Of a stretch of DNA of 37,706 bases, positions 1 through 37,706 are shown piece after piece. A program made the position numbers and the translations under genes. The notes under the pieces are model-generated. The model was not told the DNA's origin. It did no database searches and saw nothing but the letters and a program-made list of their open reading frames with translations. Within the stretch, counting starts at the first letter, position 1; each line of letters starts with the position of its first letter. Origin of the DNA: Candidatus Dormiibacterota bacterium (lineage in GTDB: Bacteria; Chloroflexota; Dormibacteria; Aeolococcales; Bog-877); NCBI GenBank assembly GCA_013044295.1, contig JABEUU010000088.1, positions 1 through 37,706 on the forward strand. The letters run 5' to 3'.

Positions 1-73
1 TCCGAAGGCGTGAGGGCAACCACAGCAGTGGCGCAAGACCCGAAACGGCGACGGCAACCTTGGCAGCGTCCAG

Positions 74-98
74 GTCGGGAAGGACCGTTGGTCCCGAC
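74..98 (-). terminator. Hairpin downstream of recQ
   Basis: A perfect 7-bp inverted repeat, GTCGGGA and TCCCGAC, is separated by 11 nt and lies 35-59 nt beyond the recQ stop. The loop can form an alternative hairpin (GGACC-gtt-GGTCC). No T-tract follows on the minus strand, so it is at most a GC hairpin terminator or a 3'-end stabiliser. Confidence 0.35.
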
Positions 99-132
99 CG
101 GGTGTCTTATGGGCACTCAGCAGGAACGGTGG

Positions 133-2163
133 CTAATTCCGGCCCAGCACCAACATCAGATCGGCGCCGTAGCGCTCCAGCTTGGCGGGCCCGATCCCGG
201 GGACCTGCGCCAGTTCCTGGACGGAGCCTGGACGTCGCCGTGCGATCTCGGCCAGGGTCTTGTCGTGGAAGACGACATATGGGGGCACTTCCGCGCGCCG
301 TGCCGTGTCCAGTCGCCAGCGGCGCAGCGCGTCCAGGAAGTCCAGCGCATCACCGGTGAGCTCGCTGGGGGGCCGCTTGCGCGACCGGGGCTGGTCTGCC
401 AGCTCGACGGCTTCGCCCTGCCTTCCCGCCAGCACCAGGCGACCGCTCTCGGTAAGGCTGACGGTGGGCTTCTCACTGTGGCCGCGCGCCACCAGACCCT
501 TCTCCACCAGAGCAGCGATCAGGTCCCTCACCCGGGCGAGTTCCCACTTTCCCAAGGCTCCGAAGAACGGCAGCTCAGCCACCCAGGGCTTGGCTCTCTC
601 CCAGACATCTCGGTCTCCGTGCAGGATGAGCGCGATCCGGGCGGCTCCGAGGTGCGCTGAGAAGCGCCCCACTGCTTGGAGGGCAACCTCGACATCGGCG
701 GGCGCTACGGGGGTAGTCGTCACTTCGGTCAGCCCAAGGCAGTTGTCGCACGAGTGGCAGGTGCGCGCCACGCCCTCCTCGCCGAAGTAGTCCGCGATGC
801 GAGCGTGGCGGCAGCCGCGAGACCTGGCGTAGTCCATGACCTGCGTCACCCTGGCGTAGGCGTGCTCCTTCAGCGCGGCCTGTTCATCAAAGTCGACCGG
901 GGCCCCGGTCAGTCGTCGGATCCCCCCATCCTGATCAACGACCTGGGCCCGTTCCAGGAGCGCCACCGCTCCCCGGATGGCGCTGGCATCGATCGTGGGC
1001 AGCCGCAAGGGCCAGTCCGGGATCAAGCCACTGCCTGCCCGCAACATCTCCCGATAGACCGCGCGGACCACGTCGCGCTCGGGAAATGCCTGCTCGATGA
1101 AGAACTCCTGGAGGCGGCGGTCCTGAGGGCTGTACAGGAGGATGCACTCAGCCGGCTGGCCGTCGCGGCCGGCTCGCCCCGCCTGTTGGTAGTACTCCTC
1201 CAGGCTCCCGGGAAAGTCGTAGTGGATAACCTGGCGGATGTCGGGAAAGTCAATCCCCATACCGAAAGCCGAGGTCGCGGCGATGATACGGACCTGCCCG
1301 GCCGCGAAGCGCGAGTAGACTGCCTGGCGCTGGTCGCCGTCCAGGGCCCCGTGGTACGAGTCTGCTGGCAGCCCCGCCTCCGCCAGCAGCAGCGCAACCT
1401 CGTCCGCCGAAGCGCGGGTGCCGCAGTACACCAGCGACCGCCCGTCGCCGTAACGGATGCGCTCCAGCAGTCGATCGCGCTTCTCCGCCTTTCCGCGGCA
1501 GGAGATCACCATCATGTGCAGGTTTTCGCGGACGAACCCGGTGACCTTGCCGGCCGGTTCGCGCAGGCCCAGGCTGGCCACGATGTCGAGCCTCACCCGG
1601 GGTGTCGCCGTCGCCGTGAAGGCTCCCACCGGGGGCCGGCCGCAGGCCGAAATGGCGGCCTCCAGGCGGCGATAGTCGGGCCTAAAGTCATGGCCCCAGC
1701 TGGAGATGCAGTGGGCCTCGTCGACCACAAACCGGCTGACCTGGAGGCGGCCCAGCCATTCCAGGAAGCCGGCGGTCCCAATCCGCTCTGGCGCCAGGTA
1801 CAGGAAGCGGAGCTGGCCGCGCTCTGCCTGGGTCATCGCGGCGGACCGCTCGGAGGCGGCCATCTGACTATGAAGGAACGCTGCTGACACTCCGAGTTGC
1901 TGCAGATGGGTCACCTGGTCCACCATCAGGGCGATCAGGGGCGAGACCACGATCGTGAGGCCGCCAGCCACGATCCCGGGAACCCAATAGGCGATGCTCT
2001 TGCCCGATCCGGTCGGGGCCACGAACAGGACGTCAGCACCCACCTCCGCGGCGGCCACCATCTCGCCCTGTCCGGGGCGGAACGCCGCCAGCCCGAAAGT
2101 CTCCTTGAGCGCTGCCCGCGCCGCCGCCGACGGTAGCTCGGGCCGGCGGGTGGGGGAGGTCAC
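133..2163 (-). CDS. recQ: RecQ-family ATP-dependent DNA helicase
   Basis: A 676-residue superfamily 2 DNA helicase that unwinds DNA 3' to 5' in recombination and fork repair, acting in the cytoplasm. The N-terminal RecA-like half has the Walker A loop APTGSGKS (about residues 49-56), the DEAH box and the RecQ aromatic-rich loop (CISSWGHDFRPDYRRL). The second helicase lobe includes ATSAFGMGID and QQAGRAGRDG. A four-cysteine zinc site (C..C-x2-C-x2-C, near CHSCDNC) follows, then a winged-helix RQC-like stretch and a C-terminal HRDC domain (from about DALDFLDALRRW to PGIGPAKLERYG). Length and domain order are normal. The start is GTG, with no Shine-Dalgarno sequence but a TAGCGT box exactly 6 nt upstream, suggesting a leaderless transcript. 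It is monocistronic here. Identification rests on the full motif set. Confidence 0.96.
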   Translation of the reverse strand: MTSPTRRPELPSAAARAALKETFGLAAFRPGQGEMVAAAEVGADVLFVAPTGSGKSIAYWVPGIVAGGLTIVVSPLIALMVDQVTHLQQLGVSAAFLHSQMAASERSAAMTQAERGQLRFLYLAPERIGTAGFLEWLGRLQVSRFVVDEAHCISSWGHDFRPDYRRLEAAISACGRPPVGAFTATATPRVRLDIVASLGLREPAGKVTGFVRENLHMMVISCRGKAEKRDRLLERIRYGDGRSLVYCGTRASADEVALLLAEAGLPADSYHGALDGDQRQAVYSRFAAGQVRIIAATSAFGMGIDFPDIRQVIHYDFPGSLEEYYQQAGRAGRDGQPAECILLYSPQDRRLQEFFIEQAFPERDVVRAVYREMLRAGSGLIPDWPLRLPTIDASAIRGAVALLERAQVVDQDGGIRRLTGAPVDFDEQAALKEHAYARVTQVMDYARSRGCRHARIADYFGEEGVARTCHSCDNCLGLTEVTTTPVAPADVEVALQAVGRFSAHLGAARIALILHGDRDVWERAKPWVAELPFFGALGKWELARVRDLIAALVEKGLVARGHSEKPTVSLTESGRLVLAGRQGEAVELADQPRSRKRPPSELTGDALDFLDALRRWRLDTARRAEVPPYVVFHDKTLAEIARRRPGSVQELAQVPGIGPAKLERYGADLMLVLGRN

Positions 2164-2169
2164 CGACCA

Positions 2170-2175
2170 ACGCTA
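2170..2175 (-). promoter_or_regulatory. -10 box of a probable leaderless recQ promoter
   Basis: On the minus strand TAGCGT is followed by 6 nt and then the GTG start of recQ. A TANNNT box with 6-7 nt before a start codon is the usual architecture of leaderless transcripts in high-GC bacteria. No Shine-Dalgarno is visible between box and start. No clear -35 was found. Confidence 0.5.
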
Positions 2176-2404
2176 GCAGGTAGAGGTCACGAGCTGGACC
2201 ATGGGATGGGCGACCTCACGAACCCAGGGCTCCTGGCGAGCCCGCGTGGATTGCAGATTGCCCACTGAGGGGGCAGTCTGCCGAGTCACCGGTCTTGGGC
2301 GCTCGTCAGCGTCTGGGCGAGATCGCTCCCAAGGCCACGGCCGGTGAACGGGATCCAGGGGTGTCGCACTCGCTGTGGCTCGTGACCAGCGCCGCCGCCT
2401 GGGG

Positions 2405-3034
2405 TCACGACCATTCGACCCGGCCGGAGCCGTCCACCTGGATCACCAAAGTCGGCGGGATTGTCAGCGGCCGGCCGCCAGCCCCCGACCCCGGCGAGCG
2501 CATCCTGACCTGTACCCTGAAGCGCCCCGGCTGGCCGGGGACTGGAAAGCTGAAAGTCTGCGTCCCAGACGACCCTCCCAAGCAGTACTGGGGGAGCGGC
2601 CGAGCGGCGGCCGCGGCCGCCACTCCCAGACCGTTGACGTAGTAGAGCCAGAATCCGGGTCCGCCACAGTAGTTGGGGATGGTTTCGCCCCGCGGGGCGG
2701 TCACCTCGACCCGGATCGACCCTGTCGTGATGGCCGCGGCCAGAACCCAGCCATCCTTGCTGGCGACAGCGGATTGGGAAGGCGAACCAGCCTGGCCGCC
2801 ACCTCCCGAGTGACGACCGGGGCCCTCGCTGACCGGCCCCGCCCGGGTCAGCAGGACCACGGCCGCGGCGACGACCCCGGCCGTGACCGCTAACGGCAGC
2901 AGGCGCCGCAGCTGTCGTCCAGCAACCCGGGATCCCACACCGGCCGGCTCGGCCTTCACGCCTGCGGCCTTCCCAGCGAGAGGCGGAGGGGAGGGGCTGA
3001 TGGGTCGGGCAATCCCCGGTTCCCCCTGGGCCAT
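2405..3034 (-). CDS. Membrane-anchored hypothetical protein
   Basis: A 209-residue protein of unknown function. A cytoplasmic N-terminus of about 43 residues, rich in Pro, Gly and basic residues, is followed by one hydrophobic span (about residues 44-62, LRRLLPLAVTAGVVAAAVVLL). Next come a Gly/Ser-rich linker and an extracytoplasmic domain of about 130 residues. That domain contains two cysteines (in YCGGPGFWLYY and YCLGG) that could form a disulfide, and ends in a beta-rich segment (LTIPPTLVIQVDGSGRVEW). The ATG is preceded by AAGGAGA about 3 nt away. It is divergent from the membrane protein at 3235. I recognise no family. Reality is supported by the ribosome site, the anchor and a hydrophobicity pattern absent from the other frames. 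Confidence 0.7.
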   Translation of the reverse strand: MAQGEPGIARPISPSPPPLAGKAAGVKAEPAGVGSRVAGRQLRRLLPLAVTAGVVAAAVVLLTRAGPVSEGPGRHSGGGGQAGSPSQSAVASKDGWVLAAAITTGSIRVEVTAPRGETIPNYCGGPGFWLYYVNGLGVAAAAAARPLPQYCLGGSSGTQTFSFPVPGQPGRFRVQVRMRSPGSGAGGRPLTIPPTLVIQVDGSGRVEWS

Positions 3035-3222
3035 GTCTCCTTGGGGATACGGTCCCCCGAGATCGCCGCAATCTCCCTGCCTGGCGCTCCTCCGACGCCG
3101 CTGGGCCCGGGATTCAAGCCGTCGACCGGGCTAAACCGCTGCGGGGTCGATGGGAGTAGCACAGTGACTCCCGGGGTGCCGCTGCGGGCAGATGGGCAGG
3201 GACTGGCTTTCGTCGACGCCGG

Positions 3223-3228
3223 TATTGT
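3223..3228 (+). promoter_or_regulatory. -10 box of a probable leaderless promoter
   Basis: TATTGT is followed by 6 nt and then the GTG start at 3235, the leaderless spacing also seen at recQ and at 23146. The AGGAG between box and start lies only 1 nt from the GTG, too close to act as a normal Shine-Dalgarno. Confidence 0.45.
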
Positions 3229-3234
3229 AGGAGA

Positions 3235-3774
3235 GTGTTCCCCTCCACCAGCCTGGGCGCCGCCGCCCAGTCCTTGTTGCCCGAGCCCGTGCAGCGGGCG
3301 CTCGCCGTGGTCGAGATCAACTTTGATCCCCGCCATGATCACCCCACCCTCGGCCGGGCGGTGTTCGCCTCGCTGGTGGCTATCGTCGGGTCACTGGTGG
3401 CTGACGCCATCCTGGTGGCGATAGGGGTCACGGTCTTTCCCTCCACCAACGGCTTCCCTCACTTTCGGTTCTCCGACTACGCCACCCTGACCGTAATCGG
3501 GGTGGGCGCCGCGTGTGTCGCCTGGCCAATCGTGAGCCGGATCTCTTCGAGCCCGCGCTGGTTGTTTTTGCGGATGGCGGTCGTGGTCACCTTGGTGCTG
3601 TGGCTCCCGGACGTCTGGATTCTGGTGCATGGCGAGCCCGCCCAGGCGGTCGCGGTACTCATGACCATGCACCTGGCGATCGCCTTCGTCACCTACAACA
3701 CCCTGGTGGGCCTGGCCCCAGTGCGGCCCGCTCGGGGCCCGCTGGTGGGCCGGTCTCTGCCCCTCGCCTATTGA
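3235..3774 (+). CDS. DUF6069-like four-span membrane protein
   Basis: A 179-residue integral membrane protein with four predicted spans, at about residues 42-66, 82-102, 108-128 and 137-158. The span pattern resembles the DUF6069 family of actinobacterial membrane proteins. The short charged loop after span three (LPDVWIL) and the MTMH...AF segment in span four also fit. No enzymatic motif is visible and the function is unknown. The start is GTG. Upstream in-frame codons stay open but offer no better start, and the TATTGT box 6 nt away favours this GTG. The gene is divergent from the anchored protein at 2405-3034, sharing a 200-bp intergenic region. Confidence 0.75.
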   Translation: MFPSTSLGAAAQSLLPEPVQRALAVVEINFDPRHDHPTLGRAVFASLVAIVGSLVADAILVAIGVTVFPSTNGFPHFRFSDYATLTVIGVGAACVAWPIVSRISSSPRWLFLRMAVVVTLVLWLPDVWILVHGEPAQAVAVLMTMHLAIAFVTYNTLVGLAPVRPARGPLVGRSLPLAY

Positions 3775-3788
3775 CAGGGAGTAGGCAT

Positions 3789-3817
3789 GCCCGGGTCAGC
3801 GCACCACGCCCGGGTCA
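3789..3817. repeat. Short direct repeat after the DUF6069-like gene
   Basis: GCCCGGGTCA occurs twice (3789-3798 and 3808-3817), separated by 9 nt, shortly after the stop at 3774. Each copy holds the palindrome CCCGGG. Function unknown; it may be chance in GC-rich DNA. Confidence 0.3.
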
Positions 3818-3903
3818 CCGCTCGGGGAGGTCCTCGACGATCTCCGTTGGGGATCCCAGCGGCGCTCGCCGGCACCGGAGCTGGTGGCGAGAAGCTGGCC
3901 GGG

Positions 3904-4200
3904 TCAGGCCGCCTGAATTCGGTACACGATCCCGGTGCCCCAGTCAGCTACCAGCAGAGCTCCATCGGGGGCCTGGACCACGCTGATCGGGTGCTGAATC
4001 CCGGAGGCGAATACGCTCACCTGGGAGCTCGAGACGGTCCCAGAGGCGCCCAGGACGACGCGCTCCACCACATGGCCGGTGTCCGCGTAGGTGAAGTTGC
4101 TGCCCCACTCGGAGATGAACAGGTTGCCCCGGTAGGCGACCGGATAGGAGCTGCCCGGGTAGAACGTCAGCCCGGCCGGCGCCCATGGGGCAGCAGGTAG
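3904..4200 (-). pseudogene. C-terminal remnant of a PQQ-type sugar (sorbosone) dehydrogenase
   Basis: About 97 residues match the last blades of soluble glucose/sorbosone dehydrogenase-type beta-propellers. The conserved run is LTFYPGSSYPVAYRGNLFISEWG, here YRGNLFISEWG plus VFASGIQHPISVVQAPDG and LLVADWGTGIVYRI before the stop. Intact family members have roughly 350-450 residues. The open frame continues to 4395, but that part is low-complexity and unlike the family, and the remaining blades are absent from all frames up to 4478. No signal peptide or plausible start lies at the right place. I read it as a 5'-truncated pseudogene; an expressed small protein is unlikely. Confidence 0.7.
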
Positions 4201-4478
4201 GCGGCCGGTGAGCTGACCCTCCGGCTGCGTCCAATTCGCTGGATGACAGCCTTTCCGAAGTCGCCGTGAGATGGAGGTCGACTGAACGACCACCGCTTGT
4301 CCGGCGGAGCGTGGCGCCGGTGGCGCCTCCTGACGCCCCAAGCCGCGAGGGCTCAGGTCTGGCTGCCATGCGGGAGCCCTAGTGGCCGGTCCCATAAAAA
4401 CCGCCTGGCAACCTCCGGCCTTCTGAGTCCAAGCTGATTCCTCCGAGCCAGCGTCCGGGAATCGACGCCGAGGCGCAG

Positions 4479-4898
4479 TCAGGCTCCGCGGAGGAGCTCG
4501 ACCACCGGAATCCGGCGGGATGTCTTCTCCTGGTATTCACCAAATCCAGGGAACCGGCTGACCTGCTCGGAGTAGATCCGGTCCCGCTCGGCGCCCTCCA
4601 GGGGGCGGGCAGTGGCGGGATAGGTCTCGTCGCCAGTCTCCACCCGCACCGAAGGATTGGCCACCAGGTTGTGGTACCAGTCTGGATTGGTGTCGGCTCC
4701 GGCCTTGGATGCGAAGACGAAGCGACGCCCGTCTGAGTCGAGGTACATCATCGGGTGCACTCTCTCCAGGCCGCTCTTGGCTCCGGTGGTGTGCAGCAGC
4801 AGCAGGGGGGCCCCCTGGAAGTTGCCTCCTACCTGGCCATGGTTGGCGCGAAACTCCCGGATTAGCGGTGCGTTGGAGTCTTCTTGCTTGTCGCTCAA
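4479..4898 (-). CDS. F420-type nitroreductase-family (DUF385/Ddn-like) oxidoreductase
   Basis: A 139-residue protein of the deazaflavin-dependent nitroreductase (Ddn/DUF385) family. These small split-barrel proteins bind the deazaflavin F420 and reduce quinones, nitro compounds or enones. Family signatures are NFQGAPLLLLHTTGAKSG, RVHPMMYLDSDGR, ADTNPDWYHNLVANPSV and the C-terminal FGEYQEKTSRRIPVVEL. I place the start at TTG 4898 (MSDKQEDSN), because a perfect AGGAGG lies 8 nt upstream; the longer TTG at 4919 would put that site inside the gene. A paralogue lies at 8821-9297. The physiological substrate is not predictable. It implies that the host makes or imports F420. Confidence 0.9.
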   Translation of the reverse strand: MSDKQEDSNAPLIREFRANHGQVGGNFQGAPLLLLHTTGAKSGLERVHPMMYLDSDGRRFVFASKAGADTNPDWYHNLVANPSVRVETGDETYPATARPLEGAERDRIYSEQVSRFPGFGEYQEKTSRRIPVVELLRGA

Positions 4899-5474
4899 GT
4901 GAGCTTCCTCCTGGGTCAACTGAACTTCTTCAAATTAACACGGCCCAGGTTGGCAAAGAGTGACTCCGGGCGGGCGCGAGATTGGCCAGGTGGCACCGGC
5001 CCCACCCGGCCGCTGAAGCCGCTCGAGAAGTTGCTCCGCCGCTGACGCGCCGGGGGGCCCCGGGACCAAACTCTGACTCGAGCCTGCGTCGGGGCGACCT
5101 TTTGCCCGCCGCCTCGGCCGGGCCGGCCGGATCGGTCCCCACCGCGACCCCCGGACCGATGGCCGCATCTGTTGCCCCGGCTGCTGCTACGATCAGCTGG
5201 TGCTGGCGGCGGGTGACTCCCAACCCATACCGGTGGTCAGTCTGGGGCGTTTGGCCCGTCGGCTTGCACATCTGTCGGCCACCTTCGGCGGGGCGAATCT
5301 CCGCAGTCCGTGCCACCCCTATTTATTTAAATGGTATGAACAGCCGCTTTTGGCGGTCGATCGCCGAGCCGTCTGGGCCAGCCCGGCTCCAGGCTGGCGG
5401 CGCCTAGCGCGTGGTCGGATGATCGCGTCCCGAGCCCGGGGGCCGGAAGCCGTAGATTGGGGGGCCGCTGCCGG
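4899..5474. other. 576-bp intergenic region between divergent genes
   Basis: No supported gene. An AT-rich patch at about 4921-4937 sits upstream of the minus-strand F420 gene and may carry its promoter. A second patch at 5320-5340 contains the palindrome ATTTAAAT (5325-5332), the most AT-rich stretch of the neighbourhood. A TAGATT box at 5453-5458 lies 16 nt before the ATG at 5475. Open frames here are shadows typical of GC-rich DNA. Confidence 0.5.
5453..5458 (+). promoter_or_regulatory. Possible -10 box for the gene at 5475
   Basis: TAGATT lies 16 nt upstream of the ATG, which would give a leader of about 10 nt. No convincing -35 or Shine-Dalgarno is visible; only a G-run follows the box. 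Confidence 0.3.
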
Positions 5475-6530
5475 ATGCCCGTGAAGCGAATGGACCGCGA
5501 TCAGTTCTTCGCCCGGCTGGCCCTTCTGGACGACGAACATCTGCGCAAGATTCTGTGGAACCTCTACTGGCGCGGTGCGGTCCCGATCCGAGAGCGCATC
5601 GAGACCGAGCTCGATCCCAAGGAGCGCCAGCGCCGGCGATCCATGGAGGATGCGGTCGACCCGGAATGGGTCCTGCGTGATGTCACGGACTTCGTCACCC
5701 TGGCGCGGTCCGGGGCTTACCTGGGGGGCGATCGTCGGGTCCGACCGCGCGAGCGCACTCGCTGGCGGTTCACCTTTCAGCAACTTCGCAAGGATGCGGA
5801 GAGGGCCCTCGCGGCGGCCGACATCGCGGACGGGGCGGCCGCGATGGAGCAGCTGATCCAGCTGGCCTGCGACACCGGCCACCACGAGTACTTCCGTTCC
5901 GAGGATCCCGTCGAGGCGGCGCGTTTCGTGGTGTCGGACGCCGTGGCGCTGCTGTGGACCCGGGTTCGAGATCAGCTTGGCTTCGCCGCCTTCGCTGATC
6001 GTGCTGCCCCCCAACTGGCCCGCTGGGAGGCTCAGTACGGCTGGACCCGCACCGGGCTGGGCCAGGTCAGCGAACGGGAGGTCTCCCTGGCCAGTATTTT
6101 GGGCGGGATGCTGCGGGCCCCCGAGGCTTGGGTGCGGTTCGCGGACGGCTACCTCCAAGCGCTGGACGAGATCGCCCGGCGCGACCAGGCGGGCTCCGGG
6201 CGCTCGGCACGGAGTTCCGATGGGCATCGTCTCCAGCGGCGGTCCGCTGATCTGGCTGAATGGCATCGCCTGCTGCTCGATCGGCTCTTTGGGTCAGACG
6301 CGGAGGATCGCCTTGATCGGCTGGCGCGGCATCCGGCCCTCGCGGGACCTGAGCTGCTCTTCTTCCAAGCCCAGTTGGCCAACCGTCGGGGCGATCTCGC
6401 CAGCGCACGCCAACTCGTGCACGCGAGTTTGCAGGAGCGGCCCGGGCACTCGGCGTTCCTCGAATTCGCCATGGAGATCAAGGCGCCGCTGCCTCCGCGG
6501 GCGGAGCGGATCCTCGCTGAGCGAGGCTGA
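5475..6530 (+). CDS. Hypothetical helical protein, possible helical repeats
   Basis: A 351-residue protein that I do not recognise. It is soluble, highly charged and almost entirely alpha-helical, with no signal peptide or membrane span. The N-terminus (MDRDQFFARLALLDDEHLRKILWNL) resembles a small helical adaptor. Residues of about 110-160 form amphipathic helices (AMEQLIQLACDTGHHEYF). The C-terminal 90 residues (ELLFFQAQLANRRGDLASARQL) read like one or two tetratricopeptide-type helix pairs. I chose ATG 5475 (MPVKRMDRD); ATG 5490 is an alternative, and the TTG at 5457 overlaps the putative -10 box. It stands alone between an F420-type gene and an amidase pseudogene. High GC at third codon positions and regular helices support a real gene. 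Confidence 0.75.
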   Translation: MPVKRMDRDQFFARLALLDDEHLRKILWNLYWRGAVPIRERIETELDPKERQRRRSMEDAVDPEWVLRDVTDFVTLARSGAYLGGDRRVRPRERTRWRFTFQQLRKDAERALAAADIADGAAAMEQLIQLACDTGHHEYFRSEDPVEAARFVVSDAVALLWTRVRDQLGFAAFADRAAPQLARWEAQYGWTRTGLGQVSEREVSLASILGGMLRAPEAWVRFADGYLQALDEIARRDQAGSGRSARSSDGHRLQRRSADLAEWHRLLLDRLFGSDAEDRLDRLARHPALAGPELLFFQAQLANRRGDLASARQLVHASLQERPGHSAFLEFAMEIKAPLPPRAERILAERG

Positions 6531-6587
6531 TCTTGAGGCGCGCTGCGGGCTCGCACAGTGGCCATGGCCGCTGCTGCGAAGGGTCCG

Positions 6588-8007
6588 CTAGAGCGAGGGC
6601 CGGCGTCCGCTCCAGGCCAGTGCTTGCTCCCGCTGGGCCGCCAGCCGGAGCAGCAGCGCCTCTTCCCACGGCCCTGCCACCAACTGCACCCCGATCGGCA
6701 GGCCCTCAGGGGTCTGGCTCAGAGGCAGGGAGATCGCTGGCTGGCCCGTGATGTTGAAGGTCGAGATGATGGCGGCCATCTGCAGCACCGGGAGCGCCGG
6801 CCCCCCCCCAGCGCCTGGTGGGCGGCGGCCAGGACGCTACCCGCCGGCGGCGGCGGAATCGTCATCGTGGGGGTGAGCAGCACGGCAAACTCTTGGCCCC
6901 AGCGTGCGACCAGAGTTCAGCTGAAACGCTGCAGATCGTGGACGGAGCGGACGTAGAGAAGGCTATCAATGGCTTGGGCTGCGGCCCGGCCCGCCTGGAT
7001 GTGCGGCTCGGGGCGCTCCCAATCGATGTCCACGTAGTCAGCCAGGCCCGCGTTGGTGACGTTGAGCAGGGCGACCACGGTATCGGGGGCCAGCTCCATC
7101 TGGGCTGGTGCCACGTGATGCCCGAGCGCCTCCAGGGTGCGGGCGGCGAGCTGGACGGCCTCGCGGCAGGCATCGTCGCGGCCCAGTCCCAAGGGCGGCT
7201 CCTCCAGGACGCCGACTCGGAGGACCCCGGGGTCGGGGCCCACCTCGGTCAGAAATGGGCGTGCCGGTTTGGGGGCGTTGTACCAGCTGCCGGGGTCGGG
7301 GCTTCAGGCGATATCCAGGACCGCCGCGGTGTCGGCGACATCATGAGTCAACACCCCTTCGACGGCCGAGCCCTCCCAGGGGGTGATCCGAGTGGGGATG
7401 CGGCCCCGGCTCACCTTGAGCCCCACCAGGCCGCAGCAGGAGGCGGGGATCCGGATCGAGCCGCCACCATCGTTGCCATGGGCGATTGGGAACAGCCCTC
7501 CGGCGGTGGCGGCGGCGGCGCCACCGCTCGACCCCGGGGTGTGTACCGCAGATCCCATGGATTTCGGCTGATCCCGTAGCGGAGGTTCTCGGCTGCGGTG
7601 ATGGGCCCGAACTCCGGTGCGTTGGTGCGGCCACAAAGCACAAACCCCGCGCGCTGGAAGGCTTCGACCACCAGCTCGCTCTCGGCGCTGGGCCCCGCCG
7701 CCGCGGCCCACGAGCCGTAGGTGACCGGCCAGCCCGCCACTGGGGTGAGGTCCTTGATGGGGATGGGGACGCCGCAGAAGGGAGGGAGATCCTCCGGATC
7801 ACTGCGCATCACCAGTTGGGCGAGCCTAGCGGCTTCGGCGCGGGCGGTGTCGTCCTCACGCCAGATCACCGCGTTGAGGGCCTGGTTGCGCTGGTCAACC
7901 CGCGCCAGGCAGCCTTCAAGCGCCTCCAACGGGCTGACCTCGCGACTCGGGATTCTGGCCGCCAGCTCCAGCGCCGAGAGGTCGGGAAGCCCATGGTCGT
8001 TGGCCAC
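6588..8007 (-). pseudogene. Amidase-signature family (GatA-like) pseudogene, multiply disrupted
   Basis: The remains of a roughly 470-residue amidase (Ser-cisSer-Lys hydrolase) lie in three frames. The N-terminal part starts at GTG 8007 (VANDHGLPDLSALELAARI) and carries [17 protein letters not shown], whose Lys is the catalytic lysine. It reads to about 7545, where the net loss of a base breaks the TPGGSSGG signature. The second frame resumes with [13 protein letters not shown] and [13 protein letters not shown], with both catalytic serines. It is then cut by TGA at 7304-7306 and again by TGA at 6917-6919, while homology continues in frame across both (SPDPGSWYNAPKP; TLVARWGQEF). A second frameshift falls at the 9-base C run at 6801-6809. 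The C-terminus (STFNITGQPAISLPLS, GLPIGVQLVAG) ends at 6588. All key motifs are still readable, so the decay is recent. Confidence 0.9.
6801..6809. repeat. Homopolymer run of nine C inside the amidase pseudogene
   Basis: Nine consecutive C on the plus strand (G9 in the coding sense) coincide with the second frameshift. One more G, or two fewer, would restore the frame into PALPVLQMAAIIS. It could be a slippage mutation, a phase-variable tract or a read error. Confidence 0.6.
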
Positions 8008-8820
8008 CCGCGAATGGTGACCCGCCGCGGTCCCCCTGCCGCTGGTACGGTGGCAAGTGGAGGTCGGACCAGGGGTCGGCGTCTCAGTCTTGCCCGCCAC
8101 TGCGCCGGTTCCAGGTGGGATCAGTGTGGGCCGCCTGGCCGAGCCCGCCGCCGGAGGTCTCCCCATGGGCGGGGCTCGCCGCCGGCGGTGGCCCGAGGGA
8201 GTCCGCGCCCTCCACCGGCTGTGGCATTGCGGGCGATTGACAATCTGCCGCCAGGAGGAGGGACCACATCCGCCACGAGGGGCTCGGGACCACGGGTGGA
8301 GCGTCACCAAGCCAGCGGGATGAGCGGCCTGAGGGCGGCGCCCCTCGGTCGCACTGCGACCCCTTCAGTCCGCAGCTGGCAGGGTGATCGGCTGGTGCCT
8401 GATCCCCCAACGGAGACCGGTGCCGTCGACCATGGATCCCGGGCACTGGGCCATAGGTCGGCCCTTGACCAGCTCCCATCGTGGACATTGCTCCCTCTGG
8501 CCAGGCCGGGCCGTGCGCTCGGCTCCCTCTCGCGAATCCCCTGGATCGGGCTCGCCGGCCCCTGTCCACCCTTCCGTGGTCCCCGCCAGGATCGTAGACT
8601 CATCCCATGCTGTGCTGGCCCCCCAGTTTGTCGCAGGGCGCGCCCCAGCGCTCCCACCTGGGCGGTTCGATCCCATTTGGGCACTTCCCTTGCCTGGCCA
8701 AGGGCCCTGTGGGACGGCGCGCCTGCGAAGGGGCGGACCACCGTTTCCAAGGTGGTCAGGCAGCAGTTTTGGGACCGACCATGAATTTGCCCGCCGTGGG
8801 GCACCCCAAGAGCTGGCGCC
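8008..8820. other. 813-bp region without a recognisable gene
   Basis: No frame on either strand gives a recognisable protein, a ribosome site with a plausible start, or convincing codon bias. It contains a TAGACT box at about 8594 and a perfect 7-bp hairpin, GACCACC-8 nt-GGTGGTC, at 8736-8757, which is 64 nt before the next gene. It may hold the leader of the F420-type gene at 8821 or further decayed sequence. Confidence 0.4.
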
Positions 8821-9297
8821 ATGGGGATTGAGGTTCCTCCGCCAGGCTCTCGGGGCGCCGGCGGACCAGCTTTCGTCAACCGTCTGTTGGCACCATTGAT
8901 GAAGCTGCAGGTCGCCAACTACAGGCGGTCCAAGGGACCTGACCAGCCTCGGATGATGGGCTTCCCGGCCCTGCTGTTGACCACCGTCGGCGCCAGGTCG
9001 GGCCAGCGCCGCACCGTTCCTTTGGGAGGCTTCCCCGATGGCCCGGATGCCTGGTTGGTGGTGGCGTCCGCGGGGGGCGGCAGGAATCACCCCGCCTGGT
9101 TCCTCAACATGGCCAAGAATCCCGACCAGATCTGGATTGAGGTGGGCAATCGCCAGCTTCGAGTAGTGGCAGACTCCCTACGGGGTGGGGAGCGAGAGGC
9201 GGCCCTCAATCGGATCGCGGCCATTGCGCCCCGCTACCAGGGGTACCAGAAGAAGACCGACCGACTCATCCCCATCGTCCGGCTCAGGGCAGCCTGA
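8821..9297 (+). CDS. F420-type nitroreductase-family (DUF385/Ddn-like) oxidoreductase, second copy
   Basis: A 158-residue paralogue of the protein at 4479-4898 in the deazaflavin-dependent Ddn/DUF385 family. Conserved segments are LLTTVGARSGQRRTVPL, AWLVVASAGGGRNHPAWFLNM, NPDQIWIEVGNRQLRV and the C-terminal YQGYQKKTDRLIPIVRL. Compared with the first copy it has a longer N-terminus, with a possible membrane-associating helix (FVNRLLAPLMKLQVANYRR) as in several mycobacterial Ddn-like proteins. Catalysis would be F420H2-dependent reduction; the substrate is unknown. ATG 8821 has only a weak upstream ribosome site, so the start could lie further in (for example ATG 8899). It is the first gene after the 813-bp gap and is followed by a 469-bp gap. 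Confidence 0.88.
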   Translation: MGIEVPPPGSRGAGGPAFVNRLLAPLMKLQVANYRRSKGPDQPRMMGFPALLLTTVGARSGQRRTVPLGGFPDGPDAWLVVASAGGGRNHPAWFLNMAKNPDQIWIEVGNRQLRVVADSLRGGEREAALNRIAAIAPRYQGYQKKTDRLIPIVRLRAA

Positions 9298-9766
9298 TTC
9301 CGGCGGCCGTCGCGCGCCTTCCCGGCCGCCGCGCGGCCCGGGGTTGGCGTGGCTCACGCGGCGCCTGGACCGGGGGCTGACACTCCACTGCCGCGCCCCA
9401 GGCCGGCCACGTGCCTCGTGTCTACGAGCGGGGGGTCAGCTGAGCCGACCGTGCGGCCACTATATTGGTCCCGGTTCGCCCTCCTGCCTGGCTTCGGTGG
9501 CACCGGGGCCAGTGATCAGCCCGACCAGGTGGGGTGGAAGTGGGCATTTCCGATGGCTCCAGCGGGGTGGGGAGGCCCAGCCGGAGCCGGCTCGACCGGC
9601 CGGTGGTGGTTGCCCCGGACCCCTGGGGGGATCCCCCACTTTGGGCGAGCCATGGACTTGGCACAGCTGCGGGAGGGGAGGTCCCGGCGCTGCAGCAGTC
9701 GCTCTCGTGTGGATCCGGGGTGAGCCGCGGTTCCGGCCCCGTGCCCCAGCCTAGCGGGAGGGCCAG
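9298..9766. other. 469-bp intergenic region before the MFS gene
   Basis: No supported gene. A TATATT sequence at 9461-9466 is a good -10 match in otherwise GC-rich DNA, but I see no matching -35 and it is 300 nt from the next start. Open frames here show no recognisable protein. Confidence 0.4.
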
Positions 9767-11146
9767 GTGAGCACCGGCCCCGCTCAAGCCCCTGCTCCAG
9801 GTGGGGGCCGGGGCCTTCTCAGGATGTACGCCGCCTTCGAGGTGGGCGCGTTTCGCTGGCTCTGGATGGCGGTGCTGAGCGGCAATTCGGGCCGCTTCGC
9901 GGTGATATTGGTGGCGGGCTGGGAGGCCTACCGCCTGGGCCACCAATCGGCGCTCTGGCCAAGCCTGGTGAGCATGCTGCTGCTGGTGCCGTCAATGCTC
10001 TTCGGACTCCTGGCGGGTGGCATCGCAGATCGCCGTAACCGCGCCCGGATGGCCGCCGCCGGCGAACTCATCAACGCGGTCGGATGTGCCATGGGAGCCG
10101 TCCTCACCCTGGCCGGGCAGCTCAACCTGCCGGTCCTCCTGCTTTTGACGGCCGTGGTGGGAGTCGGCAATTCAGTTCAGGCGCCAGCCTGGCAGGCGAT
10201 GATTCCTGGCCTGGTTGGTGGGGAACGCCTGCTCAACGCCAGCATGGCGACCCGGATCGCCCAGCAGGGCGCCGAACTGACGGGGCCGGCGGTGGCCACT
10301 GTGGTGCTGGCCGCTGCCGGGGCCGGGGTCGCCTTCATGACTTGCGCTGGCTTCTACTTGGTTGCTCTGGGAATCCTCTGGGGGCTTCGCGGAACGGTCG
10401 CCCCGCCCGCCTACCAGGGGCCAAACCAGGGTGTCCTGACTCCAATTGCGGAAGGGATCACCTACGTCCGTGGGCAGCACCCCCTGGGGACCCTGCTGCT
10501 GTGGGTCGGGCTGCACTGCAGCCTGACCATGGCCAGCATCGGGATCCTGCCAGCTGTGGCCACCGCCAACCTGCGCGGCAGCGCGTCGGCATATGGCCTC
10601 TTGCTCACCGCCTTCGGCCTGGGGTCGGTCCTGGGGCCACTGCTACTCATGTGGCTGGGCAGCAGGGTCCCCCTGGTGGGCACTCTGGTCGCCTCCGGAG
10701 TCCTCAGTGGCCTGCCCCTGGTAACACTGGGACTGGTCCATGTCGTGGTCGCCGCGGTTATCTCCGCGGCCGTTGCCGGCGGAGCTCAGGGCGTGTTCAT
10801 GGCGGGCATCTACTCAGCCAACCAGGGCCGGACGGTCGACGCCATGCGGGGACGGGTGGCGAGTGTTCAGCTCTCGCTCACCACAGGGGCGATGGGCCTG
10901 GCGAGCGTTGGCTGGGGAGCGCTGGTGGCGCTGGTGGCTCCAGGAATCGTGCTGGCGGTGCCGGGCGCCGTGTTCGTGGCCGCTTGCGTTCCCTTCGCGC
11001 TGCGCTCCCGCCGCATCAGCTCGGAGCTGGCGGCTGGCGGGGACCGCGGACCGGTCGGGACGGGGAGCGCGGTCTTCGCGGTGTTGGCCTCGACCCAAAC
11101 CGGCATCTCCGGCGGAGCTTCCATCGGCTCTGAGGAGGCCGGCTGA
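9767..11146 (+). CDS. MFS transporter (EntS/MFS_3-like exporter)
   Basis: A 459-residue major facilitator with about twelve hydrophobic spans, of the MFS_3 type that includes enterobactin exporter EntS and macrolide/siderophore effluxers. Typical features are the FRWLWMAVLSGNSGRFAV opening, the loop-2/3 signature LLAGGIADRRNRARM (GGxxADRxxRR type), QAPAWQAMIPGLVG before the fifth span and LNASMATRIAQQGAELTGPA. The second half has GLGSVLGPLLLMWLG, the QGVFMAGIYSANQG segment and MRGRVASVQLS. GTG 9767 is preceded by GGGAGG with suitable spacing. It probably exports a small hydrophobic compound. Its stop lies 4 nt before the small protein at 11151, suggesting co-transcription. Confidence 0.92.
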   Translation: MSTGPAQAPAPGGGRGLLRMYAAFEVGAFRWLWMAVLSGNSGRFAVILVAGWEAYRLGHQSALWPSLVSMLLLVPSMLFGLLAGGIADRRNRARMAAAGELINAVGCAMGAVLTLAGQLNLPVLLLLTAVVGVGNSVQAPAWQAMIPGLVGGERLLNASMATRIAQQGAELTGPAVATVVLAAAGAGVAFMTCAGFYLVALGILWGLRGTVAPPAYQGPNQGVLTPIAEGITYVRGQHPLGTLLLWVGLHCSLTMASIGILPAVATANLRGSASAYGLLLTAFGLGSVLGPLLLMWLGSRVPLVGTLVASGVLSGLPLVTLGLVHVVVAAVISAAVAGGAQGVFMAGIYSANQGRTVDAMRGRVASVQLSLTTGAMGLASVGWGALVALVAPGIVLAVPGAVFVAACVPFALRSRRISSELAAGGDRGPVGTGSAVFAVLASTQTGISGGASIGSEEAG

Positions 11147-11150
11147 ACCA

Positions 11151-11432
11151 GTGCCCATGCCCATGCCCGGTATGTCCGCGGCTCCCTACCTGGTGGCCGC
11201 GATCTGGGTCGTGCTGCTGCTGGGCGTGGTTGGCCTGGTTGCCCTGGCGGTGCGCGACTTTAGCGATGTTCGTCGGCGCCTCAGGGTCCGGGGCGAACCC
11301 GCGGGGCGGCCTTGGGCCAGACCTCAGGGGGCCAGCAAGCTGGGGGATCGCGTCAGTCAGGACCTCAGCTCTAACGGTGGAGGTGCCTCCGCAGGCCTAC
11401 CGGGACCTCGCGAGCCCACCAGCCACGACTAG
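11151..11432 (+). CDS. Small single-span membrane protein
   Basis: A 93-residue protein with one strong hydrophobic span at about residues 10-33 (YLVAAIWVVLLLGVVGLVALAV). The tail is basic, hydrophilic and low-complexity (DFSDVRRRLRVRGEPAG...). Start choices are GTG 11151 and ATG 11157, 11163 or 11172; GAGGAGG at 11132-11138 lies 12 nt before the GTG. The start follows the MFS stop by 4 nt, so it is probably translated from the same mRNA. I do not recognise the family. It could be an accessory subunit of the exporter or an unrelated small membrane protein. Confidence 0.5.
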   Translation: MPMPMPGMSAAPYLVAAIWVVLLLGVVGLVALAVRDFSDVRRRLRVRGEPAGRPWARPQGASKLGDRVSQDLSSNGGGASAGLPGPREPTSHD

Positions 11433-12035
11433 CGGTAATGGGAGCGCTTGAAATCTGTCCCGAGGCTCGTCCCCGTGGGGCCATGGTCAGCGGGCCTGAT
11501 CGTCGAACGCCGCCCGGGCCAGGGGGACCGGCACTCCGTATCGAGGAGCTTCCGGCTCGTAGCAGCCCGATCCGCACGCTTTGTCCGCGGCTGGAGCCGC
11601 GGCGAGCTGCGGGTTCCGGATCCGCACCACCCAGCCGGTGGCCACTTCCCCTGGATGCTCGGATGGCGTGCGGAGACCCTCGAGGGCGGTGCTGACTGGG
11701 TAGGTGACCACCATCCGGATGGGGGCTGGCGGATGCCTCGAACCCTGAACGGTGGATCCCACCTCGATCCATCCGCTGGGCGGCCAGAGTTCATGGGCGG
11801 CTCGCGGTGGACCGCTCGGTGGGCGGCCACCTTACTAATCAGCGGTGACTCGGTAGTGCTGGGTTCCAGACTGAGGGTCGAAAGGCGTAATACCTTGACA
11901 TACTCCAGGGACTTTGATAACGTCGCGTGCACAGCAGGAGTGTGGCCGCTGATGGCCCTCACCCTGGGCGAATTCGCGTTGGTGCTCCGGGTCGGCGGGA
12001 TGGAGCGTTCACCTCGGGTGCAAGGGGAGAGGACC
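11433..12035. other. 603-bp region upstream of the permease
   Basis: No recognisable gene. Open frames on both strands lack ribosome sites and family resemblance; the permease frame stays open upstream to 11448, but that part does not look like protein. The region includes the promoter at 11895-11923 and a leader of about 105 nt before the permease ATG. Confidence 0.4.
11895..11923 (+). promoter_or_regulatory. Sigma-70-type promoter for the APC permease
   Basis: A perfect -35 TTGACA (11895-11900), a 17-bp spacer and the weaker -10 TAACGT (11918-11923, 3 of 6 matches), which would start transcription near 11930. An alternative -10, GATAAC, begins two bases earlier. It is the only perfect TTGACA with correct spacing noted in the window, about 105 nt before the ATG. 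Confidence 0.5.
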
Positions 12036-13664
12036 ATGGCAGAGCAAGTCAGCGTGGGTGCCGGAGCCGCTGCCGAAGCGGGGCACCGCTACAAGAAGGA
12101 CCTGGGCCTCTGGGCCGTGGTGTTCCTGGCGACCGGGGCCATCCTGGGACCGGCTGTCGGATTCACCCCGGTCTCGGTGCTGGGTCTGGCCGGGCCGGCT
12201 GGCATCCTCTCTTGGGTGATCGCCTTCCTGATGATCATGGTCTTGGCGATGTCGTACGTAGAGCTGGGGACCATGTGGCCCCGTGCCGGAGGTGTCGCCT
12301 ACTATCCGGCCCGCGCCAGCGGGCCTCTGGTAGGTGTCCTAAACGCCTGGGGCGCGTTCATCGGATACTCGCTGGCCGTGCCGTCGATCATCGTTGCCTT
12401 CGTCGAGTACCTCAGCTACTGGTTCCCTTCGCTGTACGCGAACGGGACACTGACCTGGGCCGGCATCGGCCTCGCCTTCCTGGTGCTGCTCTCGATGCTG
12501 TTCATCAACAGCCTGCGAATCCGCTACATGGGCGAGATCAACAACGCCCTCACGATCTTCACCATTCTCGGTCTGCTCATCATCGTCCTGGCCCTGCTGA
12601 CTCACTTCCATCCCTCCAACTTCAGCAATTTCCATGGGCTGTTCCCATTCGGGGCCAGCGGTCTGCTGCTGGCGGTCTCCGCCACGGTCTACGGCTATGG
12701 TGGCTTCCGCCAACCGATCGACTACGCCGAGGAGGTGCGCGACCCGGGGAGGACGATTCCCAGGGCGGTCTTCCTGACCATGTTCATCGTGCTGATCGTC
12801 TTCGCTCTCGAGAGCTTTGCCTTCGCCGGCGCGATCAACTGGCACGGAATGAAGCTGGCCAGCGGCGGCTGGGCGACTCTGACCGGTCTGCAGTTCCCAT
12901 TCGTAACTGTCGCCAGCGGGGCCAACCTCGCCGTGATCGGCCTGCTGGCTGTCATCACCACCCTGATCGCCTCCTTCAAGGACGGCTACATCTATTCGGG
13001 CGGAGCGGCCAGGGTGGGCCAGACCATGGCGCGGTATGACAACTACCTGCCGCCCATCTTCGCCCGCCTCTCCATCCAGGGGATTCCCATGGTCTCCCTC
13101 GGACTGGTGCTGGTCGTGGTGGCGATCTACCTGGTGCTCCTGCCCGCGTTCTCCAGCCTGTTCCCGCTGGTTGCCAGCGCCCTGGTGCTCTCATACGCCC
13201 CGGGCCCGCTCGCCTGCGCCATCTTCCGCCGTCGCCACCCGGACGAGCCCAGGCCCTACACGATGCCCTTCCTCAGCGTTCTCGGGCCGCTGGCATTTGT
13301 GGTGGCCAGCCTGATGGTGTACTGGTCCGGGTGGACGGCCATCCGGATCCTCATCCCCTCGGTTGTGGTCGGGGTGGTGCTGCTCGGCTTCTACCGCCAG
13401 ACGCGGCCGATCACCCGTCGCGACCTGGTCTACGGAGCCTGGATGCCGGCCTACCTCGGAGTGATCGCGCTGATGTCGTTCCTGGGCGGCTCCGCCTTCG
13501 GGGGACGCAACGTGCTGCCTTTCCCGTCCGACTCCTTCATCTTCGCGTTGGTCGCGCTGGCCTTCTACTACATCGGCTACTGGAGCGGCGTCCATTGGAC
13601 TGGCACCTCGATCACCGAGGAGGCCCATCAGGGCACGCTGGCGCCGGCGGGTGAATCTGCCTGA
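12036..13664 (+). CDS. APC-superfamily amino acid/amine permease
   Basis: A 542-residue secondary transporter of the amino acid-polyamine-organocation superfamily, with about twelve to thirteen spans. The first span carries the discontinuous substrate helix (FLATGAILGPAVGFTPVSVLG), followed by MSYVELGTMWPRAGG, the typical APC span 2/3 segment (usually Y/F-x-E-L-x-x-x-x-P-x-x-G-G). YGYGGFRQPIDYAEEVRDPGRTIPRA is the conserved span 6 to loop motif, and PGPLACAIFRRRHPDEPRPY precedes the last spans. The ATG has GGGGAGAGGA directly upstream. The much longer open frame to 11448 is rejected because residues before this ATG are not membrane-like. It leads the catabolic region and is a candidate importer for its substrate. 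The exact substrate is not readable. Confidence 0.93.
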   Translation: MAEQVSVGAGAAAEAGHRYKKDLGLWAVVFLATGAILGPAVGFTPVSVLGLAGPAGILSWVIAFLMIMVLAMSYVELGTMWPRAGGVAYYPARASGPLVGVLNAWGAFIGYSLAVPSIIVAFVEYLSYWFPSLYANGTLTWAGIGLAFLVLLSMLFINSLRIRYMGEINNALTIFTILGLLIIVLALLTHFHPSNFSNFHGLFPFGASGLLLAVSATVYGYGGFRQPIDYAEEVRDPGRTIPRAVFLTMFIVLIVFALESFAFAGAINWHGMKLASGGWATLTGLQFPFVTVASGANLAVIGLLAVITTLIASFKDGYIYSGGAARVGQTMARYDNYLPPIFARLSIQGIPMVSLGLVLVVVAIYLVLLPAFSSLFPLVASALVLSYAPGPLACAIFRRRHPDEPRPYTMPFLSVLGPLAFVVASLMVYWSGWTAIRILIPSVVVGVVLLGFYRQTRPITRRDLVYGAWMPAYLGVIALMSFLGGSAFGGRNVLPFPSDSFIFALVALAFYYIGYWSGVHWTGTSITEEAHQGTLAPAGESA

Positions 13665-13669
13665 TCTTG

Positions 13670-13713
13670 GTGGCGGGCGGCGGTGGGGGCGAGAGTCCCA
13701 AGCCGCCCGCCAC
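13670..13713 (+). terminator. Strong 12-bp GC hairpin between permease and deacetylase
   Basis: GTGGCGGGCGGC (13670-13681) and its perfect complement GCCGCCCGCCAC (13702-13713) enclose a 20-nt loop, 6 nt after the permease stop. No T-tract follows. It may terminate, attenuate or protect the 3' end of the permease mRNA and so separate its level from the deacetylase. Confidence 0.55.
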
Positions 13714-13772
13714 GCTGGCCATCCGGCCCGGATCCGACGGCCGCGCGTGCGTTGCTCTTGGCTGGGGCTGGA

Positions 13773-14654
13773 ATGAGCAAGGACATCAAATGCGCCATCG
13801 GGGTCCACGTGGACGCGGTGGCCGGGTGGCTGGGGTCCTATGGGGGCGAGAACTCTCCCTCTGACGTGCAGCGAGGCATGTTCGCCGGCGAGGTCGGGAT
13901 TCCGCGGCTGCTGACCCTCTTCGCGAGGGCCGGGCTGACCACCACCTGGTTCATCCCGGGCCACTCTCTGGAGACCTTTCCGGAGCAGGTTGCTCAGGTG
14001 GTCGCCGCAGGTCACGAGATCGGCGCCCACGGCTACTCGCACGAGAACCCCATCGCCATGACGGGGGCTCAGGAGGAGGCGGTCCTGGCTCGCAGCGTGG
14101 AGCTGATCACGCGCGCCAGTGGCCGCCCTCCCCGGGGCTACGTGGCGCCCTGGTGGGAGCTCTCGGACCGGACCGCTGACCTGCTCCGTGAGCACGGATT
14201 CCGCTACGACAACAGCCAGGGGTACAACGACTTCTCTCCCTTCTACGCGCGGGTCGGCGACAGTTGGACCAAGGTGGACTTCGCCAAAGATGCCGACCAG
14301 TGGATGCGGCCGCTGCTGCGCGGGCGGCAGGTCGATCTGGTCGAGATCGCCGCCAACTGGTACCTCGACGATCTGCCCCCGATGATGTTCATCAAGCAGT
14401 CGCCCAACAGCCATGGTTTCGTCAACCCCCGGGACATCGAGCAGCTGTGGCGCGATCAGTTCGACTGGGTCTACCGGGAGCTGGATTACGCGGTCTTCCC
14501 GCTCACCATTCACCCGGATGTGAGCGGTCGGCCCCAGGTGCTGCTGATGCTGGAGCGTCTGATCGCCTACATCAGCGGACATGACGGCGTGAGCTGGGTG
14601 ACCATGGAGGAGGTGGCCGCCGACTTTCGACGGCGCCAGCCATTCGCCCCCTGA
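13773..14654 (+). CDS. Polysaccharide deacetylase-family (CE4) amide hydrolase, HpPgdA/PuuE-like
   Basis: A 293-residue carbohydrate esterase 4 (NodB-fold) protein. Motif 1 is [11 protein letters not shown], with the Asp pair position partly changed. The second metal site is [14 protein letters not shown], which carries the H-(S/T)-x-x-H type histidines. [14 protein letters not shown] and GFRYDNSQ correspond to the later CE4 motifs, and [13 protein letters not shown] holds the C-terminal histidine. Order and length match the HpPgdA-like and PuuE (cofactor-independent allantoinase)-like subgroups. There is no signal peptide or span, so it acts in the cytoplasm, making a small N-acyl amide or ureide a likelier substrate than the cell wall. 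ATG 13773 ([10 protein letters not shown]) fits the family start; the ribosome site is weak. It follows the permease. Confidence 0.85.
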
Positions 14655-14960
14655 GTGCGGGAGCGGAGGAACGGACGCCAGCGCGGGGCGCACCAGTCTC
14701 CCCCGCGCTCGCTCGGCGAAGGTCAGAGCAGAGAGAGTCCCGCCGCCCGGGTGGTCTGGGATTGGTCCCGACATGAAAGGGGGCCGCAGCTCAGCTCAAG
14801 GCGCTCACCCCGCCCATTGGCAAGCCCCTGCAGGAGCCCTGCCGCAGACAATTGGTGACGGGCAGAGCCCGCTTGGCCGGCCTGACGGCAGCTTCCGGCG
14901 GTCGAAGATGCCCTGGGCGAATGCGCTGGACCGGCACCTATGTATAAGGAGTGCTCCCCC
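14655..14960. other. 306-bp intergenic region
   Basis: No gene seen. It holds a small perfect hairpin, CGGGC-AGA-GCCCG (14859-14871), possibly a terminator for the deacetylase. An AT-rich TATGTATAAGGAG stretch before the next start contains the Shine-Dalgarno of the peroxidase-related gene. Confidence 0.4.
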
Positions 14961-15542
14961 ATGACAGCTCGGATCAGCCGTTTCCCGGTGCCCGTGCTCG
15001 AGGACCTACCCGAGGACCTTCGCGGGCGGATCTCTGAGATCGCGGCCAAGACCGGCTTTGTGCCCAACGTGTTCCTCGCCCTCGCTCATCGGCCGAGTGA
15101 GCTGCGGGCGTTCATCGCTTACCACGACGCCGTGATGGAGCGGGAAGACGGTCTGAGCAAGGCCGAGAGGGAGATGATCGTGGTGGTGACCAGCGCCGCC
15201 CGGAGCTGCCCTTACTGCGTGGTCGCCCATGGGGCGATCCTCAGGCTGAGACTGCACGACCCGATCGCTGCCGACCTGGTGGCCATCAACTACCGCTTGG
15301 CCGGGCTGAGCCCGAGGCATCGGGCGATGCTGGACTATGCGGTCAAGCTCTCCTCGACTCCCGAACGGGTGGGCGATGGGGACCTGGCCCAGCTGCGCGA
15401 AAGCGGCTTCAGCGATGACGAGGTCTGGGACATCTCGGCCGTGGTGGCGCTCTTTGCGCTCGCCAACCGGATGGCCCTGGCTTTGGACATGCGCCCCAAC
15501 CCGGAGTTCCACCTGATGGGGAGGGCGCCCCGGAAGGATTGA
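14961..15542 (+). CDS. Peroxidase-related (AhpD/CMD-fold) enzyme
   Basis: A 193-residue protein of the peroxidase-related branch of the AhpD/carboxymuconolactone decarboxylase fold. The redox motif is SCPYCVVAHG (C-x2-C then His), following KAEREMIVVVTSAA. GFSDDEVWDISAVVALFALANRMA matches the C-terminal helices. The N-terminal FVPNVFLALAHRPSELRAF is the usual opening. ATG 14961 is chosen because AAGGAG lies 9 nt upstream (14946-14951); the ATG at 14940 precedes that site. It likely acts as a thiol-based peroxidase or disulfide reductase. It is convergent with the amidohydrolase gene, with only 18 nt between stops. A related protein is at 16703-17101, on the other side of the amidohydrolase. 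Confidence 0.88.
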   Translation: MTARISRFPVPVLEDLPEDLRGRISEIAAKTGFVPNVFLALAHRPSELRAFIAYHDAVMEREDGLSKAEREMIVVVTSAARSCPYCVVAHGAILRLRLHDPIAADLVAINYRLAGLSPRHRAMLDYAVKLSSTPERVGDGDLAQLRESGFSDDEVWDISAVVALFALANRMALALDMRPNPEFHLMGRAPRKD

Positions 15543-15562
15543 TCGGGCATTGGAGCCCGGTC
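15541..15562. terminator. Bidirectional hairpin between convergent genes
   Basis: GATCGGGC (15541-15548), a 6-nt loop and GCCCGGTC (15555-15562) form an 8-bp stem with one T-G wobble. It fills the 18-bp gap between the convergent stops and touches both stop codons. No T-tract on either strand. Confidence 0.45.
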
Positions 15563-16658
15563 AGAACCGGTAGAGGCTCCTGGTGTTTCCGTCCATGATC
15601 GCCAGCTCCACCTCGTCCAGCCAGCTCGAGCGGGCGCCCTGCACGGCCCAGCGGTCGCGAACTGTTCGCCAGCCCTCCCGGATCAGGTGGGCTCCGAACC
15701 AGAATGTCTCCGGGTGGCCGTGGCCATCGGTGCCGCAGAGGACCCGGGACGTGGGGGCCAGCTCCAACACCCGCTCCATCCGGTCCGCCACGGTGGCGAC
15801 CGAGTAGAGGTTGAACATCGATAGCTCGGCATGCACATTGGGCTTGGCCAGGGTCAGGTAGGCGAGCTCTTCGTGCCAGGGGTAGGAGCCGTGGATCAAA
15901 AGGACTGTGGCCGCCATCCCCTCCGCGGTTCGGAGCAACTCCTCCAGCAGCAGGGGGTTGGCCTCCGCCAGCCGGATCTCGGAGTCGCCGAAGCCCGTGT
16001 GGATCTGGAACGGCAGGTGAAGCTCGGCCGCCCATCCCAGGGCTGAGCGCAGGGCGAGGTCGCGGAGAGCCTTCCCCCGGCGCCGGACCGGCAGGGCGGC
16101 CGACTCGCGCAGCGATGCCTCCGCCCTTGCGAGGGTGGCGCCGGGATCGACGGCGAGCCCGGTGCGGTAGGCGATTATCGTCTTGAAGCCGAAGTATCCT
16201 GAGCCGGGCGCATCCTGCATCGCCTGCTCGACACCGGCCAGCACCTCGGCCGCCCCGGCACCGTCCGCGATCATCCGGTCGATCAGCGGTTCCAGCCGTA
16301 GGATCGGACGGACCGGGCACCCGACCATCTGAGCGAAGCTGGCGGCCTGGGCGGTGGTGGCGTCCAGATTCCAGCCTGGGTCCAGCACCATCCCGGTGAT
16401 GCCGCAGTCCGCGAACAGGCCGCGCACGTAGCCGCTCCAGTCGGAGCTGGCCCGGCCCCTGGCCTCGGGCACCTCTTCAACGGAACACCCGAGGTAAGCC
16501 GCCAGGCGCACCCCCAGCAGCTCATGGCTGAGGCGCGAGGGCCCGCTCTGCTGGCGCACGGCGCGGGAGGCATCGTCCGTCGCCAGCTCGACGTTGATGG
16601 CGGAGAGGTCAAGAGCCCCTCCGGAGTCGGCTATGGGGTGGCCGTGGCTATCGATCAA
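15561..16658 (-). CDS. FluG-type amidohydrolase
   Basis: A 365-residue TIM-barrel amidohydrolase (amidohydrolase-2 type). Metal-site residues appear in order: DSHGHP near the N-terminus (H-x-H), FKTIIAYRTGL (Lys), PFQIHTGFGD (His), VLLIHGSYPWHEE (His) and CGTDGHGHPETFWFG (Asp). The last three segments are those of the N-terminal half of fungal FluG and plant NodGS proteins, where this domain is fused to a glutamine-synthetase domain. Here the GS-like partner is a separate gene at 20828. The start is TTG 16658, with GAGG 8 nt upstream and the HxH motif right after it, as in the family. It is the last gene of the five-gene minus-strand operon. It probably hydrolyses an amide or gamma-glutamyl bond, or decarboxylates; the substrate is unknown. 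Confidence 0.88.
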   Translation of the reverse strand: MIDSHGHPIADSGGALDLSAINVELATDDASRAVRQQSGPSRLSHELLGVRLAAYLGCSVEEVPEARGRASSDWSGYVRGLFADCGITGMVLDPGWNLDATTAQAASFAQMVGCPVRPILRLEPLIDRMIADGAGAAEVLAGVEQAMQDAPGSGYFGFKTIIAYRTGLAVDPGATLARAEASLRESAALPVRRRGKALRDLALRSALGWAAELHLPFQIHTGFGDSEIRLAEANPLLLEELLRTAEGMAATVLLIHGSYPWHEELAYLTLAKPNVHAELSMFNLYSVATVADRMERVLELAPTSRVLCGTDGHGHPETFWFGAHLIREGWRTVRDRWAVQGARSSWLDEVELAIMDGNTRSLYRF

Positions 16659-16702
16659 ATCTCGATCCTCGTGGACTTCGGGTGATGGTGTGCAGACGAC
16701 GG

Positions 16703-17101
16703 CTAGGCGCGGGGGACTGGCGGCTCGTACTCGACCTTGAGGCCGGACGCGGTGGCGTTGGATCCGTTGAAGAAGTCGACTACCGCCATCAGCTCCACCA
16801 GCTCAGCATCACCGAAGCCCAGTGAGCGCAGCGCGTCGGTGTGGCTGGACAGGCAGTAGGAGCAATTGTTGGTGGCCGACACCGCGACCGCGATGATCTC
16901 CTTGGTGCGGCGGTCGAGCGAACCCTCGGCCATCACCGACTTCAGCTTGTTCCAGGTCGAGGCCAGGTACTCGGGCCGGTGGGCCAGTGCCTTCCAGTAG
17001 TTCGGAACCTTCGACAGGTTCCGGCTCGCCATGATCTCCTCGTACACCTCCTTGACCAGTCCTTCGGCCTCAGACTCCTCGATCAGTCTCACCAGTGCCA
17101 C
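16703..17101 (-). CDS. AhpD-like (carboxymuconolactone decarboxylase-fold) protein
   Basis: A 132-residue alkylhydroperoxidase/CMD-fold protein. The signature is RTKEIIAVAVSATNNCSYCLSSHTDALRSLG (C-x2-C-x3-H), followed by a FGDAELVELMAVVDFFNG helix pair. It is shorter than, and different from, the peroxidase-related protein at 14961. I choose GTG 17101, whose first base lies 1 nt after the aminotransferase stop and which has GGGAGGG upstream. The annotated-length alternative from 17128 would overlap the aminotransferase and lacks a site. It is fourth in the minus-strand operon and translationally coupled to the gene before it. The role is probably disulfide/peroxide chemistry, but the fold is also used by decarboxylases. 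Confidence 0.86.
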   Translation of the reverse strand: MALVRLIEESEAEGLVKEVYEEIMASRNLSKVPNYWKALAHRPEYLASTWNKLKSVMAEGSLDRRTKEIIAVAVSATNNCSYCLSSHTDALRSLGFGDAELVELMAVVDFFNGSNATASGLKVEYEPPVPRA

Positions 17102-17102
17102 C

Positions 17103-18062
17103 TCAGTCCCTCCCAGGCAAAATGCCACCCACGGCCGCCGGCACGGGGGTGCGCCAGGCGGCCATGTCCTCGACCTCGCCGCGAGCCACCTGCAGGTAGG
17201 CGCGCTGGAGCTCTTGGGTCAGAGGCCCGATCTCACCGTTGCCAATGATGCGCCCGTCGACTTGGGTGATCGGAGCCAGCTGCACCCCCGTTCCCGAAAG
17301 GAAGGCCTCATCCGCTGAGAGCAGCTCGCTGCGGTCGACCCGGCGCACCTCGAGGGGCCATCCCCGCTGGCGGACCAGCTCGATCACGCAATCCCTGGTG
17401 ATGCCGACCAGCACATCGTCGGTGGCCTGCGGGGTGATCACGGTTCCGCCCGCGACCAGGAATAGATTGGAGGAGGAGGCCTCGGCCACGTGGCCGTCAC
17501 CGGTGAGCATGATCGCCTCGTCGAATCCTCTCGCCCGCGCCTCGTCGGAGGCCAGAGCGGCGTTGATGTAGGCCCCCGTGGGCTTGGCGCGGGCGGGGAT
17601 GGCGTTGTCGTCGATCCGCCGCCAGGCCGAGATCATCACGTTGAGGCCCTTGCGGATGTCCAGGTAATCTCCGAAGGGCTGGGTGAAGACGCACAGGTCG
17701 GTGGCGATGCCGGAGAGGGTCACCTTGATGGTGCGCCCAGACTTGTAGAGGATGGGGCGGATGTAGACATCCTCCCGGTATCCGTTTCGGGCCAGCAGCT
17801 CCAGGATGATCGATTCAATTCTGCCCTGGGTGAGGGTGGGGTCGGGCTCCAGGTGGAGGATGTGGGCGGAGCGAAGCAGCCGCTCCGCGTGCTCACGCAG
17901 GCGCAGCACGTAGAGCTGCTCCTTGACCGGGTTCCAATAGGCGCGGATCCCCTCGAAGCAGCCGGTACCGTAGTTGAAGGCGTGGGTGGAGATGGGCACG
18001 CGGGCCTCGTCCTTGTCGACGAAGCCGCTCTCGAAGTAGACGATGTCTCCCGGGCTGCTCAT
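17103..18062 (-). CDS. Class IV (branched-chain amino acid-type) aminotransferase
   Basis: A 319-residue PLP enzyme of fold type IV, closest in layout to branched-chain aminotransferases (IlvE). Features are FNYGTGCFEGIRAYW near residue 30, the YIRPILYKSGRTIKV strand, and the PLP lysine at about residue 160 (ARAKPTGAYINA). HVAEASSSNLFLVAGG carries the conserved Glu, VGITRDCVIEL the phosphate-binding turn and SGTGVQLAPITQVDGR the C-terminal loop. It would transfer the amino group of a hydrophobic amino acid to 2-oxoglutarate. The start ATG overlaps the SDR stop by 4 nt (ATGA), and its own stop is 1 nt before the next GTG. Within a cluster with an Lrp regulator and an APC permease, a catabolic role on an imported amino acid is likely. 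It need not be the biosynthetic IlvE. Confidence 0.92.
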   Translation of the reverse strand: MSSPGDIVYFESGFVDKDEARVPISTHAFNYGTGCFEGIRAYWNPVKEQLYVLRLREHAERLLRSAHILHLEPDPTLTQGRIESIILELLARNGYREDVYIRPILYKSGRTIKVTLSGIATDLCVFTQPFGDYLDIRKGLNVMISAWRRIDDNAIPARAKPTGAYINAALASDEARARGFDEAIMLTGDGHVAEASSSNLFLVAGGTVITPQATDDVLVGITRDCVIELVRQRGWPLEVRRVDRSELLSADEAFLSGTGVQLAPITQVDGRIIGNGEIGPLTQELQRAYLQVARGEVEDMAAWRTPVPAAVGGILPGRD

Positions 18063-18838
18063 ATATACCTCCCCATGCCGCCGGACACGTCGATGGACGC
18101 GCCCGTGATATAGCTCGCGTGCCGGCTGGCCAAAAAGGCGACCAGTCCGGCGACCTCGTCTGGTTCGCCGAATCGTCCCAACGGGACCTCCGGCGCCGCG
18201 GTCCTATCCAGGAACTCGGACTCGGTGAGCTCGGGAGCGCGGCGGCGATGGATGGCGGCCCACTGGGGTGTCCGCACCAAACCGATGTTGACCGAATTGA
18301 CCAGGATCCTCTCGGGACCAAGCTCCATCGCGAGCGCCTTGTTGAAGGCCAGACAGGCGGCCCTGTCCACGGTGGTCGCGAAGAAGTCCGGGTCGGGCTG
18401 GCGGCCGTAGATGGCGTTGACGTTGATGATCACGCCGCCGCCAGCGGCTCGCAGATGAGGCAGAGCGGCGCGGCTGCACCGGATCTGAGAGAACAGCTTG
18501 ACATCGAGGTCGGCCTGGAAGTCGGCATCGGTGAGGGTCTCAAACGTGCCTGGGTGGGCCCGCCCAGCATTGTTCACCAGGATGTCGAGGCCGCCGAACT
18601 CCTCCGCCGACCTGGCGATGAAGCGTTCTACATCGCCCGGAATGGTCACGTCAGCCACCTCGGCCCGCACCCGTCCCAGCTCTCCCAGCCGCTCAGCCGC
18701 GATCGTCAGCTCGTCTCCGTGCCGCGAGCAGATGGCGACGACCGCGCCCTCCTGGAGCAGGAGTTCCGCGATCGCATAGCCCAAGCCCTTGGACCCGCCG
18801 GTAACGATGGCGCGGCGCCCTCCCAGGCCCAGGTCCAC
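18059..18838 (-). CDS. Short-chain dehydrogenase/reductase-fold protein lacking the catalytic tetrad
   Basis: A 259-residue Rossmann-fold SDR. The cofactor motif TGGSKGLG (residues 13-20) and the LVNNAG motif (residues 87-92) are intact, as is the C-terminal DVSGGMG segment, so NAD(P) binding looks preserved. The catalytic residues do not fit. The usual Asn-Ser-Tyr-Lys positions align with Lys114, Ala142, Thr155 and Arg159 (NVNAIYG and ATTVDRAACLAF replace ISSxxG and YxxxKAA). The start is GTG 18838, with GGAG overlapping the cupin stop. The stop overlaps the aminotransferase start in ATGA, so it is translationally coupled. It may use another base, work on an unusual substrate, or act as a cofactor-binding partner. 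It is second in the operon. Confidence 0.9.
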   Translation of the reverse strand: MDLGLGGRRAIVTGGSKGLGYAIAELLLQEGAVVAICSRHGDELTIAAERLGELGRVRAEVADVTIPGDVERFIARSAEEFGGLDILVNNAGRAHPGTFETLTDADFQADLDVKLFSQIRCSRAALPHLRAAGGGVIINVNAIYGRQPDPDFFATTVDRAACLAFNKALAMELGPERILVNSVNIGLVRTPQWAAIHRRRAPELTESEFLDRTAAPEVPLGRFGEPDEVAGLVAFLASRHASYITGASIDVSGGMGRYI

Positions 18839-18844
18839 CTTGGC

Positions 18845-19267
18845 CTACTCCGACGCTCGTCGACGGGCGTCGCTCGCCAGGTCGAGGAGGGCCTGCCTGG
18901 GAGGGTTGAAGACGTCGAACTCGAGACAGGCGCCGTCTTTGGTGCGGGCCCCATGGGAGACGTTGGCGGGTACCACCGCGACCATGCCCGGAGTCAGCTG
19001 CCGGACCTCCCCGTCGATCTCGAACTCCAGCTCACCTTCGACCACAAGGGTGATCTGCTCCTCGTCGTGGACATGCACCGGCGCCTCGGTGTGGGGCTCG
19101 AAGTGGACCGCCATCAGCATGGTGCGCTCTCCGAGCAGGTATCGAAATTCCAGCCCGGGTACGAACTGAACTGGGTCCTCTCCCCTTTGCAGATCCACGA
19201 AGCGGCCGGGAGCGGTGGGGGGTCGACCTGAGCCGACCTGGCTGAAGTACTGGTCCGCAAGGCTCAT
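18845..19267 (-). CDS. Cupin-domain protein
   Basis: A 140-residue single-domain cupin. Motif 1 is HVHDEEQITLVVEGELEF (H-x-H plus a later Glu/Gln and Gly). Motif 2 is GMVAVVPANVSHG, with the third histidine, so a mononuclear metal site (two His from motif 1, one from motif 2) is complete. It could be a small dioxygenase, isomerase or ligand-binding protein. ATG 19267 is chosen because GAGGGAG lies 9 nt upstream; the GTG at 19291 precedes that site. It is the first gene of the minus-strand operon, with the SDR starting 6 nt after its stop, and is expressed from the divergent promoter shared with the Lrp gene. Confidence 0.85.
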   Translation of the reverse strand: MSLADQYFSQVGSGRPPTAPGRFVDLQRGEDPVQFVPGLEFRYLLGERTMLMAVHFEPHTEAPVHVHDEEQITLVVEGELEFEIDGEVRQLTPGMVAVVPANVSHGARTKDGACLEFDVFNPPRQALLDLASDARRRASE

Positions 19268-19354
19268 CCTGTTTCGCTCCCTCTTTTCCACAGATCGGTT
19301 AGATCCAGCGCAGCGGCTCGCGCCCGCATTTGGCCGGTCGTCATGGATAGCCTG

Positions 19355-19363
19355 ACTATAGCA
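19355..19363 (-). promoter_or_regulatory. Extended -10 promoter of the cupin operon
   Basis: On the minus strand TGCTATAGT is an extended -10 element: TG, one base, then TATAGT, five of six matches. It points into the cupin gene with a leader of about 80 nt and a Shine-Dalgarno. The -35 region is weak, as expected for an extended -10 promoter. Confidence 0.5.
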
Positions 19364-19374
19364 TTAGCAGCTAT
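19358..19374. promoter_or_regulatory. Candidate Lrp-type operator, 17-bp inverted repeat
   Basis: ATAGC-ATTAGCA-GCTAT is a perfect 5-bp dyad with a 7-nt spacer. It overlaps the minus-strand -10 and the start of the plus-strand -10 (TATGAT at 19372). A regulator bound here would control both operons. The AT-rich dyad and the adjacent Lrp/AsnC gene suggest autoregulation. Confidence 0.45.
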
Positions 19375-19377
19375 GAT
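19372..19377 (+). promoter_or_regulatory. -10 box of the Lrp/GATase/GS operon
   Basis: TATGAT (five of six matches) faces right. It is followed by 6 nt and then the GTG at 19384, giving a leaderless start for a short upstream frame. No strong -35 is visible. Confidence 0.45.
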
Positions 19378-19383
19378 GTGATG

Positions 19384-19413
19384 GTGAGTAGCCGTCCATA
19401 CCATTGCAAGTGA
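19384..19413 (+). CDS. Possible leaderless 9-residue upstream peptide
   Basis: GTG 19384 starts exactly 6 nt after the TATGAT box and encodes nine residues (MSSRPYHCK). Its TGA stop overlaps the ATG of the Lrp gene by one base (TGATG), so translation of the short frame could feed ribosomes into the regulator. An in-frame ATG at 19381 is an alternative start. The Lrp ATG has no clear Shine-Dalgarno of its own, which supports coupling. A frame this short can arise by chance; it rests on spacing and overlap only. Confidence 0.3.
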   Translation: MSSRPYHCK

Positions 19414-20030
19414 TGGCCAAGCCAAGTGCGCGCCTTACTAATGACAACCGTGGGCTCGCGTCCCCGGGGCCGGAGCAGCCGCCAGCTCACGCAGTTGACG
19501 CCACCGACCTTGCGATCCTGGTCCACCTCCTGCGCGACGCCCGGGTCTCGGTGCGAAGGATCGCGGCGGCGGTGGGGATGTCTGCACCCGCGGTGACCGA
19601 GCGCATTGCGCGGCTCGAGCGCAGCGCGATCATCCGCGGCTATCGGGCCGATGTCGACTGGGCGAAGCTCGGCTATGCCGTGATCGCCTATGTGTTGGTC
19701 ACCGGGGTGCAGGGCTGGGAGCAGACCGAGACGGTGGAGGCGCTGCGGAGCCTCTTGGAGGTGGAGGATGTGACGGTCGTCACCGGCGCCTCGGACCTGC
19801 TGGTCCGGGTCCGGGTCCGCGACCAGCAGCATCTGCGCGAGTGCCTCTTCGATCGCCTCTGGAAAGTTCCTGGCGTGCACCGGACCGAGACCGTGCTCTG
19901 CCTGACCGACCCCGGTCCGAGGACCTTTGACCTGCATCTGGCGGAGGCCATGCTGGCAGAGTCGAGAGGGGATCGAGCCGCGCACACAGTTCCGGAGCCA
20001 GGCCGTCGGCCCTCCAAGAGGTCCAAGTGA
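19413..20030 (+). CDS. Lrp/AsnC-family transcriptional regulator
   Basis: A 205-residue regulator. After a disordered N-terminus of about 28 residues comes the winged helix-turn-helix (DATDLAILVHLLRDARVSVRRI, then VGMSAPAVTERIARLE as the recognition region). The beta-rich RAM (ligand-binding, oligomerisation) domain follows from about GYAVIAYVLV to VLCLTDPG. ATG 19413 is preferred; TTG 19404 and GTG 19410 are in-frame alternatives. It faces away from the cupin operon across a 145-bp region with a dyad, and its stop overlaps the amidotransferase start (TGATG). It probably senses an amino acid and controls both divergent operons. The C-terminal 25 residues are Pro/Arg-rich and beyond the usual length. 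Confidence 0.92.
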   Translation: MAKPSARLTNDNRGLASPGPEQPPAHAVDATDLAILVHLLRDARVSVRRIAAAVGMSAPAVTERIARLERSAIIRGYRADVDWAKLGYAVIAYVLVTGVQGWEQTETVEALRSLLEVEDVTVVTGASDLLVRVRVRDQQHLRECLFDRLWKVPGVHRTETVLCLTDPGPRTFDLHLAEAMLAESRGDRAAHTVPEPGRRPSKRSK

Positions 20031-20719
20031 TGTGTGAGATTCTGCTGGCGGTGTGGCCCGAGCCGAGCCCGATCGAGCAGGTGCTGGAGTGGGGCACGGC
20101 GCTGGAGCGCTACGGCCTCGGTGGCTTCGGATGGGGCGTTGCCTGGCGTGGTCCAAAGGGCGTGGCCAGCTACCGCCACCCTGGGCAGCTGGCCGGTGAC
20201 GACGCGGGCCGGGCCCGGCTGGCGTCGATCCGCTCCACCCACTTCCTGGTCCACCTGCGTCGGCCCTCGCAACTGACCACCATCGCCCTTGCCGACACTC
20301 AGCCGTTCCGAGCTGAGGACGGAAGCTTCGCCTTCGCGCACAACGGCCGACTTGACGGCGCCGAGGGCCTGCGTGGACGCTTCGGGACCAAGCTGCAAGG
20401 ACGGGCCGACAGCGAGGTCGGATTCCGCCTCTTCGAGGAGCTGTTGGGGGAGGGCCAGAGCGCGAGGGCTGCTCTGCCCGCGATTCACACCCGACTCGGT
20501 GGCACCGCGAATCTGGCCTTCCTACCGGCGGAGGGAGCGCCTCTGGTCTACGCCGGGGCGCCTGCCAACCAGCTCTGGAGCTTCGACTTGGCCGGCGCCG
20601 AGGTGGTCAGCACCGGGCTCCACTCCACGGACGAGGCGGTATTCGAGTTCTGCTTCCCCGGGGCGTCGCACCGGGCAAGGATCGGGGACGGCGAGACGGC
20701 GGCGGTGGCGGAGAGTTAG
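20030..20719 (+). CDS. Standalone class II glutamine amidotransferase (EgtC/YafJ-like)
   Basis: A 229-residue Ntn-type amidotransferase domain. The nucleophile is Cys2 (MCEILLAV), exposed after Met removal. Other hallmarks are STHFLVHLRRPS (the Arg that binds the glutamine carboxylate), DTQPF, FAFAHNGRLDG (Asn-Gly of the oxyanion hole) and RADSEVGFRLFEEL (Asp). There is no synthase domain, as in YafJ and EgtC; EgtC removes glutamate from a gamma-glutamyl intermediate. ATG 20030 overlaps the Lrp stop by one base. The GTG at 20027 would add a residue before the Cys and is rejected. The neighbouring GS-like ligase suggests that it hydrolyses the gamma-glutamyl bond the ligase makes, or supplies ammonia. 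Confidence 0.9.
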   Translation: MCEILLAVWPEPSPIEQVLEWGTALERYGLGGFGWGVAWRGPKGVASYRHPGQLAGDDAGRARLASIRSTHFLVHLRRPSQLTTIALADTQPFRAEDGSFAFAHNGRLDGAEGLRGRFGTKLQGRADSEVGFRLFEELLGEGQSARAALPAIHTRLGGTANLAFLPAEGAPLVYAGAPANQLWSFDLAGAEVVSTGLHSTDEAVFEFCFPGASHRARIGDGETAAVAES

Positions 20720-20827
20720 TCGGCGTCCGAGGAGCTGGGGCCAGACGGGGTCGGCTGCGGCCAACCGCGCCAGCCGCCCCGATCAGCACCGAGGCGAGCG
20801 CGCAACCGAGACCAGAAGGAGAGGCAG

Positions 20828-22303
20828 ATGGCGAAGATTCTCCCCCGCGACCTGGCCATGGGCAAGGTCGGCTTCGTAGCGGAGCACCGGCTCTACGACG
20901 AGGCCAAGGGCGCAGCCGCCGAGGCCGCTGCGGCGGCCGTGGCGGACCAGGGCATCCGCACCGTGCGGATCATGTGGCCGGACCAGCACGGCGCGCTGCG
21001 CGGCAAGTTCGTGTCCGCGCGCGACTTCGCGCTCTCGCTCCGCAATGGCATGGACTTCTCCGGGGCGCTGCTCAGCATGGACTCCGCCAATCACGTCTTC
21101 CCCCCGCTGTTCGTGGAGGGGGGCGGCTTCGGCATCCCGGAGCTGACCGGGTTCCCAGATGTGGTGCTGGTGCCTGACCCCACGACCTTCCGGGTCCTGC
21201 CGTGGGCGGACGCCACGGCCTGGGTGATGTGCGACATGTACTTCGGCAACGGCAAGGAGGTGACGCTCTCCACCCGCTCTGTGATGCGCCGCCAGCTCCA
21301 GGCGGCAGCCGAGATGGGGTTCGACTACGTCGCCGGCCTCGAGGTGGAGTTCTACATCACCCGGCGCGAATGGGACCGGATCGCTCCCGACCAGACCGGG
21401 TGGCCGCCGGTGGCGCCCCCGGTGAGCATGGTCGCCCAGGGCTACCAGTACCTGTCCGAGACCAGGCTGGCACAGTTGGGCGACATTCTCAACCCCCTGC
21501 GGGACAACCTGGAGGAGATCGGACTTCCGCTGCGCAGCATCGAGGACGAGTGGGGCCCGGGCCAGACCGAGATCACCCTCGACCCCATGGTCGGGCTGGG
21601 CGCGGCCGACGCCATGATCATCCTGCGCTCGGCGATCAAGCAGATCTGTCATGAGCGTGGCTACCACGCCACCTTCATGTGCCGTCCCCTGCTGCCCAAT
21701 GTCTCCTCCAGCGGATGGCATCTCCACGAGTCGCTGCGGGACGCCAAGGCCGGTCGCAACGCATTCCAGGGCGGCAAGGGGGAGGTGCTCTCGGAGGCGG
21801 GGCGGCAATTCGCCGCTGGCATCCTCCAGCACGCGGTCCCGATGACCGTGTTCTCGACCCCGACGATCAACGGGTACAAGCGCTTCCGGCCCTACTCGTT
21901 CGCCCCCGACCGGGTCAACTGGGCGATGGAGAACCGCGGCGCCATGCTCCGGGTCCAGGGTCAGCCGGGGGACCCGGGATCACACCTCGAGAACCGGTTG
22001 GGAGAGCCGGCCGCAAATCCCTACCTCTACATGGCCGCCAACATAGCGGCCGGCCTGGACGGAATCCGCCAGAAGCTGGTGCCGCCGCCCCCGGTGACGG
22101 CGGACCCCTACCAGGAGGCGGCTCAGCTGTTGCCAACTTCACTCTGGGAGGCGGTCGACGCCCTCGACCAGGACCAGTTCTTCCGCCAAGCGCTCGGGAG
22201 AGAGATCGTCGACTTCATTGTCATGATGAAGCGAGCCGAGGTGGCGCGCTTCCTGAGCACCGTCACCGACTGGGAGCAGAATGAATACTTCGAGTTCTTC
22301 TGA
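20828..22303 (+). CDS. Glutamine synthetase-family gamma-glutamyl ligase
   Basis: A 491-residue GS-fold ligase. The beta-grasp part opens with VRIMWPDQHGALRGKFV, typical of GS-like proteins acting on amines rather than ammonia (GlnA3/GlnA4, PuuA, FluG types). Active-site segments are complete: GLEVEFY (metal Glu pair), EDEWGPGQTEI, SSGWHLHESL (metal His), NGYKRFRPY and NRGAMLRV (substrate and ATP Arg). The NPYLYMAANIAAGLDGI helix follows. No adenylylation-type Tyr loop was recognised at the C-terminus (DWEQNEYFEFF). The ATG has AAGGAGAGG upstream. It would ligate glutamate to an amine or amino compound using ATP. It is third in the Lrp operon, 108 nt after the amidotransferase, and is the counterpart of the GS half of FluG. 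Confidence 0.93.
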   Translation: MAKILPRDLAMGKVGFVAEHRLYDEAKGAAAEAAAAAVADQGIRTVRIMWPDQHGALRGKFVSARDFALSLRNGMDFSGALLSMDSANHVFPPLFVEGGGFGIPELTGFPDVVLVPDPTTFRVLPWADATAWVMCDMYFGNGKEVTLSTRSVMRRQLQAAAEMGFDYVAGLEVEFYITRREWDRIAPDQTGWPPVAPPVSMVAQGYQYLSETRLAQLGDILNPLRDNLEEIGLPLRSIEDEWGPGQTEITLDPMVGLGAADAMIILRSAIKQICHERGYHATFMCRPLLPNVSSSGWHLHESLRDAKAGRNAFQGGKGEVLSEAGRQFAAGILQHAVPMTVFSTPTINGYKRFRPYSFAPDRVNWAMENRGAMLRVQGQPGDPGSHLENRLGEPAANPYLYMAANIAAGLDGIRQKLVPPPPVTADPYQEAAQLLPTSLWEAVDALDQDQFFRQALGREIVDFIVMMKRAEVARFLSTVTDWEQNEYFEFF

Positions 22304-22333
22304 GTCCGGTGTCGGCTAGAGGGGGAATTAGCG

Positions 22334-22663
22334 ATGTCTCAACCGGTCCAGCATCTGGTGTTATTCCGTCTGGCCGAGCCCCCGGGGCCCGAGGTGGAAG
22401 AGGAGATGCGGCGGCAGATCTCGACCTGGGCCGGGGTGATTCCCGGACTGCGCCGGCTGCGCTTCGGTGCCGACACCGGAGGCCGGGCCGATGGCTACCA
22501 GTTCTGCCTGCTCACCGAGTTCGAGGACGCCGAGGCGCTGGCGGCCTACCTTCCCCATCCGCTCCATGCCGCCTTTCTGCGATGGGTGCAGGATCGACCG
22601 TTCGAGGTGCTCCGGTTCGACTACCCTCTGGATGAAAGGACCAGCCTGCTGGAGAGCGCCTGA
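22334..22663 (+). CDS. Dabb (stress-responsive alpha/beta barrel) domain protein
   Basis: A 109-residue Dabb-family protein (ferredoxin-like dimeric fold). The opening QHLVLFRLAEP is the typical His-containing strand (H-x-V-x-F-x). PGLRRLRFGADTGGRADGYQFCLLTEFEDAEALAAYLPHP is the standard central part, ending in the FLRWV helix. Such proteins include small monooxygenases, cyclases and stress proteins. GAGGGGG lies about 13 nt before the ATG, and the gene starts 30 nt after the GS-like stop, so it probably belongs to the same operon. A role in converting or holding an intermediate is inference only. Confidence 0.85.
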   Translation: MSQPVQHLVLFRLAEPPGPEVEEEMRRQISTWAGVIPGLRRLRFGADTGGRADGYQFCLLTEFEDAEALAAYLPHPLHAAFLRWVQDRPFEVLRFDYPLDERTSLLESA

Positions 22664-23145
22664 CTCCTGGGAGGCGGCCACTTGCCAATTGAGGGTCGAA
22701 CGGCTCGCGCGAGTCAGGCTCGGGGTGCCGACTGCGGCGCCCAGCCAGGACCATCAACCGGGGCGTAGAATCCCAGCCGATCGGTCCAGATTCCACCGAC
22801 CAGGTGGTGCGCTTGGCGGCTGAGTCGGAGCGAGCGTTGGAGCCCCTTCCACGCCCCGCGCTTGCGGGCAGCATGCGCCGGTCACCGAGGGCGACGTCGC
22901 GTCCGGGTTGGACCAGCCGGGGCCGGCCGCCCAAGTCACCAGGGCGGGTGCGCGTGGGGTAGGGCCATGGGGGGTCAGGTCCCAGCACTTCCTCCTGGTC
23001 ATGCGGAACGGTCGCGCGGTCTCAGGATCGACCCGCGCGGGCCTTCTGGGTCAAACGAAGATGGGATCTCCGGACCCAGAGCCGAACAGCTCGAACCCAC
23101 CCGTCAGTCGTCCCCACCTCGGCCCCTCGGCGCTACCCTGATCTG
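22664..23145. other. 482-bp intergenic region
   Basis: No supported gene. A TAGAAT box lies at 22766-22771 with no start at leaderless spacing after it. A TACCCT box at 23134-23139 immediately precedes the epimerase gene. Confidence 0.4.
23134..23139 (+). promoter_or_regulatory. -10 box of a probable leaderless promoter
   Basis: TACCCT, then 6 nt, then the GTG start at 23146, with no Shine-Dalgarno. This is the same arrangement as at recQ and at 3235. Confidence 0.45.
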
Positions 23146-24162
23146 GTGCGCATCCTGGTGATCGGCGGGACCCAGTTCGTCGGTCGACACATTGTCGAGG
23201 CGGCGCTCGGAGCCGGCGACATTCCGACCCTGTTCCACCGGGGACGCACCAATCCCGAGCTCTTTCCGCATGTGGAACACCGCCGCGGCGATCGCGACTC
23301 AGACCTCTCCGCCCTCGCCACAGGTGAGTGGGACGCCACCATCGACTGCTCCGCCTACGTGCCCCGCCAGGTGCGTGCGCTGGCCGCGGTTCTGGGAGGA
23401 AGGGGAGGGCGGTTGGTGCACATCTCCTCGGTCTCGGCCTATGAGCAATCCGTCGACGCAGGTTTCAATGAGGATGCGCCCCTCACCGCTCTCGCGGACC
23501 CCACCGAGGAGCGCGTCACCGACGAAACCTACGGGGGCCTGAAGGCGCTCTGTGAGCTCGCCGCCCAGCAGGCGTTCGGGCAAAGCGCTGCCCGAGGCGG
23601 CCTGTCAGGGGATATGGGAGGCCCGGTTAGCATCGTCCGGCCCACCTACGTCGCGGGTCCCTTCGACCACACCGGGCGCTTCACCTGGTGGGTTGAGCGC
23701 GTCGCCCGGGGGGGACGGATCCTGGCCCCAGAGCCTCGCAACAATCCCTTTCAGGTCGTCGATGCCCGCGATCTGGCCGAGTTTGTCCTGCTGCTGGCGC
23801 ACGGCCGGGCGGTGGGAACCTTCCACACCGCTTCCCCGACGCCTCCCTTCTCCTTCTCCGACTTCCTGGAAGCGGTCGTGGCCGGGGTGGGGCCGGAGTC
23901 CTGTGAACTTGTCTGGGTTGACTCGGACAAGCTCTCACGGGCTGGGGTCACCGCCCGCGACCTCCCGCTGTGGGAGGGGAACGGCCCGGGACGAGGCGTG
24001 CTCGCGGCCGACCCCAGCCGGGCGCTGGCGGCGGGGCTTCGTCCCAGGCCTTTGGCACAGACCATCGCCGAGGTCCACCAGCACGAGCTCGCGCATCCCC
24101 GATCGCTGCCGGTCGGGCTGGACCCGGATCGAGAGGCAAGCCTCCTGGAGCTCCCCACCTGA
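23146..24162 (+). CDS. NAD(P)-dependent epimerase/dehydratase-family protein
   Basis: A 338-residue extended SDR. The N-terminal ILVIGGTQFVGRHIVEAAL is the dinucleotide-binding glycine motif, followed by LFHRGRT, HRRGDRD and DATIDCSAYVPRQV. The catalytic region keeps HISSVSAYE (Ser) and DETYGGLKALCE (Y-x3-K). IVRPTYVAGPFDHTGRFTWW and FQVVDARDLAEFVLLL match the substrate-side segments of the group of nucleoside-sugar-epimerase-like proteins resembling CSP41. The substrate is unknown. It stands alone between two gene-poor gaps, and its GTG start is supported by the conserved beta-strand beginning at residue 2 and the TACCCT box. Confidence 0.9.
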   Translation: MRILVIGGTQFVGRHIVEAALGAGDIPTLFHRGRTNPELFPHVEHRRGDRDSDLSALATGEWDATIDCSAYVPRQVRALAAVLGGRGGRLVHISSVSAYEQSVDAGFNEDAPLTALADPTEERVTDETYGGLKALCELAAQQAFGQSAARGGLSGDMGGPVSIVRPTYVAGPFDHTGRFTWWVERVARGGRILAPEPRNNPFQVVDARDLAEFVLLLAHGRAVGTFHTASPTPPFSFSDFLEAVVAGVGPESCELVWVDSDKLSRAGVTARDLPLWEGNGPGRGVLAADPSRALAAGLRPRPLAQTIAEVHQHELAHPRSLPVGLDPDREASLLELPT

Positions 24163-25046
24163 CCACCTCCTGGCTGGCGCCGATGGCGACTGCGCTGATA
24201 TCCGGCGCCGAGGGTTTTGCGCATCGAGGTGAGCCGTCGAGGTAGCTCGGCGGGACCGCCCGGGAGTGCTCGGCACCATAGGGGAGGGAGGCATCGGCCA
24301 GCGGCGACCGGTCCCGGGTGGGGCCAAATCGCCCAGGGTCAGCCATCCCAGCCGCTGTGGAGCCATTTCGTTCTTGGCCGTCGCCGATCGCCGTGCCGAG
24401 ACCGTTCGAAAATCGCGGTGCAAGGTTGGCCGGAGGGCGTCGCCACTCCGGGCCGAAATGCCGATGGGGTCCCGTCGCCCAGTGGAGGTTGGAAGGAGCG
24501 ATCAAACCCGACTTGACTCTTGACAGGGTCCGGTGCCAGGGTGGTCCCGGCTGAGCCGCCCGGGCGGCCCCCGCCAGGGTAGACCGATCCCCAAGCGCGG
24601 CTGATCACAGGGAGCCAGACCCCAGTCGAGGTTTCCCACGCCACTGGCGAGGGTCGTCCCGATCATGGGAGGTTGGCGTCCCTGCGGAACTCTGGTCCAG
24701 CTCCCCTGGCGCGCTCGTTGGGCGGCAGTGACTTGGGGCTGGGTCCGGGCCGACACCGCCGCACCGAGCGGCCTTGGTCTTCGGACGGCCGAGTGGGCGC
24801 TCCCGGGAGACGAACGAGGCGGCGCCGATGCCATTTACCTCCCCCAAGGATGCGGGCGACCACCGTCCGCATCTCATGACTCGATGGAGAGGAGGAGGCC
24901 ACCGGCGCCAATCCTGGCGCGATCTCCTCAGGGCCCCTCGGGTGCTGGGTTTCCGGCCGCGCCAGAGGCCACGGCCCTGTAGTAATCTCGGTGCCGTTGG
25001 TTCCATGAGGGTCGCCGGCGGGCGGTCCACAGTCCAAGGAGACGGC
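24163..25046. other. 884-bp region without a recognisable gene
   Basis: The longest gap in the window. All frames on both strands give Arg/Pro/Gly-rich strings with no family resemblance and no ribosome sites. A TAGTAAT sequence at about 24980-24986 may be a -10 for the small gene at 25047. The gap may be decayed coding DNA or a regulatory spacer; I cannot tell. Confidence 0.4.
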
Positions 25047-25304
25047 GTGAGGGAACACTTCAACACCACGTTCTGGGCCGAGGTGGCATCAGCCACGGCC
25101 ACCATGTTCTTGGCCGCCATCACCATCGTCTGGCCGAACTGGATAGAGCTCGTCTTTCGGTTTGACCCCGACCACGGCAATGGCTCGCTGGAGCGCTTGG
25201 TCGTGGGTGTGGCGGCGGCGGTGTGCCTGACCAGCCTGCTGTTGGCGCGAAGGGAATGGCAGCGCGCGGGACTACGGCCGGCGGCCGCGAGGTCGAGCGC
25301 CTGA
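25047..25304 (+). CDS. Small two-span membrane protein
   Basis: An 85-residue protein with two predicted spans (about residues 8-28, AEVASATATMFLAAITIVWP, and 46-66, VVGVAAAVCLTSLLLA). A short loop holding WIELVFRFDPDHGNGSLE joins them, and the C-terminus is basic. Short proteins of this pattern, with an FDPDxGNGSxE-like loop, are common in actinobacteria and are often mislabelled ABC transporter permeases; no real function is known. GTG 25047 has AAGGAG 5 nt upstream, which decides against the longer frame from 24774. It is convergent with the large propeller gene. Confidence 0.78.
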   Translation: MREHFNTTFWAEVASATATMFLAAITIVWPNWIELVFRFDPDHGNGSLERLVVGVAAAVCLTSLLLARREWQRAGLRPAAARSSA

Positions 25305-25339
25305 GCATCCCCGACAGGAGCGTCGCCAGATCTTGATCT

Positions 25340-25352
25340 GCGGCTCAGCCGC
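25340..25352 (+). terminator. Small hairpin between convergent genes
   Basis: GCGGC-TCA-GCCGC followed by TTCTCT lies 36 nt after the small membrane gene and just before the end of the propeller gene on the other strand. Short stem with a weak T-rich tail. Confidence 0.35.
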
Positions 25353-25372
25353 TTCTCTAGCTGGCCCTCGGC

Positions 25373-28300
25373 CTAGGGGACTGGCGCCAGTGCCTCTCTC
25401 CCAATGCTGGCGTTCACCGCCGCCAGCTGATCCCGGATCAGGTGCTCCAGCTCGAGGACCGCTTCATCGCTCTGCTTGAAGAGCTTGTCGGCCATCTCCT
25501 GGGCCTGGTGGGTCGGGGGCGCGTCGGAGCGGTCCAGGGCCTGCTGCAGCGTGAAGAGACGGCCATCCAGCCCCGCGGCCATCTCCATCTCGTCCATCTC
25601 TCCGCGCCAGTCCGGTTGGGTCAGGACCCTCTCCATCCGGGAGAGCTCCTGACGAAGGCCGGCCACCTCGGCCCGCAGCGCATCGCTGCCGTCCGGCCTG
25701 TCCTCCCAGGCGCTGAGACGATCACGAAGCTGTCGACAGCGCCCCAGCGCGCCGTTGACCGCGCGCTGGCTGTCCCGAACCCGGAGCAGCAGCCGGTACT
25801 GCAGCTGGTAGTCGGTGTCTGAAAGCTTCAGGTTGGGGTCAGTGGCGAGTTCCACCTCCGCACTTCTCAGCTGGTCTCCCCAGCGCAGCTCGACCCGGTA
25901 GCGGCCCGGCGGGACCCGGGGCCCGTCCATGCCGTTGTCGCCCGCCGCGACCATGGTTCGCAGGACCTGGTTCTGCAAGGAGACCCCGGTGGTGCAGAGG
26001 TTCCAGACCAGGCGGTGCCAGCCCGGGCCGGTCTCAAGGACCGCAGGGTGAAGGTCGTCGTCCTCCGTGGGCAGGGCGGGCGGAGTCTCCCCCAGCGTGG
26101 CCTGCCTCCGGCCCCGGAAGCGCCGCAGCTCCTGATGGTCGAGGTCGAGGATCCGCAGCTCGAGTTGGTCAGGCTCCGCCTCCTGGGTCAGGCGGTAGCG
26201 GATGACCACCCCATCGGGAGGGTTGTATCCAGCGTCCAGCATGACCGTCCTGAGCCCACCTTTGGGACTGCTCTCGACCACCGCCAGGGCTCGTCCCGGG
26301 TACTGCGTGCCCCGCTCGGTTGGGGCCGGCGGCTGCCCGGTGAAGTACCGGTGTACGACCGGGGGGACCAGCAATTCGATGGTCTCGGATCCGGCCGGGC
26401 TGGCGGCCGGCCGCACCAGGCGGGCATCATCCAGGACCCAGAAGCCGCGCCCGTGAGTGGCTGCCACCAGCTCGCCATGCTTGCCGGCGAGGTCGTAGAT
26501 CGGCACCGGCGGTAGATTCAATTGCAAAGAGAGCCAGGTCTCTCCCTGGTCGAAGGAGCAGTAGGGGCGGTGCTCGGTGCCCGCGTACCAGGTGCCGGAC
26601 TGCGCCGGGTCGCAGCGCACCACCCGAACGAAGTCGTGCCGGTCGATCCCCTTGGTCACAAGGGTCCAACTGCTCCCGTCATCGCTCGTGCGGTAAATGT
26701 AGGGGGCACGGTCCTGCAGCCGGTACCGGTGAGCGGACACCATCACGACCCGTGGGTCGTGGGCGGAGACCTCGATCCCTGAGATCCAAGACCAATCCGG
26801 AAGGCCCGGCAGCTGCAGCTGGGCCCAGGTCCGGCCTCGGTCCCTGGTGCGATGGAGCAGTCCGTCATCGGTACCGACCCACAGGATGTTGGGATCGTGC
26901 GGCGACTCGGCCAACACCGAGGCCGTGCAGTAGACCTCGGCACCCGAGGTGTCCTTGGTGATCGGGCCGCCTGAGGCCCGCAGCTTGTCGGGATCGTTTC
27001 GGCTCAGATCCGGGCTGATCTGCTCCCAACTTCTGCCCTCGTCGCGGCTCACGAAGACGCACTCGCCGGCGGCGTACAGGACCGAAGGGTCGTGCCTTGA
27101 GAGCACTATCGGGTAGGTCCAGGCGAAACGGTGCCGCCAGGAGCTGGGGTCCTCGGCGTAAGTCCACTCGGGCCAGATCGTGATCAGCCCGGTCTGCCCG
27201 GAGCGATGGTCGTGCCGCAAGAGCGGGGCGCCTCCTCCGCCGGAGCTACCCACCGCTCCGGAGTAGACGATGTTGTCATCTCGGGGATCGACTGCGATGT
27301 AGCCGCTCTCGGAGTGCCCCACCTCCTCGCACTGGTCGCGCAGGATTGCCCCCAGCTGGGAACGGCTGGGCACCCGGATCGCCGAGTTGTCCTGCTGGGT
27401 CCCGTAGACCCGGTAGGGGAACTGGTCATCGATGGCGACCTTGTAGATGGCCGCGGTGGGCTGGTTGTAGACAGTGGAGAAGGTTTCGGCCCCGTTCAGT
27501 GAGACGCAGGCGCCCCCGTCGTTGGCCTCAATCATGCGGCGGGGGTTCTTGGGGTCAATCCAGAGGTCGTGGTTGTCCCCGTGGGGGGTCCCGATCTGGC
27601 TCCAGCTCCGACCCCCGTCGGTGGAGCGGACGAAGTTGTAGTTCATCGCATAGAGCGTCTCCGGGTCCTGGGGGTCGGGGACGATGTGGCTGTAGTACCA
27701 GGGACGTCCCAGCAGGGAGCGGTCGCTAGAGATCCTCTCCCAACTGGCTCCCTGGTCCTCGCTGCGAAAGAGACCGCCCTCCTGATCGGCCGCCTCAATG
27801 ACCGCCCAGACCCGGTCCGGGCGACTGGGGGCGGCGACCACCCCCATCCGGCCCAGCAGCGCCTTGGGGAGTCCGGGGCGACCGGTGAGGTCGGTCCAGG
27901 TGTCCCCGCCGTCGGCGGACCGGAACAGCCGGCTACCCGGGCCGCCGCTGCTGAATCCCCAGGGCTCCCTCTTGGCCTCCCAGAGGGTGGCGAACAGGAG
28001 GCGAGGGTTGTTGGGCGCCATCCAGAGGTCGGCAGCCCCCACTTGGGGACCACCGGGGAGCACCTTAGTCCAGCTCTGACCACCGTCTTGGGAGCGGTAG
28101 ATTCCGCGCGCCTCTGAGGGGCCGAAGATGTCTCCCAGGGCGGCCACGTAGACCAGGTCAGGGTCCCGTGGCGAGACCCTGACCCTGGCGATCTGCAGGG
28201 TCTCGCTGAGGCCGCGATGCTGCCAGCTGCGGCCGCCGTCGCTGGACCGATAGACTCCGTCACCCTGGATGACGTCGTTGCGAGGGCATGCTTCGCCGGT

Positions 28301-28558
28301 GCCCACGTAGATGACCTGGGGATCCGATGCGGCCACCGCCAGGGCTCCCACCGAGACCGAGTTGAGGTGCCCATCGCTGATGTTTCGCCAACTGTGGCCA
28401 GCGTCATTGGTCCTCCAGACCCCGCCGCCACAGGCACCGAAGTAGAAGACCGCGGCGTCGTCGGGATCCCCGGCGACCGCCACCGACCGGCCTCCGCGCG
28501 GTGGGCCGATGAAGCGCCAACCGAAGGCAGCGGTCAGGTCATCCTCTTCTTCTGGCAT
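25373..28558 (-). CDS. Large Asp-box (sortilin/BNR-type) beta-propeller protein
   Basis: A 1061-residue protein made mainly of BNR/Asp-box blades. At least ten S/T-x-D-x-G-x-x-W boxes are visible, for example TNDAGHSW, SSDGGRSW, SQDGGQSW, SADGGDTW, SEDQGASW, STDGGRSW, SRDEGRSW, TRDRGRTW, TSDDGSSW and SFDQGETW. This pattern fits one or two large propellers of the VPS10/sortilin and exo-sialidase-like class. From about residue 720 a different C-terminal region follows, with a beta-rich part (GWHRLVWNL, PGRYRVELRWG) and a helical tail (DRLSAWED, LRQELSRMERVL). No signal peptide or membrane span precedes MPEEEDDLTAAFGWRFIGP, unlike most relatives. The ATG has GGGAGGA 5 nt upstream. The role, such as ligand binding or a glycosidase, is not determined. 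Confidence 0.88.
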   Translation of the reverse strand: MPEEEDDLTAAFGWRFIGPPRGGRSVAVAGDPDDAAVFYFGACGGGVWRTNDAGHSWRNISDGHLNSVSVGALAVAASDPQVIYVGTGEACPRNDVIQGDGVYRSSDGGRSWQHRGLSETLQIARVRVSPRDPDLVYVAALGDIFGPSEARGIYRSQDGGQSWTKVLPGGPQVGAADLWMAPNNPRLLFATLWEAKREPWGFSSGGPGSRLFRSADGGDTWTDLTGRPGLPKALLGRMGVVAAPSRPDRVWAVIEAADQEGGLFRSEDQGASWERISSDRSLLGRPWYYSHIVPDPQDPETLYAMNYNFVRSTDGGRSWSQIGTPHGDNHDLWIDPKNPRRMIEANDGGACVSLNGAETFSTVYNQPTAAIYKVAIDDQFPYRVYGTQQDNSAIRVPSRSQLGAILRDQCEEVGHSESGYIAVDPRDDNIVYSGAVGSSGGGGAPLLRHDHRSGQTGLITIWPEWTYAEDPSSWRHRFAWTYPIVLSRHDPSVLYAAGECVFVSRDEGRSWEQISPDLSRNDPDKLRASGGPITKDTSGAEVYCTASVLAESPHDPNILWVGTDDGLLHRTRDRGRTWAQLQLPGLPDWSWISGIEVSAHDPRVVMVSAHRYRLQDRAPYIYRTSDDGSSWTLVTKGIDRHDFVRVVRCDPAQSGTWYAGTEHRPYCSFDQGETWLSLQLNLPPVPIYDLAGKHGELVAATHGRGFWVLDDARLVRPAASPAGSETIELLVPPVVHRYFTGQPPAPTERGTQYPGRALAVVESSPKGGLRTVMLDAGYNPPDGVVIRYRLTQEAEPDQLELRILDLDHQELRRFRGRRQATLGETPPALPTEDDDLHPAVLETGPGWHRLVWNLCTTGVSLQNQVLRTMVAAGDNGMDGPRVPPGRYRVELRWGDQLRSAEVELATDPNLKLSDTDYQLQYRLLLRVRDSQRAVNGALGRCRQLRDRLSAWEDRPDGSDALRAEVAGLRQELSRMERVLTQPDWRGEMDEMEMAAGLDGRLFTLQQALDRSDAPPTHQAQEMADKLFKQSDEAVLELEHLIRDQLAAVNASIGREALAPVP

Positions 28559-29115
28559 CGTGCTCCTCCCTTGCCGACAAACCAGCCTTGGGCCGGTCTC
28601 AGAAGTCGGCCCGCGGCCGCGTCCATGGTAGCGAGCGGATAGAGCGGTGCCCAGCGCGGCGGTCCCGGCCCCCGGCCGTTCTAGGTGGGTGGGCCCGCCT
28701 CCATCGCAGCTGGGGCCCAGCTCCGACCAGGGGGGCGTGGCGACCCCTTGGCTTTTTCGCGCCGCGCGAGCCGGCGCGCCCGACCGGGTCCTCGCGTCCC
28801 CGGGGACTACGTGAAGAGGGTCCCGGAAGTCCAGGGCCGAACCCGATCGCAGGCGGTGTGCCGTCGGCCAGGTCCAGCTCCGATCCCGATGTCCAAGGCG
28901 GACTGTTGAGGGCGCTTTTGGATCGGTCCGGGGCCCTCCCGCCAGAGTCTGACGGTGCCGACCGGAAGTGAGGTCTTAGGGGTAGGATTTGCCAAACTTC
29001 CCCAACTCGGGAGGGATAGGGGGCATCTGTGCCCCCTCCAGCCGGTCGGCCCTGCCGCACTTCCCGAGCTCGCTCAAGGGTGCCGCGTCGCAGGCGGAGG
29101 GAGTGGTCTACGCGG
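28559..29115. other. 557-bp intergenic region between two minus-strand genes
   Basis: No recognisable gene. GC-rich potential hairpins occur near 28730-28790, including GGGGGGCGTGGCGACCCC, but none has a T-tract on the minus strand. It should contain the promoter of the propeller gene; I could not single it out. Confidence 0.4.
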
Positions 29116-31953
29116 TTATCGCGCTGGCAGCTTCTCCGGGCGCGGTGGTGGCGCCAGATTCGCCGCCCGTTGCCGCCGGGACGGCCGGGGTGCCGCTTCC
29201 TTGGCCTTCGTCGCCGCTGTCAGCGGGGTCCAGCGCTGGTCGGCTCCCCACTCGCGCTCGAGGTCCAGGGGGTCCAGGGGCCGGGTGAAGAAGAACCCCT
29301 GAGCCAGTCCCTCGGGGGAGACCCTTCGGAACTCGGCTGCCTGGACGGCGGTCTCGATGCCTTCGGCGACAACGCCCAGGTGAAGCGCCCGACCCAGTTC
29401 GACCACGCTCTGGACCACGGCGGCTCCAGAGCGCGTTCCGGTCATGGCCTGAAGGAAGGACCTGTCGATCTTGAGGATGTCGACCGGCAGAGTCTGGAGC
29501 TGTCCCAGAGAAGAGTTCCCGATGCCGAAGTCATCGATGGCGATCCGCACTCCGAGTTCGCGCAGTTCGCGCAGCTGGCCGGCCGCGGTCGGCAAATCGC
29601 GGATCACCGAGGTCTCCGTGACCTCCAGGATGAGCTGCCGGGCGGGCAAGTTGAAGTCCTGTAAGGCTGCCTGCACCTCCCCCAGCAGGCCCCCCTGGGA
29701 CAGCTGACGGCCGGAGATGTTGACGGCGATGTCGAGTTGGGCCAGCCCCCCATGGGTGGTCGCCCACTCGTTCATCTGGCGGCAGGCCTCGCGAAGAACC
29801 CAGCGCCCAATTGGCTGGATGAGATTGGTCGCTTCGGCCAGCGGGATGAACAGGTCGGGGGCGATCCGACCGCGCTCGGGGTCGTTCCAGCGAACGAGCG
29901 CCTCCAGGCCGGTCATCTGGCCGTCGGACACCCGGATGATGGGCTGGTACTGAAGCAGGAACTCGTTCTCGATCAGGGCCCGCCGGAGGCCCTCCTCCAC
30001 CCGAACCTTTTCCACCAGTTGGTCGTGGAAGCCCGGGTGGAACACCCGGTAGCTGCCCTTGCACTCGGACTTGGCGGTGTAGAGCGCGATGTCCGCGAAG
30101 CGGACCAGCTCGCTGGGGCTCGTCGCCTCCCTGGCGGTCGCGATGCCAATGCTCAGCCCGACCGTGCGGAAACCCGCGCCCCCAAGCGCGACCGGTTTTG
30201 CCAGGACCTTGGCGATCCGCTGCGCCAGCGCGGCCCCGTGGTCACTGGACGCACTCCCATCCATTAGGATGGCGAACTCGTCGCCACCGAAGCGGGCGAA
30301 GGTATCCCCGGGCCGAAGACAGGTGACGATCCGGCGACTCACCTCCGCCAGCAGCGCGTCTCCCGCGCCGTGACCCAGGCTGTCGTTGACGTCCTTGAAG
30401 TTGTCGAGGTCGAGGACCAGGATCGTGACCGCTGAGTGGGCCCCGCGGCGGCTGGCGAGCGCGTGCTCCAGGCGGTCGCCGAAGAGCGCCCGATTGGCGA
30501 GCCCGGTCAGCTGGTCGTGGAGGGCCTGGTGGCGCAGCTGGTCTTCGAGGGCCGTCTGCGCGGTTACGTCCCTCGCGGTCAGGACCAGGGCCCGCGCGGT
30601 GGGGTCGTCCAGCAGGTTGGTGAGGACAACCTGGAATGTTAGTGGGCTGCCCTCTCGGTCCACTAGCTGGAGGGTCAGGGCCTGCGATGTGCCCGGGCGG
30701 CTCCTGACCTCGGCCAGGGCGGCGTCCAGGGTTGGCTGATCATCGGGGATGACCAGGTTCCTCAGGTTGGGCGGGACCACCGTCCCGGCCTTGGTCCCGG
30801 TCATAGCCTCCACCGAGGGGCTCATGTAAACCAGCTCGTTCTCGGCTCCCACCGCGATCACCAGGTCTGAGGCCGCCTGCACCAGGGACCGGAATCGGGC
30901 CTCGCCCTGGGTGCGGTCCTGGACCGACTCCATGAGCGCCATGGTCATGCTGGCGACCACGCCCAATTCCTCCACCGCCAGGCGGGTCGCCTGTGCCGGC
31001 TCCCCGCTCCCTCGGATCGCCAGCACTTCGCCACCACGCTGGGGATTGCCGATTCGGAAAACGGCGACCTCGCCCACCGGCTTGGAGCTGGCCATGCCGC
31101 GCGCGACCTCGTCGAACAGAGAGTCTCCAGGAAGTAGCCGGCCGTAGTCTCCGGCCGTCTCCTGAAGCTGGTGGAGTGTCTCCGATAGGACCAGGACGGT
31201 GGGGACCGCCGCCCCGGGGCCGGCTGGCAGGCGCGCCTGGCGAGCTGGCTCGCTGCACAGGACCGCCAGCTCCAGGTCGCGGTCCATAGCGACGATCCTC
31301 TGTGCCGCCCGTTCCGCGATCAGTCGGGCCTGGGCGAGTTCCGAAGAGTTGAGTAGGTCGATGGACGCTTGCCGCAGGATCTCGGCGCGGGTGAGGTCTT
31401 TGTCGTGGTCCTCGAGCACGTGCTTGATGACCTGCATCAGGATCCCCATCATGGGTAGCCCGGGGATGATGGTGGTGATGGTGGTCGGCGCCAGCAGTGG
31501 CTGGGTGGGAACGTGGGCGACCCACAGCGAGATGAGATTGGCGCCGCCGAACTGAGCCACCATCAGGCCGGTCTCGGCCCGGCCCCCGTACAGGGAGCGG
31601 AAGAGAATGGCGGAGTAGGTGACGCCCAAGGCGTACTCGGGGTTGCCGGCGCTCACTCCGAGCGCTATCAGGGCAGCGGTCGTGATCAACTCCCCCGGCA
31701 GTGGGAACCTCCCCCGTCGGTAGCCAGTGACCCACCAGCCAGCGAGCCAGGCCGCGCCCGCCAGGCCGCAGAGGTGGAGCCAGGCGGCCGTCGGTGCCAT
31801 CAGCACCAGGGGCACGGAGGTTGCCAGGGCTACCAGACTGACCGCCAGGAACAGCCAGCGCAGGCGCTGCAACGTGTTGGCTGGGAAGCCCAGTCCGGCT
31901 GCGACCAGCCGGCGCGGGCTCGCCAGGGTCACCTCATACGGTCGCGGTGGCAT
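29116..31953 (-). CDS. Membrane PAS-GGDEF-EAL cyclic-di-GMP signalling protein
   Basis: A 945-residue sensor. The first 200 residues hold about six hydrophobic spans (LRWLFLAVSLVALATSVPLV through IIPGLPMMGILMQVI). A GAF-like stretch follows, then a PAS domain (FRSLVQAASDLVIAVGAENELVYMSPS). The GGDEF domain is intact (RFGGDEFAIL), with an RPGD inhibition site five residues upstream (RxxD-x5-GGDEF). The EAL domain keeps GLEALVRW, the VNISGRQ Asn, EVTET, DDFGIGNSSLG, DILKIDRSF and VVAEGIET, so cyclase and phosphodiesterase activities both look possible. ATG 31953 has GGGGGAA upstream and is preferred over the frame's first codon at 32061. It would adjust cyclic-di-GMP in response to a membrane or small-molecule signal. 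Confidence 0.94.
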   Translation of the reverse strand: MPPRPYEVTLASPRRLVAAGLGFPANTLQRLRWLFLAVSLVALATSVPLVLMAPTAAWLHLCGLAGAAWLAGWWVTGYRRGRFPLPGELITTAALIALGVSAGNPEYALGVTYSAILFRSLYGGRAETGLMVAQFGGANLISLWVAHVPTQPLLAPTTITTIIPGLPMMGILMQVIKHVLEDHDKDLTRAEILRQASIDLLNSSELAQARLIAERAAQRIVAMDRDLELAVLCSEPARQARLPAGPGAAVPTVLVLSETLHQLQETAGDYGRLLPGDSLFDEVARGMASSKPVGEVAVFRIGNPQRGGEVLAIRGSGEPAQATRLAVEELGVVASMTMALMESVQDRTQGEARFRSLVQAASDLVIAVGAENELVYMSPSVEAMTGTKAGTVVPPNLRNLVIPDDQPTLDAALAEVRSRPGTSQALTLQLVDREGSPLTFQVVLTNLLDDPTARALVLTARDVTAQTALEDQLRHQALHDQLTGLANRALFGDRLEHALASRRGAHSAVTILVLDLDNFKDVNDSLGHGAGDALLAEVSRRIVTCLRPGDTFARFGGDEFAILMDGSASSDHGAALAQRIAKVLAKPVALGGAGFRTVGLSIGIATAREATSPSELVRFADIALYTAKSECKGSYRVFHPGFHDQLVEKVRVEEGLRRALIENEFLLQYQPIIRVSDGQMTGLEALVRWNDPERGRIAPDLFIPLAEATNLIQPIGRWVLREACRQMNEWATTHGGLAQLDIAVNISGRQLSQGGLLGEVQAALQDFNLPARQLILEVTETSVIRDLPTAAGQLRELRELGVRIAIDDFGIGNSSLGQLQTLPVDILKIDRSFLQAMTGTRSGAAVVQSVVELGRALHLGVVAEGIETAVQAAEFRRVSPEGLAQGFFFTRPLDPLDLEREWGADQRWTPLTAATKAKEAAPRPSRRQRAANLAPPPRPEKLPAR

Positions 31954-32118
31954 CCGATCGTTCCCCCTGCTGCTTGGATGGTGCCCACGTTGGGTCACCC
32001 TCTCATGGGCGCCGGCTCGGAGCGCAGACGGCGGTGCTCCGATAGGATGACGGTTGGGCAACGCCGCGGCCCCCCAGGTCAGCTCCCAGCCAGTCCGCTG
32101 GGGTGGCCCACAGGAGGG

Positions 32119-32512
32119 TCAGATCGGAGTCATCACCGGGAGGTGCTCCGACTTTGCGGCCTCAAGCAGTCGACGGTCGCAAGCCACCAGAGCGGCCAGT
32201 CCGTCTCTGACCGAGAGCGCGCTCGCCAGTTGGACGGCTGTCAGGGTGGGCTGTTGGGAGCCGCCCACCCTGGTTGCCAGGCCGACCATAGGTGCGCTGA
32301 CCGGCACGAGGTCCAAGCCGGCCAGCTGGCGACGGGCGGCGGTCGTCTTGGCCACCCGGATGCCGTCGGCAGGCCCCCACCACCTCGATTACGGAGAGCT
32401 GGCTGGTCAGTTTGAGGAGCTCCGGCCGCGCCAACAGCCAGTCGGAAAGCGCCCCACTCTCGGGTTCCTGAAACAGCCGCTTCACCAGTGCCGAGGAGCC
32501 GCGGTAGATCAT
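32119..32512 (-). pseudogene. Frameshifted VapC-type PIN-domain toxin
   Basis: The N-terminal half (MIYRGSSALVKRLFQEPESGALSDWL to SVIEVVGACRR) and the C-terminal half (RRQLAGLDLVPVSAP, TLTAVQLASALSV, LVACDRRLLEAAKSEHLPV) are typical of a PIN RNase toxin. They lie in different frames, with the break at about 32345-32365. The expected PIN aspartates are partly altered: the first is Gly in YRGSSALV, where YLDSSALV is usual. Total span fits the usual 130-140 residues. The toxin is almost certainly inactive. Confidence 0.82.
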
Positions 32513-32536
32513 GAAAGACGGTCGCGGGCATGTCAT

Positions 32537-32781
32537 CTATGCCGTCTGACTCGGACCGTTGGCTCCCTGGCAGGCTGGCCAGTGGACGCAGCGCGAACGG
32601 TTGGCCGGCAGCAGGCTGCCCGCCGCGACCAGGCGAGCCCGGGCCGACAGGGCCGGGTCGGCGCTACCAAAGGGGTGATCAACTGGCCCAGCTCGGTTAG
32701 CTCAATGATCTCGCCAGCCTTGACCCGCTCGAGATAGCGGCTGGCGTACTGACGCAGCTCTCGTACCGCGATCCTGTCCAC
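32537..32781 (-). pseudogene. Frameshifted VapB/Phd-type antitoxin
   Basis: GTG 32781 opens an antitoxin of the Phd/YefM-VapB type (DRIAVRELRQYASRYLERVKAGEIIELTELGQLITPLVAP), with the usual DNA-binding and dimerisation start. After about residue 42 the reading frame turns into Arg/Pro-rich sequence. Another frame continues a normal antitoxin tail (ARARLVAAGSLLPANR) and stops at TAG 32537, immediately before the ATG of the vapC frame. A single indel thus separates the halves. The frame actually open ends at 32533. The N-terminal repressor part might still be made. Confidence 0.65.
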
Positions 32782-32910
32782 TTGGCGAGTGTGGCAGTCG
32801 GGGTGCTACGACCCCGCCGGCGGTAGCGGCCAGGTGAGGTGCCCCCGGGCCCGGTGCACCATATGAGGGTGGAATTGCTCAGTCGGCAGAGTTTGGCACT
32901 TCGATAGACA

Positions 32911-32927
32911 CTAAGGCGCAACCTTAG
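32911..32927. promoter_or_regulatory. Inverted repeat upstream of the peptidase gene
   Basis: CTAAGG-CGCAA-CCTTAG is a perfect 6-bp dyad with a 5-nt spacer, centred about 57 nt before the GTG of the prolyl oligopeptidase. It could be an operator or a leader hairpin. No clear -10/-35 was assigned. Confidence 0.35.
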
Positions 32928-32975
32928 GCAGGCTCGGATGCCGCCCAGTACCAACCCGCCAACCAGGGAGAGCGC

Positions 32976-35048
32976 GTGTTCGAAACACCGGTCACCATCG
33001 CCGAAGACCAAGTAGATCTTCATCACGGGGAGCTTGTCGAAGACCCCTACCGTTGGTTGGAGGCGACCGATGATCCCAGGACCAGGGCCTGGATCGAGGC
33101 CCAGAACCGAGCCACCCTGTCGTATTTGGAGGCCATTCCGTCGCGGGAGGCTATTCGCGCCCGCCTGACGGACCTCTGGAACTACCCTAGGTCGGACGTG
33201 CCCCGCCAGAGGGGCGGGCGCTGGTTCCAGTCCCGGAACGCCGGGCTTCAGAACCAACCGGTGCTCTACGTCATGGATCGGCCAGACGAGGCTGGCCGGG
33301 TCCTGGTTGATCCCAACCAGCTGTCGGCGGCGGGTACGGTCGCCCTGACCGGGGCCGAGGTCAGCCGGGATGGCCGTCTCCTGGTCTACGCCACCAGCGC
33401 GGCTGGCTCGGACTGGCTCAGCTGGAGGGTGCGCGACGTGGACTCGGGAGAGGACCTGTCCGACCGGATCGAATGGTCGAAGTTCTGCACCGCGTCCTGG
33501 CTGCGAGACGGTACCGGGTTCACCTACTCAGCCCTCGATCCGCCAGCCGCCGGTGACGAGTATCTGGCCCAGAGCCGAACCCCCAGAGTCCAGCTCCACC
33601 ACGTGGGAACGCCGCAGGAGCACGACCAGCTCCTCTACTCAGCGGCCGACCGGCCGGACTGGATGCCTCACGCCACTGTCACCGAGGACGGGCGCTATGT
33701 GGTGATCGAAATCTCCCGGGGGACCTTCCCCGAGAGCAGGATCGAGGTTATTGACTTGGAGCAGGGGACCGTCGCTCCCAGCTTGTTGGTGGCGGACTTC
33801 ACCTGTGCCGCCACGGTGGCCACCAACATCGGCTCTCGGTTCTACCTGGTCACCGACTACCTGGCGGAGCGCCAGCGGCTGGTGGCGGTGGAGCTGGGTC
33901 AGGCTGAGCGCAGCGGCTGGCAGGAGGTGATCCCCGAAACCGACGCCACCCTTCTCAGCGTCGACCACTTTGGTGGCAGGCTGGTCTGCCACTACCTGCG
34001 GGATGCCCGTTCACAGCTGGTGGTGCACCACATCGACGGCCGGCGAGTGGGCGAGATCTCGCTGCCGGGGATGGTCACGGTGACCGGCCTCAGTGGGAGT
34101 AGGGACAGCCAGGTCATGCACTTCTCGGTGAGCAGCTTCACCGAGTCGACTTCGATCTGGTCGCATGACCTGGAGAGCGGTGAGACCGTCTTGGTGCAGG
34201 GGCCCCAGGCCCGCATTGATCCCGACCTGACCCTGACCGAGCAGGTCTATGTGTCATCGGAGGATGGCACCAGGATCCCGGTGTTCCTGACCCACCGGCG
34301 TGACCTGACCAAAAATGGAGAGGTTCCGGTCCTGCTCTACGGCTACGGCGGGTTCAACATCCCCCTGACGCCTGCCTTCTCCGCCGCGGAGCGGGTGTGG
34401 GTGGAGCGCGGAGGGCTGCTGGCGGTGGCCAACCTCCGCGGTGGAGGGGAGTTCGGCCGCAACTGGCACGACGCCGGCCGGCTGGCCAACAAGCAGAACG
34501 TCTTCGACGACTTCTGCGCCTGCGCGAGGTGGCTCGCCAGCTCAGGGTGGTCGCGGGCTGGGCGCATCGCCATCGATGGTCGCTCCAACGGAGGACTGTT
34601 GGTCGGAGCCTGTCTCACCCAGCATCCCGAGCTGTTCGGGGCGGCGGTGCCGGAGGTTGGCGTGCTGGACATGCTGCGCTTCCATAAGTTCACCATTGGA
34701 TGGGCGTGGACCAGCGACTTCGGCGACCCCCAGGACCCCATCCAGTACCGCTGGCTGCGCAGCTACTCGCCCCTGCACAATGTGCGCTTCGGGGTCAGCT
34801 ATCCGGCGACCATGGTCATGACCGGTGACCACGACGACCGGGTGATGCCTGGCCACTCCTTCAAGTTCGCGGCGACCCTGCAGGCTGCCCAGGCCGGCGC
34901 GGAGCCGATCTTGATCCGGGTTGAGACGTCGGCCGGCCATGGTATGGGCAAGCCAACTGCGAAGCTGATCGCCGAGCGCACCGATTTCCTGGCCTTCCTG
35001 GAACGGGCCCTCGGTGGTCGAGACGGCCAGGAGGGGGCGTCGGGATAG
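32976..35048 (+). CDS. Prolyl oligopeptidase (S9A) family serine peptidase
   Basis: A 690-residue S9A-type peptidase with a beta-propeller (about residues 80-400) and a C-terminal alpha/beta-hydrolase domain. The N-terminus (DPYRWLEATDDPRTRAWIEAQN) is diagnostic of this family. Catalytic Ser537 lies in DGRSNGGLLVG, the Asp in TGDHDDRVMPGHS and the His in SAGHGMGKPT. YGYGGF, LANLRGGGEFGRNWHDAG-like segments (VANLRGGGEFGRNW) and DFGDPQDPIQYRWLRSYSP are present. It would cut short peptides after proline in the cytoplasm, as there is no signal peptide. GTG 32976 has AGGGAG 5 nt upstream. The stop lies inside a strong hairpin at 35039-35067. Confidence 0.95.
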   Translation: MFETPVTIAEDQVDLHHGELVEDPYRWLEATDDPRTRAWIEAQNRATLSYLEAIPSREAIRARLTDLWNYPRSDVPRQRGGRWFQSRNAGLQNQPVLYVMDRPDEAGRVLVDPNQLSAAGTVALTGAEVSRDGRLLVYATSAAGSDWLSWRVRDVDSGEDLSDRIEWSKFCTASWLRDGTGFTYSALDPPAAGDEYLAQSRTPRVQLHHVGTPQEHDQLLYSAADRPDWMPHATVTEDGRYVVIEISRGTFPESRIEVIDLEQGTVAPSLLVADFTCAATVATNIGSRFYLVTDYLAERQRLVAVELGQAERSGWQEVIPETDATLLSVDHFGGRLVCHYLRDARSQLVVHHIDGRRVGEISLPGMVTVTGLSGSRDSQVMHFSVSSFTESTSIWSHDLESGETVLVQGPQARIDPDLTLTEQVYVSSEDGTRIPVFLTHRRDLTKNGEVPVLLYGYGGFNIPLTPAFSAAERVWVERGGLLAVANLRGGGEFGRNWHDAGRLANKQNVFDDFCACARWLASSGWSRAGRIAIDGRSNGGLLVGACLTQHPELFGAAVPEVGVLDMLRFHKFTIGWAWTSDFGDPQDPIQYRWLRSYSPLHNVRFGVSYPATMVMTGDHDDRVMPGHSFKFAATLQAAQAGAEPILIRVETSAGHGMGKPTAKLIAERTDFLAFLERALGGRDGQEGASG

Positions 35049-35067
35049 GCGATTGGCCTATCCCGAC
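35039..35067 (+). terminator. 12-bp hairpin overlapping the peptidase stop
   Basis: GTCGGGATAGGC (35039-35050), a 5-nt loop and GCCTATCCCGAC (35056-35067) form a perfect 12-bp stem that includes the TAG stop. No T-run follows, so it is a GC-type hairpin terminator or a 3'-end stabiliser. It is the strongest small hairpin noted in the window. Confidence 0.6.
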
Positions 35068-35232
35068 GGAACTGGGCTGGGAGATCCCTGGCCAGCCGGC
35101 GGCGACCGCCGGTGTCCCCTGATGGCCGGCTTTGGGCTTGCCAGGGCGGTGACGGCCGATCGGCGGGCATGCGGCTGGCCGCCTACGATCCCTCGGCGCC
35201 AGCCGGGCGCACCTGCCTCCAGCGCGCGTTCA

Positions 35233-35261
35233 TTGACCATGTGTCGCTTCCTGCATACAAT
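35233..35261 (+). promoter_or_regulatory. Sigma-70-type promoter of the GntR gene
   Basis: TTGACC (35233-35238), a 17-bp spacer and TACAAT (35256-35261) give five of six matches at both hexamers with ideal spacing. Transcription would start near 35268, only about 6 nt before the ATG at 35274, so the mRNA is nearly leaderless. Confidence 0.65.
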
Positions 35262-35263
35262 GC
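35253..35263. promoter_or_regulatory. Possible GntR auto-operator
   Basis: GCAT-ACA-ATGC is an 11-bp palindrome covering the -10 box. GntR/FCD regulators bind short dyads of this size, so autorepression is plausible. Only one copy was noticed. Confidence 0.35.
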
Positions 35264-35273
35264 GCAAACAGTC

Positions 35274-36035
35274 ATGGATCCCACCGACTCGGACCTCGCG
35301 GCCGTCGCGGCGATTGACAGTCGCAGCCTGGGGGACGAGGTTGCCGACCGCCTGCGCGAGGCAATCGTGACCGGGGCACTGAGCCCGGGCCAGCGCCTCC
35401 GAGAGGCTGAGCTGTCAGCCACCATGAAAGTGAGCCGCAGCCCGATTCGAGATGCACTCAGCCGGCTCGGCTCCGAGAGGCTCCTCACCCTCCGCCCCCG
35501 TCACGGGGCCGTGGTTGCCTCCATCGCTCTTCGGGACATTGAGGAGGTCTACAGCCTCCGTGTCACCCTTGAGGGGCTAGCCGTTCGCCTGGCCATCGAA
35601 CGCGCCACAGCAGGGGATCTTGCGGCCATGAGAGAAGTGGCCGCCCGTGGACCGGTCGGCAGCACCGTTCACAGCGAGTACCAGTACGCGGAACTGGACA
35701 TAACTTTCCACGACCTGATCTATCGCGCCGCCCGGCATGAGCGTCTCTACGACTCCTGGGTGCTCCTGCGGCCACACATACTGCGGTTTCTGGTCTGGCG
35801 CAACATGGCCAACCCAGACTTCCAGTACATCTACGGCAGCGAGCACGAGCAATTGGTCGAGACCTTGGCCGAGGGAGACCTGGACCGAGCCCAAGAGATG
35901 ATTGCCCACCACCTGGAGGGAGCCTACCAGCGGCTTGCCGATGCTTATCGTCACCAGGAGAACCCGGCCCCAGCCCACCGGGGCACCGAGCGGGTGGCTC
36001 CTAGCTCAACTGCACGAGCCGGGCTCAGTTCGTGA
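35274..36035 (+). CDS. GntR-family regulator with FCD domain
   Basis: A 253-residue FadR/FCD-type GntR regulator. The winged helix spans about residues 17-80 (LGDEVADRLREAIVTGALSPGQRLRE, then VSRSPIRDALSRLGSERLL). The all-helical FCD ligand domain follows (DIEEVYSLRVTLEGLAVRLA, DITFHDLIYRAARHERL, then EHEQLVETLAEGDLDRAQEMIAHHL), with the Asp/His metal-site positions of this class visible. The start ATG 35274 is fixed by the promoter just upstream; the longer frame from 35112 would start before the transcript. It precedes the enolase-superfamily gene in the same direction, so a carboxylic-acid or amino-acid derivative is a likely ligand. Confidence 0.9.
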   Translation: MDPTDSDLAAVAAIDSRSLGDEVADRLREAIVTGALSPGQRLREAELSATMKVSRSPIRDALSRLGSERLLTLRPRHGAVVASIALRDIEEVYSLRVTLEGLAVRLAIERATAGDLAAMREVAARGPVGSTVHSEYQYAELDITFHDLIYRAARHERLYDSWVLLRPHILRFLVWRNMANPDFQYIYGSEHEQLVETLAEGDLDRAQEMIAHHLEGAYQRLADAYRHQENPAPAHRGTERVAPSSTARAGLSS

Positions 36036-36292
36036 AGAGAAGAGCCGGAATTGGGTTCCCGCGAGCCTCGAATCCGCACGACTTCACGGGCGTGCGAGTG
36101 AGCCGAGCCCTTCGGGACCAATGAGCGTCGGCCAAATTCCCCTGGCTCTTCCCTAATCGGCGGACTACCTTGAGCTGGGGCGCCGCCAGGCTCGACCGCC
36201 GACTCCGGTAACACGTCTTGGAGGGTTGCGAACTTGGGAGCTTATCGCTGGCGGGTTGTGCGCGGGGTCCAAGTGGACCCCAGAGGCGGGGC

Positions 36293-37423
36293 TTGGATAG
36301 TGCTTTGACCGGGCTTGCTGTGGCCCGCGTCGATGTGTTCGGCTACACGCTCTCGTACGCGCACGGGGACTACGTGATGTCTTCAAGGCGGGTGGTCTCG
36401 AGCCTTCCCAGTACGATCGTGCGGGTCCAGACTCGCGACGGGCACCTGGGTTACGGAGAGACCTGCCCGCTCGGCCCAACCTACCTCCCAGCGTTCGCGG
36501 AGGGGGCGCGGGCCGCCCTGGCGCAGCTGGCTCCAGGGCTTCTGGGGACCGATGCGACCAATCTCGCCGCTGTGTGGGCCCGGATGGAGGGGTCGCTGCG
36601 CGGGCACCTATATGCAAAGAGTGCCGTGGACATTGCCTGCTGGGACATTCTCGGCAAGGCGACGGGCTGCTCGGTGGCGACGCTGCTGGGCGGCGTGCTG
36701 CAGTCGGATCTGCCCCTCTATGTGGCCGTGCCAATGGCCGAGCCCGAAGTGATGGCCGACTTCGTGCTGCGCCAGCGTGAACTCGGGATCCACCGCTTTC
36801 AATTGAAGTTGGGGGGAGCGCCGGAGCTTGACGCCCTACGGGCTTCGACGATCGCGGCAGCCACCTCTGCCGAGGACGCCATCATCGCCGATGCGAACGG
36901 GGGGTGGCGACGGCAGGACGCGATCATCGCGCTGCGCCAACTGGAGGGTTTGGAGAGGATTCTCCTGGAGCAGCCTTGTCCCACCCTTGCGGAGTGTTTG
37001 GCGATCCGCCACCTCACCACCTTGCCGATGGTCCTTGACGAGGTGATTGTGGACCTCGGGGCGCTCACCAGGGCGGCGTCCCTGGACGCGATGGACCACA
37101 TCAATCTGAAGCTCGGCAGGGTCGGTGGTCTGAGCCAGGCTCGACTCCTGCGTGATGCCGCCGTGGAGCTTGGGATTCGGCTCACCGTCGAGGACACCTG
37201 GGGTGGGGATCTGACCACGGCGGCGGTCAGCCAGCTGGCGGCGGGGGTTCCGCCGGACTCTCTCTTCGCCGCGTCCTACATGAACGATTGGACCAACGAG
37301 CACATCGCGGGTTACCAGCCGCGCTCCGCAAACGGAAGGGGCCGGGTCGCCTCGGCACCTGGGCTGGGAGTTGAGATCGACGAGGAGATGCTGGGATCTC
37401 CCTTGTTCACAGTGGCCCTGTGA
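36293..37423 (+). CDS. Enolase-superfamily (mandelate racemase/muconate lactonizing) enzyme
   Basis: A roughly 376-residue enolase-superfamily enzyme of the muconate-lactonizing subgroup. The N-terminal capping domain (VARVDVFGYTLSYAHGDYVMS) leads into the barrel. Barrel motifs are RFQLKLGG (general-base Lys, with Gln where many relatives have the first Lys of KxK), IIADANGGW, LLEQPC and MVLDE (Mg ligands Asp, Glu, Asp), and INLKLGRVGG (second Lys). VEDTWGGDLTTAAVSQLA follows. The FQLK form and the DTWGGD stretch resemble cis-3-hydroxyproline dehydratase and proline-betaine epimerase-type members. The start is uncertain: TTG 36293 (GAGG 6 nt upstream), TTG 36305 or GTG 36320. It is downstream of a GntR/FCD gene that may control it. 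Confidence 0.88.
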   Translation: MDSALTGLAVARVDVFGYTLSYAHGDYVMSSRRVVSSLPSTIVRVQTRDGHLGYGETCPLGPTYLPAFAEGARAALAQLAPGLLGTDATNLAAVWARMEGSLRGHLYAKSAVDIACWDILGKATGCSVATLLGGVLQSDLPLYVAVPMAEPEVMADFVLRQRELGIHRFQLKLGGAPELDALRASTIAAATSAEDAIIADANGGWRRQDAIIALRQLEGLERILLEQPCPTLAECLAIRHLTTLPMVLDEVIVDLGALTRAASLDAMDHINLKLGRVGGLSQARLLRDAAVELGIRLTVEDTWGGDLTTAAVSQLAAGVPPDSLFAASYMNDWTNEHIAGYQPRSANGRGRVASAPGLGVEIDEEMLGSPLFTVAL

Positions 37424-37462
37424 GGAGCCCTGGCTTGGGCGGAGGCCTGTGAGTGGCCGTCG

Positions 37463-37706
37463 TTGAATGCCGACGCCACCGCCCAGGGGCTTAGCTTGAC
37501 AGTCGCCAACGGCAGGGAGCTGGTGCGCGTCGGGGAGATGGTCAAGGCTGCCACCAGGGAACAGGCGCCTCAAATCCATCCCGACAACCCCTGGCTCATC
37601 GGCCCCACGATCGCCTTGCTTTCGGGGGCCCCGAGCGTGCCCCATGCGGATCTGCGCAACGCGGTCGTGGTCTCAACTGAGGGTTTGGATTGGCGCCGGC
37701 CTGACA
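37463..37706 (+). CDS. Partial gene running off the window end
   Basis: An open frame from TTG 37463 to the end of the window (81 codons, no stop), with strongly GC-rich third positions, the signature of coding DNA here. The reading includes LVRVGEMVKAATREQAPQIHPDNPWLIGPTIALLS, which I do not recognise. The true start is uncertain; in-frame codons upstream stay open to the stop of the enolase-superfamily gene 40 nt earlier, and that spacing suggests one operon. The 3' end is missing. Confidence 0.45.
   Translation, partial: MNADATAQGLSLTVANGRELVRVGEMVKAATREQAPQIHPDNPWLIGPTIALLSGAPSVPHADLRNAVVVSTEGLDWRRPD

Follow-up and report, generated by a model that had tools for sequence, protein, structure and literature searches.

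A Dormibacterota locus combining a FluG-type amidohydrolase, a TdnQ-type ligase and a class II amidotransferase, with a possible role in amine catabolism

A unit of a dozen adjoining genes in Candidatus Dormibacterota, uncultured soil bacteria, brings together a FluG-type amidohydrolase, a glutamine synthetase (GS)-like ligase of the NpaA1/TdnQ clade and a stand-alone class II amidotransferase. We put at about even the chance that the unit serves, under Lrp control, to break down an amine or a compound containing one; the substrate would be taken up, glutamylated, modified and then deglutamylated by a class II enzyme. The locus represents a known principle, amine glutamylation, in an enzyme combination for which we found no described match: the initial annotation had matched the route to no known pathway, no pathway with the full gene combination was found in the literature, and the literature on Dormibacterota yielded nothing relevant on clusters of this kind.

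Results

Organisation and conservation of the locus

The unit spans about 12036–22663 of the window (the whole 37,706-nucleotide stretch of DNA analysed here) and has the following features.

12036..13664, + strand: APC-family amino acid/amine permease (AA_permease_2, 2e-47; ORF listed from 11448, likely start 12036)
13773..14654, + strand: polysaccharide-deacetylase-fold hydrolase of the HpPgdA (3QBU) type (472 bits to 3qbu, nearly full length)
14961..15542, + strand: peroxidase-related AhpD/CMD protein (NCBIfam TIGR01926, 214 bits, cut-off 81.8)
15561..16658, - strand: FluG-type amidohydrolase, AHY (Amidohydro_2, 4.6e-16)
16703..17128, - strand: AhpD-like CXXC protein, CMD2 (CMD 3.6e-18, ahpD_dom 1.6e-16)
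17103..18062, - strand: class IV aminotransferase, branched-chain type (Aminotran_4, 5e-48; NF005146, 321.7 bits, cut-off 279)
18059..18838, - strand: short-chain dehydrogenase/reductase, SDR (adh_short_C2, 9e-50)
18845..19267, - strand: small cupin (Cupin_2, 1.4e-14; ORF listed from 19291, likely start 19267)
19355..19377, no strand: facing -10-like boxes in the intergenic region (ACTATA leftwards, 19355-19360; TATGAT rightwards, 19372-19377)
19410..20030, + strand: Lrp/AsnC-family regulator, first gene of the ligase operon (HTH_AsnC-type 9e-14, AsnC_trans_reg 3e-13; likelier start GTG 19410 or ATG 19413)
20030..20719, + strand: stand-alone class II (Ntn) amidotransferase with N-terminal Met-Cys (GATase_4, 5e-8)
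20828..22303, + strand: GS-like ligase, glutamyl-organic-amine synthase type (Gln-synt_C, 2e-86; 435 bits to 8wwu)
22334..22663, + strand: Dabb (dimeric alpha/beta barrel) protein, encoded immediately 3' of the ligase gene (Dabb, 3e-16)

The unit is larger than the 15561-22663 of the initial annotation. The genes named there were recovered at or very near the positions given, each matching its expected family by Pfam-type profile scores, but that list was incomplete, leaving unnamed the Dabb gene that closes the ligase operon; the permease, the deacetylase/imidase-like hydrolase and a second AhpD-like protein are further additions. The divergent layout holds, with two operons on opposite strands. 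The facing -10-like boxes between them are conserved in an alignment of 12 intergenic regions and presumably act as promoters. No aldehyde dehydrogenase, FAD/amine oxidase or class I hydrolase was recognised among the annotated locus genes.

The initial annotation had made its reading depend on conservation of the neighbourhood in relatives, and this was found: ten genomes of the same family share the gene order AHY-CMD2-IlvE-SDR-CUP // LRP-GAT-GS-DABB, and most of the host family's genomes keep it. The flanking genes of the window are not kept: the RecQ, MFS, epimerase, VPS10, POP, GntR and MLE proteins encoded elsewhere in the window have no counterparts next to the locus in relatives, and chance therefore does not explain the conservation. 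The permease is conserved (78-89%) in the same place in five relatives, the AhpD/CMD protein of 14961..15542 is conserved at 69-75%, and CMD2 at 83-90% in most same-family loci. The deacetylase-fold hydrolase, possibly a small-molecule amidase or imidase, is also conserved within the family.

A second version of the locus is present outside the host family, in a sister family and in a further Chloroflexota lineage. We designate the host-family locus version A, that of six genomes version B and that of a single genome version C. Versions B and C retain the permease (inside the ligase operon in B, beside the ligase in C), ligase, amidohydrolase and cupin, together with a class II amidotransferase. 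Version B also keeps both divergent operons, the SDR (62-78% conserved across A and B), the Lrp gene, again at the head of the ligase operon, and the Dabb gene, again downstream of the ligase. Its aminotransferase and amidotransferase subfamilies are swapped, with class I aminotransferases in place of the class IV enzyme, and the deacetylase-fold hydrolase was not seen in its loci. The host genome has two class IV aminotransferases, the second at G000:C100.

The ligase resembles gamma-glutamyl-amine synthases

The ligase has lost both acidic residues of the ammonia site (D50 to Ser, E327 to Phe) and, like NpaA1, keeps the metal ligands, and is thus very probably a gamma-glutamyl-amine ligase by its sequence. 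Only two GS genes are present in the host genome (91% complete), and the other, a housekeeping enzyme, retains both D50 and E327. An ordinary ammonia-using glutamine synthetase, the outcome that the initial annotation had set against its own reading, was rejected in view of the two substitutions and the presence of the housekeeping copy. The best structure match was 8wwu (NpaA1) at 435 bits, the next best scoring 205, and the ligase clustered with the NpaA1/TdnQ plasmid ligases, enzymes that glutamylate 1-naphthylamine and aniline, behind a 100/100 branch. Escherichia coli PuuA, itself a long branch, was separate from it in the tree.

Among the amine-pocket and tunnel residues described for NpaA1 (PMC11335346), E232, E234, W235 and F86 are kept and F75 is Met. 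Position 75 is Met or Leu in the ligases of these loci and Lys in those of Novosphingobium SA1 plasmid pSA3 and of Methylobacterium, a difference that suggests a non-acidic substrate. Novosphingobium SA1 is a sulfanilate degrader.

The amidohydrolase is FluG-type and the ligase is not its usual partner

The HTGFGD, IHGSYPW and TDGHGHPET segments reported in the amidohydrolase are present, and its catalytic set (the HxH pair H5 and H7, K159, H220, H256 and D311) is conserved across 14 aligned homologues. Its best PDB match was 2qpx (5e-26). A structure prediction from a three-sequence alignment reached a pLDDT of 51 and was set aside. In the tree the protein formed its own clade with the version B and C homologues (100/100).

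The initial annotation took the ligase for the matching GS half of FluG. Each of the two proteins has its own ORF, the pair lying on opposite strands with about 4.2 kb between them and no fusion, and in a tree built without FluG itself 16 ligases from the loci of other FluG-type amidohydrolases lay on the opposite side of the 100/100 branch from this ligase and NpaA1/TdnQ. Within the scope of that tree, this position led us to reject the ligase as FluG's own half. The argument from the fused proteins therefore covers the amidohydrolase alone and fails for this amidohydrolase/ligase pair. That FluG can be split in bacteria, as two halves encoded by adjacent genes, is already published: SCO6961/SCO6962 and LSEI_0440/PA5508 are separate halves placed in one pathway (PMC6478659, PMC5403932). 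In the genomes examined here, FluG-type amidohydrolase and GS genes adjoin each other in many bacteria.

A class II amidotransferase distinct from EgtC

The residues of the glutamine/glutamyl site of the amidotransferase (C2, R77, N105-G106 and D127) are invariant in six sequences. An AF2 model (pLDDT 88) searched with Foldseek matched the GlmS glutaminase (TM 0.76) and EgtC (0.64-0.69). The invariant site and the Ntn fold make the proposed role as a gamma-glutamyl-amide hydrolase plausible. EgtC itself is ruled out: the protein scored 24.7 bits against the EgtC model (cut-off 218.65), and the ergothioneine methyltransferase EgtD is missing from the host genome, which has no PF10017 match.

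A search of genome contigs with the amidotransferase returned five close relatives, and a search of plasmids, the sole coverage outside Chloroflexota, gave no match. Homologues at 37-44% occur elsewhere in Chloroflexota without a ligase; their neighbours include helicase and MFS genes and, in another family, cyanophycin genes at a distance of about 4-8 kb. The protein is thus no locus-specific marker; its role may accordingly be unrelated to the ligase. A supposed glutamate synthase near these homologues was rejected, as the 1522-aa neighbour is a helicase.

Variation and decay of the locus

Truncation of locus genes occurs jointly in three genomes. In genome G001 the aminotransferase and Dabb genes survive while the ligase and amidotransferase are truncated. 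Such decayed loci could be assembly artefacts. The locus of relatives has ThrB/ThrC beside it or inserted in it, and in L025 it adjoins a set of aspartate-family genes; given ThrB/ThrC, part of the locus could serve ordinary amino-acid metabolism.

Discussion

A model for the locus and its alternatives

From the gene content, the conserved linkage, the clade and residues of the ligase and the catalytic residues of the amidohydrolase and amidotransferase, all observed directly, we infer each reaction, their order, the catabolic direction and control by Lrp. The APC permease would import the substrate, probably a bulky, hydrophobic and non-acidic one, and the amine would be freed or trimmed by the FluG-type amidohydrolase, perhaps joined in version A by the deacetylase-fold hydrolase. 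The ligase would use ATP to attach glutamate, giving a gamma-glutamyl amide; with the amine masked in this way, the SDR and the cupin, AhpD-like and Dabb proteins could change the carbon part. Glutamate would then be released by Cys2-dependent hydrolysis of the gamma-glutamyl amide, catalysed by the class II amidotransferase, and the aminotransferase would shift nitrogen. The oxidative steps stay vague, since the locus, unlike the Puu and GlnA4 pathways, has no recognised aldehyde dehydrogenase or amine oxidase. The conserved gene order, the core shared with versions B and C, the ligase residues, joint truncation in three genomes, the presence of only two GS genes and the invariant glutamyl-binding residues speak for this amine-catabolic reading; survival of the aminotransferase and Dabb genes in G001, ThrB/ThrC beside the locus in relatives and the occurrence of the amidotransferase without the ligase speak against it. 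In a more specific form of this undescribed route, a TdnQ-type ligase would stand in for the ligase that usually accompanies the FluG-type amidohydrolase, the gamma-glutamyl amide would be the substrate of the SDR, with neither oxygenase nor aldehyde dehydrogenase involved, and the class II Ntn amidotransferase would deglutamylate; this is a tentative proposal, whose chance we would rate as clearly below even.

The ligase could alternatively be a gamma-glutamyl-arylamine synthase like NpaA1/TdnQ, with an oxygenase encoded elsewhere opening the ring and the cupin, AhpD-like, Dabb and amidohydrolase proteins processing the ring products. Its nearest relatives (43-53% identity) do mostly adjoin Rieske dioxygenases on degradation plasmids, and the tunnel residues W235 and F86 are kept, but Met replaces F75 and no ring-hydroxylating oxygenase alpha subunit (PF00848) was found in the host genome (91% complete), in the same-family genomes searched except G006 and G009, or in G020, G022 and G023 of version B. 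The G006 oxygenase lies about 5 kb from the locus, behind unrelated genes. A Rieske-linked arylamine pathway was rejected on these oxygenase results, and an aromatic-amine route in the broader sense is unlikely. Just as unlikely is a true split FluG, the pair performing the FluG or SCO6961/SCO6962 reactions on polyamine-like amines while the other genes merely reuse the products. The complete catalytic set of the amidohydrolase, the frequent adjacency of such genes to GS genes and the probable co-transcription and polyamine induction of SCO6961/SCO6962 (PMC5403932) favour it; the ligase, however, falls outside the set found beside other FluG-type amidohydrolases in the tree without FluG itself, and the amidohydrolase also has its own clade.

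We think it quite improbable that the locus makes or stores a gamma-glutamylated metabolite, which the amidotransferase would proofread, release or trim as EgtC does in ergothioneine biosynthesis. The aminotransferase and SDR could produce the amine, and the EgtC-like fold and the homologues near cyanophycin genes would fit, but the permease and Lrp regulator appear to suit uptake and catabolism better, and both the EgtC score and the lack of EgtD tell against it. Alternatively, two unrelated operons, one for branched-chain/threonine amino acids and the other for glutamylation, could by coincidence adjoin a common regulator region. This would account for the branched-chain type of the aminotransferase and for the ThrB/ThrC and aspartate-family genes at related loci. 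It is very unlikely, given that version B keeps both divergent operons with exchanged aminotransferases and that SDR and cupin are linked to the ligase in both versions.

Relation to known systems

FluG/NodGS, SCO6961-SCO6962 (GlnA3), LSEI_0440 and PA5508 likewise link an amidohydrolase-2 protein to a GS-like ligase lacking the ammonia-site acidic residues. Here, in contrast, separate genes lie on opposite strands, the ligase is of a different subfamily, and an aminotransferase, SDR, cupin, Dabb, AhpD-like proteins, Lrp and class II amidotransferase are added. NpaA1/AtdA1/TdnQ with AtdA2 share the ligase clade, most pocket residues and a probable gamma-glutamyl hydrolase beside the ligase, whereas the hydrolase here is class II (Ntn) rather than type 1, an amidohydrolase is present, and no Rieske dioxygenase is found at the locus or in the genome. 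The putrescine (Puu) and ethanolamine (GlnA4) pathways have in common with the proposed route the glutamylate-modify-deglutamylate logic, a permease and a regulator, but there the hydrolase is of another class, aldehyde dehydrogenase or FAD oxidase steps have no recognised counterpart here, and PuuA is far from this ligase. EgtC resembles the amidotransferase in its Ntn-hydrolase fold, N-terminal Cys and stand-alone state; the protein here differs in scoring far below the model cut-off, in the absence of EgtD from the genome and in having a GS-like ligase as partner.

FluG was studied for decades as a regulator of fungal development without a known substrate, and its pathway has been called unidentified (PMC6478659). 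The gain here is modest because amine glutamylation is a known principle. A FluG-type amidohydrolase set amid defined transport, transfer and redox genes nevertheless offers a way to find the substrates of such enzymes, and a candidate nitrogen-scavenging trait is added to an uncultured soil lineage. Two class II amidotransferase subfamilies stand beside gamma-glutamyl ligases in these loci, where the published pathways considered here have type 1 enzymes or formylglutamate-type hydrolases.

Layout and conservation of the locus

The window corresponds to contig 29 in a genome of 2.3 Mb that is 91% complete and whose named relatives are Candidatus Dormiibacterota. The locus consists of two divergent operons meeting at a junction at ~19268–19412:

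Leftward operon, minus strand, in order from the junction: cupin (CUP), SDR, class IV aminotransferase (IlvE), AhpD-like CXXC protein (CMD2), FluG-type amidohydrolase (AHY)
Rightward operon, plus strand, in order from the junction: Lrp/AsnC regulator (LRP), class II amidotransferase (GAT), glutamine-synthetase-like ligase (GS), Dabb protein (DABB)
Past AHY, plus strand: APC permease, deacetylase-fold hydrolase, peroxidase-related AhpD protein
4479–4919: F420H2-dependent quinone reductase family protein
29116–32061, minus strand, downstream: large PAS-GGDEF-EAL protein, apparently unrelated to the locus

Facing −10-like boxes in the intergenic region (leftward 19355–19360, rightward 19372–19377) are found in most of 12 aligned regions, which fits a putative coupled control of both operons by the Lrp protein.

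A homologue search with GAT detected it in 19 of 61 genomes, including 16 of 17 further genomes from the window's genus and family. DNA around the matches was annotated with the window proteins to read gene order. The order AHY-CMD2-IlvE-SDR-CUP // LRP-GAT-GS-DABB is kept in ten genomes of the same genus or family (L023, L024, L026, L027, L030–L034, L038), bearing out neighbourhood conservation, for which the initial annotation had proposed a search; the permease and deacetylase are also present in L024, L026, L027, L033 and L034. Window genes from outside the locus do not recur beside it in relatives, showing that background synteny has decayed.

Homoserine kinase and threonine synthase genes sit between the deacetylase and peroxidase genes in L024 (2271–4590), L026 (1443–3574) and L032–L034. 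Past the Dabb gene instead, L025 (4964–11004) has threonine synthase, aspartate kinase, homoserine kinase and aspartate-semialdehyde dehydrogenase-like ORFs. In two relatives, L035 (13820–14869) and L041 (6661–7905), the gene after the AhpD-like or amidohydrolase gene encodes a threonine ammonia-lyase-like fold-II PLP enzyme.

Partially deleted forms occur in three same-family genomes (L039, L029, L041). Genome G001 has truncated AHY, CMD2, SDR, GAT and GS and retains the aminotransferase and Dabb genes, with CUP and LRP not found in its draft assembly. AHY and the aminotransferase are cut in G004 and GAT is truncated in G009, with no ligase seen in either draft. Because all three assemblies are drafts, this pattern counts as weak support for the reading of the locus given below.

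A second arrangement, version B, occurs in six genomes, five from a sister family and one from elsewhere in Chloroflexota, more distant (L040, L088, L089, L091, L092, L090), with the order aminotransferase-CUP-SDR-amidotransferase // LRP-GS-DABB-permease-AHY. Its aminotransferases are class I, with a second one after AHY in L040 and L091, and its amidotransferase is class II, of a subfamily other than GAT. Version C (L087) comprises cupin, permease, ligase, GAT, AHY and a second amidohydrolase. Exchange of the aminotransferase and amidotransferase while the rest of the set stays provides good evidence for a single process shared by the locus genes. In two distant genomes (L087:6117–7262, L090:10289–11518), an additional amidohydrolase belonging to the ordinary FluG clade is encoded a short way past the first.

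Relation to FluG

The initial annotation described a split FluG, with GS as the matching half of AHY. That bacteria have two separate enzymes corresponding to FluG is already published: its ligase half is described as like SCO6962 and PA5508, its halves are replaceable by LSEI_0440 and PA5508, and GS-like and amidohydrolase genes are often neighbours (PMC6478659). Polyamines induce SCO6961/SCO6962, a probably co-transcribed pair (PMC5403932). In agreement with this adjacency, among 14 further amidohydrolase loci examined in Chloroflexota (L093–L106), 11 have a GS-like gene close by, and one is also near the amidohydrolase on Allomeiothermus and Streptomyces plasmids.

GS is probably not the FluG-type half: in a tree of 52 sequences, from which fungal FluG and plant NodGS were absent, GS and the version B ligases group with NpaA1/TdnQ-type ligases (100/100), and the 16 ligases encoded at other FluG-type amidohydrolase loci all fall elsewhere. 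AHY proteins of the window-type locus and versions B and C likewise form their own clade (100/100), separate from 19 others, and the catalytic set (HxH, K159, H220, H256, D311) is retained in all aligned homologues. A search of the 91% complete window genome found no third GS, leaving AHY without a FluG-type ligase partner in the assembled part.

The ligase resembles NpaA1

The top PDB match of GS is 8wwu (435 bits vs 205 for the runner-up). This entry is NpaA1, an enzyme that attaches glutamate to 1-naphthylamine and anilines (PMC11335346). Most of the nearest plasmid homologues of GS (43–53% identity) adjoin Rieske dioxygenases. Aligned with E. coli GlnA, GS retains the metal ligands E129, E131, E212, E220, H269 and E357, with D50 replaced by Ser and E327 by Phe; both acidic residues are present in the genome's other GS. 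Loss of such catalytic residues is named in the NpaA1 study as a likely reason for the inability of these enzymes to use ammonium (PMC11335346). NpaA1 residues E232, E234, W235 and F86 are retained, while Met replaces F75 and Tyr replaces V201. The ligases of Novosphingobium SA1 plasmid pSA3 and Methylobacterium carry Lys at position 75; should this Lys bind an acidic group, a non-acidic substrate would be likely for the Dormibacteria ligase.

The amidotransferase and the reading of the locus

GAT begins Met-Cys, and R77, N105-G106 and D127, the glutamine-site residues of class II amidotransferases, are invariant in six aligned sequences. Foldseek with its predicted structure (pLDDT 88, a good model) placed GlmS glutaminase top (TM 0.76), with EgtC at TM 0.64–0.69. 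Identity as EgtC was ruled out by score, and EgtD is absent from the window genome. EgtC hydrolyses gamma-glutamyl amides; GAT, stand-alone like EgtC and lacking a synthase domain, fits a putative role as such a hydrolase. Since homologues at 37–44% exist in other Chloroflexota without the ligase, GAT may have a role that is independent of this locus.

Our best reading, with roughly an even chance of being right, is a putative locus for the glutamylation of an organic amine, with deglutamylation by a class II enzyme. Less likely are a route for arylamines, a polyamine route like that of FluG, a biosynthetic route, and chance adjacency of the genes.

In a further Chloroflexota family, distantly homologous class II amidotransferases (L139:8264–8980 and neighbours, L126–L143) are encoded near genes for cyanophycinase, cyanophycin synthetase, an MFS transporter and an ATP-dependent helicase.

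Follow-up and report, generated by a model that had tools for sequence, protein, structure and literature searches.

Predicted overlapping divergent promoters and a probable leaderless, coupled mini-ORF upstream of an Lrp-family regulator gene in a Candidatus Dormiibacterota genome

In the 37,706-nucleotide stretch of DNA that was analysed here (the window), the sequence between two presumed divergent operons is probably organised as a pair of overlapping, mutually occluding promoters, which would give a leadered cupin mRNA on one side and, on the other, a leaderless lrp mRNA translated via a coupled mini-ORF. We assign this reading a probability of about 0.68. In this model, the minus-strand promoter would produce a leadered cupin-SDR-aminotransferase mRNA that is translated from a Shine-Dalgarno sequence, and the plus-strand promoter would produce a leaderless mRNA that begins directly with the GTG codon at 19384. 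A ribosome loading at this GTG would read nine codons, stop at the TGA at 19411-19413 and re-initiate on the overlapping lrp GTG at 19410 or the adjacent ATG at 19413, a start without a Shine-Dalgarno sequence of its own, while a second GTGA overlap would join lrp to the amidotransferase gene. Lrp may add a further layer of control. The features of the locus are as follows (coordinates, strand, description):

17103-18062, minus: branched-chain aminotransferase-like gene (NF005146, 321.7 bits against a cut-off of 279)
18059-18838, minus: short-chain dehydrogenase (SDR) gene (domain match and linkage)
18845-19267, minus: cupin gene, first of the divergent operon (Cupin_2, 1.4e-14, frame read from 19291)
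19355-19363, minus: extended -10 element TGCTATAGT of the predicted cupin-operon promoter (letters and clade conservation; predicted start ~19348)
19358-19374, no strand: dyad ATAGC-N7-GCTAT, in which four of five pairs are positions of the two face-to-face -10 elements
19372-19377, plus: -10 element TATGAT of the predicted lrp-operon promoter (clade conservation; predicted start 19384)
19384-19413, plus: predicted leaderless mini-ORF of 9 codons (V/M-SSRPYHCK); its TGA and the lrp start codon overlap as GTGA
19410-20030, plus: Lrp/AsnC-family regulator gene (lrp), starting at GTG 19410 or ATG 19413, no Shine-Dalgarno sequence
20027-20719, plus: class II glutamine amidotransferase-like gene (GATase_4, 5.1e-08)
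20828-22303, plus: glutamine synthetase (GS)-like gene, presumed to belong to the lrp operon (Gln-synt_C, 2.1e-86)
22334-22663, plus: Dabb-domain gene (domain match and linkage)

Gene layout and the predicted divergent promoter pair

The Lrp protein matches the HTH_AsnC-type (9.4e-14) and AsnC_trans_reg (2.7e-13) domains, both above their curated cut-offs (51.4 bits against 27 and 50.1 bits against 25, respectively). The lrp stop codon and the amidotransferase GTG overlap as GTGA at 20027-20030, and this junction has the same AAGTGATG string as the junction between the mini-ORF and lrp. On the opposite strand, the cupin ATG at 19267 has a Shine-Dalgarno sequence and a predicted 5' UTR of ~81 nt. 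The cluster as a whole (20027-22303 and 17103-18838) brings a GS-like ligase together with a class II amidotransferase, an aminotransferase, an SDR and a cupin. The GS-like protein matched five NCBIfam models but reached the cut-off of none, so a role as gamma-glutamyl ligase acting on another amine is possible.

A search for the Lrp gene in 61 genomes gave matches at E up to 1e-20 in 22 of them. The gene is present in 15 of the 18 genomes of the window's family and in 21 of the 50 genomes of its order. Linkage of the two halves of the locus is long-lived, as a cupin match adjoins lrp in 13 of the 14 other family loci, the exception being genome G005. Cupin and lrp also share a cluster, ~1.4-1.5 kb apart, in five loci of family f2 (genus and family labels are those assigned by the tool). 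Judging from this distribution, the divergent arrangement of cupin-SDR-aminotransferase against lrp-amidotransferase-GS-Dabb is old. The region upstream of lrp in f2 differs from that of the window, featuring a TTGACA element and a conserved TTGCC...GGCAA block, which indicates that the control sequence varies between families although the linkage is kept.

The overlapping divergent promoters described in the initial annotation are supported: all of the letters that it listed are present, and both -10 elements are retained in all 11 loci of the window's clade. These 11 loci, from genera g1 and g5, make up the intergenic alignment on which the conservation counts are based; four other family loci (L095-L098) were too diverged and were left out. 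In every clade locus, 11 bp separate the facing -10 elements, the minus element reads TATAGT, TATAAT or TATCAT with TG at the extended position, and the plus element reads TATGAT or TATCAT. This block is conserved amid a diverged intergenic region: across five divergent loci, 20 of 33 columns are invariant at 19354-19386, which contains the two -10 elements and the start codon, compared with 5 of 64 upstream (19290-19353) and none of 20 in the body of the mini-ORF (19387-19406). A -35-like ATCACA for the minus promoter lies at 19382-19377 with a spacer of 16, and the ten aligned relatives have CTTACA there (minus strand; TGTAAG when read on the plus strand), a conservation that could be due to a -35-like hexamer of the minus promoter. 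The plus promoter features no recognisable -35 element, the scan found no two-hexamer plus-strand promoter, and the T of an extended -10 is absent. By eye, L097 and L098 carry a minus-strand TATCAT ~21-22 bp from the plus element, and no clear minus promoter was seen in L095 or L096. Collectively, two divergent promoters at 19355-19377 are a well-supported prediction.

Transcription starts were predicted by placing +1 at 7 nt past each -10 element. This puts them at 19348 (minus) and 19384 (plus), 36 bp apart and served by two separate -10 elements. At this distance each -10 element would fall within the footprint of a polymerase bound at the other promoter, so the two operons would be tied together by occlusion even without a regulator. 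As a polymerase on one promoter would cover the other, activation of one side is expected to lead to reciprocal rather than joint switching.

The predicted leaderless start and its mini-ORF

A leaderless start and a coupled mini-ORF did not feature in the initial annotation. In the window, the plus -10 element is followed by exactly 6 nt and then by the GTG at 19384. The same TATNAT-N6-RTG arrangement is found in 14 of the 15 family loci, with L097 as the sole locus to break the 6-nt rule, and this is the spacing of a leaderless start, provided that transcription begins where predicted. In all 11 loci of the g1 and g5 clade, the RTG opens an out-of-frame ORF that ends at the lrp start and is nine codons long in ten loci and seven in L092. 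The mini-ORF TGA and the lrp GTG overlap as GTGA in ten of the 11 (19410-19413 in the window); the stop codon of L092 is in another phase, with its first base 4 nt ahead of the lrp GTG. These ten loci are related, so they do not constitute ten independent observations, and any frame that reaches GTGA in the mini-ORF phase stops there automatically. In three family loci from other genera (L095, L096 and L098), the corresponding RTG shares the reading frame of lrp.

The mini-ORF peptide is not conserved. Differences between six loci number 42, 57 and 60 by codon position, and this near equality gives no indication of selection on the peptide. Besides the start codon, no residue is common to all loci, and the final Lys, present in 10 of 11, is accounted for by the AAGTGA string of the overlap. 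The position and linkage of the mini-ORF are thus better kept than its peptide, with moderate support given that the loci are related. A peptide that acts as a regulatory attenuator and senses an amino acid is a highly improbable explanation of the mini-ORF. Cysteine-rich leaderless ORFs in front of cysteine genes have been proposed as attenuators in mycobacteria, according to the available part of that report (PMC4633059), and the operon looks amino-acid related, but a scan of 19240-19480 found no terminator-like site and Rfam gave no match in 18500-20800 at E up to 1. This candidate was set aside, as only the start and last codons are common across loci. Within the start of the lrp coding sequence, CCTTACTAAT at 19434-19443 is unusually conserved as DNA and also encodes a conserved LTN; seven of the 11 columns at 19435-19445 are invariant across the five divergent loci.

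Pairing with the anti-Shine-Dalgarno sequence was calculated for the starts of the locus. The window lrp start gave +0.7 kcal/mol, against a random-site median of -3.8, and has no Shine-Dalgarno sequence; the corresponding energies for the cupin, GS-like and amidotransferase starts were -8.2, -9.3 and -7.0 kcal/mol (the amidotransferase position is off by 1-2 bases). Two clade relatives do feature pairing at the lrp start (L085, -5.9 kcal/mol; L086, -10.0 kcal/mol).

A leaderless signal is apparent elsewhere in the genome. In a 613-kb sample of the assembly that includes the window, 21 of the 927 candidate ATG/GTG starts have TANNNT exactly 6 nt upstream, against an average of ~1.9 for each of the 16 offsets outside 6-9 (Poisson P ~3e-15), and a control hexamer pattern showed no peak at 6 nt in the same sample. 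The gene-calling filter gave 314 genes and was loosened to 424, with peaks of 20 of 532 and 21 of 927 candidate starts, respectively. Counts at offsets 7, 8 and 9 are also raised (7, 11 and 10), so some of these starts may have short leaders. The 6-nt peak matches the leaderless signal described for high-GC bacteria, where TANNNT lies ~12 bp upstream of leaderless genes in the available text of that study (PMC3160421). Coupled leaderless ORFs as a class are not enriched in this sample: among four candidate out-of-frame ORFs, one is coupled (the mini-ORF at 19384), compared with one of two in a control with the wrong spacing. Without a genome-wide excess, the evidence for coupling here consists of its retention in the clade and of the window lrp start that has no Shine-Dalgarno sequence.

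These data also bear on an alternative in which lrp is an ordinary gene with a short leader, transcribed from near 19384, where the nine-codon frame is unused and ribosomes begin at 19410 or 19413 without a Shine-Dalgarno sequence. The variable peptide, the pairing seen in L085 and L086 and the lack of enrichment of the coupled class in the 613-kb sample all speak for it. We nevertheless regard it as improbable: an RTG follows the -10 element at exactly 6 nt in 14 of 15 loci, whereas none of the next 20 columns is invariant, this RTG is in frame with lrp in three relatives, and the window start has no Shine-Dalgarno sequence.

In a tree of Lrp and SDR (20 rows), the 11 mini-ORF loci form one clade with support of 95/94, and the other four family loci fall outside it, which suggests that the in-frame state is the older one, although the direction is not proven. 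Measured from the leaderless codon, the lrp position that aligns with 19410 is 27 nt away in L095 and L098 (counted without gaps), 26 nt in ten clade loci and 25 nt in L092. Tentatively, and at rather less than even odds, a 1-nt length change in the ancestor of the two genera could have converted a leaderless, in-frame N-terminal extension of Lrp into an out-of-frame coupled leader ORF, with re-initiation kept through a second frame change. If true, this single-nucleotide change would be a concrete route from leaderless genes to coupled leader ORFs. The presence of an in-frame start and of an out-of-frame coupled ORF in related genera makes the origin of such ORFs testable.

The palindrome between the promoters

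The dyad ATAGCATTAGCAGCTAT spans 19358-19374, between the two promoters. Its exact string occurs once in the window (0 of 100 shuffles) and at three places in the 2.3 Mb assembly (0 for a reversed-pattern control), the two other copies being inside long open frames. The specific string is therefore rare, but a perfect 5-bp dyad of arbitrary sequence is not: two were found in 19268-19410 (spacer 0-16) against a shuffle mean of 2.07, and 278 of 500 dinucleotide shuffles reached two or more. A scan of the window for copies with up to two mismatches returned three against 4.07 expected. The dyad was rejected as a regulon signal, as its copies in the window are at chance level and the two further exact genomic copies are within long open frames.

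The pairs of the dyad (numbered by the last two digits of their positions) were then compared across the clade. Pairs 58/74, 59/73 and 60/72 form the ATA/TAT ends of the two facing -10 hexamers and are complementary in 11 of 11 loci. This is also the case for pair 62/70, the G two bases upstream of each hexamer, which on the minus side is within the TG kept in all 11 loci and on the plus side has no adjoining T. The remaining pair, 61/71 (19361/19371), occupies the free position beside each hexamer and is complementary in the window only (1 of 11), where the chance of complementarity is about one in four. As four pairs are promoter positions and the fifth is specific to the window, the dyad is mostly what two face-to-face -10 elements resemble. 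When the best dyad centre was sought across the clade, the same centre (19366) was obtained. Six of its pairs are complementary in 10 or more of the 11 loci: five at -10 or extended positions plus spacer pair 64/68, which is complementary in 10 of 11 loci and not in the window. Some extra spacer symmetry is therefore possible in the relatives.

The initial annotation had suggested that one regulator bound at the dyad would switch both operons, and had proposed its conservation upstream of Lrp orthologues as a check. Apart from promoter positions no such conservation was found, and the only pair outside those positions is complementary in one of 11 loci, so the dyad as a separate operator is not supported. 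In the fullest form of the proposal, an Lrp dimer would cover both -10 elements and repress or switch the two operons according to a single ligand. Control of a divergent neighbour is common among local Lrp/AsnC regulators, as far as the available text of PMC8707732 goes. Conservation of the cluster in its divergent form, the position of the site between the two -10 elements and the extra symmetry from pair 64/68 in the relatives speak for this reading. The outer TAG...CTA of the dyad also resembles the E. coli Lrp consensus. We still consider an Lrp operator here unlikely, given the single complementary 61/71 pair, the expectation of similar dyads by chance, the location of the other two exact genome copies within open frames, and the different TTGCC...GGCAA block of the f2 relatives. 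In the f2 loci L100-L105, the lrp leader carries this conserved dyad-symmetric block, TTGCCGAA...GAATGGCAAGT, between a promoter-like TTGACA...TAGACT/TAGCCT pair and the lrp ATG, and it is kept with small changes in five of the six loci (not in L104). It is a better operator candidate for the f2 Lrp group than the dyad of the window. Beyond the promoters, the window dyad adds nothing demonstrable, and a protein site at this position is possible. A striking palindrome between divergent genes can thus be a by-product of two face-to-face -10 elements.

Comparison with known systems

A coupled leaderless leader at an Lrp gene was the subject of no title among the literature matches listed, which is not proof of absence. 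The divergent promoters are comparable to the bidirectional promoters of E. coli and Salmonella, whose starts are 7-25 bp apart, usually 18, with a shared -10 element in the available accounts (PMC12825309, PMC10268837). The likeness lies in opposed, mutually exclusive polymerase binding, which here would follow from the predicted spacing, and in a symmetry that derives from the -10 elements. One such promoter, acrR/acrA, separates a regulator gene from the operon that it targets (PMC12825309, PMC10268837). The pair described here falls outside the Warman/Grainger definition of a bidirectional promoter, as its predicted starts are 36 bp apart and it has two separate -10 elements. In E. coli bidirectional promoters, where the starts are closer, basal transcription is described as too low for competition, and strong activation in one direction can repress the other (PMC12825309, in the part available). 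The placement of an Lrp-family gene divergent from another gene or operon is shared with PA2577/PA2576, BkdR and KynR (PMC8707732, in part), in our case on the basis of gene layout.

For the proposed re-initiation step, a parallel is provided by M. tuberculosis ppe2, where an out-of-frame uORF feeds a start without a Shine-Dalgarno sequence by termination-reinitiation, according to the available portion of PMC11260477. Both systems feature an out-of-frame uORF, a stop/start overlap and a next start without a Shine-Dalgarno sequence. Unlike the window mini-ORF, the ppe2 uORF follows a riboswitch leader with its own Shine-Dalgarno sequence (PMC11260477).

The closest parallel is found in the 'coupled' leaderless small ORFs of mycobacteria, whose linkage is sometimes kept while the peptide changes, as reported in the accessible part of Shell et al. 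2015 (PMC4633059). As in those ORFs, the window has a short ORF with a TGA/RTG overlap in the form RTGA, and its RTG would stand at the transcript 5' end if transcription begins as predicted. Unlike those ORFs, the start here is predicted rather than mapped, the lineage is another high-GC one, and in three loci from other genera of the window's family the main gene and this codon share one frame. The lrp leader is thus best read as a further, predicted instance of this known kind, and the locus suggests that a regulator in the window's family is translated by way of a leaderless, coupled mini-ORF.
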